Source of the DNA: Bolinopsis microptera
Lineage: Eukaryota; Ctenophora; Tentaculata; Lobata; Bolinopsidae
Length of the DNA: 64,000 nt
Direction of reading: 5' to 3'
Assembly (NCBI RefSeq): GCF_026151205.1
Contig: NC_087073.1
Coordinates: forward strand, 9,438,411 to 9,502,410
Shown here: positions 1 through 64,000 of the stretch, one piece after another
Layout: each line of letters begins with the position of its first letter
Numbering within the stretch: position 1 is the stretch's first letter
Program-made: the position numbers and the translations under genes
The notes under the pieces: generated by a model
The model's input: the letters and a program-made list of their open reading frames with translations, nothing else
What the model was told of the DNA's origin: nothing
Database searches by the model: none

Positions 1-3000
1 CAGAGCTTTGATGTCGCTGGAGACGGCGTCCACTGCAATTTCTAGAGCTCTTGTTCCTCGGCTGGCCTTGTCTTCAGCACTCTTCACTGTCTTCAATAAA
101 GAGCTGGTGGGAATAGAAAATTAGTTAGTTAAATACATATTCAACATCGGCGGTAAATCGGACGCTGGGCGCGGTAAATTGGGGTTTTTACTGTAATTGG
201 AAACTAGAAGTAGTACCGAACACGCGGTAAATTAGGGTTTTTATTGTAATTAGAAACTAGATGATGTACCTAACACTTTGAACCATCTCTTTAGCGCTAC
301 TCTTTAAATTGTCCATGGTATCGTGCTCACTAGATTTACCACACGCGTCTTTGGTGGAATCGATCAAACCAGACAGTGCCTTAGCAACATCCATACAGGC
401 GTTCAGCAACATAACCTGGGTCTCAACATCGTCAATAGACAAAGCTCCAGCACCACGTTTAACTGCGTCAGCAAGGTTGGAGATGGTGGTTTGAGCAGCT
501 AGGGCAGCCTGCTTGAGTTGAGCCTGATCTGCTGCAGCTCCTGCAACCAGTTGTTTGGTGTTCTCTACCAATTTCTTAGCGGTTCCTGAGGGGAGTAAAT
601 GTCACGAACCACACGCAGAATATTAAAAGAAGTCTATCCGAAATTCAATTTCCAGGCAACTTCTTAAGAATTTCGCCATGTCTCGGCGTCAGAAACTTAC
701 CAAGAATATTTTCTCTGTGGTTGGAGAAGGGTTCTCCTGTGTTCTCCAGAGCGCCGGTCCTAGCGAACATCTGCATGGTTTCCAAATCTCCGGTGATACC
801 GACAATAGAGTTAATAGTGTCGATACACGCCTGGGTTCCTTGACTACTTTGCTGCAGTGACTGTAGGAGGAACGAGTTAGCGAGCAAATCAAAGATATAA
901 ACTTAACAAATTTGTTGAGTGTCTAAGTAATCATCACAACATGATTTACCATGAAGTAGTCTAGCTGTTTAACAGTGATAGTAACACAGCAAATTACTCA
1001 AATATCACAGTTGTTTATAGGTAATTCATCATAATTTAAGGTGGTACATTATACATTCAGGTGATCTAGTATTAATTAAAGTATGCCCCCTTTGGCACCG
1101 GCATAACTATATCAAGTTATGGCAAAGAAACATTAATAATTTGAAGGTATGTTTGGTAAACTAACCTGAAGGATAGCGTGTACACCATGTGCAACTCCCT
1201 TGGCATGTTCACTCAGTTCTCTCCGGGAGATGGAATCCTTAGGATTACTCTGAACAGTAGCGCTTGTTTTCACCAGCTCAGAACAAGGATTAGCCAGCTT
1301 GTCTGTGGCGTCCCTGAGAGGCTCTGTACCCTGGCTGTCGGCACACTGTCTCACGTTATCCACCAGACTAGCGTACTCTTCAGATATAACCTGAGCAAGA
1401 TCGGACAGAGACTCGGGGCTGAGACTGGCCTTACCGACCATGTCCTGGCCAGCACCAGCTATAGCTCTGGCATTGTTCAGGATAGCCTCGTGTTGAGCCA
1501 TCACGGAAACACTTTCTTCAACTGGGTCGTTGAGAGTTCCACGTGACTTGGCGATATTCTCAATAAGTGAGGTGGACAGACCACTTTCAGGAGCCATTTC
1601 CAGGGTAAGTCTGAGGTCCTTGATAGCCTCATCGACAGCTTCAACATCCTGGTCTAATTTAGGATGAAGAGCAGTGGCGTTGGGGTTCCCTCCGCAATCT
1701 TTAGAGGTGCTTAACATATCGGACATTGCCTCCATCAGAGTTCTAGCCTGGAGTGGGGAGGACAGTTAATCATTTATATCGTGATGTAATCGTGAAAGTG
1801 AATATAAATTTCCGACAGTCGGGACCCTACAAGAAAGCTTGAAAGTTAAATTGTAAGAACCTGAGAGAAGAGGTCCTGTTGTCGATCCATGTCACTAAGT
1901 TTAGATGCAGCTCCAATAGTAGCACGAGATACAGGGTCAAAGTACAAAGACAATGTAGCCACGTTGTGTCCAAGCCTCTCGGGGTGACTCTTTGCAGACT
2001 CCACCAGAGGTTCTATCAGATCCTTTATTTCCATGGTTGCTGCTTCGAGCTGGGTCTGGTATCCCTGTAAATTTGTGGCTTCCTGTGGTCTGAGCTGTCC
2101 AGCAGTGGCACTGATGGCGGCCTGTTCCATCTCGGTCTGAGCACACTTCAGTTTCTCGAGAGCCTGGTCGCAAGGTTTTTGTCCAGGCACATTTTCCTTT
2201 ACTTGGTCAAGTAGATCCTTCACGGCATTCGACACAGATTTAGCCTGTAGGAGGTACAATATTGAAATTTTCAATTATATTGATCATTAGAATGTTTAGT
2301 GATTCAAAACATTTTCAAATTAAAAAGCAGGAAGTGAAAGTGAGAAGACTGACCTGAGTGATAAGGAGCTGCATGTTGGTACCATCGTTAGGATTGAGAG
2401 CTAAGGATCTGGAGAACTGGAGAAGTTTAGTGCTGGTGCTAGTGAGTTTGTTACCAGCATCTATCACACACTGCTGTCCTGCCTTACCCTGGGGACTGAT
2501 TCTGGCTGCAACTGGAGCGAACTCTGGAGACAGAGCAAAGTCTCGGAGGTGTTCCACTGATACCAGGAGAGGCTGAGCTGCCTCCCTACAAGCCTCCCTG
2601 TTCTCGGGGGTCAATTTGGTGGCCAGCGCCTTGATGCTCTTAACAAGCTGAGCGGTGCTGTTAGCCACATCCTTGGCGCACTGTACAAAGTGTCGTTTAG
2701 CCACGGGGTTGTCACATTTCTGGGACGCTGACTTGCAGGCGTTGCACAATTTGGAGGTGTGCTGAGCTATTTGAGTGGCAGCAGCCAGCACTTCCTGTTG
2801 TGTCAGGTCGGGCTGTGTTAGTTTCTCTACAGCAGCACTGATAACCCTGTGAGCGTTGTTGTAGAGGTCAGGGTCCACAATACCAGGGGTAGCTGCGGTG
2901 CTGTTGGGATCTGATACTCCCACCAGGTAGGCAGTCTGAGCTGCGGCATCTGCAGAGAAAGGGAGTTAGTGGCATTATAGTCTGTTATAAACTCAATGTA

Positions 3001-6000
3001 TTAGAGGATTTGATTATACCAGCTAACTATCAGATTACTTATTATAACTTACTTGACATTTAGAACAAAACAAAAACTCAACCAATTCACAAAACTAAAT
3101 CTTACGTGATAGGGCAGTAAGAGAATCGTTGACTTCGTCGATGGCACCAGCAAACGCCTTCCTGTCGTTAGCCTTAGCCAGGGTGGGCAGCTGTTTGAGG
3201 TTGTCCTCCAGGATCCTCTGGTTGTCCACAACAGACTCGATACAGTCGAAGAAGTTCTCATTACTGACAGGCACACTTGGATCTTGGAGACTGTTGTTCA
3301 GAGTCTCAAGGTTCCTGATAGCATTATCGCATTCCTTCTGGCCAGGCACACTGCTGGTGCAGGCATCGAGCAAGTTGTTGATGCTGTCAGTAAGAGATCT
3401 AGCAGACTGGGTCAGGTTGTTCTTGAGGTGTGGTGTGGTGGGATCTGCCACGCACAGCTTACTAAGACTCAGCAGTTTGTTGGAAGAAGCGTGGCAGTTC
3501 TTCAGCTGCATTATCACCTCTGACTGTAGTTCTGCGTCCTAGGAGAAATTTCTTCGGTTAACTAATATTTCGGGTAAATTAGCCAATTTTCAGATCTTCA
3601 TGTTCAGGTTCGCCTAATTAGCACATTCTTATTATTACACTTTACAGTCTTTGTTGTAAAAATGTACACACAGTTAATCGTGCAGTAATTGGTCAGCTGG
3701 CTAAGCCGGATATTGTTGTTAACTTTTTTGCGAAGGTAGCGTGCTGACTAAACTACAAATACGGGGAGTTTAAAAGGTAAGCCATTAACTTCCTCAACCA
3801 TTGCTCTATCTGCTAGTGTAGAATGTACAATAGTGTACTGTGGGGATGTGTGTTTATTGAACATTCATCTCCACATTGTTTAACCAGTGTCATACATCCG
3901 GAAAAACCGATGAGAAATTTTCTAGTGTTCTGTCCATCGAATTTAGCGTCTAGTCTAGGAAAACGAATTTATAAATACACTCTAATAAAAGATAATATGT
4001 TCTACATCAGATCAAGGGGAAAAATAAAAAGGAAGCCGTAAAACTTGTAAAACCTAAGGGATACACTTTTACGCCTGAGCTGATATGAATGTTTATTAAA
4101 AATATCACATAACATTCGCTAACCTTGGTTGCTCCAGCGAGCTGCATGCTGTGGTTGACAACATTTCCGTAAGTGGTGGCGAAGTTGTTAGCGACAACAG
4201 CCAGGTCCTCAGGAGAGACACGACTAGCTGCCACCAGCTCTGAAGACACCTGGTTCAGTTTAGCAGCGTCTTCTGAGACGGCGTTCTGTAAGTCTGCAAG
4301 TGACTCTCCCTGCCGGGTATAAGGTTAGAGCTGCAGTCGTGGTAATCATGGTACACGTTTCAGAGGGTGGAGTTTAATCTTAAGGGGGCCGGGGGGGGGT
4401 CTTCATCAAAATTCTCTCGAAATTGATTTTATAGTTGTTTCTGATAGAGGGGAGTGATATCTATCAGCTGCTTTTGGTCCCATGGAAAAATATTGTTCCT
4501 AGCCAAAATTATCGCCAGTCAAAGGTCAGCGCTTATGTGTAATTGTATTGCGCGAGCGATTTTCAATCGCGTGCCCTGAAAATCGAGTCTAAAAATCTAT
4601 CTTCTCCTACATTTTTTGAGCAATCACCCTGAAACTTTCAGGATATGTTCTATGGATCATTTAGAAGATATCTGTCGAGCCGAATATTGAGATAGGCCTT
4701 AGAAGATTTTTTATTCAATTTTGAAAATCTTGGACCTGGAAAAATCGTCAAAAAATGAGGTCCAAGATTTTCAAAATTAAATAAAAAATCTTCTAAGGCC
4801 TATCTCAAAATTCGGCTCGACAGATATCTTCTAAATGATCCATAGAACATATCCTGAAAGTTTCAGGGTGATTGCTCAAAAAATGTAGGAGAAGATAGAT
4901 TTTTAGACTCGATTTTCAGGGCACGCGATTGAAAATCGCTCGCGCAATACAATTACACATAAGCGCTGACCTTTGACTGGCGATAATTTTGGCTAGGAAC
5001 AATATTTTTCCATGGGACCAAAAGCAGCTGATAGATATCACTCCCCTCTATCAAAAACAACTATAAAATCAATTTCGAGATAATTTTGATGAAGACCCCC
5101 CCGGCCCCCTTATATGATTATGAGTTGGTTTGAAATTGTTGGATTACTCCGTGAGGCACGGCCTTTGATCTAGAATCTATGTTTTAAGAGTGAGGTCTAG
5201 CAGGTAGACTAAAAGTCTAACCTTAGTAGGTGGGAACCGGTTATCAGTAATAGCAACACTGGCTCTAGCGATCTCCTTGATAGCACTGTCAACGTCCTTC
5301 TGTCCAGGTAGTGAGTTGAGGAGGTTGTTGATAGCGTTAGAGACAGCCTTGTTGGCTTCATGCAGGTTCTTGGCCGCGTCCGCACTGTCCGGGTTGTTCA
5401 ACAGCACCTTGCTGTACTCCATCATGCGCTGAGCTTCGTCCAGCACGTCCTTAGCATTATCTATCACGACATTCTGATCGTTCCTATCATCGGTACACGC
5501 GCAAATACCACGTACCGCTCCGATTAGATCACCGAGATGGTTTGCTGTTTCGCGAGCTGCGATTCCTATAATGGGGTTGGCTGTATATCATGAGAATTAT
5601 GATGACAACATACTAAATGCAGTGACTTCTCCTTAAATAGACATGTATAAAAAAGCAGTTTTTCGCAAGCTGTAACTGAAGTATTTATTAAAATTAACGT
5701 AAACCAACCAATTAAATATATGTAAGTTATTCCAACTTAGTAATTATCATAAAATTGAATTGTTACCAGTGTAGTTAGCATTGCCCTGGTTGGCAGCTGT
5801 GAGCAGTTGTACCATACTAGTTCCAACCTGTCTACTCGCTCCGTAGAGGTCCGCTGTGCACGACTCTGGCTGAAAGAAGAGAATTAGTTTCACAGATATA
5901 AACAATTGTTTTGTCGGCTCAAGGTGAAACGAAGTTGTAACCCAGAATTGAAGTGAGGAAATCTGACACCAAGAGCATGATCTGAGTGTGTGATCAACCC

Positions 6001-9000
6001 AGTGCCATTCATTTGAGATTGCCAAATAACACACATGATACGATATTTCAGAATGGTGAATTGAATGGTATTTTATGGTATACTGACGTGGGTATAAGTC
6101 GGGAGGTGATCAACATTTTTGAGCTAAGAAAGCCAAAGAGACACATCAGGGTTTACAAAATGTTCGTAATAATCATATTTTATTCGGCCAAAAAGTATCA
6201 TGCAGTCTTTTAAAATACTTAATGTTTTTAGTGATATTATAGTTTTTGTTGCAAACATATGAATCACCGTTCGCGTTCCGCTATGACACACGTCAATTAA
6301 ATATTATATGATATTAGAAAGCAATTTCATTCATGGTAAAGATGTTCAAGCCGAAAAGTGAAAGTAGACTAACTAAAGATGAACTAAAGAAAGCAAGACA
6401 GATTAAAGAGTTCATTCAAGTTTCAAGGACAACTTCTAGGTTTTAATTCTACGTTCTAATTGTGGGATCTATGATCATATCTTAAATTAAAAATGTAAAT
6501 GATAGGAATAGATATGAGGAGAGATTAGAGTTCTATGCAGAATTCTTTGTAATTCCTGTATGCAATATGCATGATACGTAATTTACTGAACTTAAATAAT
6601 AATTTTGATTGCATTGCTGACATCAACTTATTTCTGCCCTAACAATAATCAGACATCTATTAAGTTTAAGCTTTGTGACAACATTCTTCAATGTTTGAAT
6701 GTCCCTGCATCTTATCGAGCAACTTTTCGTGAATCATTTGATCAAGAGGCCCACAGAACAACAATCAAAATACAGTATATCACTACATCAAATGCCATGC
6801 TGAAGTCTAGCTAGCTACCATCCACCATTAATGTACTACGGGATATCATTTATATGATGTTACCACAGATTTTATAATACATATGACGTCATAACATCAA
6901 TACAATGTGTAACACTGGCATTTAGTTTCTTTTAAATTCCCGGATTTCAACACTACTGTTGTGTAATTGGTGTGATTCTTAACATCACTGAGAGCTTTCA
7001 AACAGCCTGCAAAGTCCAAATACAGAATCGAAATTACAAAGTCGAAATTGTACATTGCAGTTTCATTTATTCCATTCCCGATGTAAATGGGCGAAATAAA
7101 TCTGGAAACAGTATTTTCATTTAACTTTCAAGTTCACCAGATAGTTTTGAAATCAGGGATTTAAAATCAAGGACCATACGACGCAATTACAATCGACTTG
7201 GTCACAGAATAAATAATTATATCCTGGACAGTTCACATAACACTAATAATTGTTAACGTTTCATGTTAACCGTTAACAATAGTAAAAGTAATCGGTACAC
7301 CACTTCAGATAAGATAACGTCACCAAAAGATCAGCTCATTACAAAACTTACGGTGCACTCAACAGGACCATCAGGGCTGGACTGAACAGAGGTGTTGGTG
7401 TTATTTTAGTGCCCTGTTATCTCTAGCTACATTGTAGCTCAATCTACATTGTAGCTGGATTTTTGTAGGGCTACGTTATTGCTAGTTCTACATAGCAATA
7501 TTTTCATTGCGACGAGCTATGTAGCAATTCGACATTTGAATTGAAGTAATTTGTTGGGCCTGGGTGATTATGAGATCTTCTTCAGTTGTTACTTTAGCTC
7601 AACAACTAGTTTGTTATAAATTTGTGGGTAAAGTTAGATCTAGTTTAATAAGATTACATATGATATCTTTGGGACTACACTATCTCGGTAAAGGAACGTT
7701 AGAATCTGAGAAGGGATAAAATACTTACTGTTTCTCGAGGTAGAGGTTTAATCGTTCCCTCTGCAACACTTCTTTCGACGTCCTTCAAGTTACCCTTGAC
7801 GTTTGCTAACAAGTCCAATGCGTTGTCAACATTAAGAGCAGTGAAGGATTCTCCAGCGCGGTTGGCGGCGTTGCGCAGGTTGACGAGCGCTGAAGCAGCA
7901 CTCTTGGAGAAGTTGGCGAGTTGAAGGGCGGCGGCTTGGTCAGTTACGTGGGGGACTGCTGACTTGGCAGCAGAAACACACCTCGTAGCCGGCTGGTGAA
8001 GTCATATTTAAACATCCAGAAGGTAATTGAGATAAATAGTTACATTATGTATTCAATAGTCCCACCAGACAACATTTTTGTCACTTAGGATAACTAGAAG
8101 TGTTAAAGAAACTGGAAATTGAGAATTAGGTAAAAAAGAAATGAAACTCACTGCTATGAACTGTTGGGCGCACTGCACGAGGTTCAGCTGCTCGGAGTCG
8201 TTGTTAGGATCGTGAGAATATGCGTTAATTGAGCTAACTAGTTTACTAATAGCGTCTCCTAGCATCTTGCACTGCGACATCAGGGCTTCTTGACTTGCTG
8301 AGTTACCTGAAAAACAAATCATCAGTAATTTAAATGTAATATGAAACATATGCTCGTCGCCTCCAGGCCATGAAACAGAACAATTTGAGAGAAAAGAACA
8401 TTCCAGTGTAAAAGGAAATTATTTAAGATAACCCAGGGCGCCCAGCCAGCTGCTCTGTCAGATCTATCACAAGATGTCATTGTCTTTTACTTCACACGAG
8501 TTAACTGTAAACTCCGGATAGATTTAATTCTACGCAAATCAGTAGATTGCAGTAATGAAAAGATCTGGGAATTTAATTCTATGAGTTTGTGTACGTTAGA
8601 TGCAAATTTCCGAAATTGAGATGCCCCGGTTTTAACTTTGACCCGTGTAATTTTTTCTCTGGTGAGTCGAAATAGGCCTGGAGTGTAGAGTTTTAAGGGT
8701 ATTGCCTGACGTAAACGTGGCCTAACGTTATAATATTTTCATCCAGAAGGTAAGGTTTTTTTTTTACAAATGTCTCAGACCCATAGCTAGATCTGTAAAT
8801 TTTAGGCAGACCCACTCAACAGCGGCCAAATTTTGCGCATTATGAGCCCCAAGCCCGATACCCACTTTGCCTCCCAATTATATTATCATCTCGTAACTTC
8901 ATAAAGAAGGTTCCGTTATTCATTTAAAGATTAAGTTTTATCGATTCTGGGCACGTAGCCCGACACGACACGTAGCCGGGGCGAAGCTCCTTTGGTTGGC

Positions 9001-12000
9001 TAGGGAGGGGGGAAGGCGCAGCCCCCCAGAAAATTTTTGAGAAATTATGTGTTTTAGACGACATTTGGCATTAAAGAAATTTGTAGGACAGTAATAATCA
9101 GACATCACAATAATACAGAGTTGGGGGGCGCAGCCCTGGCCTTCGGAAAATTTTTGAGAAATAGGGTGTTCCAGACGACATTTGTAGGACAGCAATAATC
9201 AGACATTACAATAATACAAGGTTGGTGGGCCGGGCTGGGGGGCGCAACCCCCGGAAAATTTTTGAGAAATAGGGTGATTCAGACGACATTTGGCATTAAA
9301 GAAATTTGTAGGACAGCAATAATCATACATCAGAATAATATAAAGTTGGTGGGCAAGGGGAGCGAACCCCCAGGAAAATTTTTGAGAAATAGGGTGATTA
9401 AAACGGCATTTGGCATTAAAGAAATTTGGGTACAGTAATAATCAGACATCACAATAATATAAAGTTGGGGGCCGGGGGGGGGGGGGGGGCGCAGCCCCCC
9501 AGAAAATTTTTGAGAAATAATGTGTTTTAGACGACATTTGGCATTAAAGAAATTTGTAGGACAGTAATAATCAGACATCACAATAATACAAAGTTGGGAG
9601 GCTAGGGGGGCGCACCCCCCGGAAAATTTTTGAGAAATAGGGTGATTCAGACGACATTAGGCATTAAAGAAATTAGTAGGGCAGTAATAATCAGACATCA
9701 CAATAATATAAAGTTGGTTGGCTAAGGAGGGGGGGGGGGGCGCAGCCAATAAGAAAATTTTTGAGAAATTATGTGTTTTAGACGACATTTGGCATTAAAG
9801 AAATTTGTAGGACAGTAATTATAATCAGACATCACAATAATACAAAGTTGGAGGGCTAGGCAGGCGCAGCCCTGGCCTTCGGAAAATTTTTGAGAAATAG
9901 AGTGTTCCAGACGACATTTGTGGGACAGCAATAATCAGACATTACAATAATACAAGGTTGGTGGGCTGGGGTGGCGCAGTAATAATCAGACATCACAATA
10001 ATATAAAGTTGGGGGACTGGGGGGGAGGGGGGGCGCAGCCCCCAAGAAAATTTTTAGAAATTATTTGTTTTAGACGACATTAGGCATTAAAGAAATTTGT
10101 AGGACGGCGATAATACAAAGTTGGGGGTGCAGCCCCCGGAAAATTTTTGAGAAATAGGGTGTTTCAGACGACATTTGGCATTAGAAATTTGTAATTTCAG
10201 ACATCACAATAATACAAAGTTGGGGGCTAGGGGGAACTCAGTACTTGTCACATTGAATTGAATAAGTACATATTGTATAGTGGGATTTGGGAATAATTTA
10301 CGAAATGCTAAAGTCGATTGCCTGTCGTGTCGTTTAATCAAACAGTCATAAACACAGCCCACTTACCAGGCGACCATGGGGACTAGGGGGCCTATTTTTT
10401 TTGGGGTTCAATTTTTTTCCGGGGGTCTTCACCTTGGCTACGTGTCTGCATTCTAGTTGCCAGACCCACTCTATTAGAGTGCAGACTCAACATTTTGGTT
10501 GCCAGACCCACTATTCTAGAGTCCAGACCCACAATTCTGGTTGTCATATCTCCTATATTCTAGTTCATAGACCCCCAATTCTGGTTGACAGAGTGAAGAA
10601 TTACCATTCTGGTTGCCAGATTCACTCTTCTAGAGAGGAGACCCACTCTTCAGTCTTCTAGTAGGTATAGAGTCAAGACCCACTATTCTAAAATGCAGAC
10701 CCACCATTCTGGTTGCCAGACCCACTCTTCTAAGGCGAAGACCTACCATTCTGGTTGCCAGCCCCACTCTTCTAGAGTGTAGACGCACCATTCCGATTGC
10801 CAGACCCACTATTCTTGAGTGAAGACCCACCTTTCGGGTTGCCGGACCCACTATTCTAGACTCTAGACTCCAGACGCACAATTCTGGTTGCCATATATCC
10901 TATATTCTAGTTTAGACCCCCAATTCTGGTTGACACTTAACAGAGTGTAGACTTACCATTCTGGTTGCCAGACCCACTCTTCTAGAGTGAAGACGGGGGG
11001 GTACCAATGGCATAGAATGGAGAAGAATGGCATAAAAATCATCAAATGGCATAGAAATTTCATGGCATAAATGGAAATTTTGTTTGGCCAATTCTCCATT
11101 TATGCCAATTTATGCCATGAATTTAGGTCTTCATATTTGACCTTTAGGATGACTTTAAATTCGCAAATATTATTAGTACTTGAATAAGAGACATGTTTCA
11201 TGCTTTATAACGCTTGAAATGATCGTTAAAGTCAAAGATTCATATGACAAATAACTAAATAAAGAAAATAGAAATGTATTATATCAAATATATACCAAAC
11301 ATTTCACTATTCAAGAAAAGCAAATTGTGAGATGTTCAAAATGTACAGAATACAAACATTGACAACACAACGATTTTGAATGTCATCAAGGAACAATGCA
11401 TCTGATGTATTTGTCTTCGACGAGTAGCCATACATTAGGAGATCCATTGATTAGGCTATGTTCCTGGCAGTAGTACTTCATCGGGCATGACTTATAAGAA
11501 ATAAATCTAACCACTCCTGTTGCAAAGTTCTGCTGAGATTTGAAGACTTTAAGAGTTTCTGTACTGCCAGCTTTCAAAACTGTTGAACATCCGCATTCAG
11601 GTTGATTGTATATGCGAACATCAGAAGACACTCCAAACGCGTCCCCCTTGAATCTTGAAAGACGAGATTTTGTTGATAAAGTGCTTCTTCCTCCATTGAG
11701 CGTGAGTGTCTCAAAAGACCGGAAGGATAGTGTTCCATATTTATCTGTTGATATCGTTTCTCCATCATCACAATCATCAACTACAGGTTCTACCTCATAA
11801 GCTAAGTCGTCCTCATCCTCGAGGCATCCAGATTCATCATCTACAGCTCCCCAAGAAAGTTCTTGGCCATGGACGATTGGCTTCCCACTCCGTTCTTCAG
11901 GATCTGCGACTGCGGCGAACACAGGGAAATTGTTTCTTTTCCCTTCTCGAATGCAGTCCCTCGATGCCCTGTCCAGCGTTTTTGCCAACTTGCCTAGGCA

Positions 12001-15000
12001 TATCATACCACCAGTCCATTTCACTCGTTCTGCTTTCTGGCCTGCAGATTTAACCTTTTTGAGGTGAACTGTAGGATGCAAAACTGTACTTCCACGTGCA
12101 TATGCAATTGCAGATGTGTCTTCATGTAATGATAAAGCACTGTACACATTCTCTCTCCATTCCATGGGCCATAGTTATCGCATCCATATTTCTTGAGCGA
12201 CCAGATGAAAAAGAAACCCGAATAAATGCAAACAGCTGCTCATTCTGATCACTTCCAAGGTAATAAGTGACGATTTCGGCATTAGGGAATTGCTTCTTCA
12301 GCAAAGTTAAATACAAAACAAGACCGTCACAAGTACATATAAGATCAAGGTACGTCTGATTCGTTATGCTGACAGCTGAGTAAGTATTCCCTTTCCAAGT
12401 AACAAAAAATGTTTTTTCTCAAACAGTTCCATTTTTATTATACTTTATAGTTTAGAGTCTAATTTGGCATGATATCAGATCATGTGATATTACATGGCCC
12501 CATGGAGAGCATTGCCAGAGCAATTGGCCAGAGAGCTCCATAGAAGTAAGGGGCCTACTCTAGCCAACAGCTCTACGTAATACATTTCCTTCCTCAACTT
12601 CATTTTCTTCATCTAACTGCTGCTGCTGCTCAGCAACTACTTGATAGCTGGCACAGTGACAATTGTCTGCGTAGTGTATCTGTTAGCCTCAATTTTGCCT
12701 CAAGGAGGGAAGGTAGCCTCAATCCAACCTCACATAAGTTTCGATAAAGTCTCGATAACCTTTGGGCTACAATTACAAGTTTTATAGTGGGTCTATAACA
12801 TGTTTCCGTACATTAAAGTTAAAACTTAAAATGCGGTCGAATCATTTATTAGCCTCATTTTGGCCTCCTACAAGAAGACTCTGCGATTTCTAAAATGTTG
12901 AGCTTGAAGAGGATGAATAAATTTGTATTGTTGACACATTAGATAGTCACAATACCGAACATGCTCGAAAATATACACAAAAGTATACTTGTTAGCCTCA
13001 TTTCACTCTCTCACAAGGTGGTTAGCCTCATTTTCACCTCGAAAATTTGAAGCTATAATCCGACGGAATTTCATGGCAACATAGATATCAAGTAACTTGT
13101 GAGTTGTTAACCTGTTTCCGTACATTAAAGTTAAAATGCGGTCGAATTTTTTATTAGCCTCATTTTGGCCTCCTACAAGTAGACTCGGCGATTTCTGAAA
13201 TGTTGAGTTTTATTATTATTTATTTGAAGAGGATGAATCAATCTTTATTGTTGACGTATTAGATAGTCACAATACCAAACCAACTCGAAAATATATACAA
13301 AAGTATACTTGTTAGCCTCATTTCACCCTCTCAAAAGGTGGTTAGCCTCATTTTCACCTCGAATATTTGAAGCTTAAATACCGATTAAATATAATCCCAA
13401 GGAATTTCATGTGCAACATGGATACCAAGTAACGTGTGAGCTGTTAACCTGTTTCCGTACATTAAAGTTAAAATGCGGTCGAATTATTTATTAGCCTCAT
13501 TTTGGCCTCCTACAAGTAGACTCGGCGATTTCTGAAATGTTGAGTTTGAAGAGGATGAATCAATCTTTATTGTTGACATATTAGATAGTCACAATACCGA
13601 ACCAACTCGAAAATATACACAAAAGTATACTTGTTAGCCTCATTTCACCCTCTCAAAAGGTGGTTAGCCTCATTTTCACCTCGAATATTTAAAGCTTAGA
13701 TCTCGATCAAGTATTTAAATCACTATGGATTATACTTGCAACTTGGATATCATGGACGTAACATGAGAAAGTTCTTTTTTGAAAGTGGTGAGGCTAATTT
13801 GTTAGCCTCAAATCTCAATTGTCCCTCGCAGTTAAATCACTCCTACTGAGTCTAGTGAGTGAGCTAGGAGGTCGCCGAACATCTCATTTTAAAGCCGTAT
13901 CGATTTTCTATACGCATACCAAAAATCAAATGCGTAACTAAAACAGAAATGAAATTACAGAAGTTTTAAATTTTTTGTCAAAAAACGAACTTTTAGGGGT
14001 GTTTCTAATGACCAGGGTCAGTACAACAAATAGAGATAAAGGTGGACAGTACTAGTGGGGTGCAGACTATTCGTTATTAAATTCTCAGTTCAAAGTTTTA
14101 AAATTTAATATTTCGAATGGCATAGAATGGAGAAGAATGGCATAAAAATCATCAAATGGCATAGAAATTTCATGGCATAAATGGAAATTTTGTTTGGCCA
14201 ATTCTCCATTATGCCATTTATGCCATTGGTACCCCCCCCGTGAAGACCCACTATTCTAGAATTCTTACCCACCATTCTTGTTGCCAGACCCACTCTTAGC
14301 TAGAGTGAAGACCCACTATTCAAGAATTCTGACCCATCATTCTTGTTTCCAGACCCACTACCCTAAGGTGCAGACCCACCATTCTGATTGCCAGACTCAC
14401 TCATCTTGATTCCCTTGATTGCAGACCCACTATTCTGGTTGCCAGACCCACTCTTATAGATTGCAGGCACACCAATCTAGTTGCCAGACCCACTCTTCTA
14501 AAGTGTAGACCCACCAGACCTATTATTCTAGAGTGAAGACCCACCATTCGGGTTGTCCAAACCCACAATTCTGGTAGCCATATCTCCTTTATTCTAGTTT
14601 ATAAACCCCCAAATCTGGTTGACAGAGTGTAGACTTACCATTCTGGTTGCCAGGCCCACTCTTCTAGAGTGAAGATCCACTATTCTAGAATGCAGACCCG
14701 CAATTCTGGTTGCCAGACCCACTATTCCAGATTGTAGACCCACCTTTCTGGTTTCCAGACTCACCCTTCTAGGGCGAAAATCCACCATTCTGGTTGCCAG
14801 ACCCACTCTTCTAGAGTGTAGACGTACCATTCTGATTGCCAGACCCACTCTTCAAGGGTGCAGACCCACATTCATGTTGCAAGACCCACTTCTAGATTTC
14901 AGACCCACTAAATTCTAGCTGCCAGACTCACTTATAGATTGCAGACCCACCATTCCAGCTGCCAGACCCACTCTTCTCAAGTGCAGATCTACCACTCTGG

Positions 15001-18000
15001 TTGTCAGACCCACTCTTTAAGGGTGCAGACTGCAGACCCACTCTTCTCAAGTGCAGATCCACCATTCTGGCTGCAAGACCCACTTTTAGATCGCAGACCT
15101 ACCATTCTAGCCGCCAGACCAACTCTTCTCAAGTGTAGACCCACCACTCGGGTTGTCAGACTAACTCTTCAAGGGTGTACGTACACCCACCATTCTGGTT
15201 GCCAGACCAACTTCTAGATTGCAGACCCACCATGGCCATTCCAGCTGCCAGACCCACTCTTCTCAAGTCCAGACCCACCACTCTGGTTGTCAGACCCACT
15301 CTTCAAGGGTGTACGTACACCCACCATTCTGGTTGCCAGACCAACTTCTAGATTGCAGACCTACCATTCCAGCTGCAAGACCCACTCTTCTCAAGTCCAG
15401 ACCCACCATCGGGTTGTCAGACCCACTCTTCAAGGGTGTACGTACACCCACCATTCTGGCTGCCAGACCAACTTCTAGATTGCAGACCCACCATTCCAGC
15501 TGCCAGACCCACTCTTCTCAAGTGCAGATCTACCACTCTGGTTGTCAGACCCACTCTTTAAGGGTGCAGACTGCAGACCCACCGTTCTGGTTGCCAGACC
15601 CACTTATAGATTGCAGACCCAACATTCTAGCTGCCAGACCCACTCTTCTCAAGTGCAGACCCACCACTCTGGTTGTCAGACCCACTCTTGAAGCCTGAAG
15701 GGTGCAGACCCACCATTCTGGTTGCCAGACCAACTTCTAGATTGCAGACCCACCATTCCAGCTGCCAGACCCACACTTCTCAAGTGCAGATCTACCACTC
15801 TGGTTGTCAGACCCACTCTTTAAGCCTGAAGGGTGCAGACCCACCATTCATGTTGCCAGACCCACGTCTAGATTGCAGACCCACCATTCTAACTGCCAGA
15901 CCCACTTCTAGATTGCAGACCCACCATTCTAGCTGCCAGACCCACTCTTCTCAAGTGCAGACCCACCACTCTGGTTGTCAGACCCACTCTTCAAGAATGC
16001 AAACCCACCATTCTGGTTGCAAGACCCACTTTTAGATCGCAGACCCACCATTCTAGCTGCCAGACCAACTCTTCTCAAGTGTAGACCCACCACCCTGGTT
16101 GCCAGACCCACTCTTCAAGAATGCAAACCCACCATTCTGGTTGCAAGACCCACTTTTAGATCGCAGACCCACCATTCTAGCTGCCAGACCAACTCTTCTC
16201 AAGTGTAGACCCACCACCCTGGTTGTCAGACCCACTCTTCAAGGGTGCAGACCCACCACTCTGGTTGTCAGACCCACTCTTCAAGGGTGTACGTACACCC
16301 ACCATTCTGGTTGCCGGACCCACTTCTAGATTGCAGACCCACCATTCCAGCTGCCAGACCCACTCTTCTCAAGTCCAGACCCACCACTCGGGTTGTCAGA
16401 CCCACTCTTCAAGGGTGTACGTACAGCCACCATTCTGGTTGCCAGACCAACTTCTAGATTGCAGACCTACCATTCCAGCTGCAAGACCCACTCTTCCCAA
16501 GTCCAGACCCACCACTCGGGTTGTCAGACCCACTCTTCAAGGGTGTACGTACAGCCACCATTCTGGTTGCCAGACCAACTTCTAGAATGCAGACCCACCA
16601 TTCCAGCTGCCAAACCCACTCTTCTCAAGTCCAGACCCACCACTCTGGTTGTCAGACCCACTCTTAAAGGGTGCAGACTCACCATTTAGCGGCCAGACCC
16701 ACGCTTCTCAAGTGCAGACCCACCACTCTGGTTGCCGGACCCACACTTCTAGAGTGAAGACTCATTATTCTCGAATGCAGATCCAAAATTCTGTTGCTAG
16801 ACCAACTTCTAGATTGCAGACCCACCATTCCAGCCGCCAGACCCACTCTTCTCAAGTGCAGACCCACTATTCTGGTTGTCAGACCCACTCTTCTAGAGTG
16901 AAGACTCATTATTCTCGAATGCAGATCCACAATTCTGGTTGCTAGACCAACTTCTAGATTGCAGACCCACCATTCCAGCCGCAAGAACCACTCTTCTCAA
17001 ATGCAGACCCACCATTCTGGTTGTCAGACCCACTCTTCAAGGGTGTTGACCCACAATTCTGGTTAACAGACCCACTTCTAGATTGCATACCCACCATTCT
17101 AGCTGCCAGACCCACTATTCTCAAGTGCACACCCACCACTCTGGTTGTCAGACCACTCTTTAAGGGTACAGACCCATCATTCTGGTTGCCAGACCCACTT
17201 CTAGATTGTAGACCCACCATTCTGGTTGCCAGACCCACTTCTAGATTGCAGACCCACCATTCTAGCGGCCAGACCCACTCTTCTCAAGTGCAGACCCACC
17301 ACTCTAGGCAACAGGGGTGAATAATATCAACAAATAAAGATTGTTTAATTTTTGCAAAAAATTTCTCGTCATGTGACAACCCTTCCCAACCCCCCTCAAC
17401 CCCCTACCCCTCCCCCCTAAAAAACTCATCGGATTTTTGCTTCCCGCGAACATGATTTTTTCTGAAAATTTTTGTCAAGCCAGATCTGTAAATCTATCAA
17501 ATATGTAAAAAAAAAACCTTACCAGAAGGGCACAAAGTATTAGGGTCTACTATATTTTGATTGGAATGAAAGTGAAGTAACTGTGATCAAAGATATACGC
17601 ATTTCCAATGCAACAGTAGATATGTACATTGTACTGTTAGATATTTATTGGCGTTGTGTTCCTTTGTGACGGCGTTGCTGATTGTCTGCAAAGTGCAAGT
17701 TGAGTAAAATCTCATGATCTGTTAAAGTAACATTGAACAAGGTTACATGCATATATAAACATGTGTGTAATCATATATATTATGGTAATATAATACTCTA
17801 TACTGCCAATCTCATGATGCTATTAGATCATCGCTCAGGGAGTGGTGGTTTTGCTTTTGAGGCTGTGTATTTATTTGTCATTCTCGTCCCTTTTGCTTTA
17901 TGCTTTCATTCTGTAAAAGCTCGCACCGTGAAGGTGCCCTCGCTACGTTCGAATTACACAAAGCCCCAAGATTAGACTAAAGTTACTAAAGATGGATGCT

Positions 18001-21000
18001 GCCGAAGATGAACTGCTTCGTATTCTGTACACCCAAGTTGAATTTATCGCCGATAAAGCTGCCTTCTACGATCGTTATGGGTTCTATCTTGAGGAATATC
18101 TTTCGAACAGGACAATTTTTGCACTTCTGTGTCGAGATCACGCTGAACGTATTGAACGGCGGGTCAAGAGGTCAGGGATCGCCAAAACAGTGGGCGGATC
18201 TGTGAATATCATATCTGGTGGAGCAGCTATAGCTGGGATCATCCTAGCCCCGTTTAGTGCTGGACTTTCGCTTGGTTTAACAGTTGGGGGCATCGCTGGT
18301 GGGATTGCTGGTGCGAGTACTAATATTATCGCTGATCTGGCTAAAGACAGGAACATCAGATCTGATATAAGGAAGATACAGGCAGCTTTAACAAGATTCG
18401 AGCGTCAGGAAAGAGTTATCTTTGAGTTGTTACAGCAAGTGCAGAACAATTTCAACCGGCTAAGACAACTCAAACAAAGAGCTCCTTCTAAAAGTGGGTC
18501 CGCTTTTAGGGGGGTAAGAAGCACATTTGTAATAGTTCGGGAAGGAAAGATCTAGAAGAATCTGTACGCGCTTCTATGAAATTTGCCGAATTTTCAAAGA
18601 AGGCGTGTTCTGCCACCAGTTCTGCAGGGTGCAGTTGTATAAAAAACGTGGGCGCTGCCGCCGGCTCCATTGCAGACGAAGTAGCTGCTCCTGGGTTCCG
18701 AACACTAATAACTGCTGGATCCACAACTGCTAAACTATTGTCTGGCGCACTTGCTGCTTTTGGAATAGTCATGGGTATCTTGGACATATATAGTGCAGTG
18801 AAAGACATAGGAGGTTCAGAGATTTCCGATGCTTATCGCAGATTCGCTGATGAATATAATGATTACACGGAGAATTTAATATCTGGTATTGAACGGCTTT
18901 CTGAATTGCTTTAACAATACGGTCAATCAGCGTGAATGAGGGTCACCATTTTAGTAAACATTTTATTTTTAAGATTATATTTTCTTATTAATTTGAGTGA
19001 AATATTGGATGGTTTATTCCGGGAATTTATGCTACTATACTGAGCTTGACCTAACGGAGAAATTGAACAGGTGGCTACAGCCGCAACTACATTGATTATC
19101 AGTACATTGTACAGATACATTGCATCGTACATCATGAATGTGCTTTCCCTAAAAGGAAAACGTTCCCATAACATTTAACAATCCTCCTTTCAGTAAAATG
19201 ATCGAAATTTTCCACATCAAATTTCACAGCGTTGCTAAAAACAAGTATATCTTACCGTTGCATCTCTCAGCTCCGTTAGCGGCAGCAAGAAGTTGCGTGC
19301 TGGCGGCTGTAGCGATCTTGGCGTGGTCTTGTAGTTTAGCCATCAGTTTAGCCTTCATGTTTTCAGATGTGGCATTGTTTGCTGCTTGTCGTAGATCTTC
19401 TGTAGTCTACAAAACAATTGAAAGTTAGATGTGGTTTTAATGTTTTGTTAATAGTTGATATAGGAGTTACGTATGATTTATCAGTTTTTTTCCAGACAGG
19501 ATCATGCACCAAAAAGGCTACTAATTGTACCTTCATCAACCCGTAATCTGTGGCTAGACAAATTGTCCCAAAACTTGTTGCACCTTGCTATATCTTAGAT
19601 TTAATTTAGCTCATGAAAATTAACATGGAGAATGGAAATCATTTTTAGAGTAAACATTTTAATCCTTTGGTAGCTGTATAATGTACATTTTACATTGTAT
19701 AATGTACATTGTACATTCTGCTCGATGTAACGAAGAAATATTGCAAATGCGTGGATTTAAAAGGAAATTTATCTAACGAATATTGACCTGTTGCAGAGCA
19801 AGTTGACAATGTTCATCGTTGGGGTTCATGGCTGCTGCTTTAGCAGCCTCAACCATCCTAGCAGTGGCATCAGCCAACTGTTTAGCAGCTGCCAGCAACT
19901 TGGTCTGACTTTCACTGTCATTCTGAGATTCAGCCTCCAGTTTGATACCATGTACCAAGGAGCTGGTGGCTCGGGCTATTATCTTGGCCTGTTGTACCAT
20001 CTCGGCAGTGTTTCCCATAGAGTTGAACATCTTGTCACTAGCATCTAGGATCTGTTCTGCGCTCAACTCCCGGCCTAGAAAAGTAGAAAGTTAACATTTG
20101 AAATAGGTTATTTCAGTCTTGTGTGGTTAAATTTGAACTCAAAACAATTTCTTGGACAAAACGCTAAGCCATCCACCAATTATAGATTCACAATCTTCCT
20201 GCGCCTTACCATCTTGTTGAGTGGATAGCGGAGTTTGTTTGATGAACCTGATGAGCTCATCCAGCGCTTTCTGGGCCTCCTCAGCACTGGCGCTGACGTT
20301 GTTCAGTATTCCCTGGTCATCGGAACTGTTCTGAGCTGTGTGCACTAATCCTTCGACAGCATAGGCTACTCCCTGCCAACATTTGTCATGTTAGATACGT
20401 AATGTGTTAAATCAAGTTACTGACGCGTTAAAATGATGGAATGTTATCCTTCCTGTGTATATTGTGGCGTGTACTTTGCCAATATGTCATTCAACCTTTG
20501 GGAAATTTATACTCGTATACTGCGGACTTTAGCCAAAGTTCAGAGCATTTTGAAACAATTTGACAGATAAATTTTGATAATTGCAGACGTCCTGTCTCAA
20601 TTTACAGATTTAGTGTTCACTTCTGAAACATGACTATGATGGAATTAGTGTGGAGTGTCAGATAAATGTCTACTAGAAATGTATCCTGTATGAGTGTGAG
20701 TGTGACAGACCCTGCTGGTTTTTGAGTGAATGTTGAGAAGTAAGTTGAGTGCAGTTAGGTGGTGGATGATGATTTGGTGGGTTGGGTTCACCTTAGCAGC
20801 CTCCATAAGCTGCTGCTGGCACAATGGACTGGCCATAGTGGGTCCGAGCAGCTTGATACAGGTGACCAGTTGAGAACTGCTGGCTGCAGCGTCTTTACTG
20901 GCGTTGATAACCTGGAAAAGTTAGGTCGAGTTAGTACAATGGGTGTTAAAGATAAGAACAATAATATTCACTTACTCTAAAGGAACTTGAAAATAATGAT

Positions 21001-24000
21001 ACAAAGATTTGAACAGTCTAATTATTTACCTGTCCTTGCATCTCAGGATCGGAGCAAGATCGGGCAACCTCCTTACAATCATTAACAAGCTTTCCAACAG
21101 CCTGGGCAACAAGCCTGGCCTGGTCCAGGAACCTCATCTGCATGTCAGACTCAGTTTCCGGATCTCCCAAACATCCCAACACTGCCTTGTGAGCATCTGC
21201 CATGGCGTTGATAGCAGCTTGCTGAGCCGCGCGGTTGGCACGTCCGTCTTTAGCGGCGTTCAGGAGGTCCTGAGTAGCGCCAGCTAGACGATTAGCTGCT
21301 GCTAGGAGGTTGTCCTTCTCCGGGCCGTCAGGTTGCAGAGTCATTAACATTCTCAGATTCTTCGCCGCATCAGTCATGTTGCTTGTAAGCTGGGACACGT
21401 TCGTTCCTGCGTAGAGAAGTTTGTCATTTAACTTTCGAACACAACTTTAACACCATTTAATTGTAGATAATATACGTCGAGTATCCAGTTGCAGTTGGAT
21501 GACCCTAAATGAGTATTCTATTGACAAAGAAGTTTGTCATGGAAGGATCATAAATGAGTAAGCAAAAAATGAAAATGCATACCAATAGCAAGGTAGTTGG
21601 GGTCTGCGTTAGCGAGAGGAGTGTTGATGTAAATACCACAGGCAGCAGTGGAACTTGCCACCAAATTGCTGTGTATGTTGTGTTTACTAGTGTCAAACAT
21701 CATCTCTCTCCATTGCCTGCTTGCAATGTTATCACCAAGTGGCGGCAAGTCCGCGGGGTAAGCCATCTCGTTCTTGGCCTTCTCGATGTCGTCGATGCTA
21801 AGCATGATGTTGGAGATGTGAGCTTGCTGTGGGTTTCCTGCAGCTGAGGTTATGTCAGGAGGCTGACCCATATGGGCGGATTGGGCTATGTGGATACCAC
21901 CGTGCTGTATGAGATGTTCGGGTGCGTCAGTAGCAGAGACTACACCACGCTTTCCAGGGTCTCCTGGGCGCAGGATTCCCGACATAGCTATGTTGTCTTG
22001 GTCGATCATCTCCCTGTCTCCTCCGATGTTTTGCAGAGTCATCGCTTTACCTGTAGGTTTGAGGGTGGAGTAACCCCAGAATTCTGTACACTAGCTCAGC
22101 GGTCTTCGATTGTACTCGCTCTCACAGCTTAACCTATATCTATCATATCTGGATATCTAGCATGCTGTGATATCTGATTTCATGCATTCGTCAACAAAGC
22201 CACAATTTAGTAAAATCGCTTAAACCCCCAGAGAAATCACTTCATAATAAAACATACCTGGTCTGACTTGGTCCTCAATAACAGTAGCTTCTTCATCAGT
22301 TTCACTTAGTCTTCTGTCTCCACCAGTCTTGTTCTTCATGATCAAATCGATGTACTGTGATATCAGCTGGGATATCTTTTCTCCTTCCTGTGGACAGGGA
22401 CGTTAGAAAATCAACATCTCTCCCGAAAATCAAAATCTCTCCCGAAAGAGGCTGTTCAAAGCAGAATTACAAAGAATTCTCAATCATTAAGTCAAAACAA
22501 ACCTGGGTCTGAACAGAGTAGTAACTCTCGGAATAGTCTCCGAAATCGAGAGTAAAACTGTTTGGGGAAGCAGCCCATCGTCTTACGGTGGTTAACTGCC
22601 ACTCCTGTATGACCTCCTTCGTCTTCTCGTCAACTCTCATCACCTTCTCCTTTGTGATGCCCAACAATCGGGGTACGAGCCTATTCTTACCTGCCGAGTT
22701 AGTTATTAGCTATAAAATCGCCTTGTTTAAAAGTTGGAGTAGAAACGTTGAATGAACATTGAACAACGAGACAAAACGTTTTATTAATTGAAGCTATCAA
22801 GTTCAAATCCTAAGAAGATGTCAATATATCGGTTATTATTCCCGTAATTTAGAACGTAATATAATATATTCTTATTCGATATTGAAATGAATATTACCTT
22901 TCATCTTCTCTTTTACGAGGAAGAAAGTCACACCATAAGTTTTCAACTCTCTGCAGTACTTAATATACCTCAGTTTTCCGTTTAGCTCCGTCATACCGAT
23001 AAGTTTCCTGTGTTCGGCAAATATTTTCTTCTCCATCCCGGGAATTTTACGGTACTCAGTTGGTAGCAAGTCCTTCAACTCGAGGAACCCTTTCTTGTGT
23101 TTGTTCTCATCGTGATTACCGAACTGGATCTGTACTCTGATAGCAGACAATGTGATGGCGTCTTCTTGCGAGACTTTGTGTGTTCCGTTCAGAACGCATG
23201 TGTTATCCTGATAAGTGAAACTTTTAGTGAACACTTCATATTTAATTAGTTGGTTTCTTGTCAGTTGTCACGTTCAATTGGTATCTATCAAGGAAGTTTC
23301 ATCCAAGGAAATCATCTTGTTAAAGGTACGATTTTACCTGTATGTACATAAGATTTAGCTGAACCGGATCGTTTCTGTCCACATTAATATCAGAGAAGAA
23401 CAATTTCTTTCTCAAAAGAAGCATCTGATCGTCAGGGATGCCTTGTTCCCTCAAACTTTTCTCATGATTAAGCCACAATATATCATCGTCTGTGTGTAAC
23501 TTTTTACGTAGAGTTTCCATTTTCTTGCGATCACGTTCTTGTAATCCACTTGTTTTATCCTAAAAGAATACTATTAAAACCGCAGCAAGTAAACTTGGCA
23601 CAGAGCCAATGCTTTGATAACCATCGATTATCATCATCATTAACCGTTTGAGTTTAGAGTATTCTATATAATAGATCCCAATAGACCATGTCTGCTTACA
23701 ATATCGATATTGGTTAGATAACGCATGTCGCACTGTTTTTATGTGGATGTTGATATTTAGCTTTTACGAATGTAAACTTGTAGCAGAACTTGAATTTCTT
23801 TTAAACGTCCCTTAACTATTAAAAGTTAGTAATGTTTCATAGTACTATTGTTAATTATCATGATGTCATGAAAGCAAGTCATCCAATGATTTGGCAAAAT
23901 TTTACCTTACGAAGCGTTGCATTCTTTGCATCATCAGCTTGGAGGTTCTCCACCACTAATGAAAACTCGTCAGGGTTATTAATACCAATCCTCTCACAGA

Positions 24001-26832
24001 TCGCTTTAATGACTTCCTTAACATTGTGACTGTCGTCTATTAATATTGTCTTTATAGAATCGTCCAACATTTTGACCCTCAGAGGTCGTATCTTCTTTCT
24101 GTACTCCAATTGATCCTGTAGTTAGTATAAAGTGTAAGTACAGTGCATTAAATCACATCTTACGTTACCAGGGTGTTGATTTGCAGTAATACGGATCGGC
24201 GCCAACTTCACCTTAAATCACTCCGTTGCCAACGGGTATGACGGAATATTCTAAAATTGAACTAGCTATTGACTGCCTCTGACAGCCGAGCCTTGTTTTC
24301 TACTGCAATTTTCAGATGTGAGCAGTGAAGTAGCCTTATGAAGTTCTGAAGCTCAACAGGTGGGAGACATTCAAATTTATTTGTTTTTAGATTGGAGAAT
24401 TAATGATGCGCGCGAATATTAATTTCAGAAAGTCGAGGTGAATGCTAGGGATAGCAGACTTTTGACTTTACGCTACAAAGTCAATGGGTTCAACAATGTG
24501 GAAACGCGCGTTCGCGCGCGAAAAGTTTGCCGATTCTTTGCTGGATACTAGACGAATGAGCTTTTCCAGTGTTCCAGGGTCCTAATATGATCTAACCGGG
24601 ACTACTTGCCACCGCTACGCGGATTTGAAATGCATAACTCTGAAAAATTTAGTATGCAGAATATTGAGTATGCAAAACATCTGTTTTTAAATTCCTGTGC
24701 CAACTCTCCGTAAAATGATAGCGGAAGAAATATTTAAGAATTTAATGGGATTGAAATCTAATCCTGAAGCTATGTCATAACTATTTTCGTTCAACACTTA
24801 CCCCTGCCCTAAAAAGGTAATATTCCAATGTACGTCTTGGATCTAGCCATGTCCCCTTTTTGGCGTCCTCGTCTGGTTTGAACAGCCCATACTCAGTTAC
24901 TGAAACACAAACATATCATTGGTCAATCAGCGGTGTTAAATACATTCCATTTTACACTCACACATACATTCCTCAGACACACACAGGATCGTAAAAATTG
25001 AAACTTTATCCATCCTCACAGAACGACAAAACTCGGTCAGTGTGAATTACGTTATAAGTTTCAAACAATAGCCCTACACCATCACCATCTGCTCCAGGAA
25101 TCTAATTAGTTTCAAAGTGCTGTCATTACCTCATTAAATACCAATTACATAATTGACTTACTGTCTCCTTGATCAGCTCCTGGCTCTCGATCTCGTATTA
25201 TCTGGCAAGCTTCACTGACTAACGTGTTGTACTTAAACTGAAACACGCCCATGATTATTTAAATATTATGCTAACATTGTACATAATAATAATCCAGTCA
25301 TTCTATGCGCTAATTTTATACCAGACTCAAGAAGAACGGAATGAGGCGAAGAGTGGAACTTGGATTCCACAATTTAAAGAAAAGATACCGTTAGTATCAT
25401 AAGAGAAGAATGTGAGGTCATTGAACATTGGGAACTTCCGCCCTATTATAGAATTACATGAGGTGCCCACAATATTGTTGTTAGGTGAACATTCTTCAGT
25501 GTATATACTTCAGTGTTATTACTGTCCTCGGGTGTCCCTACCATCTAGAACATTTGGAAAAATTCCAGACATATTTATTGTATATGCGAAAGTGTAGAAT
25601 TTTTACTTCGATGTTATTTTCGAGTGTAATTTCCGAATTACATAAGAACATGTATAAAAATAGCTGTCCGTACGGCGCTAATAACGCCAGACACATCCTT
25701 CAGAATTAAAACCACTGATGGTACAATTTTAAAATTACAACTGCCACACTTTCTGAAACACGCCATAGTACGACGGCAGAGGCTGAAAAGATAAAAAACA
25801 GTTAATGTACAACACCTATTTACTATTTAGCTGTGTCGAATGTCTTGATGCACTTTTAGGATTTCTCCGTGTAACCTCGTTACAATGTAACGAGCCTATT
25901 GTGTGGCCTATCGTATGGCTTGTTACACTAGATAGCGTAACGGTATCATCAATATACTGGGTGTTACACTAGATAGCGTAACGGTATCATCAATATACTG
26001 GAGTGTTACACTAGATAGCGTAACGGTATTATCAATATACTGGGTGTTACACTAGATAGCGTTACGGTATTATCAATATACTGGGTGTTACACTAGATAG
26101 CGTAACGGTATCATCAATATATTGGGTGTTACACTAGATAGCGTAACGGTATCATCAATATACTGGGTGTTACACTAGATAGCGTAACGGTACTATCAAT
26201 ATATTGAGTGTAACACTAGATAGCGTAACGGTACTATCAATATATTGAGTGTAACACTAGATAGCGTAACGGTATCATCAATATATTGGGTGTTACACTA
26301 GATAGCGTAACGGTATCATCAATATATTGGGTTTACACTAGATAGCGTAACGGTACTATCAATATATTGAGTGTAAACACAGATAGCGTAACGGTACTAT
26401 CAATATATTGAGTGTAACACTAGATAGCGTAACGGTACTATCAATATACTGGGTGTTACACTAGATAGCGTAACGGTATTATCAATATATTGGGTGTTAC
26501 ACTAGATAGCGTTACGGTATTATCAATATACTGGGTGTTACACTAGATAGCGTAACGGTACTATCAATATACTGGGTGTTACACTAGATAGCGTAACGGT
26601 ACTATCAATATATTGGGTGTTACACTAGATAGCGTAACGGTACTATCAATATATTGAGTGTAACACTAGATAGCGTAACGGTATCATCAATATACTGGGT
26701 GTTACACTAGATAGCGTAACAAACTATGATCAAGAGGGGTTCTTACCTTTACTATGTACAATAAATAATAATGGGACTTACGTAAAAATACGCTCCCGGT
26801 ACAACTTGAACAATAACACACACTGACCACAT
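1..26832 (-). CDS. TLN: Talin (FERM head plus most of the rod), 26 exons, 3' end outside window
   Basis: Talin links integrin tails to actin at adhesion sites and recruits vinculin. Exons by splice signal and phase: 26782-26832, 25162-25237, 24802-24899, 23906-24115, 23338-23559, 22898-23207, 22503-22690, 22258-22387, 21583-22050, 21030-21406, 20791-20911, 20210-20372, 19788-20074, 19256-19406, 8152-8306, 7729-7992, 5767-5869, 5222-5565, 4124-4309, 3106-3538, 2354-2949, 1861-2244, 1166-1747, 701-860, 270-585, 1-103. They sum to about 2,160 codons against roughly 2,540 residues in vertebrate talin, so the last rod bundles and the I/LWEQ actin-binding end lie outside. Stretches such as LVPRLLGITKE, YLVGVSDPNS and DVAKALSGLI match the family directly. 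Exon order follows vertebrate talin throughout, and phases agree at every junction checked. The 10.9-kb intron 8307-19255 is exceptional. I cannot say whether it is a TLN1 or TLN2 type; an invertebrate would usually have one gene. Confidence 0.96.
4384..5109. mobile_element. TTAA-flanked fold-back element, copy 1
   Basis: The two halves of this 726-base element are near-perfect reverse complements, with arms of about 360 bases meeting near 4740-4760 and no coding capacity. The ends are GGGGGCC...GGCCCCC. It sits in a talin intron next to TTAA on the left and TTAT on the right, consistent with a decayed TTAA target duplication. A second copy lies at 50071-50813. TTAA duplication is typical of piggyBac and Kolobok transposases, so this is probably a non-autonomous passenger of one of them. 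Confidence 0.85.
5870..7728. other. Talin intron, no feature recognised
   Basis: This is an AT-rich intron between exons 7729-7992 and 5767-5869. The two exons join cleanly in phase and no intervening exon is required by colinearity with vertebrate talin. No convincing repeat, RNA gene or open frame was seen apart from short local inverted motifs near 7420-7530. Confidence 0.6.
8936..10240. repeat. Tandem array of a ~120-bp G-rich repeat, about ten copies
   Basis: The core AAAATTTTTGAGAAAT recurs near 9027, 9147, 9255, 9377, 9504, 9623, 9752, 9881, 10044 (one base shorter) and 10138, so the spacing is about 95-165 bases. Each unit also has GACGACATTTGGCATTAAAG and an AATAATCAGACATCACAATA stretch, then a G-run followed by CGCAGCCCCCC. 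That last part could form a short hairpin or a G-quadruplex on the plus strand. Short open frames on the minus strand here are by-products of the repetition. Confidence 0.85.
10450..10994. repeat. CAGACCCAC minisatellite, left block
   Basis: Units of about 20-22 bases starting near CAGACCCACCATTCTGG, alternating with CAGACCCACTCTTCTAGAG, give a higher-order period of about 42 bases. The block ends exactly at the target duplication of the transposon inserted at 10995 and resumes at 14240, so the two blocks were one array. Units are more diverged here than at 15-17 kb. Confidence 0.88.
11386..12420 (-). pseudogene. Transposase-like reading frame, frameshifted and 5'-truncated
   Basis: Two overlapping minus-strand frames form one protein-like sequence. 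The upstream frame (about 12420 to 12150) reads YLDLICTCDGLVLYLTLLKK and then YYLGSDQNEQLFAFIRVSF, followed by NMDAITMAHGMERE. The downstream frame (12165-11386, 259 codons, starting MEWRENVYSALSL) continues it and has an acidic stretch and several cysteines near its end. A one-base change in the GAGAGAGAA run near 12140-12160 would explain the break. A motif of the form GSDxxExLF...R followed by NxDA resembles the C-terminal part of several eukaryotic DDE transposases, but I cannot name the family. No N-terminal portion was found towards 14 kb. The frame is probably inactive, although the downstream 259 codons are intact. Confidence 0.5.
12780..13745. repeat. Three tandem copies of a ~330-bp repeat inside the nested transposon
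   Basis: Each copy begins near GTTTCCGTACATTAAAGTTA (about 12799, 13111 and 13450) and contains TTAGCCTCATTTTGGCCTCC, GATAGTCACAATACC and GGTGGTTAGCCTCATTTTCA. The words GTTAGCCTCA or TAGCCTCA also flank the triplet at 12680-12720 and 13800-13810. No coding capacity is evident. Confidence 0.8.
14240..17310. repeat. CAGACCCAC minisatellite, right block with higher-order units
   Basis: This is a continuation of the left block. The basic unit is about 21 bases, usually paired as CAGACCCACCATTCTAGCTGC plus CAGACCCACTCTTCTCAAGTG. From about 15.1 kb there are longer units that carry the palindromic word GTGTACGTACAC. These are repeated near 15175, 15308, 15435, 16287, 16416 and 16543, showing recent amplification of a larger block. 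The period is a multiple of three and lacks stops in several frames, so long spurious open frames appear on both strands. Confidence 0.92.
17530..17991. other. Intronic spacer upstream of the ApoL-like gene
   Basis: This spacer lies between the large transposon and the ApoL-like start codon. It may hold the 5' UTR or a promoter of that gene. No clear TATA box or upstream coding exon could be fixed. The open frame at 17733-17975 has no recognisable similarity. Confidence 0.4.
17992..18914 (+). CDS. Apolipoprotein-L-like protein, two exons, nested in a talin intron
   Basis: Exon 1 is 17992-18513 (174 codons). A GTAAGA donor follows, then an 86-base intron ending TTTTCAAAG, and exon 2 is 18600-18914, giving 278 residues in phase. 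Read straight through, exon 1 would hit a stop at 18555 and the frame would shift. The glycine/alanine-rich stretch GGSVNIISGGAAIAGIILAP followed by FSAGLSLGLTVGG is the hallmark hydrophobic hairpin of the ApoL family. The second hydrophobic segment LSGALAAFGIVMGILDIYSA and the following charged helix match the family's C-terminal half. ApoL proteins are membrane-inserting, and some form ion channels in vertebrates; the role in invertebrates is not established. No signal peptide is evident, so an intracellular protein is likely. The gene is antisense to talin and entirely within its intron. Confidence 0.78.
18915..19255. other. Talin intron between the ApoL-like gene and exon 19256-19406
   Basis: This is non-coding. 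It must contain the 3' end of the nested gene. No further feature was recognised. Confidence 0.5.
19256..22050 (-). other. TLN: Talin head-rod linker and N-terminal rod exons
   Basis: Exon 21583-22050 carries the flexible linker and then the start of the first rod bundle, recognisable by LPPLGDNIASRQWRE and by DESKHxIHS-like residues as in vertebrate talin. Exons 21030-21406, 20791-20911, 20210-20372, 19788-20074 and 19256-19406 are alanine-rich amphipathic helices of the early rod bundles, the region that contains cryptic vinculin-binding helices in studied talins. Introns here are short (about 100-420 bases), in contrast with the giant intron that follows. Confidence 0.9.
24116..24801. other. 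Talin intron, no feature recognised
   Basis: This intron lies between the second F0 exon and the first F1 exon. It contains a CGCGCGTTCGCGCGCG palindrome near 24503 and is otherwise featureless to the eye. Confidence 0.5.
25890..26722. repeat. 41-bp minisatellite in talin intron 1, about 19 copies
   Basis: The unit is about 41 bases and contains GTTACACTAGATAGCGTAAC followed by GGTATCATCAATATACTGGG. Successive copies differ mostly at a few positions (TATC/TACT/TATT, ATACTGG/ATATTGA). The word GTTAC...GTAAC within each unit is an inverted repeat. The array lies between the talin start-codon exon and the second coding exon. Confidence 0.95.
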
Positions 26833-29800
26833 TCCACACGCACCCCACACAGTACCGTGTACTCAGTCAAGTACTTGAGGGATAACATGCTCAGAAATGA
26901 AGTACAGCTTACAAATAATATAAAGCGCATGTTCAAGAGAGAAAGAGAGAGAGTATGTAAGTATGTAATGTAATAAGCTCCCGATATTAAGAGAGATAGT
27001 GTGAAAGATTTTATTGCAGTTTAAAATAAACATAGCACGTCGAGAGAGGATGATGAGGTAAGACACATGATATTATTAGTATGCTGATGTTAACAGACCA
27101 CATTGTTGTGTGAATCTGATACAGTCGTGTTGACAATGAGTCATCAGTTTGTAGGACTATAACATTTTAGTGTAGCACTAGATGGCTATTTGAATTTGTG
27201 TTACAAAGAAACATACAGTAGTGGAAATCGTACATATACCCACATGCTGGATTCAACATTCGGTGATAATTTCCCCGTTTTCAAGTATTCCTCATGACCG
27301 TATATGGTAATGCTTTTAATCACCAGGAATGACCTTACTGAAGCTTACTGTGAGCTTAGGGAAACTGATGTAATGATGTTTGGAATGTTCGACTTATTAA
27401 TGGGAGTTTTCTTAAATATCAAGTGTTCCAAGGCATTATTCCGCTGGTCGATTATCATCCACGACGGACATTTTCAAGAGATGAAAAGAAAAAATTATCA
27501 TTTAAACTGTTCCATGGTATTCAAACCAATATGCGCCATGCGGTGATATTCTCACATCTTATTTACGATTGAGCGGTAATTCTTCAATGTAACAGTATTT
27601 TTAGCTCACAACATCCTTCCATTAACTTCGTCTTTGTCTGTGGGTAAACAGTCCTGCGCTCATCAACGTTGGAGAGTGAAGACCTAAACTTAGTAGTAAC
27701 AGAGGGAGGTGCCAAAATAAGCAGCTAAGCATCATTTGTAAAGTCATGATAGAGAGGGGTGATGTAATGAGGAACAACGTCAAACTAACCGACGCTAGAA
27801 CGTTAAGTCAATAATATGTTTAACAGCGAGATGTCGGATATTGAGTTCCCAGACTTGCAGCGCTAATACCGGTAATGTTCCATCTCATGTTGGATATAAA
27901 TTCTCAGAGTTCGGAAAGTTATCTGCTATATTCGCTCAGTAGATTTACAACAACAACAATGTGTAAAATAAGTGATTCAATAATCAGAAAGATTGCATTC
28001 CGACTCCACAAATAACTCCGATATCTTATTTACTCTATCTAATTTACTACTGATCTCACCTGACCTCGACCCCAGGGAGTTACTGAATGGCATTATTCCA
28101 TGTATATTGTATTTATTGTATATATGCATCGCTTATATCAAGAAGGTTTAAAGAGGAAAACTTAACCTTGAGTAGAAAAATCATGTAGGGTTTTGAAAGT
28201 ACCATATTTAGTATCAAGCTGCAATAAACAATATGATGACAGTTCACAGTACAAGTGTAGTCAAGGTGCTGTTGTCGTCACAAATTTATAATGAGGAGCT
28301 TTATGTACATAAAAACGCGGTATATCATGATTTATACCAGCCACACACAAACAGTTTACACGTTTATTGGCATATGTCAATTAACTAATTACATAATTGC
28401 TTTTATCTTGGAAATTTGCAATAAACATGTAATGCACATCATATTACAGCTATGTGAGATAGTGATGACTGCCAGAAAATGATGAGGTTTGTATCAATAT
28501 TGTGAATTAAGAATTTACGGTATTTAATTATGCCTGTACTGAATACTGATGATGAAGAATTTAACGCATTGTTATAACAATGTTATAACCTACCATAATG
28601 AAAAGCAACTGCAGGTTGGAACCGGTTTCATTAAAGCTAATATCTAATTTACATCAATAAAGTTTAAGAGAGTTAGAGAAAAACTGGTTAAATATATTAT
28701 TATTATGAAATATATCAGTTATATACGCACGGCAGCTCAAGTGCTTTATAAGTTTCATAATATCTGTTCTAATATTTCAAACTGGTGTACAAGTTAAGGC
28801 TGCCGTTTTCTGACAAATGTGCTTTAAGACCATTTTTGAAATTCTGACTTCTTTAACCCAGATTTCTATTTTGGGTCAAGAACTATCCCTGAAAACGATA
28901 TGAGAAACCATTAGAACCAATCGCTGGCCCTCAGAAAACCCCTTTTGAAACCGCTTAAAATGCCAATTTGTCACAAATGTGCGAAAAGTGATTGAAAACC
29001 TCGGAATTTTGAGTAGTATTTAAGCAGTTTTGTCAGAAAACGACAGAAGGGATGTGAGGACCTCATCCAAACTGCTTGGAAACATCTGAAGCCCCTCACC
29101 CCTAGTGCCGTGTTTGTAAGACACTACGAGCACACCTAGGTTGGATCCTCTCACCAAAATCTTAACTTAGTTGGAATGAGCACGATGTTATACTAGTACT
29201 TGTTCACTCTTCAGGGGGACAGCAGAGGGATCACGGATTCAACAGGATCTTACTGCCGTCAAGATCATGAGGGATCCTGAAGCTACATCTGCGATGTGAT
29301 GGACATTCGATTATAACTTCCGCTTGTATTCTACAGTTACAGATTATCTTCAATTAATTCTTTGATAATATTATGAACTGTCTAGCTACATGAATTTAAT
29401 AACAACAAATCGAATTAAAAAAGACAAATTGTCGATTAACAGTGTACATGTTTATAGACTGTCAGTCAATAATTAATACCTTATACACTTACACGGATCA
29501 CATCCAATAGAAATATAGTGGGCACATACGTGTTGATATACACTAGAGTCGAGATGTAGTGTGTGCACTGTAAACAGTGTATATCGAGATCTACAGTGGT
29601 AGAATCTAACGTGGCATGATTGTCACAAATCTCCCTGTAACACTGTAACAGGTGAACAAGTGATGAGTGTCGAGGACATATCCTGAGAAGAAGCTGAGCA
29701 CTAAAAATAGAGTGTGACAGTAAGCAGTGTGTAAGTGTTGACAGCAAGGAGTAGTGATAGTGTACACTCCAGCCCACGTGACCTTCACGAGCCAGGTCAC

Positions 29801-31513
29801 GTGACCTTTCAACTGTGCTGTGATTGGTCGGTGCTATGTCACGTGATGCACAGCGTAGATTCGGTTGGAGAGTTACGCAAGAACTTTAACGACTGCCTGA
29901 GCTTTTCGCAGCTCCTCCAAAAAACCGATTACAGTAAGCATGAAAATTAGGTAGACTTCACATTTAAGATCTACGTAATGTAACTCTTGTGTACAGAGTA
30001 TTTAAAAATGCAACCAGCGGTATTTGTAAGTTCTTGGTGGTTCTTAAAGGGATGATTCTTATATATTATGAATACTAGATCGTTGAAATCTATCAAATAC
30101 ACGTACATATAATATGCGAATATAATATTGTATAATGATATACAGAACTTTAACAAGTTGCTAACTGTACATTGTCCAGCAGAGTGTCAGCTCTTGCAGG
30201 GAATATAATAATGAAGCTCGTGTAGTGTAACATATGAGAGAAGGATCTTACTGACCAGTAGGAAGTGAGAACTAAACTGGAACTGATTGATAACCCGACT
30301 GGAGAATCGGAGATAGTCAATACTGGCAGCCAGTCATTTTAACAGATTATCAGGCGTGACAGCTGTCTGTCACAGACAAAACCCTCAACAAACCCCACGT
30401 GGTACTGGTTGATGGGGAAACAATTACTCGGCTATGCTGAAGTACAGGCGTGGCTGTGTGACAAACATATAATGTACTACACTACTGATGTGCTAACAGC
30501 TGCATCTTTTGTCGGGGTAGTTGTGCAGGATTACTGCACTATTTCTCTCTCTCTCTCCAAATAATTGACGCGGACGGTACTTATTATTACGGATCAGCGT
30601 GTCACGGTGTATGTGTTTGCTTCTTGCTGTATAATATGCTTTCTAAAAAATAAATTAAGGTAGTGTGGACTGGAGACACACTGTGAAAATGAACATACAC
30701 TGAAGAGGACCAATAGCAGACAGTGTCAATATCACGTGACGAGCTGACAGCCAATCTGCTTGCTTGTACAGCCACGACGTGACACACACATGGCTGAACC
30801 TAGGACATCCTCAATTAACTTAACGAAACTCTCCACCTGCACCGGTTTACATAAATTAGTTAGGCTGTAGCAGCCAGCTGGGATTGGGTTAGACGTGTCA
30901 CGTGACTCGTGCAGGCTCTGAGCACTACACAAAAACGTGCCTTTACATTGCACTACCTGTGCATTATTTGTGCATTGTAATGTTATCATGTATCAAAGCG
31001 ACATAAAAAGTCGGAATTAAATTATTTTCAGGGCTTCCGGAGGAATGTAACACTTGAATCTCGTTTTTAAGAAACATAAATTTTTAGTTATGATCAACAA
31101 AATCTGTATTATATAATATTATGTATATTATGTACCAATCTTAACTCGGCGTGTGCAGCTATTCAAGCATTAAAGCTATTGGTATCATGTGTTAAAATGG
31201 CCATAGACAATTCTTTGTAAAATAAGGAGCAATTAACACCCATAATCTACGTTCAAAAACAATTGCCAAGTCTATAAATTCCTATTCTAATTAGAATGAA
31301 GATGATTTAAAGAACTATATTCACACCTTAACTACCCCTTGGTTAATGAAAATATTCAACACAGAAGAAAGAAAAACTTAACAGTGGACATAATATAACG
31401 AGAACATGCAGTGGCTTTTGGCAAGTGTATCCTAGTACACTCTCAATTCAGATACAAAGAACAAAATTAACTGAAATTTCATGTGTAAAAAGATACATTT
31501 TAATCATTTGCAG
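26833..31513. other. Intergenic, talin upstream region
   Basis: This is the likely talin promoter side. There is a GA-rich microsatellite at about 26932-26954 and a possible degenerate inverted-repeat element at 28798-29050, whose ends share a CGTTTTCTGACAAA motif. No reading frame with recognisable similarity was seen on either strand. Confidence 0.5.
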
Positions 31514-31640
31514 GAACAGATCAATCATTCATTATCAAGGACTATGTGTACTGACCTGGATAGTTTTGATGTTCCCATTCTTGACTATCTTTATACGCAA
31601 GGAGAGGAAAGAGGACATCCTAGATCATTGCTTGAGAGAG
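31514..31640 (+). other. Exon-like stretch, unknown gene
   Basis: A TTTGCAG acceptor is followed by 127 open bases (EQINHSLSRTMCTDLDSFDV then PILDYLYTQGEERGHPRS) and a GAG|GTGATA donor. Composition is protein-like, but I do not recognise the family. A possible partner begins at 32992 after TTTAACAG: the frame that continues from here would end soon at a stop, and another frame reads MMSFQKQLDDADEKTKE. It could be part of an undetected plus-strand gene, a pseudogene fragment or chance. Confidence 0.25.
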
Positions 31641-34268
31641 GTGATATTAAATTAAATCAATTACAAACAAACATATAACTTGTCCTACTTCAAATTAATA
31701 CAAAATAACACAACCATATACTATACTATGTGTTTTTTTGATATTGATTAAGGCTGAGAAAGCTTTATCTCATTTATAATTAGATTTAGTATGTACAATA
31801 TGATCATGCTTAAACCGATTAAATTTAAAATGAACATCTTTAAAAAAATAAAAATAAAATATCATACTGATACTTTACAGGCATTATAAAATGCACAAAT
31901 TTAGCAACAAATCAAGATCACTTCCCATTCATGAAGTTGTAAATGGGTTTCATTTGAATTATTCCTTTCTTTAGGCATGGTTCTTTTGTCTTTCATGATT
32001 TGCATACATTTTTGCAGTAGCCTCAATAGCCTTATCTGAAGGTGACTGGTTGTTAAGGACACATATACCAAAAACAGGGTTTAGTGTCGTCTAGTCCAAA
32101 TGACTTCCCAGGAAGTTCAAAATCCATCTTGTACACCATTTCCATACCAACAAACCTTTTTGAGAATATCTATTTCCGTAGTTGGCCAATTTCTGTTTTA
32201 AAATTAATTTTCGGAAATCACAGTTTTGTTTGATTGGGAGGCTCTGACTCAGCTATTTCTTTATGATATCAAGCTGAAATTGTGCACAAAATTTGTCCAC
32301 CTGTTGTTCTACACAAATACCGCATCTCAAAAGCTGTACTGTGTTATAACCTTTTAAAGTAAAAAACGGGGACACTTTCCTTTTCAGACAAAAACATAAA
32401 AATTTAGGCATACTTTTGGGCAGTATTCAGTCCACTAACTACTATGACTTCGGATCATTGCAAGCAGGCTTTTGACGGTGTCAAGCTTGGTGATGATTAA
32501 ACTACCTTACGAGATCCGGAGATCAGTTCACATCATGCCATGTATAAACAAAATTTTGTATCAGATTTCATCAACAACAACTCTAGAGCAACAACCTCCT
32601 AATCAAGTCTCTATGGTCTACTGCTCAAAAAAAACCAAACGAATGAATTCAGTCTTACGCTGTGACCCTGCAATATTGGAAACTTCTAAAGCGTGTTAGT
32701 TTTGCTTTTGTACTTACTACTTTTTTGAGTATTAGACATACAGGTATGATCATGCAATTCTCCTAAAGTCGTGATCTGTAAGAGTGCAATCGATGGGATC
32801 ATTGGAATGGTTATCCTACTCTAGCTTTAAGGATTAATACAATTACAGGTTTTGTTACCCTTATATGATCATAAATTAAAATATTTGAGTTTACTATTTA
32901 GCAAGTTGCTACTCAGCACACACATTATATCAAAATAGTACACATTAAGAAAATATTGCTACGATACATCTACAAATTGTCTCTTTAACAGGTCACAATG
33001 ATGAGTTTCCAAAAGCAATTAGATGATGCTGATGAGAAAACTAAAGAGGTGTACATAGAATCTCAGTAATCAAATCTTTTGATGGATCATGACCTTAATA
33101 TACACATCCTTCAAAATTACATATCCTTTAAAATTGCATGTCAGTGTTGACAGTGTGGTTTGCTGAAAGACACATTGCATTTGTTGAATGGAATACCAAA
33201 TCCCTTTAGATGTTTAGTGCATACAGTGAAACATCAATCAACAGACCAGCAATCCCCGAACAAAAAATTTGTTGAAGTTCCAGAAATATATGCAAAAATA
33301 TCGATGATAAAATTCCAGGGTGCCGGAATCTAAATACATGGCTTTATCAAAGCTTTTCTATCAAATCACATGTATCTTGGCATCTATATCTTTAAAAGAA
33401 AGGCACACTTTGCTTTTCAAGGATACAAAACTGCGGATCAGCACTCATTATTACGGCAAACGCAATTATTCATAATTGCCAAAACAGTCAGAGATATGTA
33501 TTTGAAACGGATACCACATAAAAAAGCTGTGGTGATATCTCGATCACAATATCTACATTTGTATACATGTATGTAAAAGATATTTTAAGCGCTCAACCCA
33601 TGCCTCGTAGTGTTTCTTGTTCAAGCCATTTAAATTAAGTGTCACACTTTTTAATACCAGGAAATTGGTCTAACTTTTGATTTCGAACTGGTCTGAGCGC
33701 CTTTGAGTTCCATTGGGGAATGAGAACTTTGACGGTTCAATAGTTTTACAAAACTACTGCGATTTAAAGACGATTGATTTAACGATAATCGAATAGAAGT
33801 AGCATGGATTAGACAATCTTTGGAGAACAATATTTCTATATAGCAGAAGAAAACAAAACTATTTGTAAAGAGATTGATTTCATTTGATTTGAGAAAAAGG
33901 TCGTTCAAACAATGTATATAAATAATTTAGTAATGATAATCATCAAACTTAAATTATTCATGATCATACATCTATATAAATAAATTAATAAATTTAATGT
34001 TCAATGTTGTATATTTATAACCTATACTACTTACTAACTAGTTGATACATGTTTGATGTTACGTATCCCAAATATCAGATAAAGTGGCATGCAACGTATG
34101 TCAACCTACTAGGCACACGATCTTATAATATTTTAACAGTTTTATTATCTTTCAATTTTGCATTAAATATTGTACGAGCATCACTGATCACCTGTTAAAT
34201 TTAATGGTAATTATAAAACGGTCGCATTTAAAAAATCTAAGGAGAATTTGTAAATCTCTTTAATATTT
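31641..34268. other. Intergenic, no gene recognised
   Basis: This is AT-rich sequence with several short open frames, none with familiar similarity. The second exon-like piece (about 32992-33048) is described with the stretch at 31514. Confidence 0.45.
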
Positions 34269-35369
34269 CTTTGTATCACGTGGTGACCCCCACTGTCGCT
34301 TCACTATAGTGTAGAGTTTCTACGATACAGGGGGAGCCGCGCACTCGTGCGCGGCGGGTCATACAACGTATGACAAATATTTCTTAAGTGTATCCCAAAA
34401 CAAAATATCGGTTGATCGAGTTATTATTTTACATTTAGCACAATAATTTTACAATTAGCAAGTACGTAAGCGGCATTTTAATGTTTAGTGTGGCGACATT
34501 TACAAATACACTGTAGCGCCGTTAAATTAAAAAGCTCTTTTGGTTATAGGTTTATAACCTACCAGGACGCGCGCCGAGTTGGACTCGTCGACGTAATATA
34601 TGGAACAAATACAAAATATTTTACGAGTATCACCCGTTAATCTTTTGGCCATAAATAAATTATATATTTATTCGTTTAATTAAATTTACTTAACCCTGTA
34701 GATGTGCATGCTGCATCATGCATCATGAAAGTACATGCGGTTGATCATTTCAGGCTGGTTTGATTTTATAAGTTTATAAATTCAAACTCGATTGTCTATG
34801 CCAACCCGTTTTCATTAACGGCCGGTGATACTTTTGATTCACGATGTCAATCCTTCGCATCTTGCCGATTTGTGGTTGCGAGAAGCATTATATTGGATGC
34901 GCGGCGCGTCCCAGTAGTGCATCGCGCTACAAGTGATACTCGTAAAAAAGTTGTTCCAACTTGTTATTCTAATTAATATATCCAAAACCGTCGACGAGTC
35001 CAACGTTCAACTCTCAATGCTAACTATAACATGATCATGCACGTGGTGCGTCGAAGTCTTCCAAGTTTAAAGCTCATCATGAGACGCACTCTGAATTGAA
35101 TTTATCGACGCGCGCAGTATTTGAAACAATTATTGCACGAGTATTACCCGTTAAGTTTAATTTAGTTCGTTTGCACGGAGCTCCAAGTAAAACATATAAA
35201 TATGTAATTAACGAACACCTTTAATCGGGCTGCGCGCGGTCCGGGCCTGCATTAATAGTGCAATTGTCATATGTTGTATGACCCGCCGCGCAGGAGTACG
35301 CGGCTCCCCCTGTATCGTAGAAACTCCACCATAGTGAAACGACCGTGGGGGTCACGACGTGATACAAAG
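34269..35369. mobile_element. 1.1-kb element with ~105-bp terminal inverted repeats
   Basis: The left end begins CTTTGTATCACGTGGTGACC and runs to about 34374. The right end, 35266-35369, is its reverse complement with modest divergence. Both arms contain TTTCTACGATACAGGGGGAG and a GCGCGG-rich hairpin word. No transposase frame is present, so it is non-autonomous. A loose extra piece of the inverted repeat (TTTCTACGATACAGGCGGGT) follows at 35371-35411. No target duplication was evident. Confidence 0.75.
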
Positions 35370-35411
35370 AGTTTCTACGATACAGGCGGGTCATACAACG
35401 TATGACAAGTC

Positions 35412-36248
35412 ACACTCAGTCACGTAGTATACCAGCAATGGACTTAACACTTAACTTAAACTTAAAGAGATACACAAGTTCACTTTGGGAGCATTTATAG
35501 TTCGCAAAAGATATTATATAGTATAAAACACATTAACGGGACATATTTGCTTAACATTATGTACCTGTTTATCCCTCAATGTAGTCGCTAAGTCACTGTA
35601 AGTCACAGTAACACCTTTGAGTTTGACTGTCAAAAAAATCATGAAATTTAGAGTTACAGTGCATAAAGAACAAAAACGGAAGACTTGAATGTAGACAATA
35701 AACATATAAACATGTTCAGAAACTCTACACAACGTATATTTTGTTCATGATACTAAGACATAGGCGAAGCTAAAAGTAGAAATTTTATTAAATATATTTT
35801 TTAATTTAAATTAATTGTTTCTTTTCAACATATTTAAAGAGTCAGTACCTACAAATGTATTTCAGACGACCAAAAAAATAACGCTGTTTCTATGCAAAAA
35901 TTTCACTAGCAACTAGTGACTAGGCAAAGCACGTGAGAGATTAATACATTATAAAAACATGAAATATTTCGTTAAGTATAAACGGTTTCCTCAAAATGAT
36001 TAAAAAACCGAAACTATTTTTGATATTACTAATAAATAAATTAAATATTCCCCGGGGTTTACCCTGAAATGTGGATATTCATCATGAAGTGATCTAGTGG
36101 GCGGAGTTCATTAAATAAATTTGCTGTTTCAACGATTGATAAATTTCAAGCAACTGCAAATTGCCATTTTTAGGTTGAAATCGAAGATGAAACATTAACA
36201 AATATATTGACATTTCTGGAATGACCCCGAAGGACTGCTACAAAATTC
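35412..36248. other. Intergenic, downstream of the PGAM5-like gene
   Basis: This AT-rich stretch must contain the 3' UTR of the minus-strand PGAM5-like gene. No other feature was seen. Confidence 0.45.
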
Positions 36249-39109
36249 TCAGTTGTAAGTGACCATATCAGAGGGCAAATGTCCCTTTTCACCCAGTCCC
36301 CGAAGGGTGACATTGCCATTAGGTTTAACCACAAGATGGGTGATACTGCAGTTAGCAAGAGATAGCCGTAACCAACCCTCGGGATCGTTCTGGAGAGCAC
36401 GACACACGAAGTATCTGATCACGTTACCGTGGCACACCACGATGTCGTGACTTTCCTCACTTTGGCTGGGGTGAGCTCGGTGGATGAAACTGAAATAGGA
36501 GGTGGTTAGACGCAGGAGACCACGACTTTTGAATCATGGTGTTCAATATTTCAAACTATTGCTGTGCGAGCGCCATTTTAGGGGGGCGCCAAATCGTCCT
36601 TTGAATGTGGGGTAATTTAAAATTTGAAAAACTTAACTGAGGTACTAGCAAAACTGTGCGTTTTGCTCTAGAAACACACTTTTTAGAGATTTTAGCGGCG
36701 TATCCTCTTAAATAACCTAAGTTGCCACCAGGCAACGTTGCGCCACTGTTTCATATATAGTTTAAATCAAATTTGACAGAATATTTAAAACTCTTACAGT
36801 ACCCAAAATTGTTTTAAAGTTCGAAACCTTATAACCGTTATCGATTTACTGATTAAGTGGCAGATTTAATAAGTTGGAGAGAAATATTGACAAAAGAGGA
36901 ATTCTTAAGAAGACAAAACAGCAGTCAAACAAGATAACTTAATTAAGTTATCACGCAGACACACTACAATCTACAACAAGGAAACTTCCCGACGAAACTA
37001 ACCTTCTAAAGGCCGCCTCTATCCTAGCACCGTCCCTGTGGAACTCCCAAGGTTCTGGTTTCCAGTGCTCGGGCGCTGGTATGGGGGCTATGGGAGCTCC
37101 TTCTCTTACTAACTCCGAGTAATCTACTGGTATCTCTGGAGATTGATATTGTTAGTATAGAGCTGCTTTGTCACTGGTAAACAGTACAAATACTATTACT
37201 ACATTGTACATGATACCAATATAAAGTAGTTGAAACCGACTGTTATAGACTCTAAGAGATGAGGTCAGGAGTTCTAAAACAGGATAAATAACCTTTGTCA
37301 AGATGTTTCAAGATAATGTGTCCGGTCTCCATAGCCCGAGGGTAAGTACTGATGTAACAGTGTGTTATCTTTTCTCCCAGCAGGTCTTGTATTCTCTCTC
37401 CTGTTATCTCCGCCTGGTTTCTTCCTAACTCTGTAAACAGGAGGGGACTGGTGAGGAGATAGTAATCCGAAATTTATATTTTTGTATCCTTGTTTCAATA
37501 ATTTTGCTAAAAGTCAGTACACATATTGGGTCTTGAAATGTAGCCCTGTTTTATATTTGAGACCTGTAACTTTGCAGAATTGCAGATGGTATACTGTAAC
37601 TTATACTGGTTCGAGGATTCCGTCACCAAAATGTTAAAATTCGATTTTTGGAGGCCACACCCAACATGAACATGATATAAACTCCATTTTAACATATTAA
37701 TGTAATAGAACATGAAATATGAAATTTGATATGAATTATGAAAAGATGACGCAAAACGGATTTTAAATGACGAAGTTATCATGCAATTTGTTTATATAGT
37801 TGAATGTAAATCATAACTATTTACGGCGATTTAAAAGTTAAAAAAAGAAATGATACAGACGATAAACATACCATCCCAGCCTCATATTTCTTTAATTACA
37901 TACCAGTTAGAATACGTTTCTGAGGCTCGGTCTCCCCAATCTCGTACTGTCCGTGTCGTACTAAGTAAATATGACGTACTGCACTACTGATCATCCCCAC
38001 CTTCTCCTAAAACAGAACACACTTTCTAGAAACTCTATTTGTGTAAAATCTAAACATACTGTGATTAAATTATGTTACGATAAGTTACTTCTCGTAAAAA
38101 AACGTATGAGATTTTTGTCCCTCCTCACATTGAATTACCGAAGGGAGCATATATTTCAAAGTGTAGATAAGAAACCAAATTACTGAAAACAGTGCAATAA
38201 GTGAAGAAGGTGAGAACTTACTTCATCGGACAGGTTTTTTATTGCTTCTTTGTCGGGCTTCATGAAATCCCAATTATCATCCCAGAGCCTGAAATTATTT
38301 GATGGCTAATTGAACTGGTAAAGTTGTAACTAATGGGTGGCAAAAGATAATATTCACAAATTGATGTCAAGTACCAAAACATACAGGGTGACCAAATATT
38401 CACTGTCCACACGAAATGCTATTATAAAGCTCATGTAAATACAACAGGGGTCGTTCTCATACTCTCATATTACGTTATCACTTTTTGGCCAATTTTAACC
38501 CTATCCCCTATTCGTAATCAGTTTTACAGATAGCTATTGCGTTGAATTTATACTAGCGTAATCATTTAGAAACCCCTCTAATCTCTATCTCCCTTAGTGA
38601 TTACGAAATATTCTATGTAAAACATTTTCTGGGTTAAGATATATGGGTTGGTTATGCTATTTTAAATTTGAGCCAAAATCTCGAGTGAATCGTGTTTAAT
38701 CCGACCGATGGCCAGGCCCACTTTGATGGACAAAATTTTACAAAACTGTCTGAGAATCTAAGTTCCACCCTTATCTGTAACCCCTGAAGGGTTTGTGCAA
38801 TTCTGACCAGTGCAGAACAACGTGATTTATTTAAGGGTTTTGTGAGGGCAGTGAATTCTGGGCCACCCCGTATTCTCATCATCCAATCAATTCCAATTCA
38901 ATTGCAATTGGGCATCAAGAATTCATATAACTTGGTTCTAGATAAAATTGCAACATTCCAAGAATTTTCTAGAAAACTAACTTAGTCGGGTGCATTCTGC
39001 CGGGGTGATGTGTTCTGTTATCCTTATCTTTACTAAAGGCTGCATATTGTGTATACACGATAGTGCCGATAACAGAAGTTGAAACTGCGAGTGTCTTTAA
39101 AAACATCAT
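36249..39109 (-). CDS. PGAM5: PGAM5-like mitochondrial Ser/Thr phosphatase, six exons, complete
   Basis: Exons are 38982-39109, 38222-38288, 37904-38006, 37293-37430, 37003-37135 and 36249-36489. All junction phases agree, giving 269 residues. The N-terminus ([20 protein letters not shown]) is a short hydrophobic anchor like the membrane segment of PGAM5. Then comes WDDNWD (residues 45-50), equivalent to the WDxNWD motif that drives PGAM5 oligomerisation. The phosphoglycerate-mutase fold follows, with catalytic RHG at 82-84 and later [15 protein letters not shown] carrying the second active-site histidine. The C-terminal [19 protein letters not shown] is typical. PGAM5 dephosphorylates protein Ser/Thr/His residues and acts in mitochondrial quality control and cell death in animals. 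Human PGAM5 has RHS where this has RHG. Confidence 0.95.
36571..36748. mobile_element. Partial hAT-type MITE in a PGAM5-like intron
   Basis: This shares GGGGGGCGCCAAATCGTC, TTTGAATGTGG and ACACACTTTTTAGAGATTTT with the intact element at 63697-63976. It ends with the same terminus, CGTTGCGCCACTG. The left terminus is missing or too diverged to identify. Confidence 0.65.
38384..38870. mobile_element. Mariner-like non-autonomous element in PGAM5-like intron 1
   Basis: The ends CAGGGTGACC and the reverse complement of GGCCACCCCG are bordered by TA on both sides. The next bases, ATTCACTGTCC and GGGCAGTGAAT, are also inverted copies. A TA duplication and a CAGGGTGNCC terminus are typical of Tc1/mariner elements. 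Length is 487 bases with no transposase. Confidence 0.65.
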
Positions 39110-39209
39110 GTCTCTAAACGTTGGCATGTATTGTTAGATAGATAATTTCAACTGTTTTATCGATAAGATATGAGGAAGAAGTGGATCTATCGACAACATT
39201 TTTATGAAT

Positions 39210-39212
<3 letters not shown>

Positions 39213-39240
<28 letters not shown>

Positions 39241-39377
39241 CGGGGCTGACCATTAAAGTGTATAAATGTAGGAGTCCAAAAAAACTCTAAAATGTAGGTT
39301 TTTTTCCGATTTGAGGGCGGGGATATACTTAAATATACTTAAATATGATCAGCACCCACCCCCCCCCCCCCCCCCCC
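39213..39377. repeat. Poly-G/poly-C bounded fold-back element
   Basis: A run of 28 G followed by CGGGGCTGA faces TCAGCACCCA followed by a long C run, about 165 bases in all. The word AATATT flanks both ends. It resembles a tiny inverted-repeat transposon whose ends have expanded as homopolymers, or an assembly-prone G tract. It lies just upstream of the PGAM5-like start codon. Confidence 0.5.
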
Positions 39378-39381
39378 AATA

Positions 39382-40472
39382 TTTTAGCAAATCGACTGAT
39401 AAGAACAACAAGAAATATGATTCAAAATTTTTATTGTCAAAGTATTAAAAATGTCTAAATTGAACAATTATCCAATAATTGCGATATTCAATAAATAAGT
39501 TTGATATTAAAGACCATCGGGTAGTGATCGCAATGTGGGGCAGCCTCAATTTAATTGGTTCAGAATTCCAATTAGTAACATTCCTCGTTCCTAAGGTATA
39601 ACTTAACTTTTAACATTTTACTCAAAATCTGATTTGTAAATTAATACTTGATCATACGTTCTAAAGCTTTACATCGGAATGAAAGCAAATAGAAATGACA
39701 TGGGATATCTAAGATGACAGCTTCCCAAGCTCGTATCTGCTAATTATAAACTAATTAACAGCTCGTATCTGCTAATTATATACTAATTGTTCGGAACTTC
39801 TGATGCCGTTGCGATAACCACTTTTAAAGCACCAGTTTATCTACATAACAACATAACAAAACCGTATATAATTATTTTAATGGTTCATACCGTTCAAACC
39901 GTATAAAAACTCGCTGCAACGAGAGCTGTGATAAATGGACTACGTTCATTAACTGTGACAAGCGCACAATTGTACTAAAACTATCCGTAAAGAAGAAAAT
40001 AGAGAAAATTTTGTAATCAACCAAAAACAAGCATGATTTTGTAAAGCGGGGCAAAACTTCTCCCAAAAGAACAGGCAGAAATGCTATTAAAATCAAACGT
40101 TTAAATTAATAATGATGAAGAGGAAACAATTGATTAGCAGTGGGTGTGTTCCGAAGACTCTCGAATTTCCACACCCAAGAAAGGATCACAAATCTTAAAT
40201 CTAGCTAGAGCTAAAGAGAAAATCATTAATATAACACCAGCACAATACAGCGTCTTTGATAACTTTTCAGTCACCGCAATCCTCAATAGTCCTTATAGAT
40301 ATAAGAGGATCTACGAATATAGTTAAAATTCTTAAACTGCTTAAACCTTTTTTTCTTCTGTTTCTGTAATAATTCAGTGAGTCAGTAATCACTTGTCAAT
40401 GTTCATTGTCACGCGCACAAGGCACGTTGGGAGTCACGTGCAAACTGCTGAGTCTGTCACGTGGCATTGAGG
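39382..40472. other. Intergenic between PGAM5-like and PRAS40-like genes
   Basis: No gene was recognised. CACGTG words occur at 40436 and 40459 near the 3' end of the PRAS40-like gene. The short open frames at 39872-40096 and 40144-40326 lack familiar similarity. Confidence 0.4.
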
Positions 40473-43400
40473 TCATGATCTGAAACGAGATGGATTGTAG
40501 CTGCGTGACATGACCCGAGGGCGGGGGACGTCATCATCTTCTCCGTGAAACTCTTCCATTAGGGTCTTCATACTATGGGCTATGTCTTCCATCTGGGATA
40601 AACTTGTGAACTCAAGTTCACACAACAATTGTTTTTTGAAAATATGAGTTAAATAGATTGAGGAATGTAAACTCGACGAACAACAAGCATTTAATATATA
40701 TAAAATATGATAGAATAGCGGCCTGAAAGTCAATGTTAGGCCAATATATTCAAAAAAATGTTACCTTTACACTTGAAGATATCCTCTTATTATTTTGTCT
40801 CTCCCGGTGGAAACCCAACGGAACATTTATCGGCACAGATGCTCCTTGAGGAATCTGAAGGAAGATGTCACCGTTAGCTTTTTAAACATTGATACAATTT
40901 TCGGGTCAAACTATAAAGCTATATTTGCACAGCCATATTTAGTATTTACAAGGTAAATGTTCGACCCTAACCATGTCAGGTTCACATCCAGAGGAGCTGC
41001 TGTCCTCGTCGTCATCATGCTGCCCAAAGTGGTATCCTCCACTGAACTCATCCTCTTGTGGACCTCCGAACAGATCGTCATCTCCCATGTCAAACTGGAA
41101 GTATTCGTCTTGTGAAGGAGACCTTCCTGGATGTTCTTCCTAGGGGTGTAGTAGAGTTAGCAGAGAGAGCTACTTACAACCTGAGGCTTTGGGAAACATT
41201 CCAATTATACATATATTAACTAAAAAATGATGCCGGTGTTCACTTTTTATGTTGTTCAGTGTCTAAAATTTCAACTTCGTTCTACTTGTGACATGTCACG
41301 TGACAGTACAAGGATTACTAACCTCCTCATCATCCTGATAGTCAGGTTCTACTGCTGTCTCCACATCATCAGACACTGAGAAGGTGACCTTCTTGTCCGA
41401 CACGGACAGCTTCCTGGACCGGGTCTCGTTTCCTCCATTGGAGGAATCCGTTAGTTCTTCGTTCTGGTTCTTCTCGTGGTAGTAGTTTACCAAGTTCTTT
41501 ATCTTCATACTTGCCTCTTCAGCCTAAAAAACAATATGAATAGAATGGTATTTCGCAGTTAACTGTACAAGACTAAAGAGGGTCAAAATTAACTATTTGA
41601 TCCTACTCTTGGCAGTTACCCTAAAAGCCAGAAATATAACTGAACTGTACACGTAGTACCTGTAGTAGCTACACTGAATACACACATCTCAAAATATAGC
41701 TAATTAATTTAGTTCATACTGCATTATATATACTAGTACTGCACTGGGATAACTCGAAGTGTGTTCGTACAGCGAAATATAACCGACCTGTCTTAAACCG
41801 GCATCAAGAAGCTTCTTTTCCGTCTTGATGAACTGAGCTAGTTTTTCTTCGTACAATACTTTCATATCTTTCTTGAGTTTGTCAGTTTCAGTTTGTATTG
41901 ACAGTAAGTCTTGCTTAGCTGATGGGTTGTCCTTAGCACTTGCTACCTCACCCGGCAATATCTACAAGTGAAGTGCAGTGTCAATCAATTGTTTTTAGAG
42001 TTACGAAATATATATTTAAAACAACTGTAATTTCGATCGAGATCAGCTCGGTTGTGGCAAAAAACAACTAATAAAAACATTACACCGAACATTTCAACTA
42101 TTAAAGTTTGGTTTGAACAGTGAAAAAGTTTATTTACTGAGAAAAAGGCCAAAGAATAGATAAAGTGACATACAATAAGTGTAACCAGTCCACACCCTTG
42201 CTCCATAATATGATAATGAAGGACTTTTCAAAATTCTAAATGAGTATATAAAACCTTCAACCATTAGCCGGTCGCGGTTCTTAGAAACGTTATCTACATG
42301 TAGGCCACAGGAAATATGGAGGCCATTCGAAGATATGCCACCCTAACTTCACCTAAATTTGATTAGAAAAGCAGATAAAATATGCACGGCCGCGGCATTG
42401 CAATAAAAAATGGCGTACTTAAAATCCGACGAATTTTTCCTGGAAATGTCATTTACGAGTTTTATGATTAATTTTAATGTTAATTAATTATTGCGTTAAA
42501 CTAGGAAACAATCTGCAGATGCCATGAAGTGAGACGAGGCATTGTCATTATCCTTAATAAATACAGTACTGGAGGGGAAACCTGTTATCTACACACAGGC
42601 CACGCCGCAATCTACATGCACGATAGGGAGTCCCAATTAGAGACCTTCGAAAGATATGCCATAAACCTAAATTGCCCTAGATTTAATCACACGAGATAAA
42701 ATATTCAGGAAAAGAGCAAAAACCCGTACTTTAAAAAATGTTATTAGAATTTTTTCGGATGATAAGGTTAAAAATGACCAGTACCGTAAATAACGTCATC
42801 AATGAAACTAGTGGTTATGACTGAAACCCTGGCAATAACCCACAATCCACATACATAATGAATTAGAGGTGAAACTCCGTTAAAACTAAAATTCACCAAG
42901 ATTTAATCAACATAAAAAAGATAAAATATCTAAGGCAATAGAAACAAAAACGCGTACTTTGATAGGTATTCTACGAATTGTTCCGGGCAATAAGGCGAAA
43001 ATTGACCTACACCAAAAATAACGTTATCAATGACGCCTCATGGTTGTAACTGTAATTACCAAACTGTAAAAGCAGCTTTATGAGACCAGGTACTGTTCGG
43101 TAATTCATCTAAATGTAAGAATTGGAAAGGAAACTCTGGTGTAACCGTGAACACTACACCTTTCACGTGTTGTGAAATTAAATAAGTACCGGTAAGTAAG
43201 GCTCATGTAACTTACAGTGTGTCACGCTTTAATTGATTTTCTACTGTATTGGTTCTGATTATGGGAGACACGTAACGTCATGAACTTTGGCACCATGCAC
43301 TGACAAGAAAATTGTATGACAGAGTTGAGGAGACAAGTTATTTGTCGAAGAGACGTTGCAGAGGGGCGGGAGAGGGGCTCAAAGCCTTAATTTGTGTAGT

Positions 43401-45030
43401 TTGGTTTTGATCTAAGGTGACATATTTTTTTCTACAGAGAAGAAAACCACAAAATAACTCAGGAAACAACATCTTAGGTGGAATGTCATCATTTCGCAAG
43501 AGATAATAATAAAAGCAAAGGTGTAATGCAAGGCAGGGATGAAAAATTTGCAGCAGATTTGGAAACTTATCAATCGGCGAACCCGGAAAAGTACTTGGGA
43601 ACATTCTAGGTATTGAGAAAATGTAAGACAATCCGGGAAAGAATAGGATGTTCAACACGTCAAAATTTATAATTTATAACCTAATGTTGATAAAATTTTG
43701 GAATTTAAACCACTTTGTACATATTACTGCGGTTTTTGACAGCTGATAAAGAAAATGTCATACAATATCGCTAATCAGACCAGCGCAGTTGTAACCAATC
43801 ACACTCACCAAGTGCATAATCTAAATTTGTCCAAGTCAATTAGGACATTTCTAAAGAAAAACAGTTTTTTTATCTAAAATTATTTTCCAGTCATATCATG
43901 CCATTTTAAATCAAAACTACCAAAGGAGGCTTGAAAGTTGAGCAAACAAAAAACAACACTGCAGAGTGCGATTCTTAAATAAACTGACCGAACACTGTCT
44001 ACAGTGAACAACGCGTTAAACGTTACATATCGTGGTTCATGACAGTCAAATTAACACTCCACATGAACAGACGAATGACTTGGAAAATACGTACAAATTT
44101 GCAGTGCAACTGCTACCTCCTTTCACGCTGTAATCATGACCTGTGTAAGGTGTGACAGTGCAGTTAGCAGTAGCAACCGTCCAAACCTAACAGTAAAAAA
44201 CTAGCGATCTTAAATACACTTTTCCAAGAATAATCTAATTTACTGCTTCTGTTATCTCCACAAGTTTCAGCAGCATGAATTAAGCTTACAGGTGGATCCA
44301 CAAACATTTAACATGCCTCGGCCGATTATTCTAATATAGGAGCCGTTTTTCAGCTTAAAACAAGACGAGTTCCGGCCATGTTCATGGTGAGAGTATCTAA
44401 GATTGTATCTGTTTATCGAGTTATGGAACTTGAACCTGAAGTATTGCTTATTGAGTTATGGCACTGAAACCTGAAGTGCAGACAGTAATTCAATCGAAGT
44501 TCACCATTATAGCCATTTGTAAAATTTATCAATGATCATACCTAACAAAATATCTAGAGAAAAAATGAAAAAATAAACAACAAATAAAAATTGCCCATTT
44601 TATCGGTCAATAATTAATTTGTCTAATTACCTGTTAAATTTAAAAAGGTTAGGTATTCTGAAGATTACCGTCGTCAAATGACTGAGAACATATTATAAGA
44701 GACATATCTTGAAAGTGCCGGTTCCAAAAAAATCGCTATCAATATGAAATATTATTCACGTGGACACTGACTATACCCATAAATATGGACAATTAGGCAG
44801 TTGGCATCCTGGAGCGAATATTGCCAATCTTGAGTCATGGTTAAACCAAAAACTAATAATTCAAACATTTCAAAGATGATTTTATTAAACACCGTCTCAC
44901 TCACCAAATTAAAGCCAGTATCAAAGTCAGGGCCACTCTGTACATCCAGCACACAGTTTGTGAAGTCTGAGAGCCCGGGGTACAACAGTATCTCCTGACT
45001 AAACTTCTTGTGAGTAGCACAATTACACAC
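40473..45030 (-). CDS. AKT1S1: PRAS40/AKT1S1-like protein, 3' six exons
   Basis: Exons are 44905-45030, 41788-41961, 41323-41523, 40972-41139, 40765-40854 and 40473-40592, all phase 0 at both ends. The C-terminal exons match PRAS40: ASVPINVPLGFHRER is like vertebrate SVPVWGFKEKR, and MEDIAHSMKTLMEEF...DVPRPRVMS...NPSRF is like DRIAASMRALV...DLPRPRLNTSDF. The acidic, serine-rich centre (DDDEDSSSSGCEPDM) is also shared. FQFDM in exon 40972-41139 could be a TOS-type Raptor-binding motif. RSRKLSVS is an AGC-kinase-like site. PRAS40 is an AKT substrate that restrains mTORC1 in the cytoplasm. The exons at 41788 and 44905 precede it in phase, but I do not recognise their sequence. The start codon is not found. 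The exon at 53611-53787 probably belongs here. Confidence 0.75.
41962..44904. other. Intron of the PRAS40-like gene with diverged tandem repeats
   Basis: The stretch 42280-43080 holds three or four diverged copies of a block of roughly 230-280 bases. Each contains TGGAGG or GGAAACC, an ACGAATTTTTCC-like word and GATTTAATC...AGATAAAATAT. The rest is AT-rich with no recognised feature. The open frame at 43338-43658 is not supported. Confidence 0.45.
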
Positions 45031-46430
45031 CTGACAGAGAAAATTTGATTAGTCTAGGGGCAGACGTTCGTGGGAGAAAGGGGGGGGGGGGGGGGTACAG
45101 AATTATGATTCTATTGATTGTTAGTAGCAGTCTCCTGATTGGACTAGGAGTACACACTACACGCTAATTGGAAATGACAGTATTTACCCATCAGCTTGCA
45201 GTATCGACCAATACAAGTAATCGTTCCCAACTCCCGTTAGGATAATCCAAATTCCATCGCTTCTTGGAATTGCTCTCAGATCCCATAAGATATGATATTC
45301 CTATAGGATCCGAGAGCTTATCCTCTAGCCGGTAAAATTTGGATAAACACTTCCTGTCTAATCAGAGAGAAAAACCCATCTCAGATCCTCCTGATAGGAA
45401 CTGTTCGGTAAAATCATAGGGACTTCAGCACTCCTGGAATCAGGTTGGTGCAAGGATTGATAGGGTAAATCCTAAAGCATTCCCATTGGATTTCAAAGTT
45501 TCAATAGCAGAAATAATTAAATTAACCTTAGTAACCCGGCAGATATCTAGCTAGCTGGGAGGTTACTAGCTAAGCTATCATAACAGTTGTATACACTAAA
45601 GGTATAGTATTATGATATTTGTGGTAACGTTACTACTATAATATATAGATAGTTTAGCTTAACTATCTGATCTAGCTATACTACCTATATAATATTACTA
45701 ATGTAACTCGTGCGTACGGCCGGGACGTCACTATCGCAGTTGGATTGCAAAAGTATAAACAGTGCAAAAGTTAAAATTGTGCAAAAGTATAAACTCGCTC
45801 AGTTGAAACCGACCGCATTAGAGTAAATTTAATTCTTAGTGCCCATCACGTAATACGTATCCAATTTAATTATATTCAGGAGGTTCTCTAAAGATGATTT
45901 TTAATTCGAAGATTTCAAGAGCCTAAACTGTGTATGATTCGCCTCTCCAAACAAATCTAAAGTTACGTATCCAATAGCAATACTTAATAGGGTTCACTGC
46001 CAAAATAACCTAATTATGAACAAAGCAGTAATTAGAGGAGCTGAAATGGGGAGAGAGGGTGTGAGATAGGGACAAAAAGTGAGTCACTTTAATATCACAT
46101 TTGCAGTACAAAATCATCAATTAAACCACTTACCACCGGCCGATTTAAAAAAATTGCACTTTGGCTTCGTCAGAGTTTTGTCGAAATGTACTATACCGGA
46201 AAAACCAGTCCCAAAACTCTAACCGTTTTCTTGATTAAACCGTTAGGAAATTACCTACACACACACCCACACACTTATTGGGATTATTAGTATAGACTAG
46301 ATATTATAGCGTAGCTAGATATATACTGTTGGTATAGCTAGCCAGTATAGCTAGCCAGTACGTACATACGTCGCGTACATAGCGCAGCGTCGCGCCGCGC
46401 GTGCTGCACATGGTTGAGTCAGCACATTTT
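45031..46430. other. Large-intron sequence, no gene recognised
   Basis: This contains a G homopolymer at about 45080-45096 and a small duplication of TATAGCTAGCCAG near 46332-46360. Nothing else could be supported. Confidence 0.4.
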
Positions 46431-48774
46431 ATCTTCGCGTTTTCCAGAACAGTAGATGAATCCATAAATTTGGAACATGGGCACATCGCAGTATTGGCCG
46501 TATTTGAGTGCTGGGAAGGCTCAGTTCGGTTTTCTAAGATGATATAGCCGTAAGCTAGGCCTAGGAGCCATCAAAAGTCGTATAAAATTACCCATGGAAT
46601 GACCAGAAATGAACGAAAATGAACATTCTTCTCAAAGTGCTCAGAATGGTTTAAAATGGGTCGGAAAGTGTTTACATTGGTCCTGGGACCACTCAAACCA
46701 AGTTTGGGCATCACTGCATGTCTAGAACCGATGTGAAGGTGGTTCCAATTTTGATTTTTGTAACCATTTTGGGAACATGGGGACATCGAAGTATTGGCTG
46801 TATTTAAGTGCTGGGAAGCCTCAATTCGGTTTTCTAAGATGGATATAGGTAAAAACTAGGCCTTAGAGCCATCAAAACTCAAATAACATTACCCAGGTTC
46901 ATGGAATGAACGAAAATGAACAAAAATGAATATTGTCCTAAAAATGCTCAGGACGGTTTAAAATTGGTCGGAAAGTGTTTATATTAGTCCTAGGACCACT
47001 CAAACAAAGTTTGGGAATCACTGCATGTTTAAAACCGATGTTACCAATGTTCCAAAATGTTCCAATTTTGGCACAATAATCCTCCTGAGAATCCAGATTT
47101 TTTGGAACATGGGCACATCGAAGTATTGGCTGTATTTAAGTGCTGGGAAGCCTCAATTCGTTTTTCTAAGATGGATATAGGTAAAAACTAGGCCTAAGAG
47201 CCATCAAAACTCAAATAACATTACCCAGGTTCATGGAATGAACGAGAATGAACAAAAATGAATATTGTCCTAAAAATACTCAGAACGGTTTAAAATTGGT
47301 CGGAAAGTGTTTATATTAGTCCTAGGACCACTCAAACCAAGTTTGGGAATCACTGCATGCCTAGAACCGATGTGAAGGTGGTTCCAATTTTGATTTTTGT
47401 AACCATTTTGGGAACATGGGGACATCGAAGTATTGGCTGTATTTAAGTGCTGGGAAGCCTCAATTCGGTTTTCTAAGATGGATATAGGTAAAAACTAGGC
47501 CTAAGAGCCATCAAAACTCAAATAACATTACCCAGGTTCATGGAATGAACGAAAATGAACAAAAATGAATATTGTCCTACAAATGCTCAGGACGGTTTAA
47601 AATTGGTCGGAAAGTGTTTATATTAGTCCTAGGACCACCCAAACCAAGTTTGGGAATCACTGCATGTTTAGAACCGATGTTACCAATGTTCCAAAATGTT
47701 CCAATTTTGGCACAATAATTCTCCTGAGAATCCAGATTTTTGGAACATGGGCACATCGAAGTATTGGCTGTATTTAAGTGCTGGGAAGCCTCAATTCGGT
47801 TTTCTAAGATGGATATAGGTAAAAACTAGGCCTAAGAGCCATCAAAACTCAAATAACATTACCCAGGTTCATGGAATGAACGAAAATGAACAGAAATGAA
47901 TATTGTCCTAAAAATGCTCAGAACGGTTTAAAATTGGTCGGAAAGTGTTTATATTAGTCCTAGGACCACTCAAACCAAGTTTGGGAATCACTGCATGTCT
48001 AGAACCGATGTTACCAATGTTCCAAAATGTTCCAATTTTGGCACAATAATCCTCCTGAGAATCCAGATTTTTGGAACATGGGCACATCGAAGTATTGGCA
48101 GTATTTAAGTGCTGGGAAGCCTCAATTCGGTTTTCTAAGATGGATATAGGTAAAAACTAGGCCTAAGAGCCATCAAAACTCAAATAACATTACCCAGGTT
48201 CATGGAATGAACGAAAATGAACAAAAATGAATATTGTCCTAAAAATGCTCAGAACGGTTTAAAATTGGTCGGAAAGTGTTTATATTAGTCCTAGGACCAC
48301 TCAAACCAAGTTTGGGAATCACTGCATGTCTAGAACCGATGTTACCAATGTTCCAAAATGTTCCAATTTTGGCACAATAATCCTCCTGAGAATCCAGATT
48401 TTTGGAACATGGGCAGATCGAAGTATTGGCTGTATTTAAGTGCTTGGAAGCCTCAATTCGGTTTTCTAAGATGGATATAGGTAAAAAATAGGTCTAAGAG
48501 CCATCAAAAGTCAAATAACATTACCCAGGTTCATGGAATGAACGAAAATGAACAAAAATTAAAATTTTCCTTAAAGCGCTCAGAATGGTAAGAAAATGGT
48601 GGCAAAGAGTCAATATTTACGTCCAACAGAGTCTTAAAGTTGCATTCAGAATTATGTACAATTAGCACACGTACCTCCAAGAGAAGGCAGAAATTATTTG
48701 ATTGGGCAACTATTTTGGTTTTAATAATCCCCCAATATATTGATATACATTTTTGACATCATTAGCTGTATTTG

Positions 48775-48940
48775 TTCGTTGAGGGATGAAGGTTGCAGGT
48801 GAAAGGGTTGGTTGAGCGAGGTAGGTTGCTGGTGAAGGGGTTGGTTGCGTTAGGTAGGCTGGTGGTGAATGAGTTGGTTGAGGGATGAAGGTTGCTGGTG
48901 AAGGGGTTGGTTGAGTGAGGTGGACTGCTGGTGCTTCTTT
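48775..48940. repeat. Short minisatellite at the centre of the inverted array
   Basis: About five copies of a unit of roughly 30-36 bases with GGTTG...GAGGTAGG or GGATGAAGGTTGC...GGTGAAGGG. On the minus strand it reads as repeats of NPFTSNLHPSTN, but there is no start, splice context or similarity to support a protein. Confidence 0.7.
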
Positions 48941-50070
48941 GAACTGGTAGATAAAGAGGTAGGCTCATCAATTTAGTGAAGGGATTCATTGTCGTTGTAG
49001 TTGTTGTGGTTAACAGAGAGGGAAAATGATTTGTATAACTTAATTATCTATTTATTCTCTTCTTATTCATTAACAAGCTTGCTAAGTTAATCCTATTGCT
49101 GATGACCTGATCTGATCTTACGCCTCTACATCCGATCACACCAAATAAGATCGGATAACCTTGCTACGCTCGGATCACCTTATTCAGATCACATCTTTAT
49201 TTGCTTCCACACATCTATTACACGAAGTGATGTGATACAAATGAAACTGATGTGATCTAAATATAGGGTGTACATTGTGTGACTGTCTGACTGTTTATGG
49301 AATCACTGCATGCCCAGAACCGATACGAGGGGTGCAGAATACCGAACCATCTTAACAGTACAGTAAATGAATAGTCTGTTGATTGGCCTTATGACTCTTT
49401 CGTAAACCCTTTGCAATTGCTCAGAGCGGTTTAAAATTGGTCGGAAGGTGTTTGTATTGGTCCTAAGACCACTCGAATTGGAACATTTTGGAACATTGGT
49501 AACATCGGTTCTAGACATGCAGTGATTCCCAAACTTGGTTTGAGTGGTCCTAGGACTAATATAAACACTTTCCGACCAATTTTAAACCGTTCTGAGCATT
49601 TTTAGGACAATATTCATTTTTGTTCATTTTCGTTCATTCCATGAACCTGGGTAATGTTATTTGAGTTTTGATGGCTCTTAGGCCTAGTTTTTACCTATAT
49701 CCATCTTAGAAAACCGAATTGAGGCTTCCCAGCACTTAAATACTGCCAATACTTCGATGTGCCCATGTTCCAAAAATCTGGATTCTCAGGAGGATTATTG
49801 TGCCAAAATTGGAACATTTTGGAACATTGGTAACATCGGTTCTAGACATGCAGTGATTCCCAAACTTGGTTTGAGTGGTCCTAGGACTAATATAAACACT
49901 TTCCGACCAATTTTAAACCGTTCTGAGCATTTTTAGGACAATATTCATTTCTGTTCATTTTCGTTCATTCCATGAACCTGGGTAATGTTATTTGAGTTTT
50001 GATGGCTCTTAGGCCTAGTTTTTACCTATATCCATCTTAGAAAACCGAATTGAGGCTTCCCAGCACTTAA

Positions 50071-50813
50071 GGGGGCCGGGGGGGGGGGGGGGGGGGGGGG
50101 GGGTCTTCATCAAAATTCTCTCGAAATTGATTTTATAGTTGTTTCTGATACAGGGGAGTGAAATCTATCAGCTGCTTTTGGTCCCATGGAAAAATATTGT
50201 TCCTAGCCAAAATTATCGCCAGTCAAAGGTCAGCGCTCATGTGTAATTGTATTGCGCGAGCGATTTTCAATCGCGCGCCCTGAAAATAGAGTCTAAAAAT
50301 CTATCTTCTCCTACATTTTTTGAGCAATCACCCTGAAACTTTCAGGATATGTTCTAGGGATCATTTAGAAGATATCTGTCGAGCCGAATTTTGAGATAGG
50401 CCTTAGAAGATTTTTTATTCAATTTTGAAAATCTTGGACCTCATTTTTTTACGATTTTTCCAGGTCCAAGATTTTCAAAATTGAATAAAAAATCTTCTAA
50501 GGCCTATCTCAAAATTCGGCTCGACAGATATCTTCTAAATGATCCCTAGAACATATCCTGAAAGTTTCAGGGTGATTGCTCAAAAAATGTAGGAGAAGAT
50601 AGATTTTTAAACTCGATTTTCAGGGCGCGCGATTGAAAATCGCTCGCGCAATACAATTACACATGAGCGCTGACCTTTGACTGGCGATAATTTTGGCTAG
50701 GAACAATATTTTTCCATGGGACCAAAAGCAGCTGATAGATATCACTCCCCTCTATCAGAAACAACTATAAAATCAATTTCGAGAGAATTTTGATGAAGAC
50801 CCCCCCGGCCCCC
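50071..50813. mobile_element. TTAA-flanked fold-back element, copy 2
   Basis: This is the same 0.73-kb inverted-repeat element as at 4384-5109, here with a longer G run. It interrupts a 330-bp repeat unit. Sibling units read CAGCACTTAAATACAGCC without interruption, whereas here the sequence is CAGCACTTAA, element, TTAAATACAGCC. This proves a TTAA target duplication and shows that the insertion came after the array formed. Confidence 0.93.
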
Positions 50814-52580
50814 TTAAATACAGCCAATACTTCGATGTGCCCATGTTCCAAAAATCTGGATTCTCAGGAGAATTATTTTGCAAAATTGGAACATTTTGGA
50901 ACATTGGTAACATCGGTTCTAGACATGCAGTGATTCCCAAACTTGGTTTGAGTGGTCCTAGGACTAATATAAACACTTTCCGACCAATTTTAAACCGTTC
51001 TGAGTATTTTTAGGACAATATTCATTTTTGTTCATTCTCGTTCATTCCATGAACCTGGGTAATGTTATTTGACTTTTGATGGCTCTAAGGCCTAGTTTTT
51101 ACCGATATCCATCTTAGAAAACCGAATTGAGGCTTCCCAGCACTTAAATACAGCCAATACTTCGACGTGCCCATGTTCCAAAAATCTGGATTCTCAGGAG
51201 GATTATTGTGCCAAAATTGGAACATTTTGGAACATTGGTAACATCGGTTCTAGACATGCAGTGATTCCCAAACTTGGTTTGAGTGGTCCTAGGACTAATA
51301 TAAACACTTTCCGACCAATTTTAAACCGTTCTGAGCATTTTTAGGACAATATTCATTTTTGTTCATTTTCGTTCATTCCATGAACCTGGGTAATGTTATT
51401 TGAGTTTTGATGGTTCTTAGGCCTAGTTTTTACCTATATCCATCTTTGAAAACCGATTTGAGGCTTCCCAGCACTTAAATACAGCCAATACTTCGATGTG
51501 CCCATGTTCCAAAAATCTGGATTCTCAGGAGGATTATTGTGACATAATTGGAACATTTTGGAACATTAGTAACATTGGTTCTAGACATGCAGTGATTCCC
51601 AAACTTGGTTTGAGTGGTCCTAGGACTAATATAAACACTTTCCGACCAATTTTAAACCGTTCTGAGCATTTTTAGGACAATATTCATTTTTGTTCATTTT
51701 CGTTCATTCCATGAACCTGGGTAATGTTATTTGAGTTTTGATTGCTCTTAGGCCTAGTTTTTACCTATATCCATCTTAGAAAACCGAATTGAGGCTTCCC
51801 AGCACTTAAATACAGCCAATACTTCGATGTGCCCATGTTCCAAAAATCTGGATTCTCAGGAGGATTATTGTGCCAAAATTGGAACATTTTGGAACATAGG
51901 TAACATCGGTTCTAGACATGCAGTGATTCCCAAACTTGGTTTAAGTGGTCCTAGGACTAATATAAACACTTTCCGACCAATTTTAAACCGTTCTGAGCAT
52001 TTTTAGGACAATATTCATTTTTGTTCATTTTCGTTCATTCCATGAACCTGGGTAATGTTATTTGAGTTTTGATGGCTCTTAGGCCTAGTTTTTACCTATA
52101 TCCATCTTAGAAAACCGAATTGAGGCTTCCCAGCACTTAAATACAGCCAATACTTCGATGTGCCCATGTTCCAAAAATCTGGATTCTCAGGAGGATTATT
52201 GTGACAAAATTGGAACATTTTGGAACATTGGTAACATCGGTTCTAGACATGCAGTGATTCCCAAACTTGGTTTGAGTGGTCCTAGGACTAATATAAACAC
52301 TTTCCGACCAATTTTAAACCGTTCTGAGCATTTTTAGGACAATATTCATTTTTGTTCATTTCGTTCATTCCATGAACCTGGGTAATGTTATGCTACTTTC
52401 GATGGCCCCTAGACCTAGCTTGCAAATATATCCATCATTTACAATTATTTTTGGCACTATTTTGAGCTCATTAGGGCAAATAAATGCATGGCACACATTT
52501 GGCACAATTTTGGCACATGTTCCAAAAATGTTCCAAAAATGTTCCAAAAATCTGGATTCATCAACTCTTCCAGAAAATAC

Positions 52581-53610
52581 ATCGTGCAGTTGGGGCTATA
52601 CTGCCCCACACAAATGACTTCGAAATATTAATATATTATGAGGTGTAAGACTGAATCATAGATTTACGGTGTATGGAACGGTCAAAAGGAGGAAATTGTG
52701 TGAATAAATATGAGATGTTGCTCAGTATTGTAAATTATTGTAAATTAACAAAAGGTGGTTATGCAGGTAGGCTTGCAGCAAAATTAGAATGCTTGAACAC
52801 ACGTAGTGATACATGGATACAAGAACGCATTTTACTGTGATCAGTTTACCAATATAAAGCATAAAAGCACAATGGGATAAATTGAGAATCAAGTTTTGCC
52901 TATGGCACCCAAAAGTCGACATTTGCTTTGGAACTGGTGAGCGACAAATTACACCCACGATGATTTACAGCTTTACAGTTTGTGAATCTAAAACTTATTT
53001 TTACAAATTTATATTATTTGACAGAAAATTCTGAATTTGAAAGACACTCCTCCATCTTCCCTCGTAAGAGAAATCGTATGTTTATGTTTTGCAGTGAGCA
53101 GATCAATTGAGAAATTCATTTTCGCAATAATAGCCATTCGTATCTTCATTATATATGCAGAGTGGCAGGTGAACCCATCTTTCTAGAAAAGATACAAGAT
53201 GTATTAATAAAACTAGATTTCTGACGAAACAGTGGAAATTAGCATTTCCTCTTGGAAAAGTATGTCATCGGAAGCAGAAGTTCTTATCAAGGATCTGCAA
53301 GGTACTCTTATCAATGCTGATATAGCAGCAGAACTGCCACTATCAGTATCACAGAACTGGACGCCATTGATAATACACATCATTGAACGACGAACGTCTA
53401 CCGACTACTTTGTTTCAGTGCATTACATCATCCATTCTAAGTAAATCTAATTATGATCGCAAACTTTTAAAGTTTAATGGGTTAAAGACTTGAAAAGTCA
53501 GTAGAGATAGTTTTGTGCGATTGACGAATGTAAATGGAAACTTTCTCTCCTTACAACAGCAAAAGTAGTACGAACAAAAAGAAACTAGCCTCACAACGAC
53601 AAATCCTTAC
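52581..53610. other. Intron-like spacer
   Basis: No repeat or gene was recognised. The plus-strand open frame at 53232-53444 (70 codons) has no splice support or familiar similarity. Confidence 0.4.
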
Positions 53611-53787
53611 CTTGCACTTGACGATAGTCCAGTCACCTTGCTTGATCTCGTGAACTAAGAAGTGCTGCTGGATATTAATACCGTCTAGTGTAAGCTGCAC
53701 TCTCGTCAGTCCCTCCTCCTCCTTCCCCTCGACCTTGTCTATGTGTATCAGTATGTTCAGACATGGACACCCTAGTATCGTCATTCC
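53611..53787 (-). CDS. Internal coding exon, probably 5' part of the PRAS40-like gene
   Basis: This is an open phase 0-0 exon of 59 codons with a TATAG acceptor side and a GTAAGG donor. It encodes GMTILGCPCLNILIHIDKVE and then TRVQLTLDGINIQQHFLVHE and QGDWTIVKCK. Joined to 44905-45030 it reads WTIVKCK-VCNCATHKKF without breaking frame. The alternating hydrophobic pattern suggests a beta-rich fold. I do not recognise the family. It may instead belong to a separate gene. No upstream exon with a start codon was found. Confidence 0.55.
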
Positions 53788-53998
53788 CTATAACAAGTTA
53801 TATAACTTATTTAATATAATAACTGATAAAATATTTGAATATTATAAATACACACAACGCCTTATCTAAGATTTTACATGTTTATGATTATCAATACAAT
53901 ATCTTATGTTTAGAGAGAGAGAGAGAGATTGTTTAAAGGGATATATTATTTATCTATATCTATTTTGTCATTGAAAATACACATTTCTTGTCAACATA

Positions 53999-54939
53999 AC
54001 GGGTGATGACTAAAAAATGGGACTTTTTTCAAGGGTCTTTTTAGTGTCGATAAAACTATTTTTGGTTCAAACCAATGAAACAGCGTTGTAAAGCGGGCAA
54101 TTTTGAACAAGTATGGTCAATGACAAGCGCCCATGAGCCCATTTTGATTGGTTCAGGAGGGCTTCTTTCTTCAAGCTCAAAAATTCGTCTGTACAGTTGG
54201 GCCTAAAATCGTGTTGGCTCAGTCTGTTCTTTTGTGCCCTAGGGCCCATGTATGCTTGTTAGCCATATTCCGGGCATGTACATGTGTTGCCAGGATCCTA
54301 AAGAAGTCCTCTATAGGTTGAAATTGTCAAAATTTACTTTGGTCGATCACTTTTGGGACGAAATTAACCCTATGGCAAATAAAGATGTGGTTTTCATAGA
54401 AAAATACGATCTAGCCCCATCCTAACGAACCACCTTCCACCCTTTGGGGATATTTTCTTGTAGGAACAACACCAGGCAAGGCTCCAAGCACTTTGATTTT
54501 TACGTGGTACCATTATAGACCATGCTAAAGCCGATAGTTGACCTAGCCTCGATCTTTCACACGGTAAAATTTTACCCCTCAGGTGGTTTTGAGCTTAAAT
54601 ATCTTCTTACTGGTTTTAGCTACGCTGATGGGTGTTGAACCCTCGTCTTAAGCATACAATTCGGCATACTCTCTGCTAAATATCTTTTGGTATGGAAGCT
54701 TTAACTACCTGTGAGGCGACTTCTGTGAACAGTGCTTTACTGTAAAACTTTTATAGGACCCCTCCCCTAGTTCGAGACCATTATCGGGGAAAAAGATCAA
54801 CCAATTTGATCAAATGGGGGCGGAAACTGTTCGAGTATCGTTCAGAGTAACTGGTGGTTGTGGTAAAATATCAAAATTTGGTTCAGGTGGAATCTGAGGG
54901 CTAAAAAACATGTAGTCCCATTTTTTATTCATCACCCGT
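53999..54939. mobile_element. 941-bp Tc1/mariner-like non-autonomous element
   Basis: The terminal inverted repeats are ACGGGTGATGACTAAAAAAT...GGGACT and its near-exact reverse complement at about 54915-54939. They are flanked by TA at 53997-53998 and 54940-54941. The interior has no transposase frame. Confidence 0.7.
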
Positions 54940-55291
54940 TATACTTAATGTTATAAATATGAGTATGGACATCGGAAATCGTACCACTAATAAATCTGGG
55001 GATGTGCTACCGTAAAGATTTGAACTGAAGGAAAGATAAATTGAAAAACAATACATAACAGTGGGGGGGGGGGGGGGAGGGGGGGGGGAATGCCTAAACA
55101 ATCAAACTTATCATATAATTGTAAAAATATGGCTGATTAAAATTCTGTCCCAACTCCAAGCAAGAAAAAATAAAGACTATCGGACAGACAGAATTGGGAA
55201 CGAAACTAAAGACAAAATTAGTCCGGACCGACTGTATTCGGTCCCTGCAGACGGGCCCTCTCCATTTACAATGATTACAACGTTCTCGGTT

Positions 55292-56485
55292 CTATCCCAA
55301 ATCTATTACGGTTTTGCTTGACTTTCCCTCTGCAGTACCACTACCTGATATCATTCTTTTACTAAAATCCTCACAATTCCCAGGCTCAAGTTTTGAAACA
55401 ATTTCTCCGTAATCCTGGTAGTGTTTCCTGAAGTAGTGTCCAGTGAGGGTTATGAAGCTGGGAAATTCACCGTAACACAGCGGACAAGTGAAAAGATTCA
55501 GTCCGTGGTAGCGACAACAGTTACATTTATCATAATTTACATGACGAAACATTATGGGAATTTTACAATGTTTGTATGCTATATTGCACGTCTTTACTTT
55601 GCTGGAAGTGGAAGGGTGAAGATGACAGTCAGCATAAACACAGTATGCATGACAAGTTTCTAGAAACTCGGAGTATTGACGGGTTATATTAAGAGGGCAC
55701 CGAGAACACCAGCCTGTTAACAGGTTATAGTTCTCCAGGAAAAATTGACAGGCCGAGTCTGAGTGATCATCCGACAAGGCTTCGTTGCTGAAAGTTTTCG
55801 GGCATTTCAGACAGCGGAAAACTTTCTTTTGGTGCAACATCCCAAAGTTTGAAGCAACATTAAAGGCGATGTCCCATTCGATACGATGTTTATGCACCAA
55901 ATGCAGATACAAGTTTTCGCAAAAATAAAAACCACTTTTGCAAAAATGACATACATATATCGATTCATATTGATATTGAGGAGTAAGTCCAGCAATCTTG
56001 TCCTTTGCACTCACGCCTTTAGAATGCTTCACAACCTTGTGTCTTTGATACATGAAAGGAGATGTGGTGGCCCAAATATGAAAGGATTTGTTGTGTTTTG
56101 AACCCGTTGATGAAGTACAATCCAAACATTTCCACTTTGACTTAGGTTTTGAGGGTGACTTATCAAGATGAATAAGATCAATGTGCACTAGAAGGACGGA
56201 GACAGAAGTAAACTCGCTCTTGCATATGAAACACAAGGTATCATTCTCATGCACTGACTTGATGTGACTGATGAGGCTCTGTTTTTCAACGAATTCCTTT
56301 TCACACAGAAAACAAAGAAATAATTCAGCATTAATAATTTCACATTCTTCCTGGAAAGACTGATCACTCGACCTGATAAGAGCAGATTCTGGGAAGTAAG
56401 CTTCACTCTCGGTTTCAGAGATAGGTTCAGTTTCAATGTTCAGCTCTACGTTATCCCAGTTTACAGGTTCTTCGGTGTCTTCCAT
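55292..56485 (-). CDS. C2H2 zinc-finger protein, single coding exon
   Basis: A 397-codon open frame. I chose the ATG at 56485 (MEDTEEPVNW) rather than 56530 because a TTTCAG acceptor lies just upstream of it, suggesting a 5' UTR intron. The N-terminus is acidic. Fingers visible in order are CFLCEKEF...HIKSVH, CFICKSEF...HIDLIH, a longer atypical CLDC...H...H, CHFCKSGF...HLVHKH, CLKCPKTF with a cysteine in the last position, and CPLCYGEF...HYFRKHY. There is also a cysteine-rich stretch (CNCCRYHG). Linkers are not the TGEKP type, so tandem DNA binding as in KRAB-type proteins is not implied. It is probably nuclear. I do not recognise the specific orthologue. Confidence 0.8.
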   Translation of the reverse strand: MEDTEEPVNWDNVELNIETEPISETESEAYFPESALIRSSDQSFQEECEIINAELFLCFLCEKEFVEKQSLISHIKSVHENDTLCFICKSEFTSVSVLLVHIDLIHLDKSPSKPKSKWKCLDCTSSTGSKHNKSFHIWATTSPFMYQRHKVVKHSKGVSAKDKIAGLTPQYQYESIYVCHFCKSGFYFCENLYLHLVHKHRIEWDIAFNVASNFGMLHQKKVFRCLKCPKTFSNEALSDDHSDSACQFFLENYNLLTGWCSRCPLNITRQYSEFLETCHAYCVYADCHLHPSTSSKVKTCNIAYKHCKIPIMFRHVNYDKCNCCRYHGLNLFTCPLCYGEFPSFITLTGHYFRKHYQDYGEIVSKLEPGNCEDFSKRMISGSGTAEGKSSKTVIDLG

Positions 56486-56869
56486 GGTTATTGTCAAGCT
56501 GAAACGATAAGTTAGAGAAGTAGTAAACATCGCAACACTAATATTTCAACATATGCTGAGTATTTTCAACATTAGTTTACAGTTTTTTGCTTTTTGCTTT
56601 AAGATGTCTTCAAAATCATCGTACACCATAAGAAAAGTGCATTTATGATAATTCTAACCGGTGTTTAATAATCAAATGAGGGGTTTTTAATTTTAGTTCG
56701 CATATTTTCATAAAGGCTGGGTTCATTATATCGTAATTACAATACCAATTTAAGAAATACGAAATTTTCGCAAACGGTATAATTGACCGAGAAATTAGTG
56801 GTAACTTAATATGGATGTTCTATAAATAGCACCACGAAAAGATAATATGGCATTAAGATGGTCAGTGAC

Positions 56870-56932
56870 CTCTTTATCTTTCAGGACTGACCAGTGACCA
56901 TTGGTCACTGGTCAGTCCTGAAAGATAAAGAG
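56870..56932. repeat. Perfect 31-bp-arm palindrome
   Basis: CTCTTTATCTTTCAGGACTG and the following bases to 56900 are exactly mirrored in 56902-56932, leaving a single central base. It could extrude as a cruciform or, if transcribed, form a 31-bp hairpin. There is no flanking open frame. Confidence 0.9.
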
Positions 56933-57230
56933 TGAAAACTTTCAGTCTTTTAAACCACGAACTTAAGCCATTAGATAACATTACTATAATCTTTTAAAAT
57001 GTTTTCAGGTCTAAGTATAATATGATCCTATAATATGGTCCACTTGAAGTTTATGAGATAGAAACAAGTATCATTTGAGAATAACATCCATTTTGAGAGC
57101 AAAATAAATGATATTATACTATTATCAAATTTTTAAATTTCAAAATTCTGTTTTCTGTTGAAGAAGTGATTTGAAATTACGAATCTTCTAAACTTGAACT
57201 ACTTTCTAAATTACAATATAAATCATCAAT

Positions 57231-57336
57231 TACTATTCAAAGTGTGTGTAACATATATATTTTAAATACTTTACTTTATATATATATATAAAGTAAAGTA
57301 TTTAAAATATGTATGTTACACACACTTTGAATAGTA
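57231..57336. repeat. AT-rich ~50-bp-arm palindrome
   Basis: The left arm contains ACTATTCAAAGTGTGTGTAA and TTTAAATACTTTACTTTATA; the right arm is the reverse complement with one or two mismatches around a TATATA centre. It is probably a fold-back MITE. Confidence 0.88.
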
Positions 57337-58015
57337 TATATACTTAATGCTGCCACGCGACTTAGTCACTGTACATGTACAGTGTCATGACAAAAAGTAT
57401 CATATCAGGTAGTTAGATGGCAGAGAACTATCGCTAGTGGTTTCAAGCAGTCTGATCAAATCACATAACTGAACTAATAACTGCAATTCAGCAAGCAATA
57501 AGGGAAACCCAACACGACGTCTGCTCTTGAGTGCGTAATATCTATTTGTTTTAAGTGCAAATTACCAAGGTTTTAGACTTTTATAACTCATAACAAGTTC
57601 ATCAATACCCAATTCTTTGAAAGTAATACTTGGCAAATTTATCAAGTCACTAATGTTCAAACGATCATCAGACATCGACTACAAATAAGACTTTATCGTA
57701 GTTTGTGCGATCCATAAATTCTTCGGGTTCTTGCATGTTGCATAGGGAGAAAAGTTAACTGTATATATCCAGTAATTACGAGTTTCGGATTAAAGCAGTG
57801 CAGGCGTTTGGTGATAAGCTGTACAAATTTCTTAAAAAACCTTATAAAAATTATAAAATTTACGGTTATTTAAGGTCGAATAAATTATGTCAACATATAA
57901 AATCAAAGCATGCTTAAAACATTTAAGGGATAAAAATATTAACAAATATGTACATATTCTGATTAAATATGATTAAATAGAGTACTAGTATGGTAGTGGT
58001 GTGTTATTACAAATG

Positions 58016-61000
58016 TCATTGAGTTGGTTCTGGAGAACCCGGATCTGCCAAGAACCCGAAATCTTCCTCCAGTTCTAATTTCTTCTCCTCTTCTTCCAGA
58101 GTCAAGCTGTCAGCGTGCGACATGGTATGCCTGAGTGATTCCAACATTACCAGCTCATTATCTATATTCTACAGAAAACTATTTCTCTTCGACATGCGAC
58201 TCCTCCTTAATCAGGACGAGCTGAGGCCAAATTATGTAATAACAGCTCAGAGATAACATTATATCCTACTAAATGTGTCTTGTTAACCTTTCGGCTTTCA
58301 CCGATTTAATGCCATCTGCACGAGTCCTATTTTTAGCGATTATAAAATGATGAATGGAAAAAACAATAAGGTAGCAAACTATGAAGTGACATGAGAATAG
58401 GAAATATCAGATAACATGTTGATAATCAAATTTCCAGAAACCTCCACAAAACGGTGTAACATACTTTTCCAGTACTTCGAGTATCTCCTCCCGCTTGTAG
58501 ATTCTGGCAACATCGAAGGGGGTATCATTGAATCTGTCGCTGGCGAAGGGGTGGCTGCCACTGTCTAGCAAGAGCTGTGCTATCTTCTTGTGCCCAGCTT
58601 CCACAGCGCAGTGTAAAGGTGTCCACCCGTTATTCATTCTAGCATTGATACTGGCACCTGCAAAGTTATAATACTGAAACAGATCGGATTCGTCATTAAC
58701 AACTTCTAATCGGATACTTTTTAGCACGCAGCTGTATAGTATGTAATACCACTGTTATCAAAAACAGATCCTAAAATGGGAAAGGTCAGATAATTAACCT
58801 GCATAAATAAGGCTCTTAGTGACGAAGTAATGTCCATTAGTGACAGCCCAGTGTAACGGAGTCCTGCCTCCCCACTCTACGTCCTTCTCGCTCACATTCA
58901 CACCTGATTCATAAGGAGATTATAGAAAAATATAGAAATGTTTATAGAGAGAAATCAGTATAGAGTAATAGCAGTGCCCCGCCCCAGCCTTGTAGCTATT
59001 AGATTTAGTTATAATTCCAGTCTATGGTATACTTTGTATTGTTCTCCTTTAGGTCCCATTATATAGCCTTCGAAAGTTCGGGAAATCAGGTCCCATATAG
59101 CCTTTGAAGTTGGGGACCAAGAACAATACAAAGTATAAGATAGACTGCAACAATCGGAGAATTATACCTTAACCTAATAGCTACATGGGGTGGGGCACTG
59201 CAATATTTGTCTCGATGTGCCCTAGAAAGAACCCTACCTCATTAAATAAGAGATCAGAGCTTATATCAAAATGTTGCCACTTTAGAAAATTTGTAGTTAA
59301 AAATTCATTTTAGCACTGTGTCATATTATAATTATTACTGTTTATGTTATTTTAATTGTATTTATGTCCCTGATGATTGATTGATGATTCATACACAAAA
59401 CTTAGAGTTGAATAAATAAGTTTAGTTTGCTTTGTACGAAATCATAATAGCTCCTAAGTCATATCAGTTGAGCACTTTGCAACGTTGGGAACACTCACAT
59501 TTGTATAATGATAATACAGTAAGAGCATTAGAGCGAGGCATTACAATTAGGTATGTTGAATGTAGGTGCTATTTATATTTATATTTATTTGTATGGTGTA
59601 ATATAATATTTGTAAGAGCTAAGAAATCCTAAGAATCACTGGTCGGAACACATTGAGAGCATAAAATGCACTAAAAACATTTAATTTCTACCTAGCTTTG
59701 GATAATATTCCTAATGTTTGTCCATAATGTCTGAACCGATATAAAAGTGCATAATCTTGACATTTCCATACCAAGTCTCGCTCGTACTTGAAAAGGTCTC
59801 CTCCTAGTCTCGCTTGAGTGACTCAAATGTACATCAAGGTTGGGTATATTTTAATAACGAAGCGTGTAATAAATGTTAGAATTTATCTATTTATTTACAG
59901 CTTTAGTCCTAGTATCAAAGACATTCCAGTATAAACATCTATTGCGCATTTGTTACCAAGCTTGGCTATCCGCAACCCTCTCATAATTGCGTCAATTAGG
60001 AGCCTTTTTCATAAAATGTTATTATTTTGCTATTGTCCCCAGTATGCAAACAAAGGGAGCGCACCTTCTGTCATAACATATTACAAAATATTATGTATTG
60101 TTATGTGGCACGAAACTATTACATTCACGTTACATGATACATCACAGTATGGCCAAGCTCACGTTTTATGACACACTTGCTCTGTTGTTTCTAATTCTTC
60201 CGCTTAACTTTTTCCCAAACACCAGATCATGTTCAATCTCCGAGATTATAAGTACAGCAACAGAACAGCTTACGGCATTGACAGTCTCACAACAAGATAC
60301 ACTTGGGCCGGATACTTTCTATTTGTCATTGCCTCATCTTTGTTAGGAGACACAGCCATTCTTATAGCATCCATGAAGTACAAGGCCTTTAAGCTTCATA
60401 AAATGATCGTTGTCATCATTCAGCACATGGCAATTTGTGACCTGATGGTTTCCGTTACAAACATATTACCGATATTCGTTTCTGTGATCGCAGATAAATG
60501 GGTGTTTGGCAACATCCTGTGCTTTTTGAACTGTTTTGCAAAATACTATTTCATTTCTGCAAGTAATTTTCTCATTTGTACTTTGACTACGTGTAAGTTG
60601 CTCCTCCTGAAATATCCCCTCCGGATATCCCCCTTCACAACATTGAAGAGATCCCACATGGTCTGTGCGGCTTGTTGGTTTGCAGCTTTATCCACACCTG
60701 TCACAGCCTTTCTTGTAGATTGGAGGGATACCTTTTTTTCCTATAGAAGGTATGCATGCGATTTTGGTTTCTCATCAGACATCTGGCTATGGCTGCAGCC
60801 CTTGCTTGCACTGCTGGTGTTATTTGTGCCAACTTGTTTGGTTGTCACGACCACTGCTTATTTGCTAGTTGTAGCTCAGAAGGTTGTTCGCCGAGGCCGA
60901 GAATGTCTGAAGAAGCAAGGACTCATGGCAATTACTCTCACAGCATCAGTCTACTGCATCTCTATCTTACCAGAGGTTGTGTACCGTGTTGGGGCATCCA

Positions 61001-61892
61001 TCATCAAAGTCGAGGAGGAGAGCAAAAGTTTCTTCCATACCCATTTTTATAGAGTGGCATTTTCGTTCATTGCCCTGAACAATTACAGCAACTTCTACAT
61101 CTATAGTCTTACCGTGTCCAGCTTTAGAGCATTTGTATGGTCCAGAATACGGCTTTCCTATAAGTTCATGACCTACATTCTCAACATAGCATCATCTACT
61201 AGTCATGGTGAGAAAAAAGCAAGCTTGAAATTCAATATTTCGACATTTTAGAACGTAAACTTTATGAATATTTGCTAATGAAGACAAAGCATTATACAAT
61301 ACTACAATAATAATACAACCCTTTGCCAGGAGGAAAAAGAACTGATGCAGATCTGAACAAGCAAAACGTTGATAAGGGTGTTCAACAAACACCTGTATGA
61401 TGACGATGACACATTTAACTTGTATGGAAAACACAGATTTATATGTGAACATTCTATTGTTAATAACTTTGATGGATTGTCAGATTGATCGAGCAATATT
61501 TATTCGACATCTTATAATATTACCTATTCGTGGGAAATAATCTTAGCAGAGTATAATTGTCAAGGCTCTGTAGTATGTTATAAAAAATGATTACATTTAT
61601 ATATTATTTATATATTATAATGACAAAAAAATATGTCAGTCAGATTGGATCCGTCCAGTTTGGCCAATAATTAGCTATTTATAAAAAAACATGTCAGGCT
61701 CATAACATGGCACTGTGATGTTCGGTTGCCAAACGAATGTCTCAGATTGACCTTCAAATGTAAAAATATAGTTGATAACTGGCCACACTGTATAATCATA
61801 TCTTTAAAGTATAAAATAAACCCACCTCTATAGATAAGATCCTGAACTGCCTCCTCGTCTCCTAGGGCAGAGAACTCATGAAGCTCAGTCAT
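58016..61892 (-). CDS. ANKRD66: ANKRD66-like ankyrin-repeat protein, four exons, complete
   Basis: Exons are 61826-61892, 58799-58903, 58461-58657 and 58016-58168. Phases agree and give 173 residues. It begins MTELHEFSALGDEEAVQDLI, close to ANKRD66 (TELHKLHEAVAGGDYEAVKK). Repeats follow as VEWGGRTPLHWAVTNGH, NNGWTPLHCAVEAGHKKIAQ and DRFNDTPFDVARIY, the last matching DFFGDTPKRIAQIY. The tail LTLEEEEKKLELEED and a glycine/proline end are charged and probably disordered. The role of ANKRD66 is poorly known; the repeats imply protein binding. Its first intron (58904-61825) contains a GPCR gene on the other strand. Confidence 0.85.
58971..59201. repeat. 231-bp imperfect fold-back element
   Basis: GCAGTGCCCCGCCCCAGC faces ATGGGGTGGGGCACTGC, and AGTCTATGGTATACTTTGTA faces ACAAAGTATAAGATAGACTG. 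It lies in intron 1 of the ankyrin gene and has no coding capacity. A target duplication is not clear. Confidence 0.7.
59202..60228. other. Intron of the ankyrin gene upstream of the GPCR
   Basis: This probably contains the GPCR promoter or 5' UTR. No other feature was recognised. The open frames at 59432 and 59950 have no familiar similarity. Confidence 0.4.
60229..61251 (+). CDS. Class A (rhodopsin-like) orphan GPCR, single exon
   Basis: 340 residues with seven hydrophobic segments at about 25-48, 58-83, 96-121, 143-163, 184-215, 230-255 and 272-296. An NRT glycosylation site is near the N-terminus. Cys98 at the top of helix 3 and Cys177 in the second outer loop can form the conserved disulfide. 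Helix 2 has CDL where LAxAD is usual. The DRY position reads CKL (122-124), followed by a KYPL like the usual HPL. The helix 7 NPxxY motif is NFYIY (288-292). Such variants are common among invertebrate, including cnidarian, orphan receptors. The ligand is not predictable. It is antisense within ANKRD66-like intron 1. Confidence 0.9.
   Translation: MFNLRDYKYSNRTAYGIDSLTTRYTWAGYFLFVIASSLLGDTAILIASMKYKAFKLHKMIVVIIQHMAICDLMVSVTNILPIFVSVIADKWVFGNILCFLNCFAKYYFISASNFLICTLTTCKLLLLKYPLRISPFTTLKRSHMVCAACWFAALSTPVTAFLVDWRDTFFSYRRYACDFGFSSDIWLWLQPLLALLVLFVPTCLVVTTTAYLLVVAQKVVRRGRECLKKQGLMAITLTASVYCISILPEVVYRVGASIIKVEEESKSFFHTHFYRVAFSFIALNNYSNFYIYSLTVSSFRAFVWSRIRLSYKFMTYILNIASSTSHGEKKASLKFNISTF
61252..61825. 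other. Ankyrin-gene intron downstream of the GPCR
   Basis: The likely 3' UTR of the receptor is here. No other feature was seen. Confidence 0.4.
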
Positions 61893-62293
61893 ATAGCAGG
61901 GTAGACTTCTCTCATATCCAGCTATGTAACATACAAATAGTATTATTGTTAATATAATTAATCGTTATAATATTATATACAAATGAAAATACATATTTAA
62001 ACCAAAATTAAAGAATTATCAAACATCAGCCACTCATTTCTCAATGAGTTAAACCTGGTTTTTCGAAAAAATTATGAGTGACTTATACACAACATCAAAA
62101 GCCTAACAGTAAGATATCGATATGAATTAAAATCGGTTTTACTAAAAGTTGTCAAGTTCAATGTGAAATAAATATATATTTTATAATAAAAGACAGCTGG
62201 TGTTCATTAAACTGAAAAACAAATTAGCTAAATAAAAATCTTTGAATTGAACAAGTAATGCAACACCTTTACTTCTAAAATTCCAAGAGCAGA
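61893..62293. other. Intergenic between ankyrin and RBM48-like genes
   Basis: Both neighbouring genes are on the minus strand. This stretch carries the ankyrin promoter side and the RBM48-like 3' end. No other feature was seen. Confidence 0.4.
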
Positions 62294-63268
62294 TTATATT
62301 CTCCTTCGTTTCTTTATTTTAACCTCTTTTGACTGCTCAGCAGTGCAACTATTATGTGCTCTGTTTGAATTATCTTTTGCGGAATTTGATTCTCCAGTTC
62401 TATTGAGGAGTTCGCTGCTTATCAGAAGATTCTTTGAGGATGGTACCCCAATGTGTTTCACAGTTTCATTACCACCCCTTTTTTGCTTTCCAACATGTCT
62501 CTCTGCTCCACTCTGTCTTATCTTAACCTGTCTGGGTACAGGCCTAAAATCAGAGGTTTTACAGAACAACTGTTGTGTTGGAGGATTTGATGTTGTGCTA
62601 TTACAGTTTGTTGGCAATGAAATGCGTGGAATATGCAATTCACAGGAGTTTGTTGCTGTTTCTGAAATACTTGACTGAAGGAAAGAATATGAGGGATGAC
62701 GGGTGCCTACAGACAAGTCTTTGTATCGTAATTCATTATTCTGAAAACGGATTGAGTCTGAGTGCAAGGCTTTATAATCAGCACTATTTCGTTTGAAGGA
62801 ATTTCTGAGCGCGGATGTATTTTGTTGTGATGACAAACTGTTCAAAACCTTGCAAAAGCTCTTGCGATATGCATCCAATTTCTGACAAGTTTCATCAGCA
62901 CTCTCTTGTTCTGGAGCATAAGTCAGATGGAGCTGTGATCCATAGAAACTATGGTCATCATACTTCTTTTTGATATACCGAGCCGATGCAAGAGTAGTAT
63001 ACTTACATAAATAAGCTTCTGTAAATTCCTCACAAGGATAGTCATTGATTTTTTCAAATTTGATAAGAGTGCCTGAGTTGTTTAGCAGTTTGGCTAGCTC
63101 TGGTCCAAGATTTATAGCTGGTACATGCTGTATAATGAGATATAGGGATTCCTGACTTACAGTATACACCTTTACAGCATTCGGTTTGTTAGGTGCTCTG
63201 TATTCAGGTCTTGTAAAACAAACCTCTGCCTTCTTGTGATGACAAGGTATATCTTCTGATGCTGACAT
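62294..63268 (-). CDS. RBM48: RBM48-like RNA-binding protein, coding region in one exon
   Basis: 324 codons from the ATG at 63268 (MSASEDIPC). The frame stays open upstream but only through a TTG at 63277, and a TTTTAG acceptor lies just before that, suggesting a 5' UTR intron. The N-terminal RRM (about residues 32-120) matches RBM48: PNAVKVYTVSQESLYLIIQH, then DYPCEEFTEAYLCKYTTLAS, then DDHSFYGSQLHLTYAPE. The rest is serine/asparagine-rich and low in complexity, and the protein ends in KKRRRI, much like the human C-terminus. RBM48 works with ARMC7 in minor (U12-type) spliceosome function in animals and plants. Confidence 0.92.
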   Translation of the reverse strand: MSASEDIPCHHKKAEVCFTRPEYRAPNKPNAVKVYTVSQESLYLIIQHVPAINLGPELAKLLNNSGTLIKFEKINDYPCEEFTEAYLCKYTTLASARYIKKKYDDHSFYGSQLHLTYAPEQESADETCQKLDAYRKSFCKVLNSLSSQQNTSALRNSFKRNSADYKALHSDSIRFQNNELRYKDLSVGTRHPSYSFLQSSISETATNSCELHIPRISLPTNCNSTTSNPPTQQLFCKTSDFRPVPRQVKIRQSGAERHVGKQKRGGNETVKHIGVPSSKNLLISSELLNRTGESNSAKDNSNRAHNSCTAEQSKEVKIKKRRRI

Positions 63269-63696
63269 ATTGATCAAATTTACAAACCTAAAAGACTTTA
63301 ATCCCTAGGGAGTTGAAACGTTCCCTAATGATCGCACATTCATGAATCGTAATGACAATTTAGCTGGACACTGACCTCGTTACTGACAGTGTAATCCGAT
63401 CCAAGTTGCCACTGTGCATAAATTAAGTCAGGAAATCCACGTCAGGTGATCAAGCACAGAAATATTTCCACTGAGGTGGTAAGTAAAATAAAAAAAATCA
63501 TTAGATTAAATTAAAATTTGTGTTACAAAATATCGATTCCAAACATGTCTATCTGATATCTATATAATTTTAATCTCCTACGATTATAATGATATCAAGG
63601 AACTATCATTGTCTGTAAAAATCAAACAGCACTGGTTTGTAACAACTTGATGAATAAAACATAAATAATCAAAGTATGGTGAGAGGTAGTTGAGAT

Positions 63697-63976
63697 CAGT
63701 GGCGTAACGAAAGGCCCTGCTGACCCCGCTGTGCAGGGGGGCGCCGTCTTAGGGGGGCGCCAAATCGTCGTTTGAATGTGGGACAATTTCGAAAACTGAA
63801 CTAAAGTACTAGCAAAACTGCGCTAGATACACACTTTTTTAGAGATTTTACTGGCGTATTCTCTAAAATCACCTAATTTGTTCAATTTTAGGGAGGGGCA
63901 CCAAAAGGGGAGGGGGCGCCAACAGGGGGGCGCTTTTTTCGGCAGGGGGGCGCCAACAGGCAACGTTACGCCACTG
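63697..63976. mobile_element. hAT-type MITE with exact 8-bp target duplication
   Basis: A 280-base element starting CAGTGGCGTAACG and ending CGTTACGCCACTG. It is flanked by GTTGAGAT at 63689-63696 and 63977-63984. The interior has several GGGGGGCGCC blocks and no open frame. The CAGTGGCG terminus with 8-bp duplication is typical of hAT elements. A related partial copy is at 36571-36748. Confidence 0.92.
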
Positions 63977-64000
63977 GTTGAGATGTGCCTATTAATATGC

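Follow-up and report, generated by a model that had tools for sequence, protein, structure and literature searches.

As far as the accessible parts of the sources go, MITEs giving rise to satellites have been reviewed (PMC9659126), and MITEs occur in tandem arrays in corals (PMC2872659). The described systems closest to the element analyzed here are Tetris and DAIBAM from the Drosophila virilis group which, in the available portion of the report (PMC4079207), are likewise non-autonomous, have target-site duplications (TSDs) of 8-10 bp and internal tandem repeats, and are accompanied by a small MITE relative whose ends are the same, with no autonomous partner found; in Tetris, the repeat unit also has a stretch in common with the terminal domain, and the internal repeats have been proposed as transposase sites. 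Tetris differs in its long terminal inverted repeats (TIRs), both of which hold repeats, in the satellite arrays that its repeats build elsewhere and in the Mutator affinity suggested by the authors (same portion of PMC4079207), whereas the present element has an 18-bp TIR, two unrelated arrays and, among the places listed, no free arrays. In Galileo, of the P superfamily, internal tandem repeats carry further transposase-binding sites, a precedent for interpreting such arrays as docking sites; there the repeats lie in long TIRs and binding was shown (PMC3688188, available part), whereas here binding is predicted and the ends and TSDs lean towards hAT. Xstir and miDNA4 from Xenopus and pearl and CvA from bivalves are also small non-coding DNA transposons with expanding internal repeats, and differ in that the accessible part of PMC9659126 places them in other superfamilies or leaves them unclassified, and describes for them neither a double-array body nor an intermediate series. 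Hermes, Tol2 and Ac resemble the element in the 8-bp TSD, the short TIR and the repeated short motifs near the ends (PMC10368747, accessible part). In a mainly open literature, we met no hAT-like element whose interior holds two unrelated arrays, which does not by itself establish that such elements are absent.

We analyzed a 64,000-nucleotide stretch (hereafter the window; C2:9438411-9502410) of the 264.65-Mb Bolinopsis microptera assembly, which was also searched as a whole. Minus-strand frames 260-5587 and 21021-23267 match the talin models IBS2B, rod, VBS, middle and FERM_M and flank an 8771-bp DNA transposon (8751-17521; Table 1), so that the element sits in talin between coding pieces. 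The same interval between the talin coding pieces contains an ApoL-like plus-strand frame (17932-18552). The perfect 18-bp TIR (TAAGG-T10-ACA) and the exact 8-bp duplication bracketing the block are present in the window sequence just as the preliminary description had claimed, and the inverted match between the element ends spans 23 bp at 96%. A scan of the window for perfect 18-bp inverted repeats with the same flanking 8-mer recovered this pair, together with one at 50378-50525 and others inside the unrelated arrays located around 47-52 kb. A chance origin of the TIR is excluded because the bare TIR occurs at 76 places in the genome, compared with one for the reversed control. The original interpretation of the block as a mobile element is thus supported; its interpretation as a single 8.8-kb element held only in part, given that a distinct, nested transposon accounts for 3245 of the 8771 bp.

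Table 1. Features of the talin-site element and of the transposon nested in it (window positions)
Feature	Position	Strand	Remarks
Target duplication, left copy CCAGAAGG	8743..8750	.	exact; perfect TSDs in 38/44 copies
Left TIR, 18 bp	8751..8768	+	
L, unique left segment, ~241 bp	8751..8991	+	CAGACCCA twice; motif compared with shuffles
Two CACGTAGCC stretches, inverted relative to 10436	8952..8977	+	possible remnant of captured-repeat end
Array a, unit ~120 bp	8992..10230	+	boundaries approximate
M, unique middle segment, ~210 bp	10231..10440	+	
Array b, left part	10441..10994	+	severed by nested transposon
Nested transposon, left TSD GTGAAGAC	10987..10994	.	
Nested transposon	10995..14239	.	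20-bp TIRs 10995-11014 and 14219-14238
Nested transposon, two overlapping open frames	11386..12418	-	11386-12174 and 12122-12418
322-bp tandem array of nested transposon	12822..13698	.	
Nested transposon, right TSD GTGAAGAC	14240..14247	.	
Array b, right part	14240..17305	+	21/42-bp units around core AGACCCAC
R, unique right segment, 216 bp	17306..17521	+	
Right TIR, 18 bp	17504..17521	-	
Target duplication, right copy CCAGAAGG	17522..17529	.	exact 8-mer match

The nested transposon lies in array b of the window copy and has perfect TIRs and the same duplication at both flanks. Its insertion site is found uninterrupted, once each, in 17 of the 24 other full copies and is missing in this form from the window copy. 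The first 1456 bp match 40 scored places including the window (best 40 of 327 candidates), 34 of which start at base 1. The 322-bp array belongs to this transposon and not to the host element. The two open frames of the nested transposon produced no Pfam match, and it stays without class assignment.

The family of the host element comprises about 60 left ends in the genome: a motif internal to L was detected at 60 places with at most three mismatches (none for the control), and exact end patterns identified 43 left ends and 41 right ends, from which 35 paired elements, 3338-11876 bp long, can be assembled. Sixty of the 76 TIR places are ends of these paired copies, and the remaining 16 are family ends as well. 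A search with the left 401 bp, TSD included, in which the best 40 of 377 candidates were scored, gave 39 long matches in addition to the window itself; these start at query bases 3-10, most commonly at base 9, the first base past the TSD. Perfect 8-bp TSDs flank 38 of the 44 copies checked, namely 21 of the 25 full copies read (the window copy and 24 others), 16 of 18 further copies with both ends read, and the divergent copy L030; all 38 8-mers differ from one another. The preliminary description had proposed to look for further copies bounded by these termini and by 8-bp duplications, and such copies accordingly exist. The six copies missing a perfect TSD are L010, L018, L020, L024, C6_17397 and C5_15835. 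The flanks of L020 look like a one-base shift of the TSD. When the flanks of 20 insertions were joined and searched (best 40 of 1493 candidates scored), three junctions were found uninterrupted elsewhere, at 4, 15 and 18 places, with 97-100% identity; no intact empty site was among the matches listed for the other 17. Paralogous empty sites, in the form of repeats elsewhere in the genome, thus exist for three of the 20 insertions, whereas for the talin site, where an empty counterpart had also been proposed as a check, only the filled site is among the matches listed from the best 40 of 1493.

In all 25 full copies the parts follow one another as L, array a, M, array b and R (with M unlabelled in L010), with no coding body, although several copies are broken up by other DNA; L is about 241 bp, M about 210 bp and R 216 bp in length. 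The two arrays are internal and unlike each other, with units of about 120 bp (a) and 21/42 bp (b). Array a is 513-1535 bp long in 22 copies, not counting L010, L023 and L024 where it is interrupted, and array b segments span 1281-3411 bp in 25 copies, with only the larger part counted where the array is split. Among the 70 stop-to-stop frames of at least 50 aa in the window block, there is no long one outside the nested element except for repeat-derived frames. The inserts of seven long copies contain no transposase among frames of at least 100 aa: that of L024 encodes a reverse transcriptase (RVT_1, E 6e-29), that of L021 has low-complexity frames, that of L025 has two frames without a label, and those of L010, L018, L020 and L023 have no frames of this length.

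The ends of 43 copies differ by a median of 1.6% in pairwise comparisons (15.9% at most), and two are equal to the consensus. The tree of the ends is near star-shaped, with unsettled bootstrap support; judging from these sequences, such low divergence and topology would fit a recent burst. In copies L002 and L011, whose ends are identical, array a measures 608 and 1259 bp, respectively, and array b 2293 and 2525 bp; L006 and L008 present the opposite case, with b arrays 99.8% alike over 2193 bp. Slippage or unequal exchange would then alter array lengths at a higher rate than that at which substitutions build up.

The commonest 8-mer of array b, AGACCCAC, is present in 1572 exact copies in 60,656 bp (25 arrays), and its near matches are spaced by 21 bp in 1479 cases, by 19 bp in 289 and by 42 bp in 173. 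Exact cores number 36-98 per full copy (mean 65), mostly far from the ends, in contrast to the few motifs of Hermes, 17 + 14 in its ends (PMC10368747, accessible part). The array-b core is also subterminal in L, where CAGACCCA appears twice (none of 20000 dinucleotide shuffles had two and 146 had one), and, in the opposite orientation, in small relatives. Eight divergent left ends were read. The elements L085 and L086 (321 and 324 bp) are bounded by ends of the same kind and by perfect TSDs, contain a short reverse-orientation b tract, and show the traits of MITEs (short, non-coding, TIR-bounded, multi-copy), whereas the main copies are at least 3.3 kb long. L090, L091 and L092 resemble these two but are partly decayed; L088 (495 bp) lacks a b tract; L087 starts on the left like a small family member, with no right end seen within 5 kb; L089, of about 2.1 kb, is intermediate; and L030 has an array b of 755 bp. 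Array b would thus have arisen by expansion of a subterminal motif, likewise present in small family members, with AGACCCAC mostly 21 bp apart, that is, about two helical turns.

We lean towards the view that the arrays are neutral by-products of slippage in a non-coding transposon body, with no role in mobility. The different array lengths between identical ends in L002 and L011 agree with this, as does the statement, in the accessible part of the Hermes work, that motifs more than 50 bp from the end are not needed as binding sites (PMC10368747). Across eight disjoint pairs, 1.42% of core sites differ compared with 2.11% of spacer sites (Fisher p 0.004, in a test for which array sites are non-independent), a small difference that is reversed in two of the eight pairs. 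Neutrality has to be weighed against the presence of the b core in L beyond what shuffling produces and, inverted, in small relatives, against its steady spacing at 21 bp, and against the retention of both arrays in 25 of 25 full copies. A more elaborate scenario, which we regard as tentative and rather doubtful, is that array b consists of self-amplified putative transposase-binding repeats that aid spread, that a captured piece of a second transposon became array a, and that the steps leading from a 320-bp MITE, by way of single-unit forms, to the double-array element are still preserved in the genome. If this is true, dozens of helically phased docking sites in b would favor spread over array-poor relatives; the Hermes finding on motifs beyond 50 bp, as given in the same part of that report, is contrary to such a role.

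With respect to classification, hAT elements have the terminal consensus YARNG, to which TAAGG at the ends of the short 18-bp TIR conforms, and the 8-bp TSD is that of hAT transposons. Within the TSDs, the count for T2/A7 is 37 of 76, and those for the control positions are 32 (4/5), 28 (3/6) and 4 (1/8), a modest lean towards nTnnnnAn, the TSD pattern of Hermes (PMC10368747, accessible part). Together, the 8-bp TSD, the TAAGG ends and this lean point to hAT. The long TIRs containing tandem repeats that define the Foldback, Galileo and Tetris type are not seen, both arrays being internal. Helitrons and Helentrons (DINE-1 type), which have central tandem repeats, lack both TSD and TIR, and the presence of both here sets the element apart from them. 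Taken as a whole, inclusive of the array origins, the explanation that we consider likely is that of a non-autonomous, cut-and-paste hAT-like transposon with a two-array body, occupying about 60 places in the genome. The cuts at TAAGG...CCTTA would be made by a hAT transposase encoded at another locus, and pasting with an 8-bp stagger would yield the 8-bp duplications.

Matches to the hAT profile PF05699 are abundant in the genome (all 150 scored places, the best of 366 candidates, exceed the cut-off), and no hAT transposase with these ends was detected among the PF05699 places checked or in the seven long-copy inserts. No other family in the genome has the TIR at 0-1 mismatch, apart from a few isolated one-mismatch places, and a looser TIR pattern revealed no coding partner among the 100 places listed, with a fraction of hAT loci read. 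On C5, TAAGGTTTTTT sites close to one of the PF05699 places belong to a duplicated stretch of host DNA beyond the hAT fragment and were dismissed as coincidence. Duplications of 8 bp are also made by P, Merlin, Mutator-like, KDZ and other transposons, and the element might be a non-autonomous member of one of these superfamilies. The hAT assignment rests on ends and TSDs, with no transposase link found in the searches; nevertheless, the fit of TAAGG to YARNG, the T2/A7 lean and the wealth of hAT matches make a different superfamily unlikely.

The origin of array a as part of this hAT-like element is illuminated by L030 (2013 bp) and L089, each of which has a single array-a unit. In L030, the start of unit a and about 130 bp beside it match the dispersed repeats L078-L080 (73-80% over about 220 bp), and these 130 bp went unmatched in the main copies compared. 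An end-like stretch around CCTGGCTAC comes next in L078 and L080, and in L030 inverted copies of this stretch enclose unit a together with M. Less perfect remnants of the inverted stretch are present in the window at 8952, 8969 and 10436, with an inverted pair at 8967-8986 / 10427-10446. From these sequences, we infer that unit a was probably captured from another transposon, and array a would have grown later by tandem amplification of this segment, which is single in L030 and L089 and resembles a part of dispersed repeats. The small and single-unit members would then be ancestral, a direction read from one genome, and a series from capture to amplification would be visible within that genome. 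Conversely, the single units could result from contraction of an earlier array, since arrays shrink as well as grow and array a varies severalfold in length among the 22 copies. We deem this improbable, given that the L030 flank, matching L078-L080 and unmatched in the main copies compared, is expected if the one-unit form came first.

Within the element, the minisatellites are internal structure rather than local expansions, as the preliminary description had it, both being present in all 25 full copies read. Independent intronic minisatellites enclosed fortuitously by an inverted repeat and an 8-bp repeat can be dismissed: array lengths do differ among copies as in ordinary minisatellites, but the other copies, with L-a-M-b-R between the same ends and TSDs at many unrelated sites and with array motifs almost only inside the element among the places listed, already refute this reading.

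The analysis gave no support to the further proposal that such elements are a source of free satellite DNA. Among the matches listed, all 73 exact b-motif places and 97 of 100 exact a-motif places, the latter up to C12:52977, fall within element intervals; for 9 (b) and 11 (a) places with just one end known, the interval was taken to reach 12 kb inward from it. The three exceptions for a are short unit fragments. One-mismatch searches yielded 361 (b) and 381 (a) genome places, with listings of up to 100. One of the one-mismatch b places (L081, C1:19023354) is a b tract of greater age, next to which stand the first 30 bp of R. Free satellites of unit a or b, or repeats forming arrays outside the element, were not found among the motif places listed. 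At C5 5.09-5.15 Mb, four read stretches have one common flank, those reaching the right end carry a 2-kb insertion that is also present in L025 (C3), and the 6.5 kb between two of the copies is a 57-59-bp satellite. We therefore rejected this cluster as a case of seeding: the common flank and nested insertion, together with the intervening satellite, indicate that an existing satellite multiplied the element. The many indels in the C5 cluster may reflect old age or assembly noise.

The birth of arrays inside transposons is usually inferred from end products. In this ctenophore, a single assembly holds together array-poor relatives, two single-unit relatives, an apparently recent double-array burst and dispersed repeats resembling the source of the unit. 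The coexistence of these forms makes the stepwise building of arrays testable, along with the question whether a non-autonomous element spreads more readily when it carries arrays of a subterminal motif.

Several copies of the hAT-like element (L093-L096 and L098 on one contig and L025 on another) are housed in a satellite with a 57-59-bp unit and have the same flank, and those whose right end is in view also have a 2-kb insertion in common. The satellite block that bears the element has thus been multiplied.

The divergent copy L030 interrupts a 149-aa open frame; this frame is intact at four other places among the matches listed and looks like a piece of a multi-copy gene or element. L082 contains one host segment twice, as direct duplicates (~95%), and a 0.8-kb stretch with a hAT match is present at just one of the two.

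Features discussed in this part of the analysis
Feature	Location	Strand	Remarks
Element copies L093-L096, L098	G000:C5:5085447-5153329		in satellite
Element copy L025	C3:662909-669690		grouped with C5 satellite copies
L030	G000:C5:4828105-4830117		divergent element copy
L082	G000:C5:6484500-6494000		
Nested transposon	window 10995-14239		own internal 322-bp tandem array
ApoL-like open frame	window 17932-18911	+	PF05461
41-bp tandem array	window 25921-26720		19.5 copies, 94% match
331-bp tandem array, first	window 46469-48589		
331-bp tandem array, second	window 50813-52391		

In the window, the ApoL-like frame (PF05461 match over 17932-18552, E 4e-12) is flanked by talin coding pieces and lies on the strand opposite to talin. 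The two 331-bp arrays face each other across ~2 kb, the units of one being the reverse complement of those of the other; this pair is possibly another array-bearing mobile element. The transposon nested within array b has many near-identical copies among the matches listed, and a Pfam search of its ORFs gave no match. Transposons with an array-bearing body may be common here.
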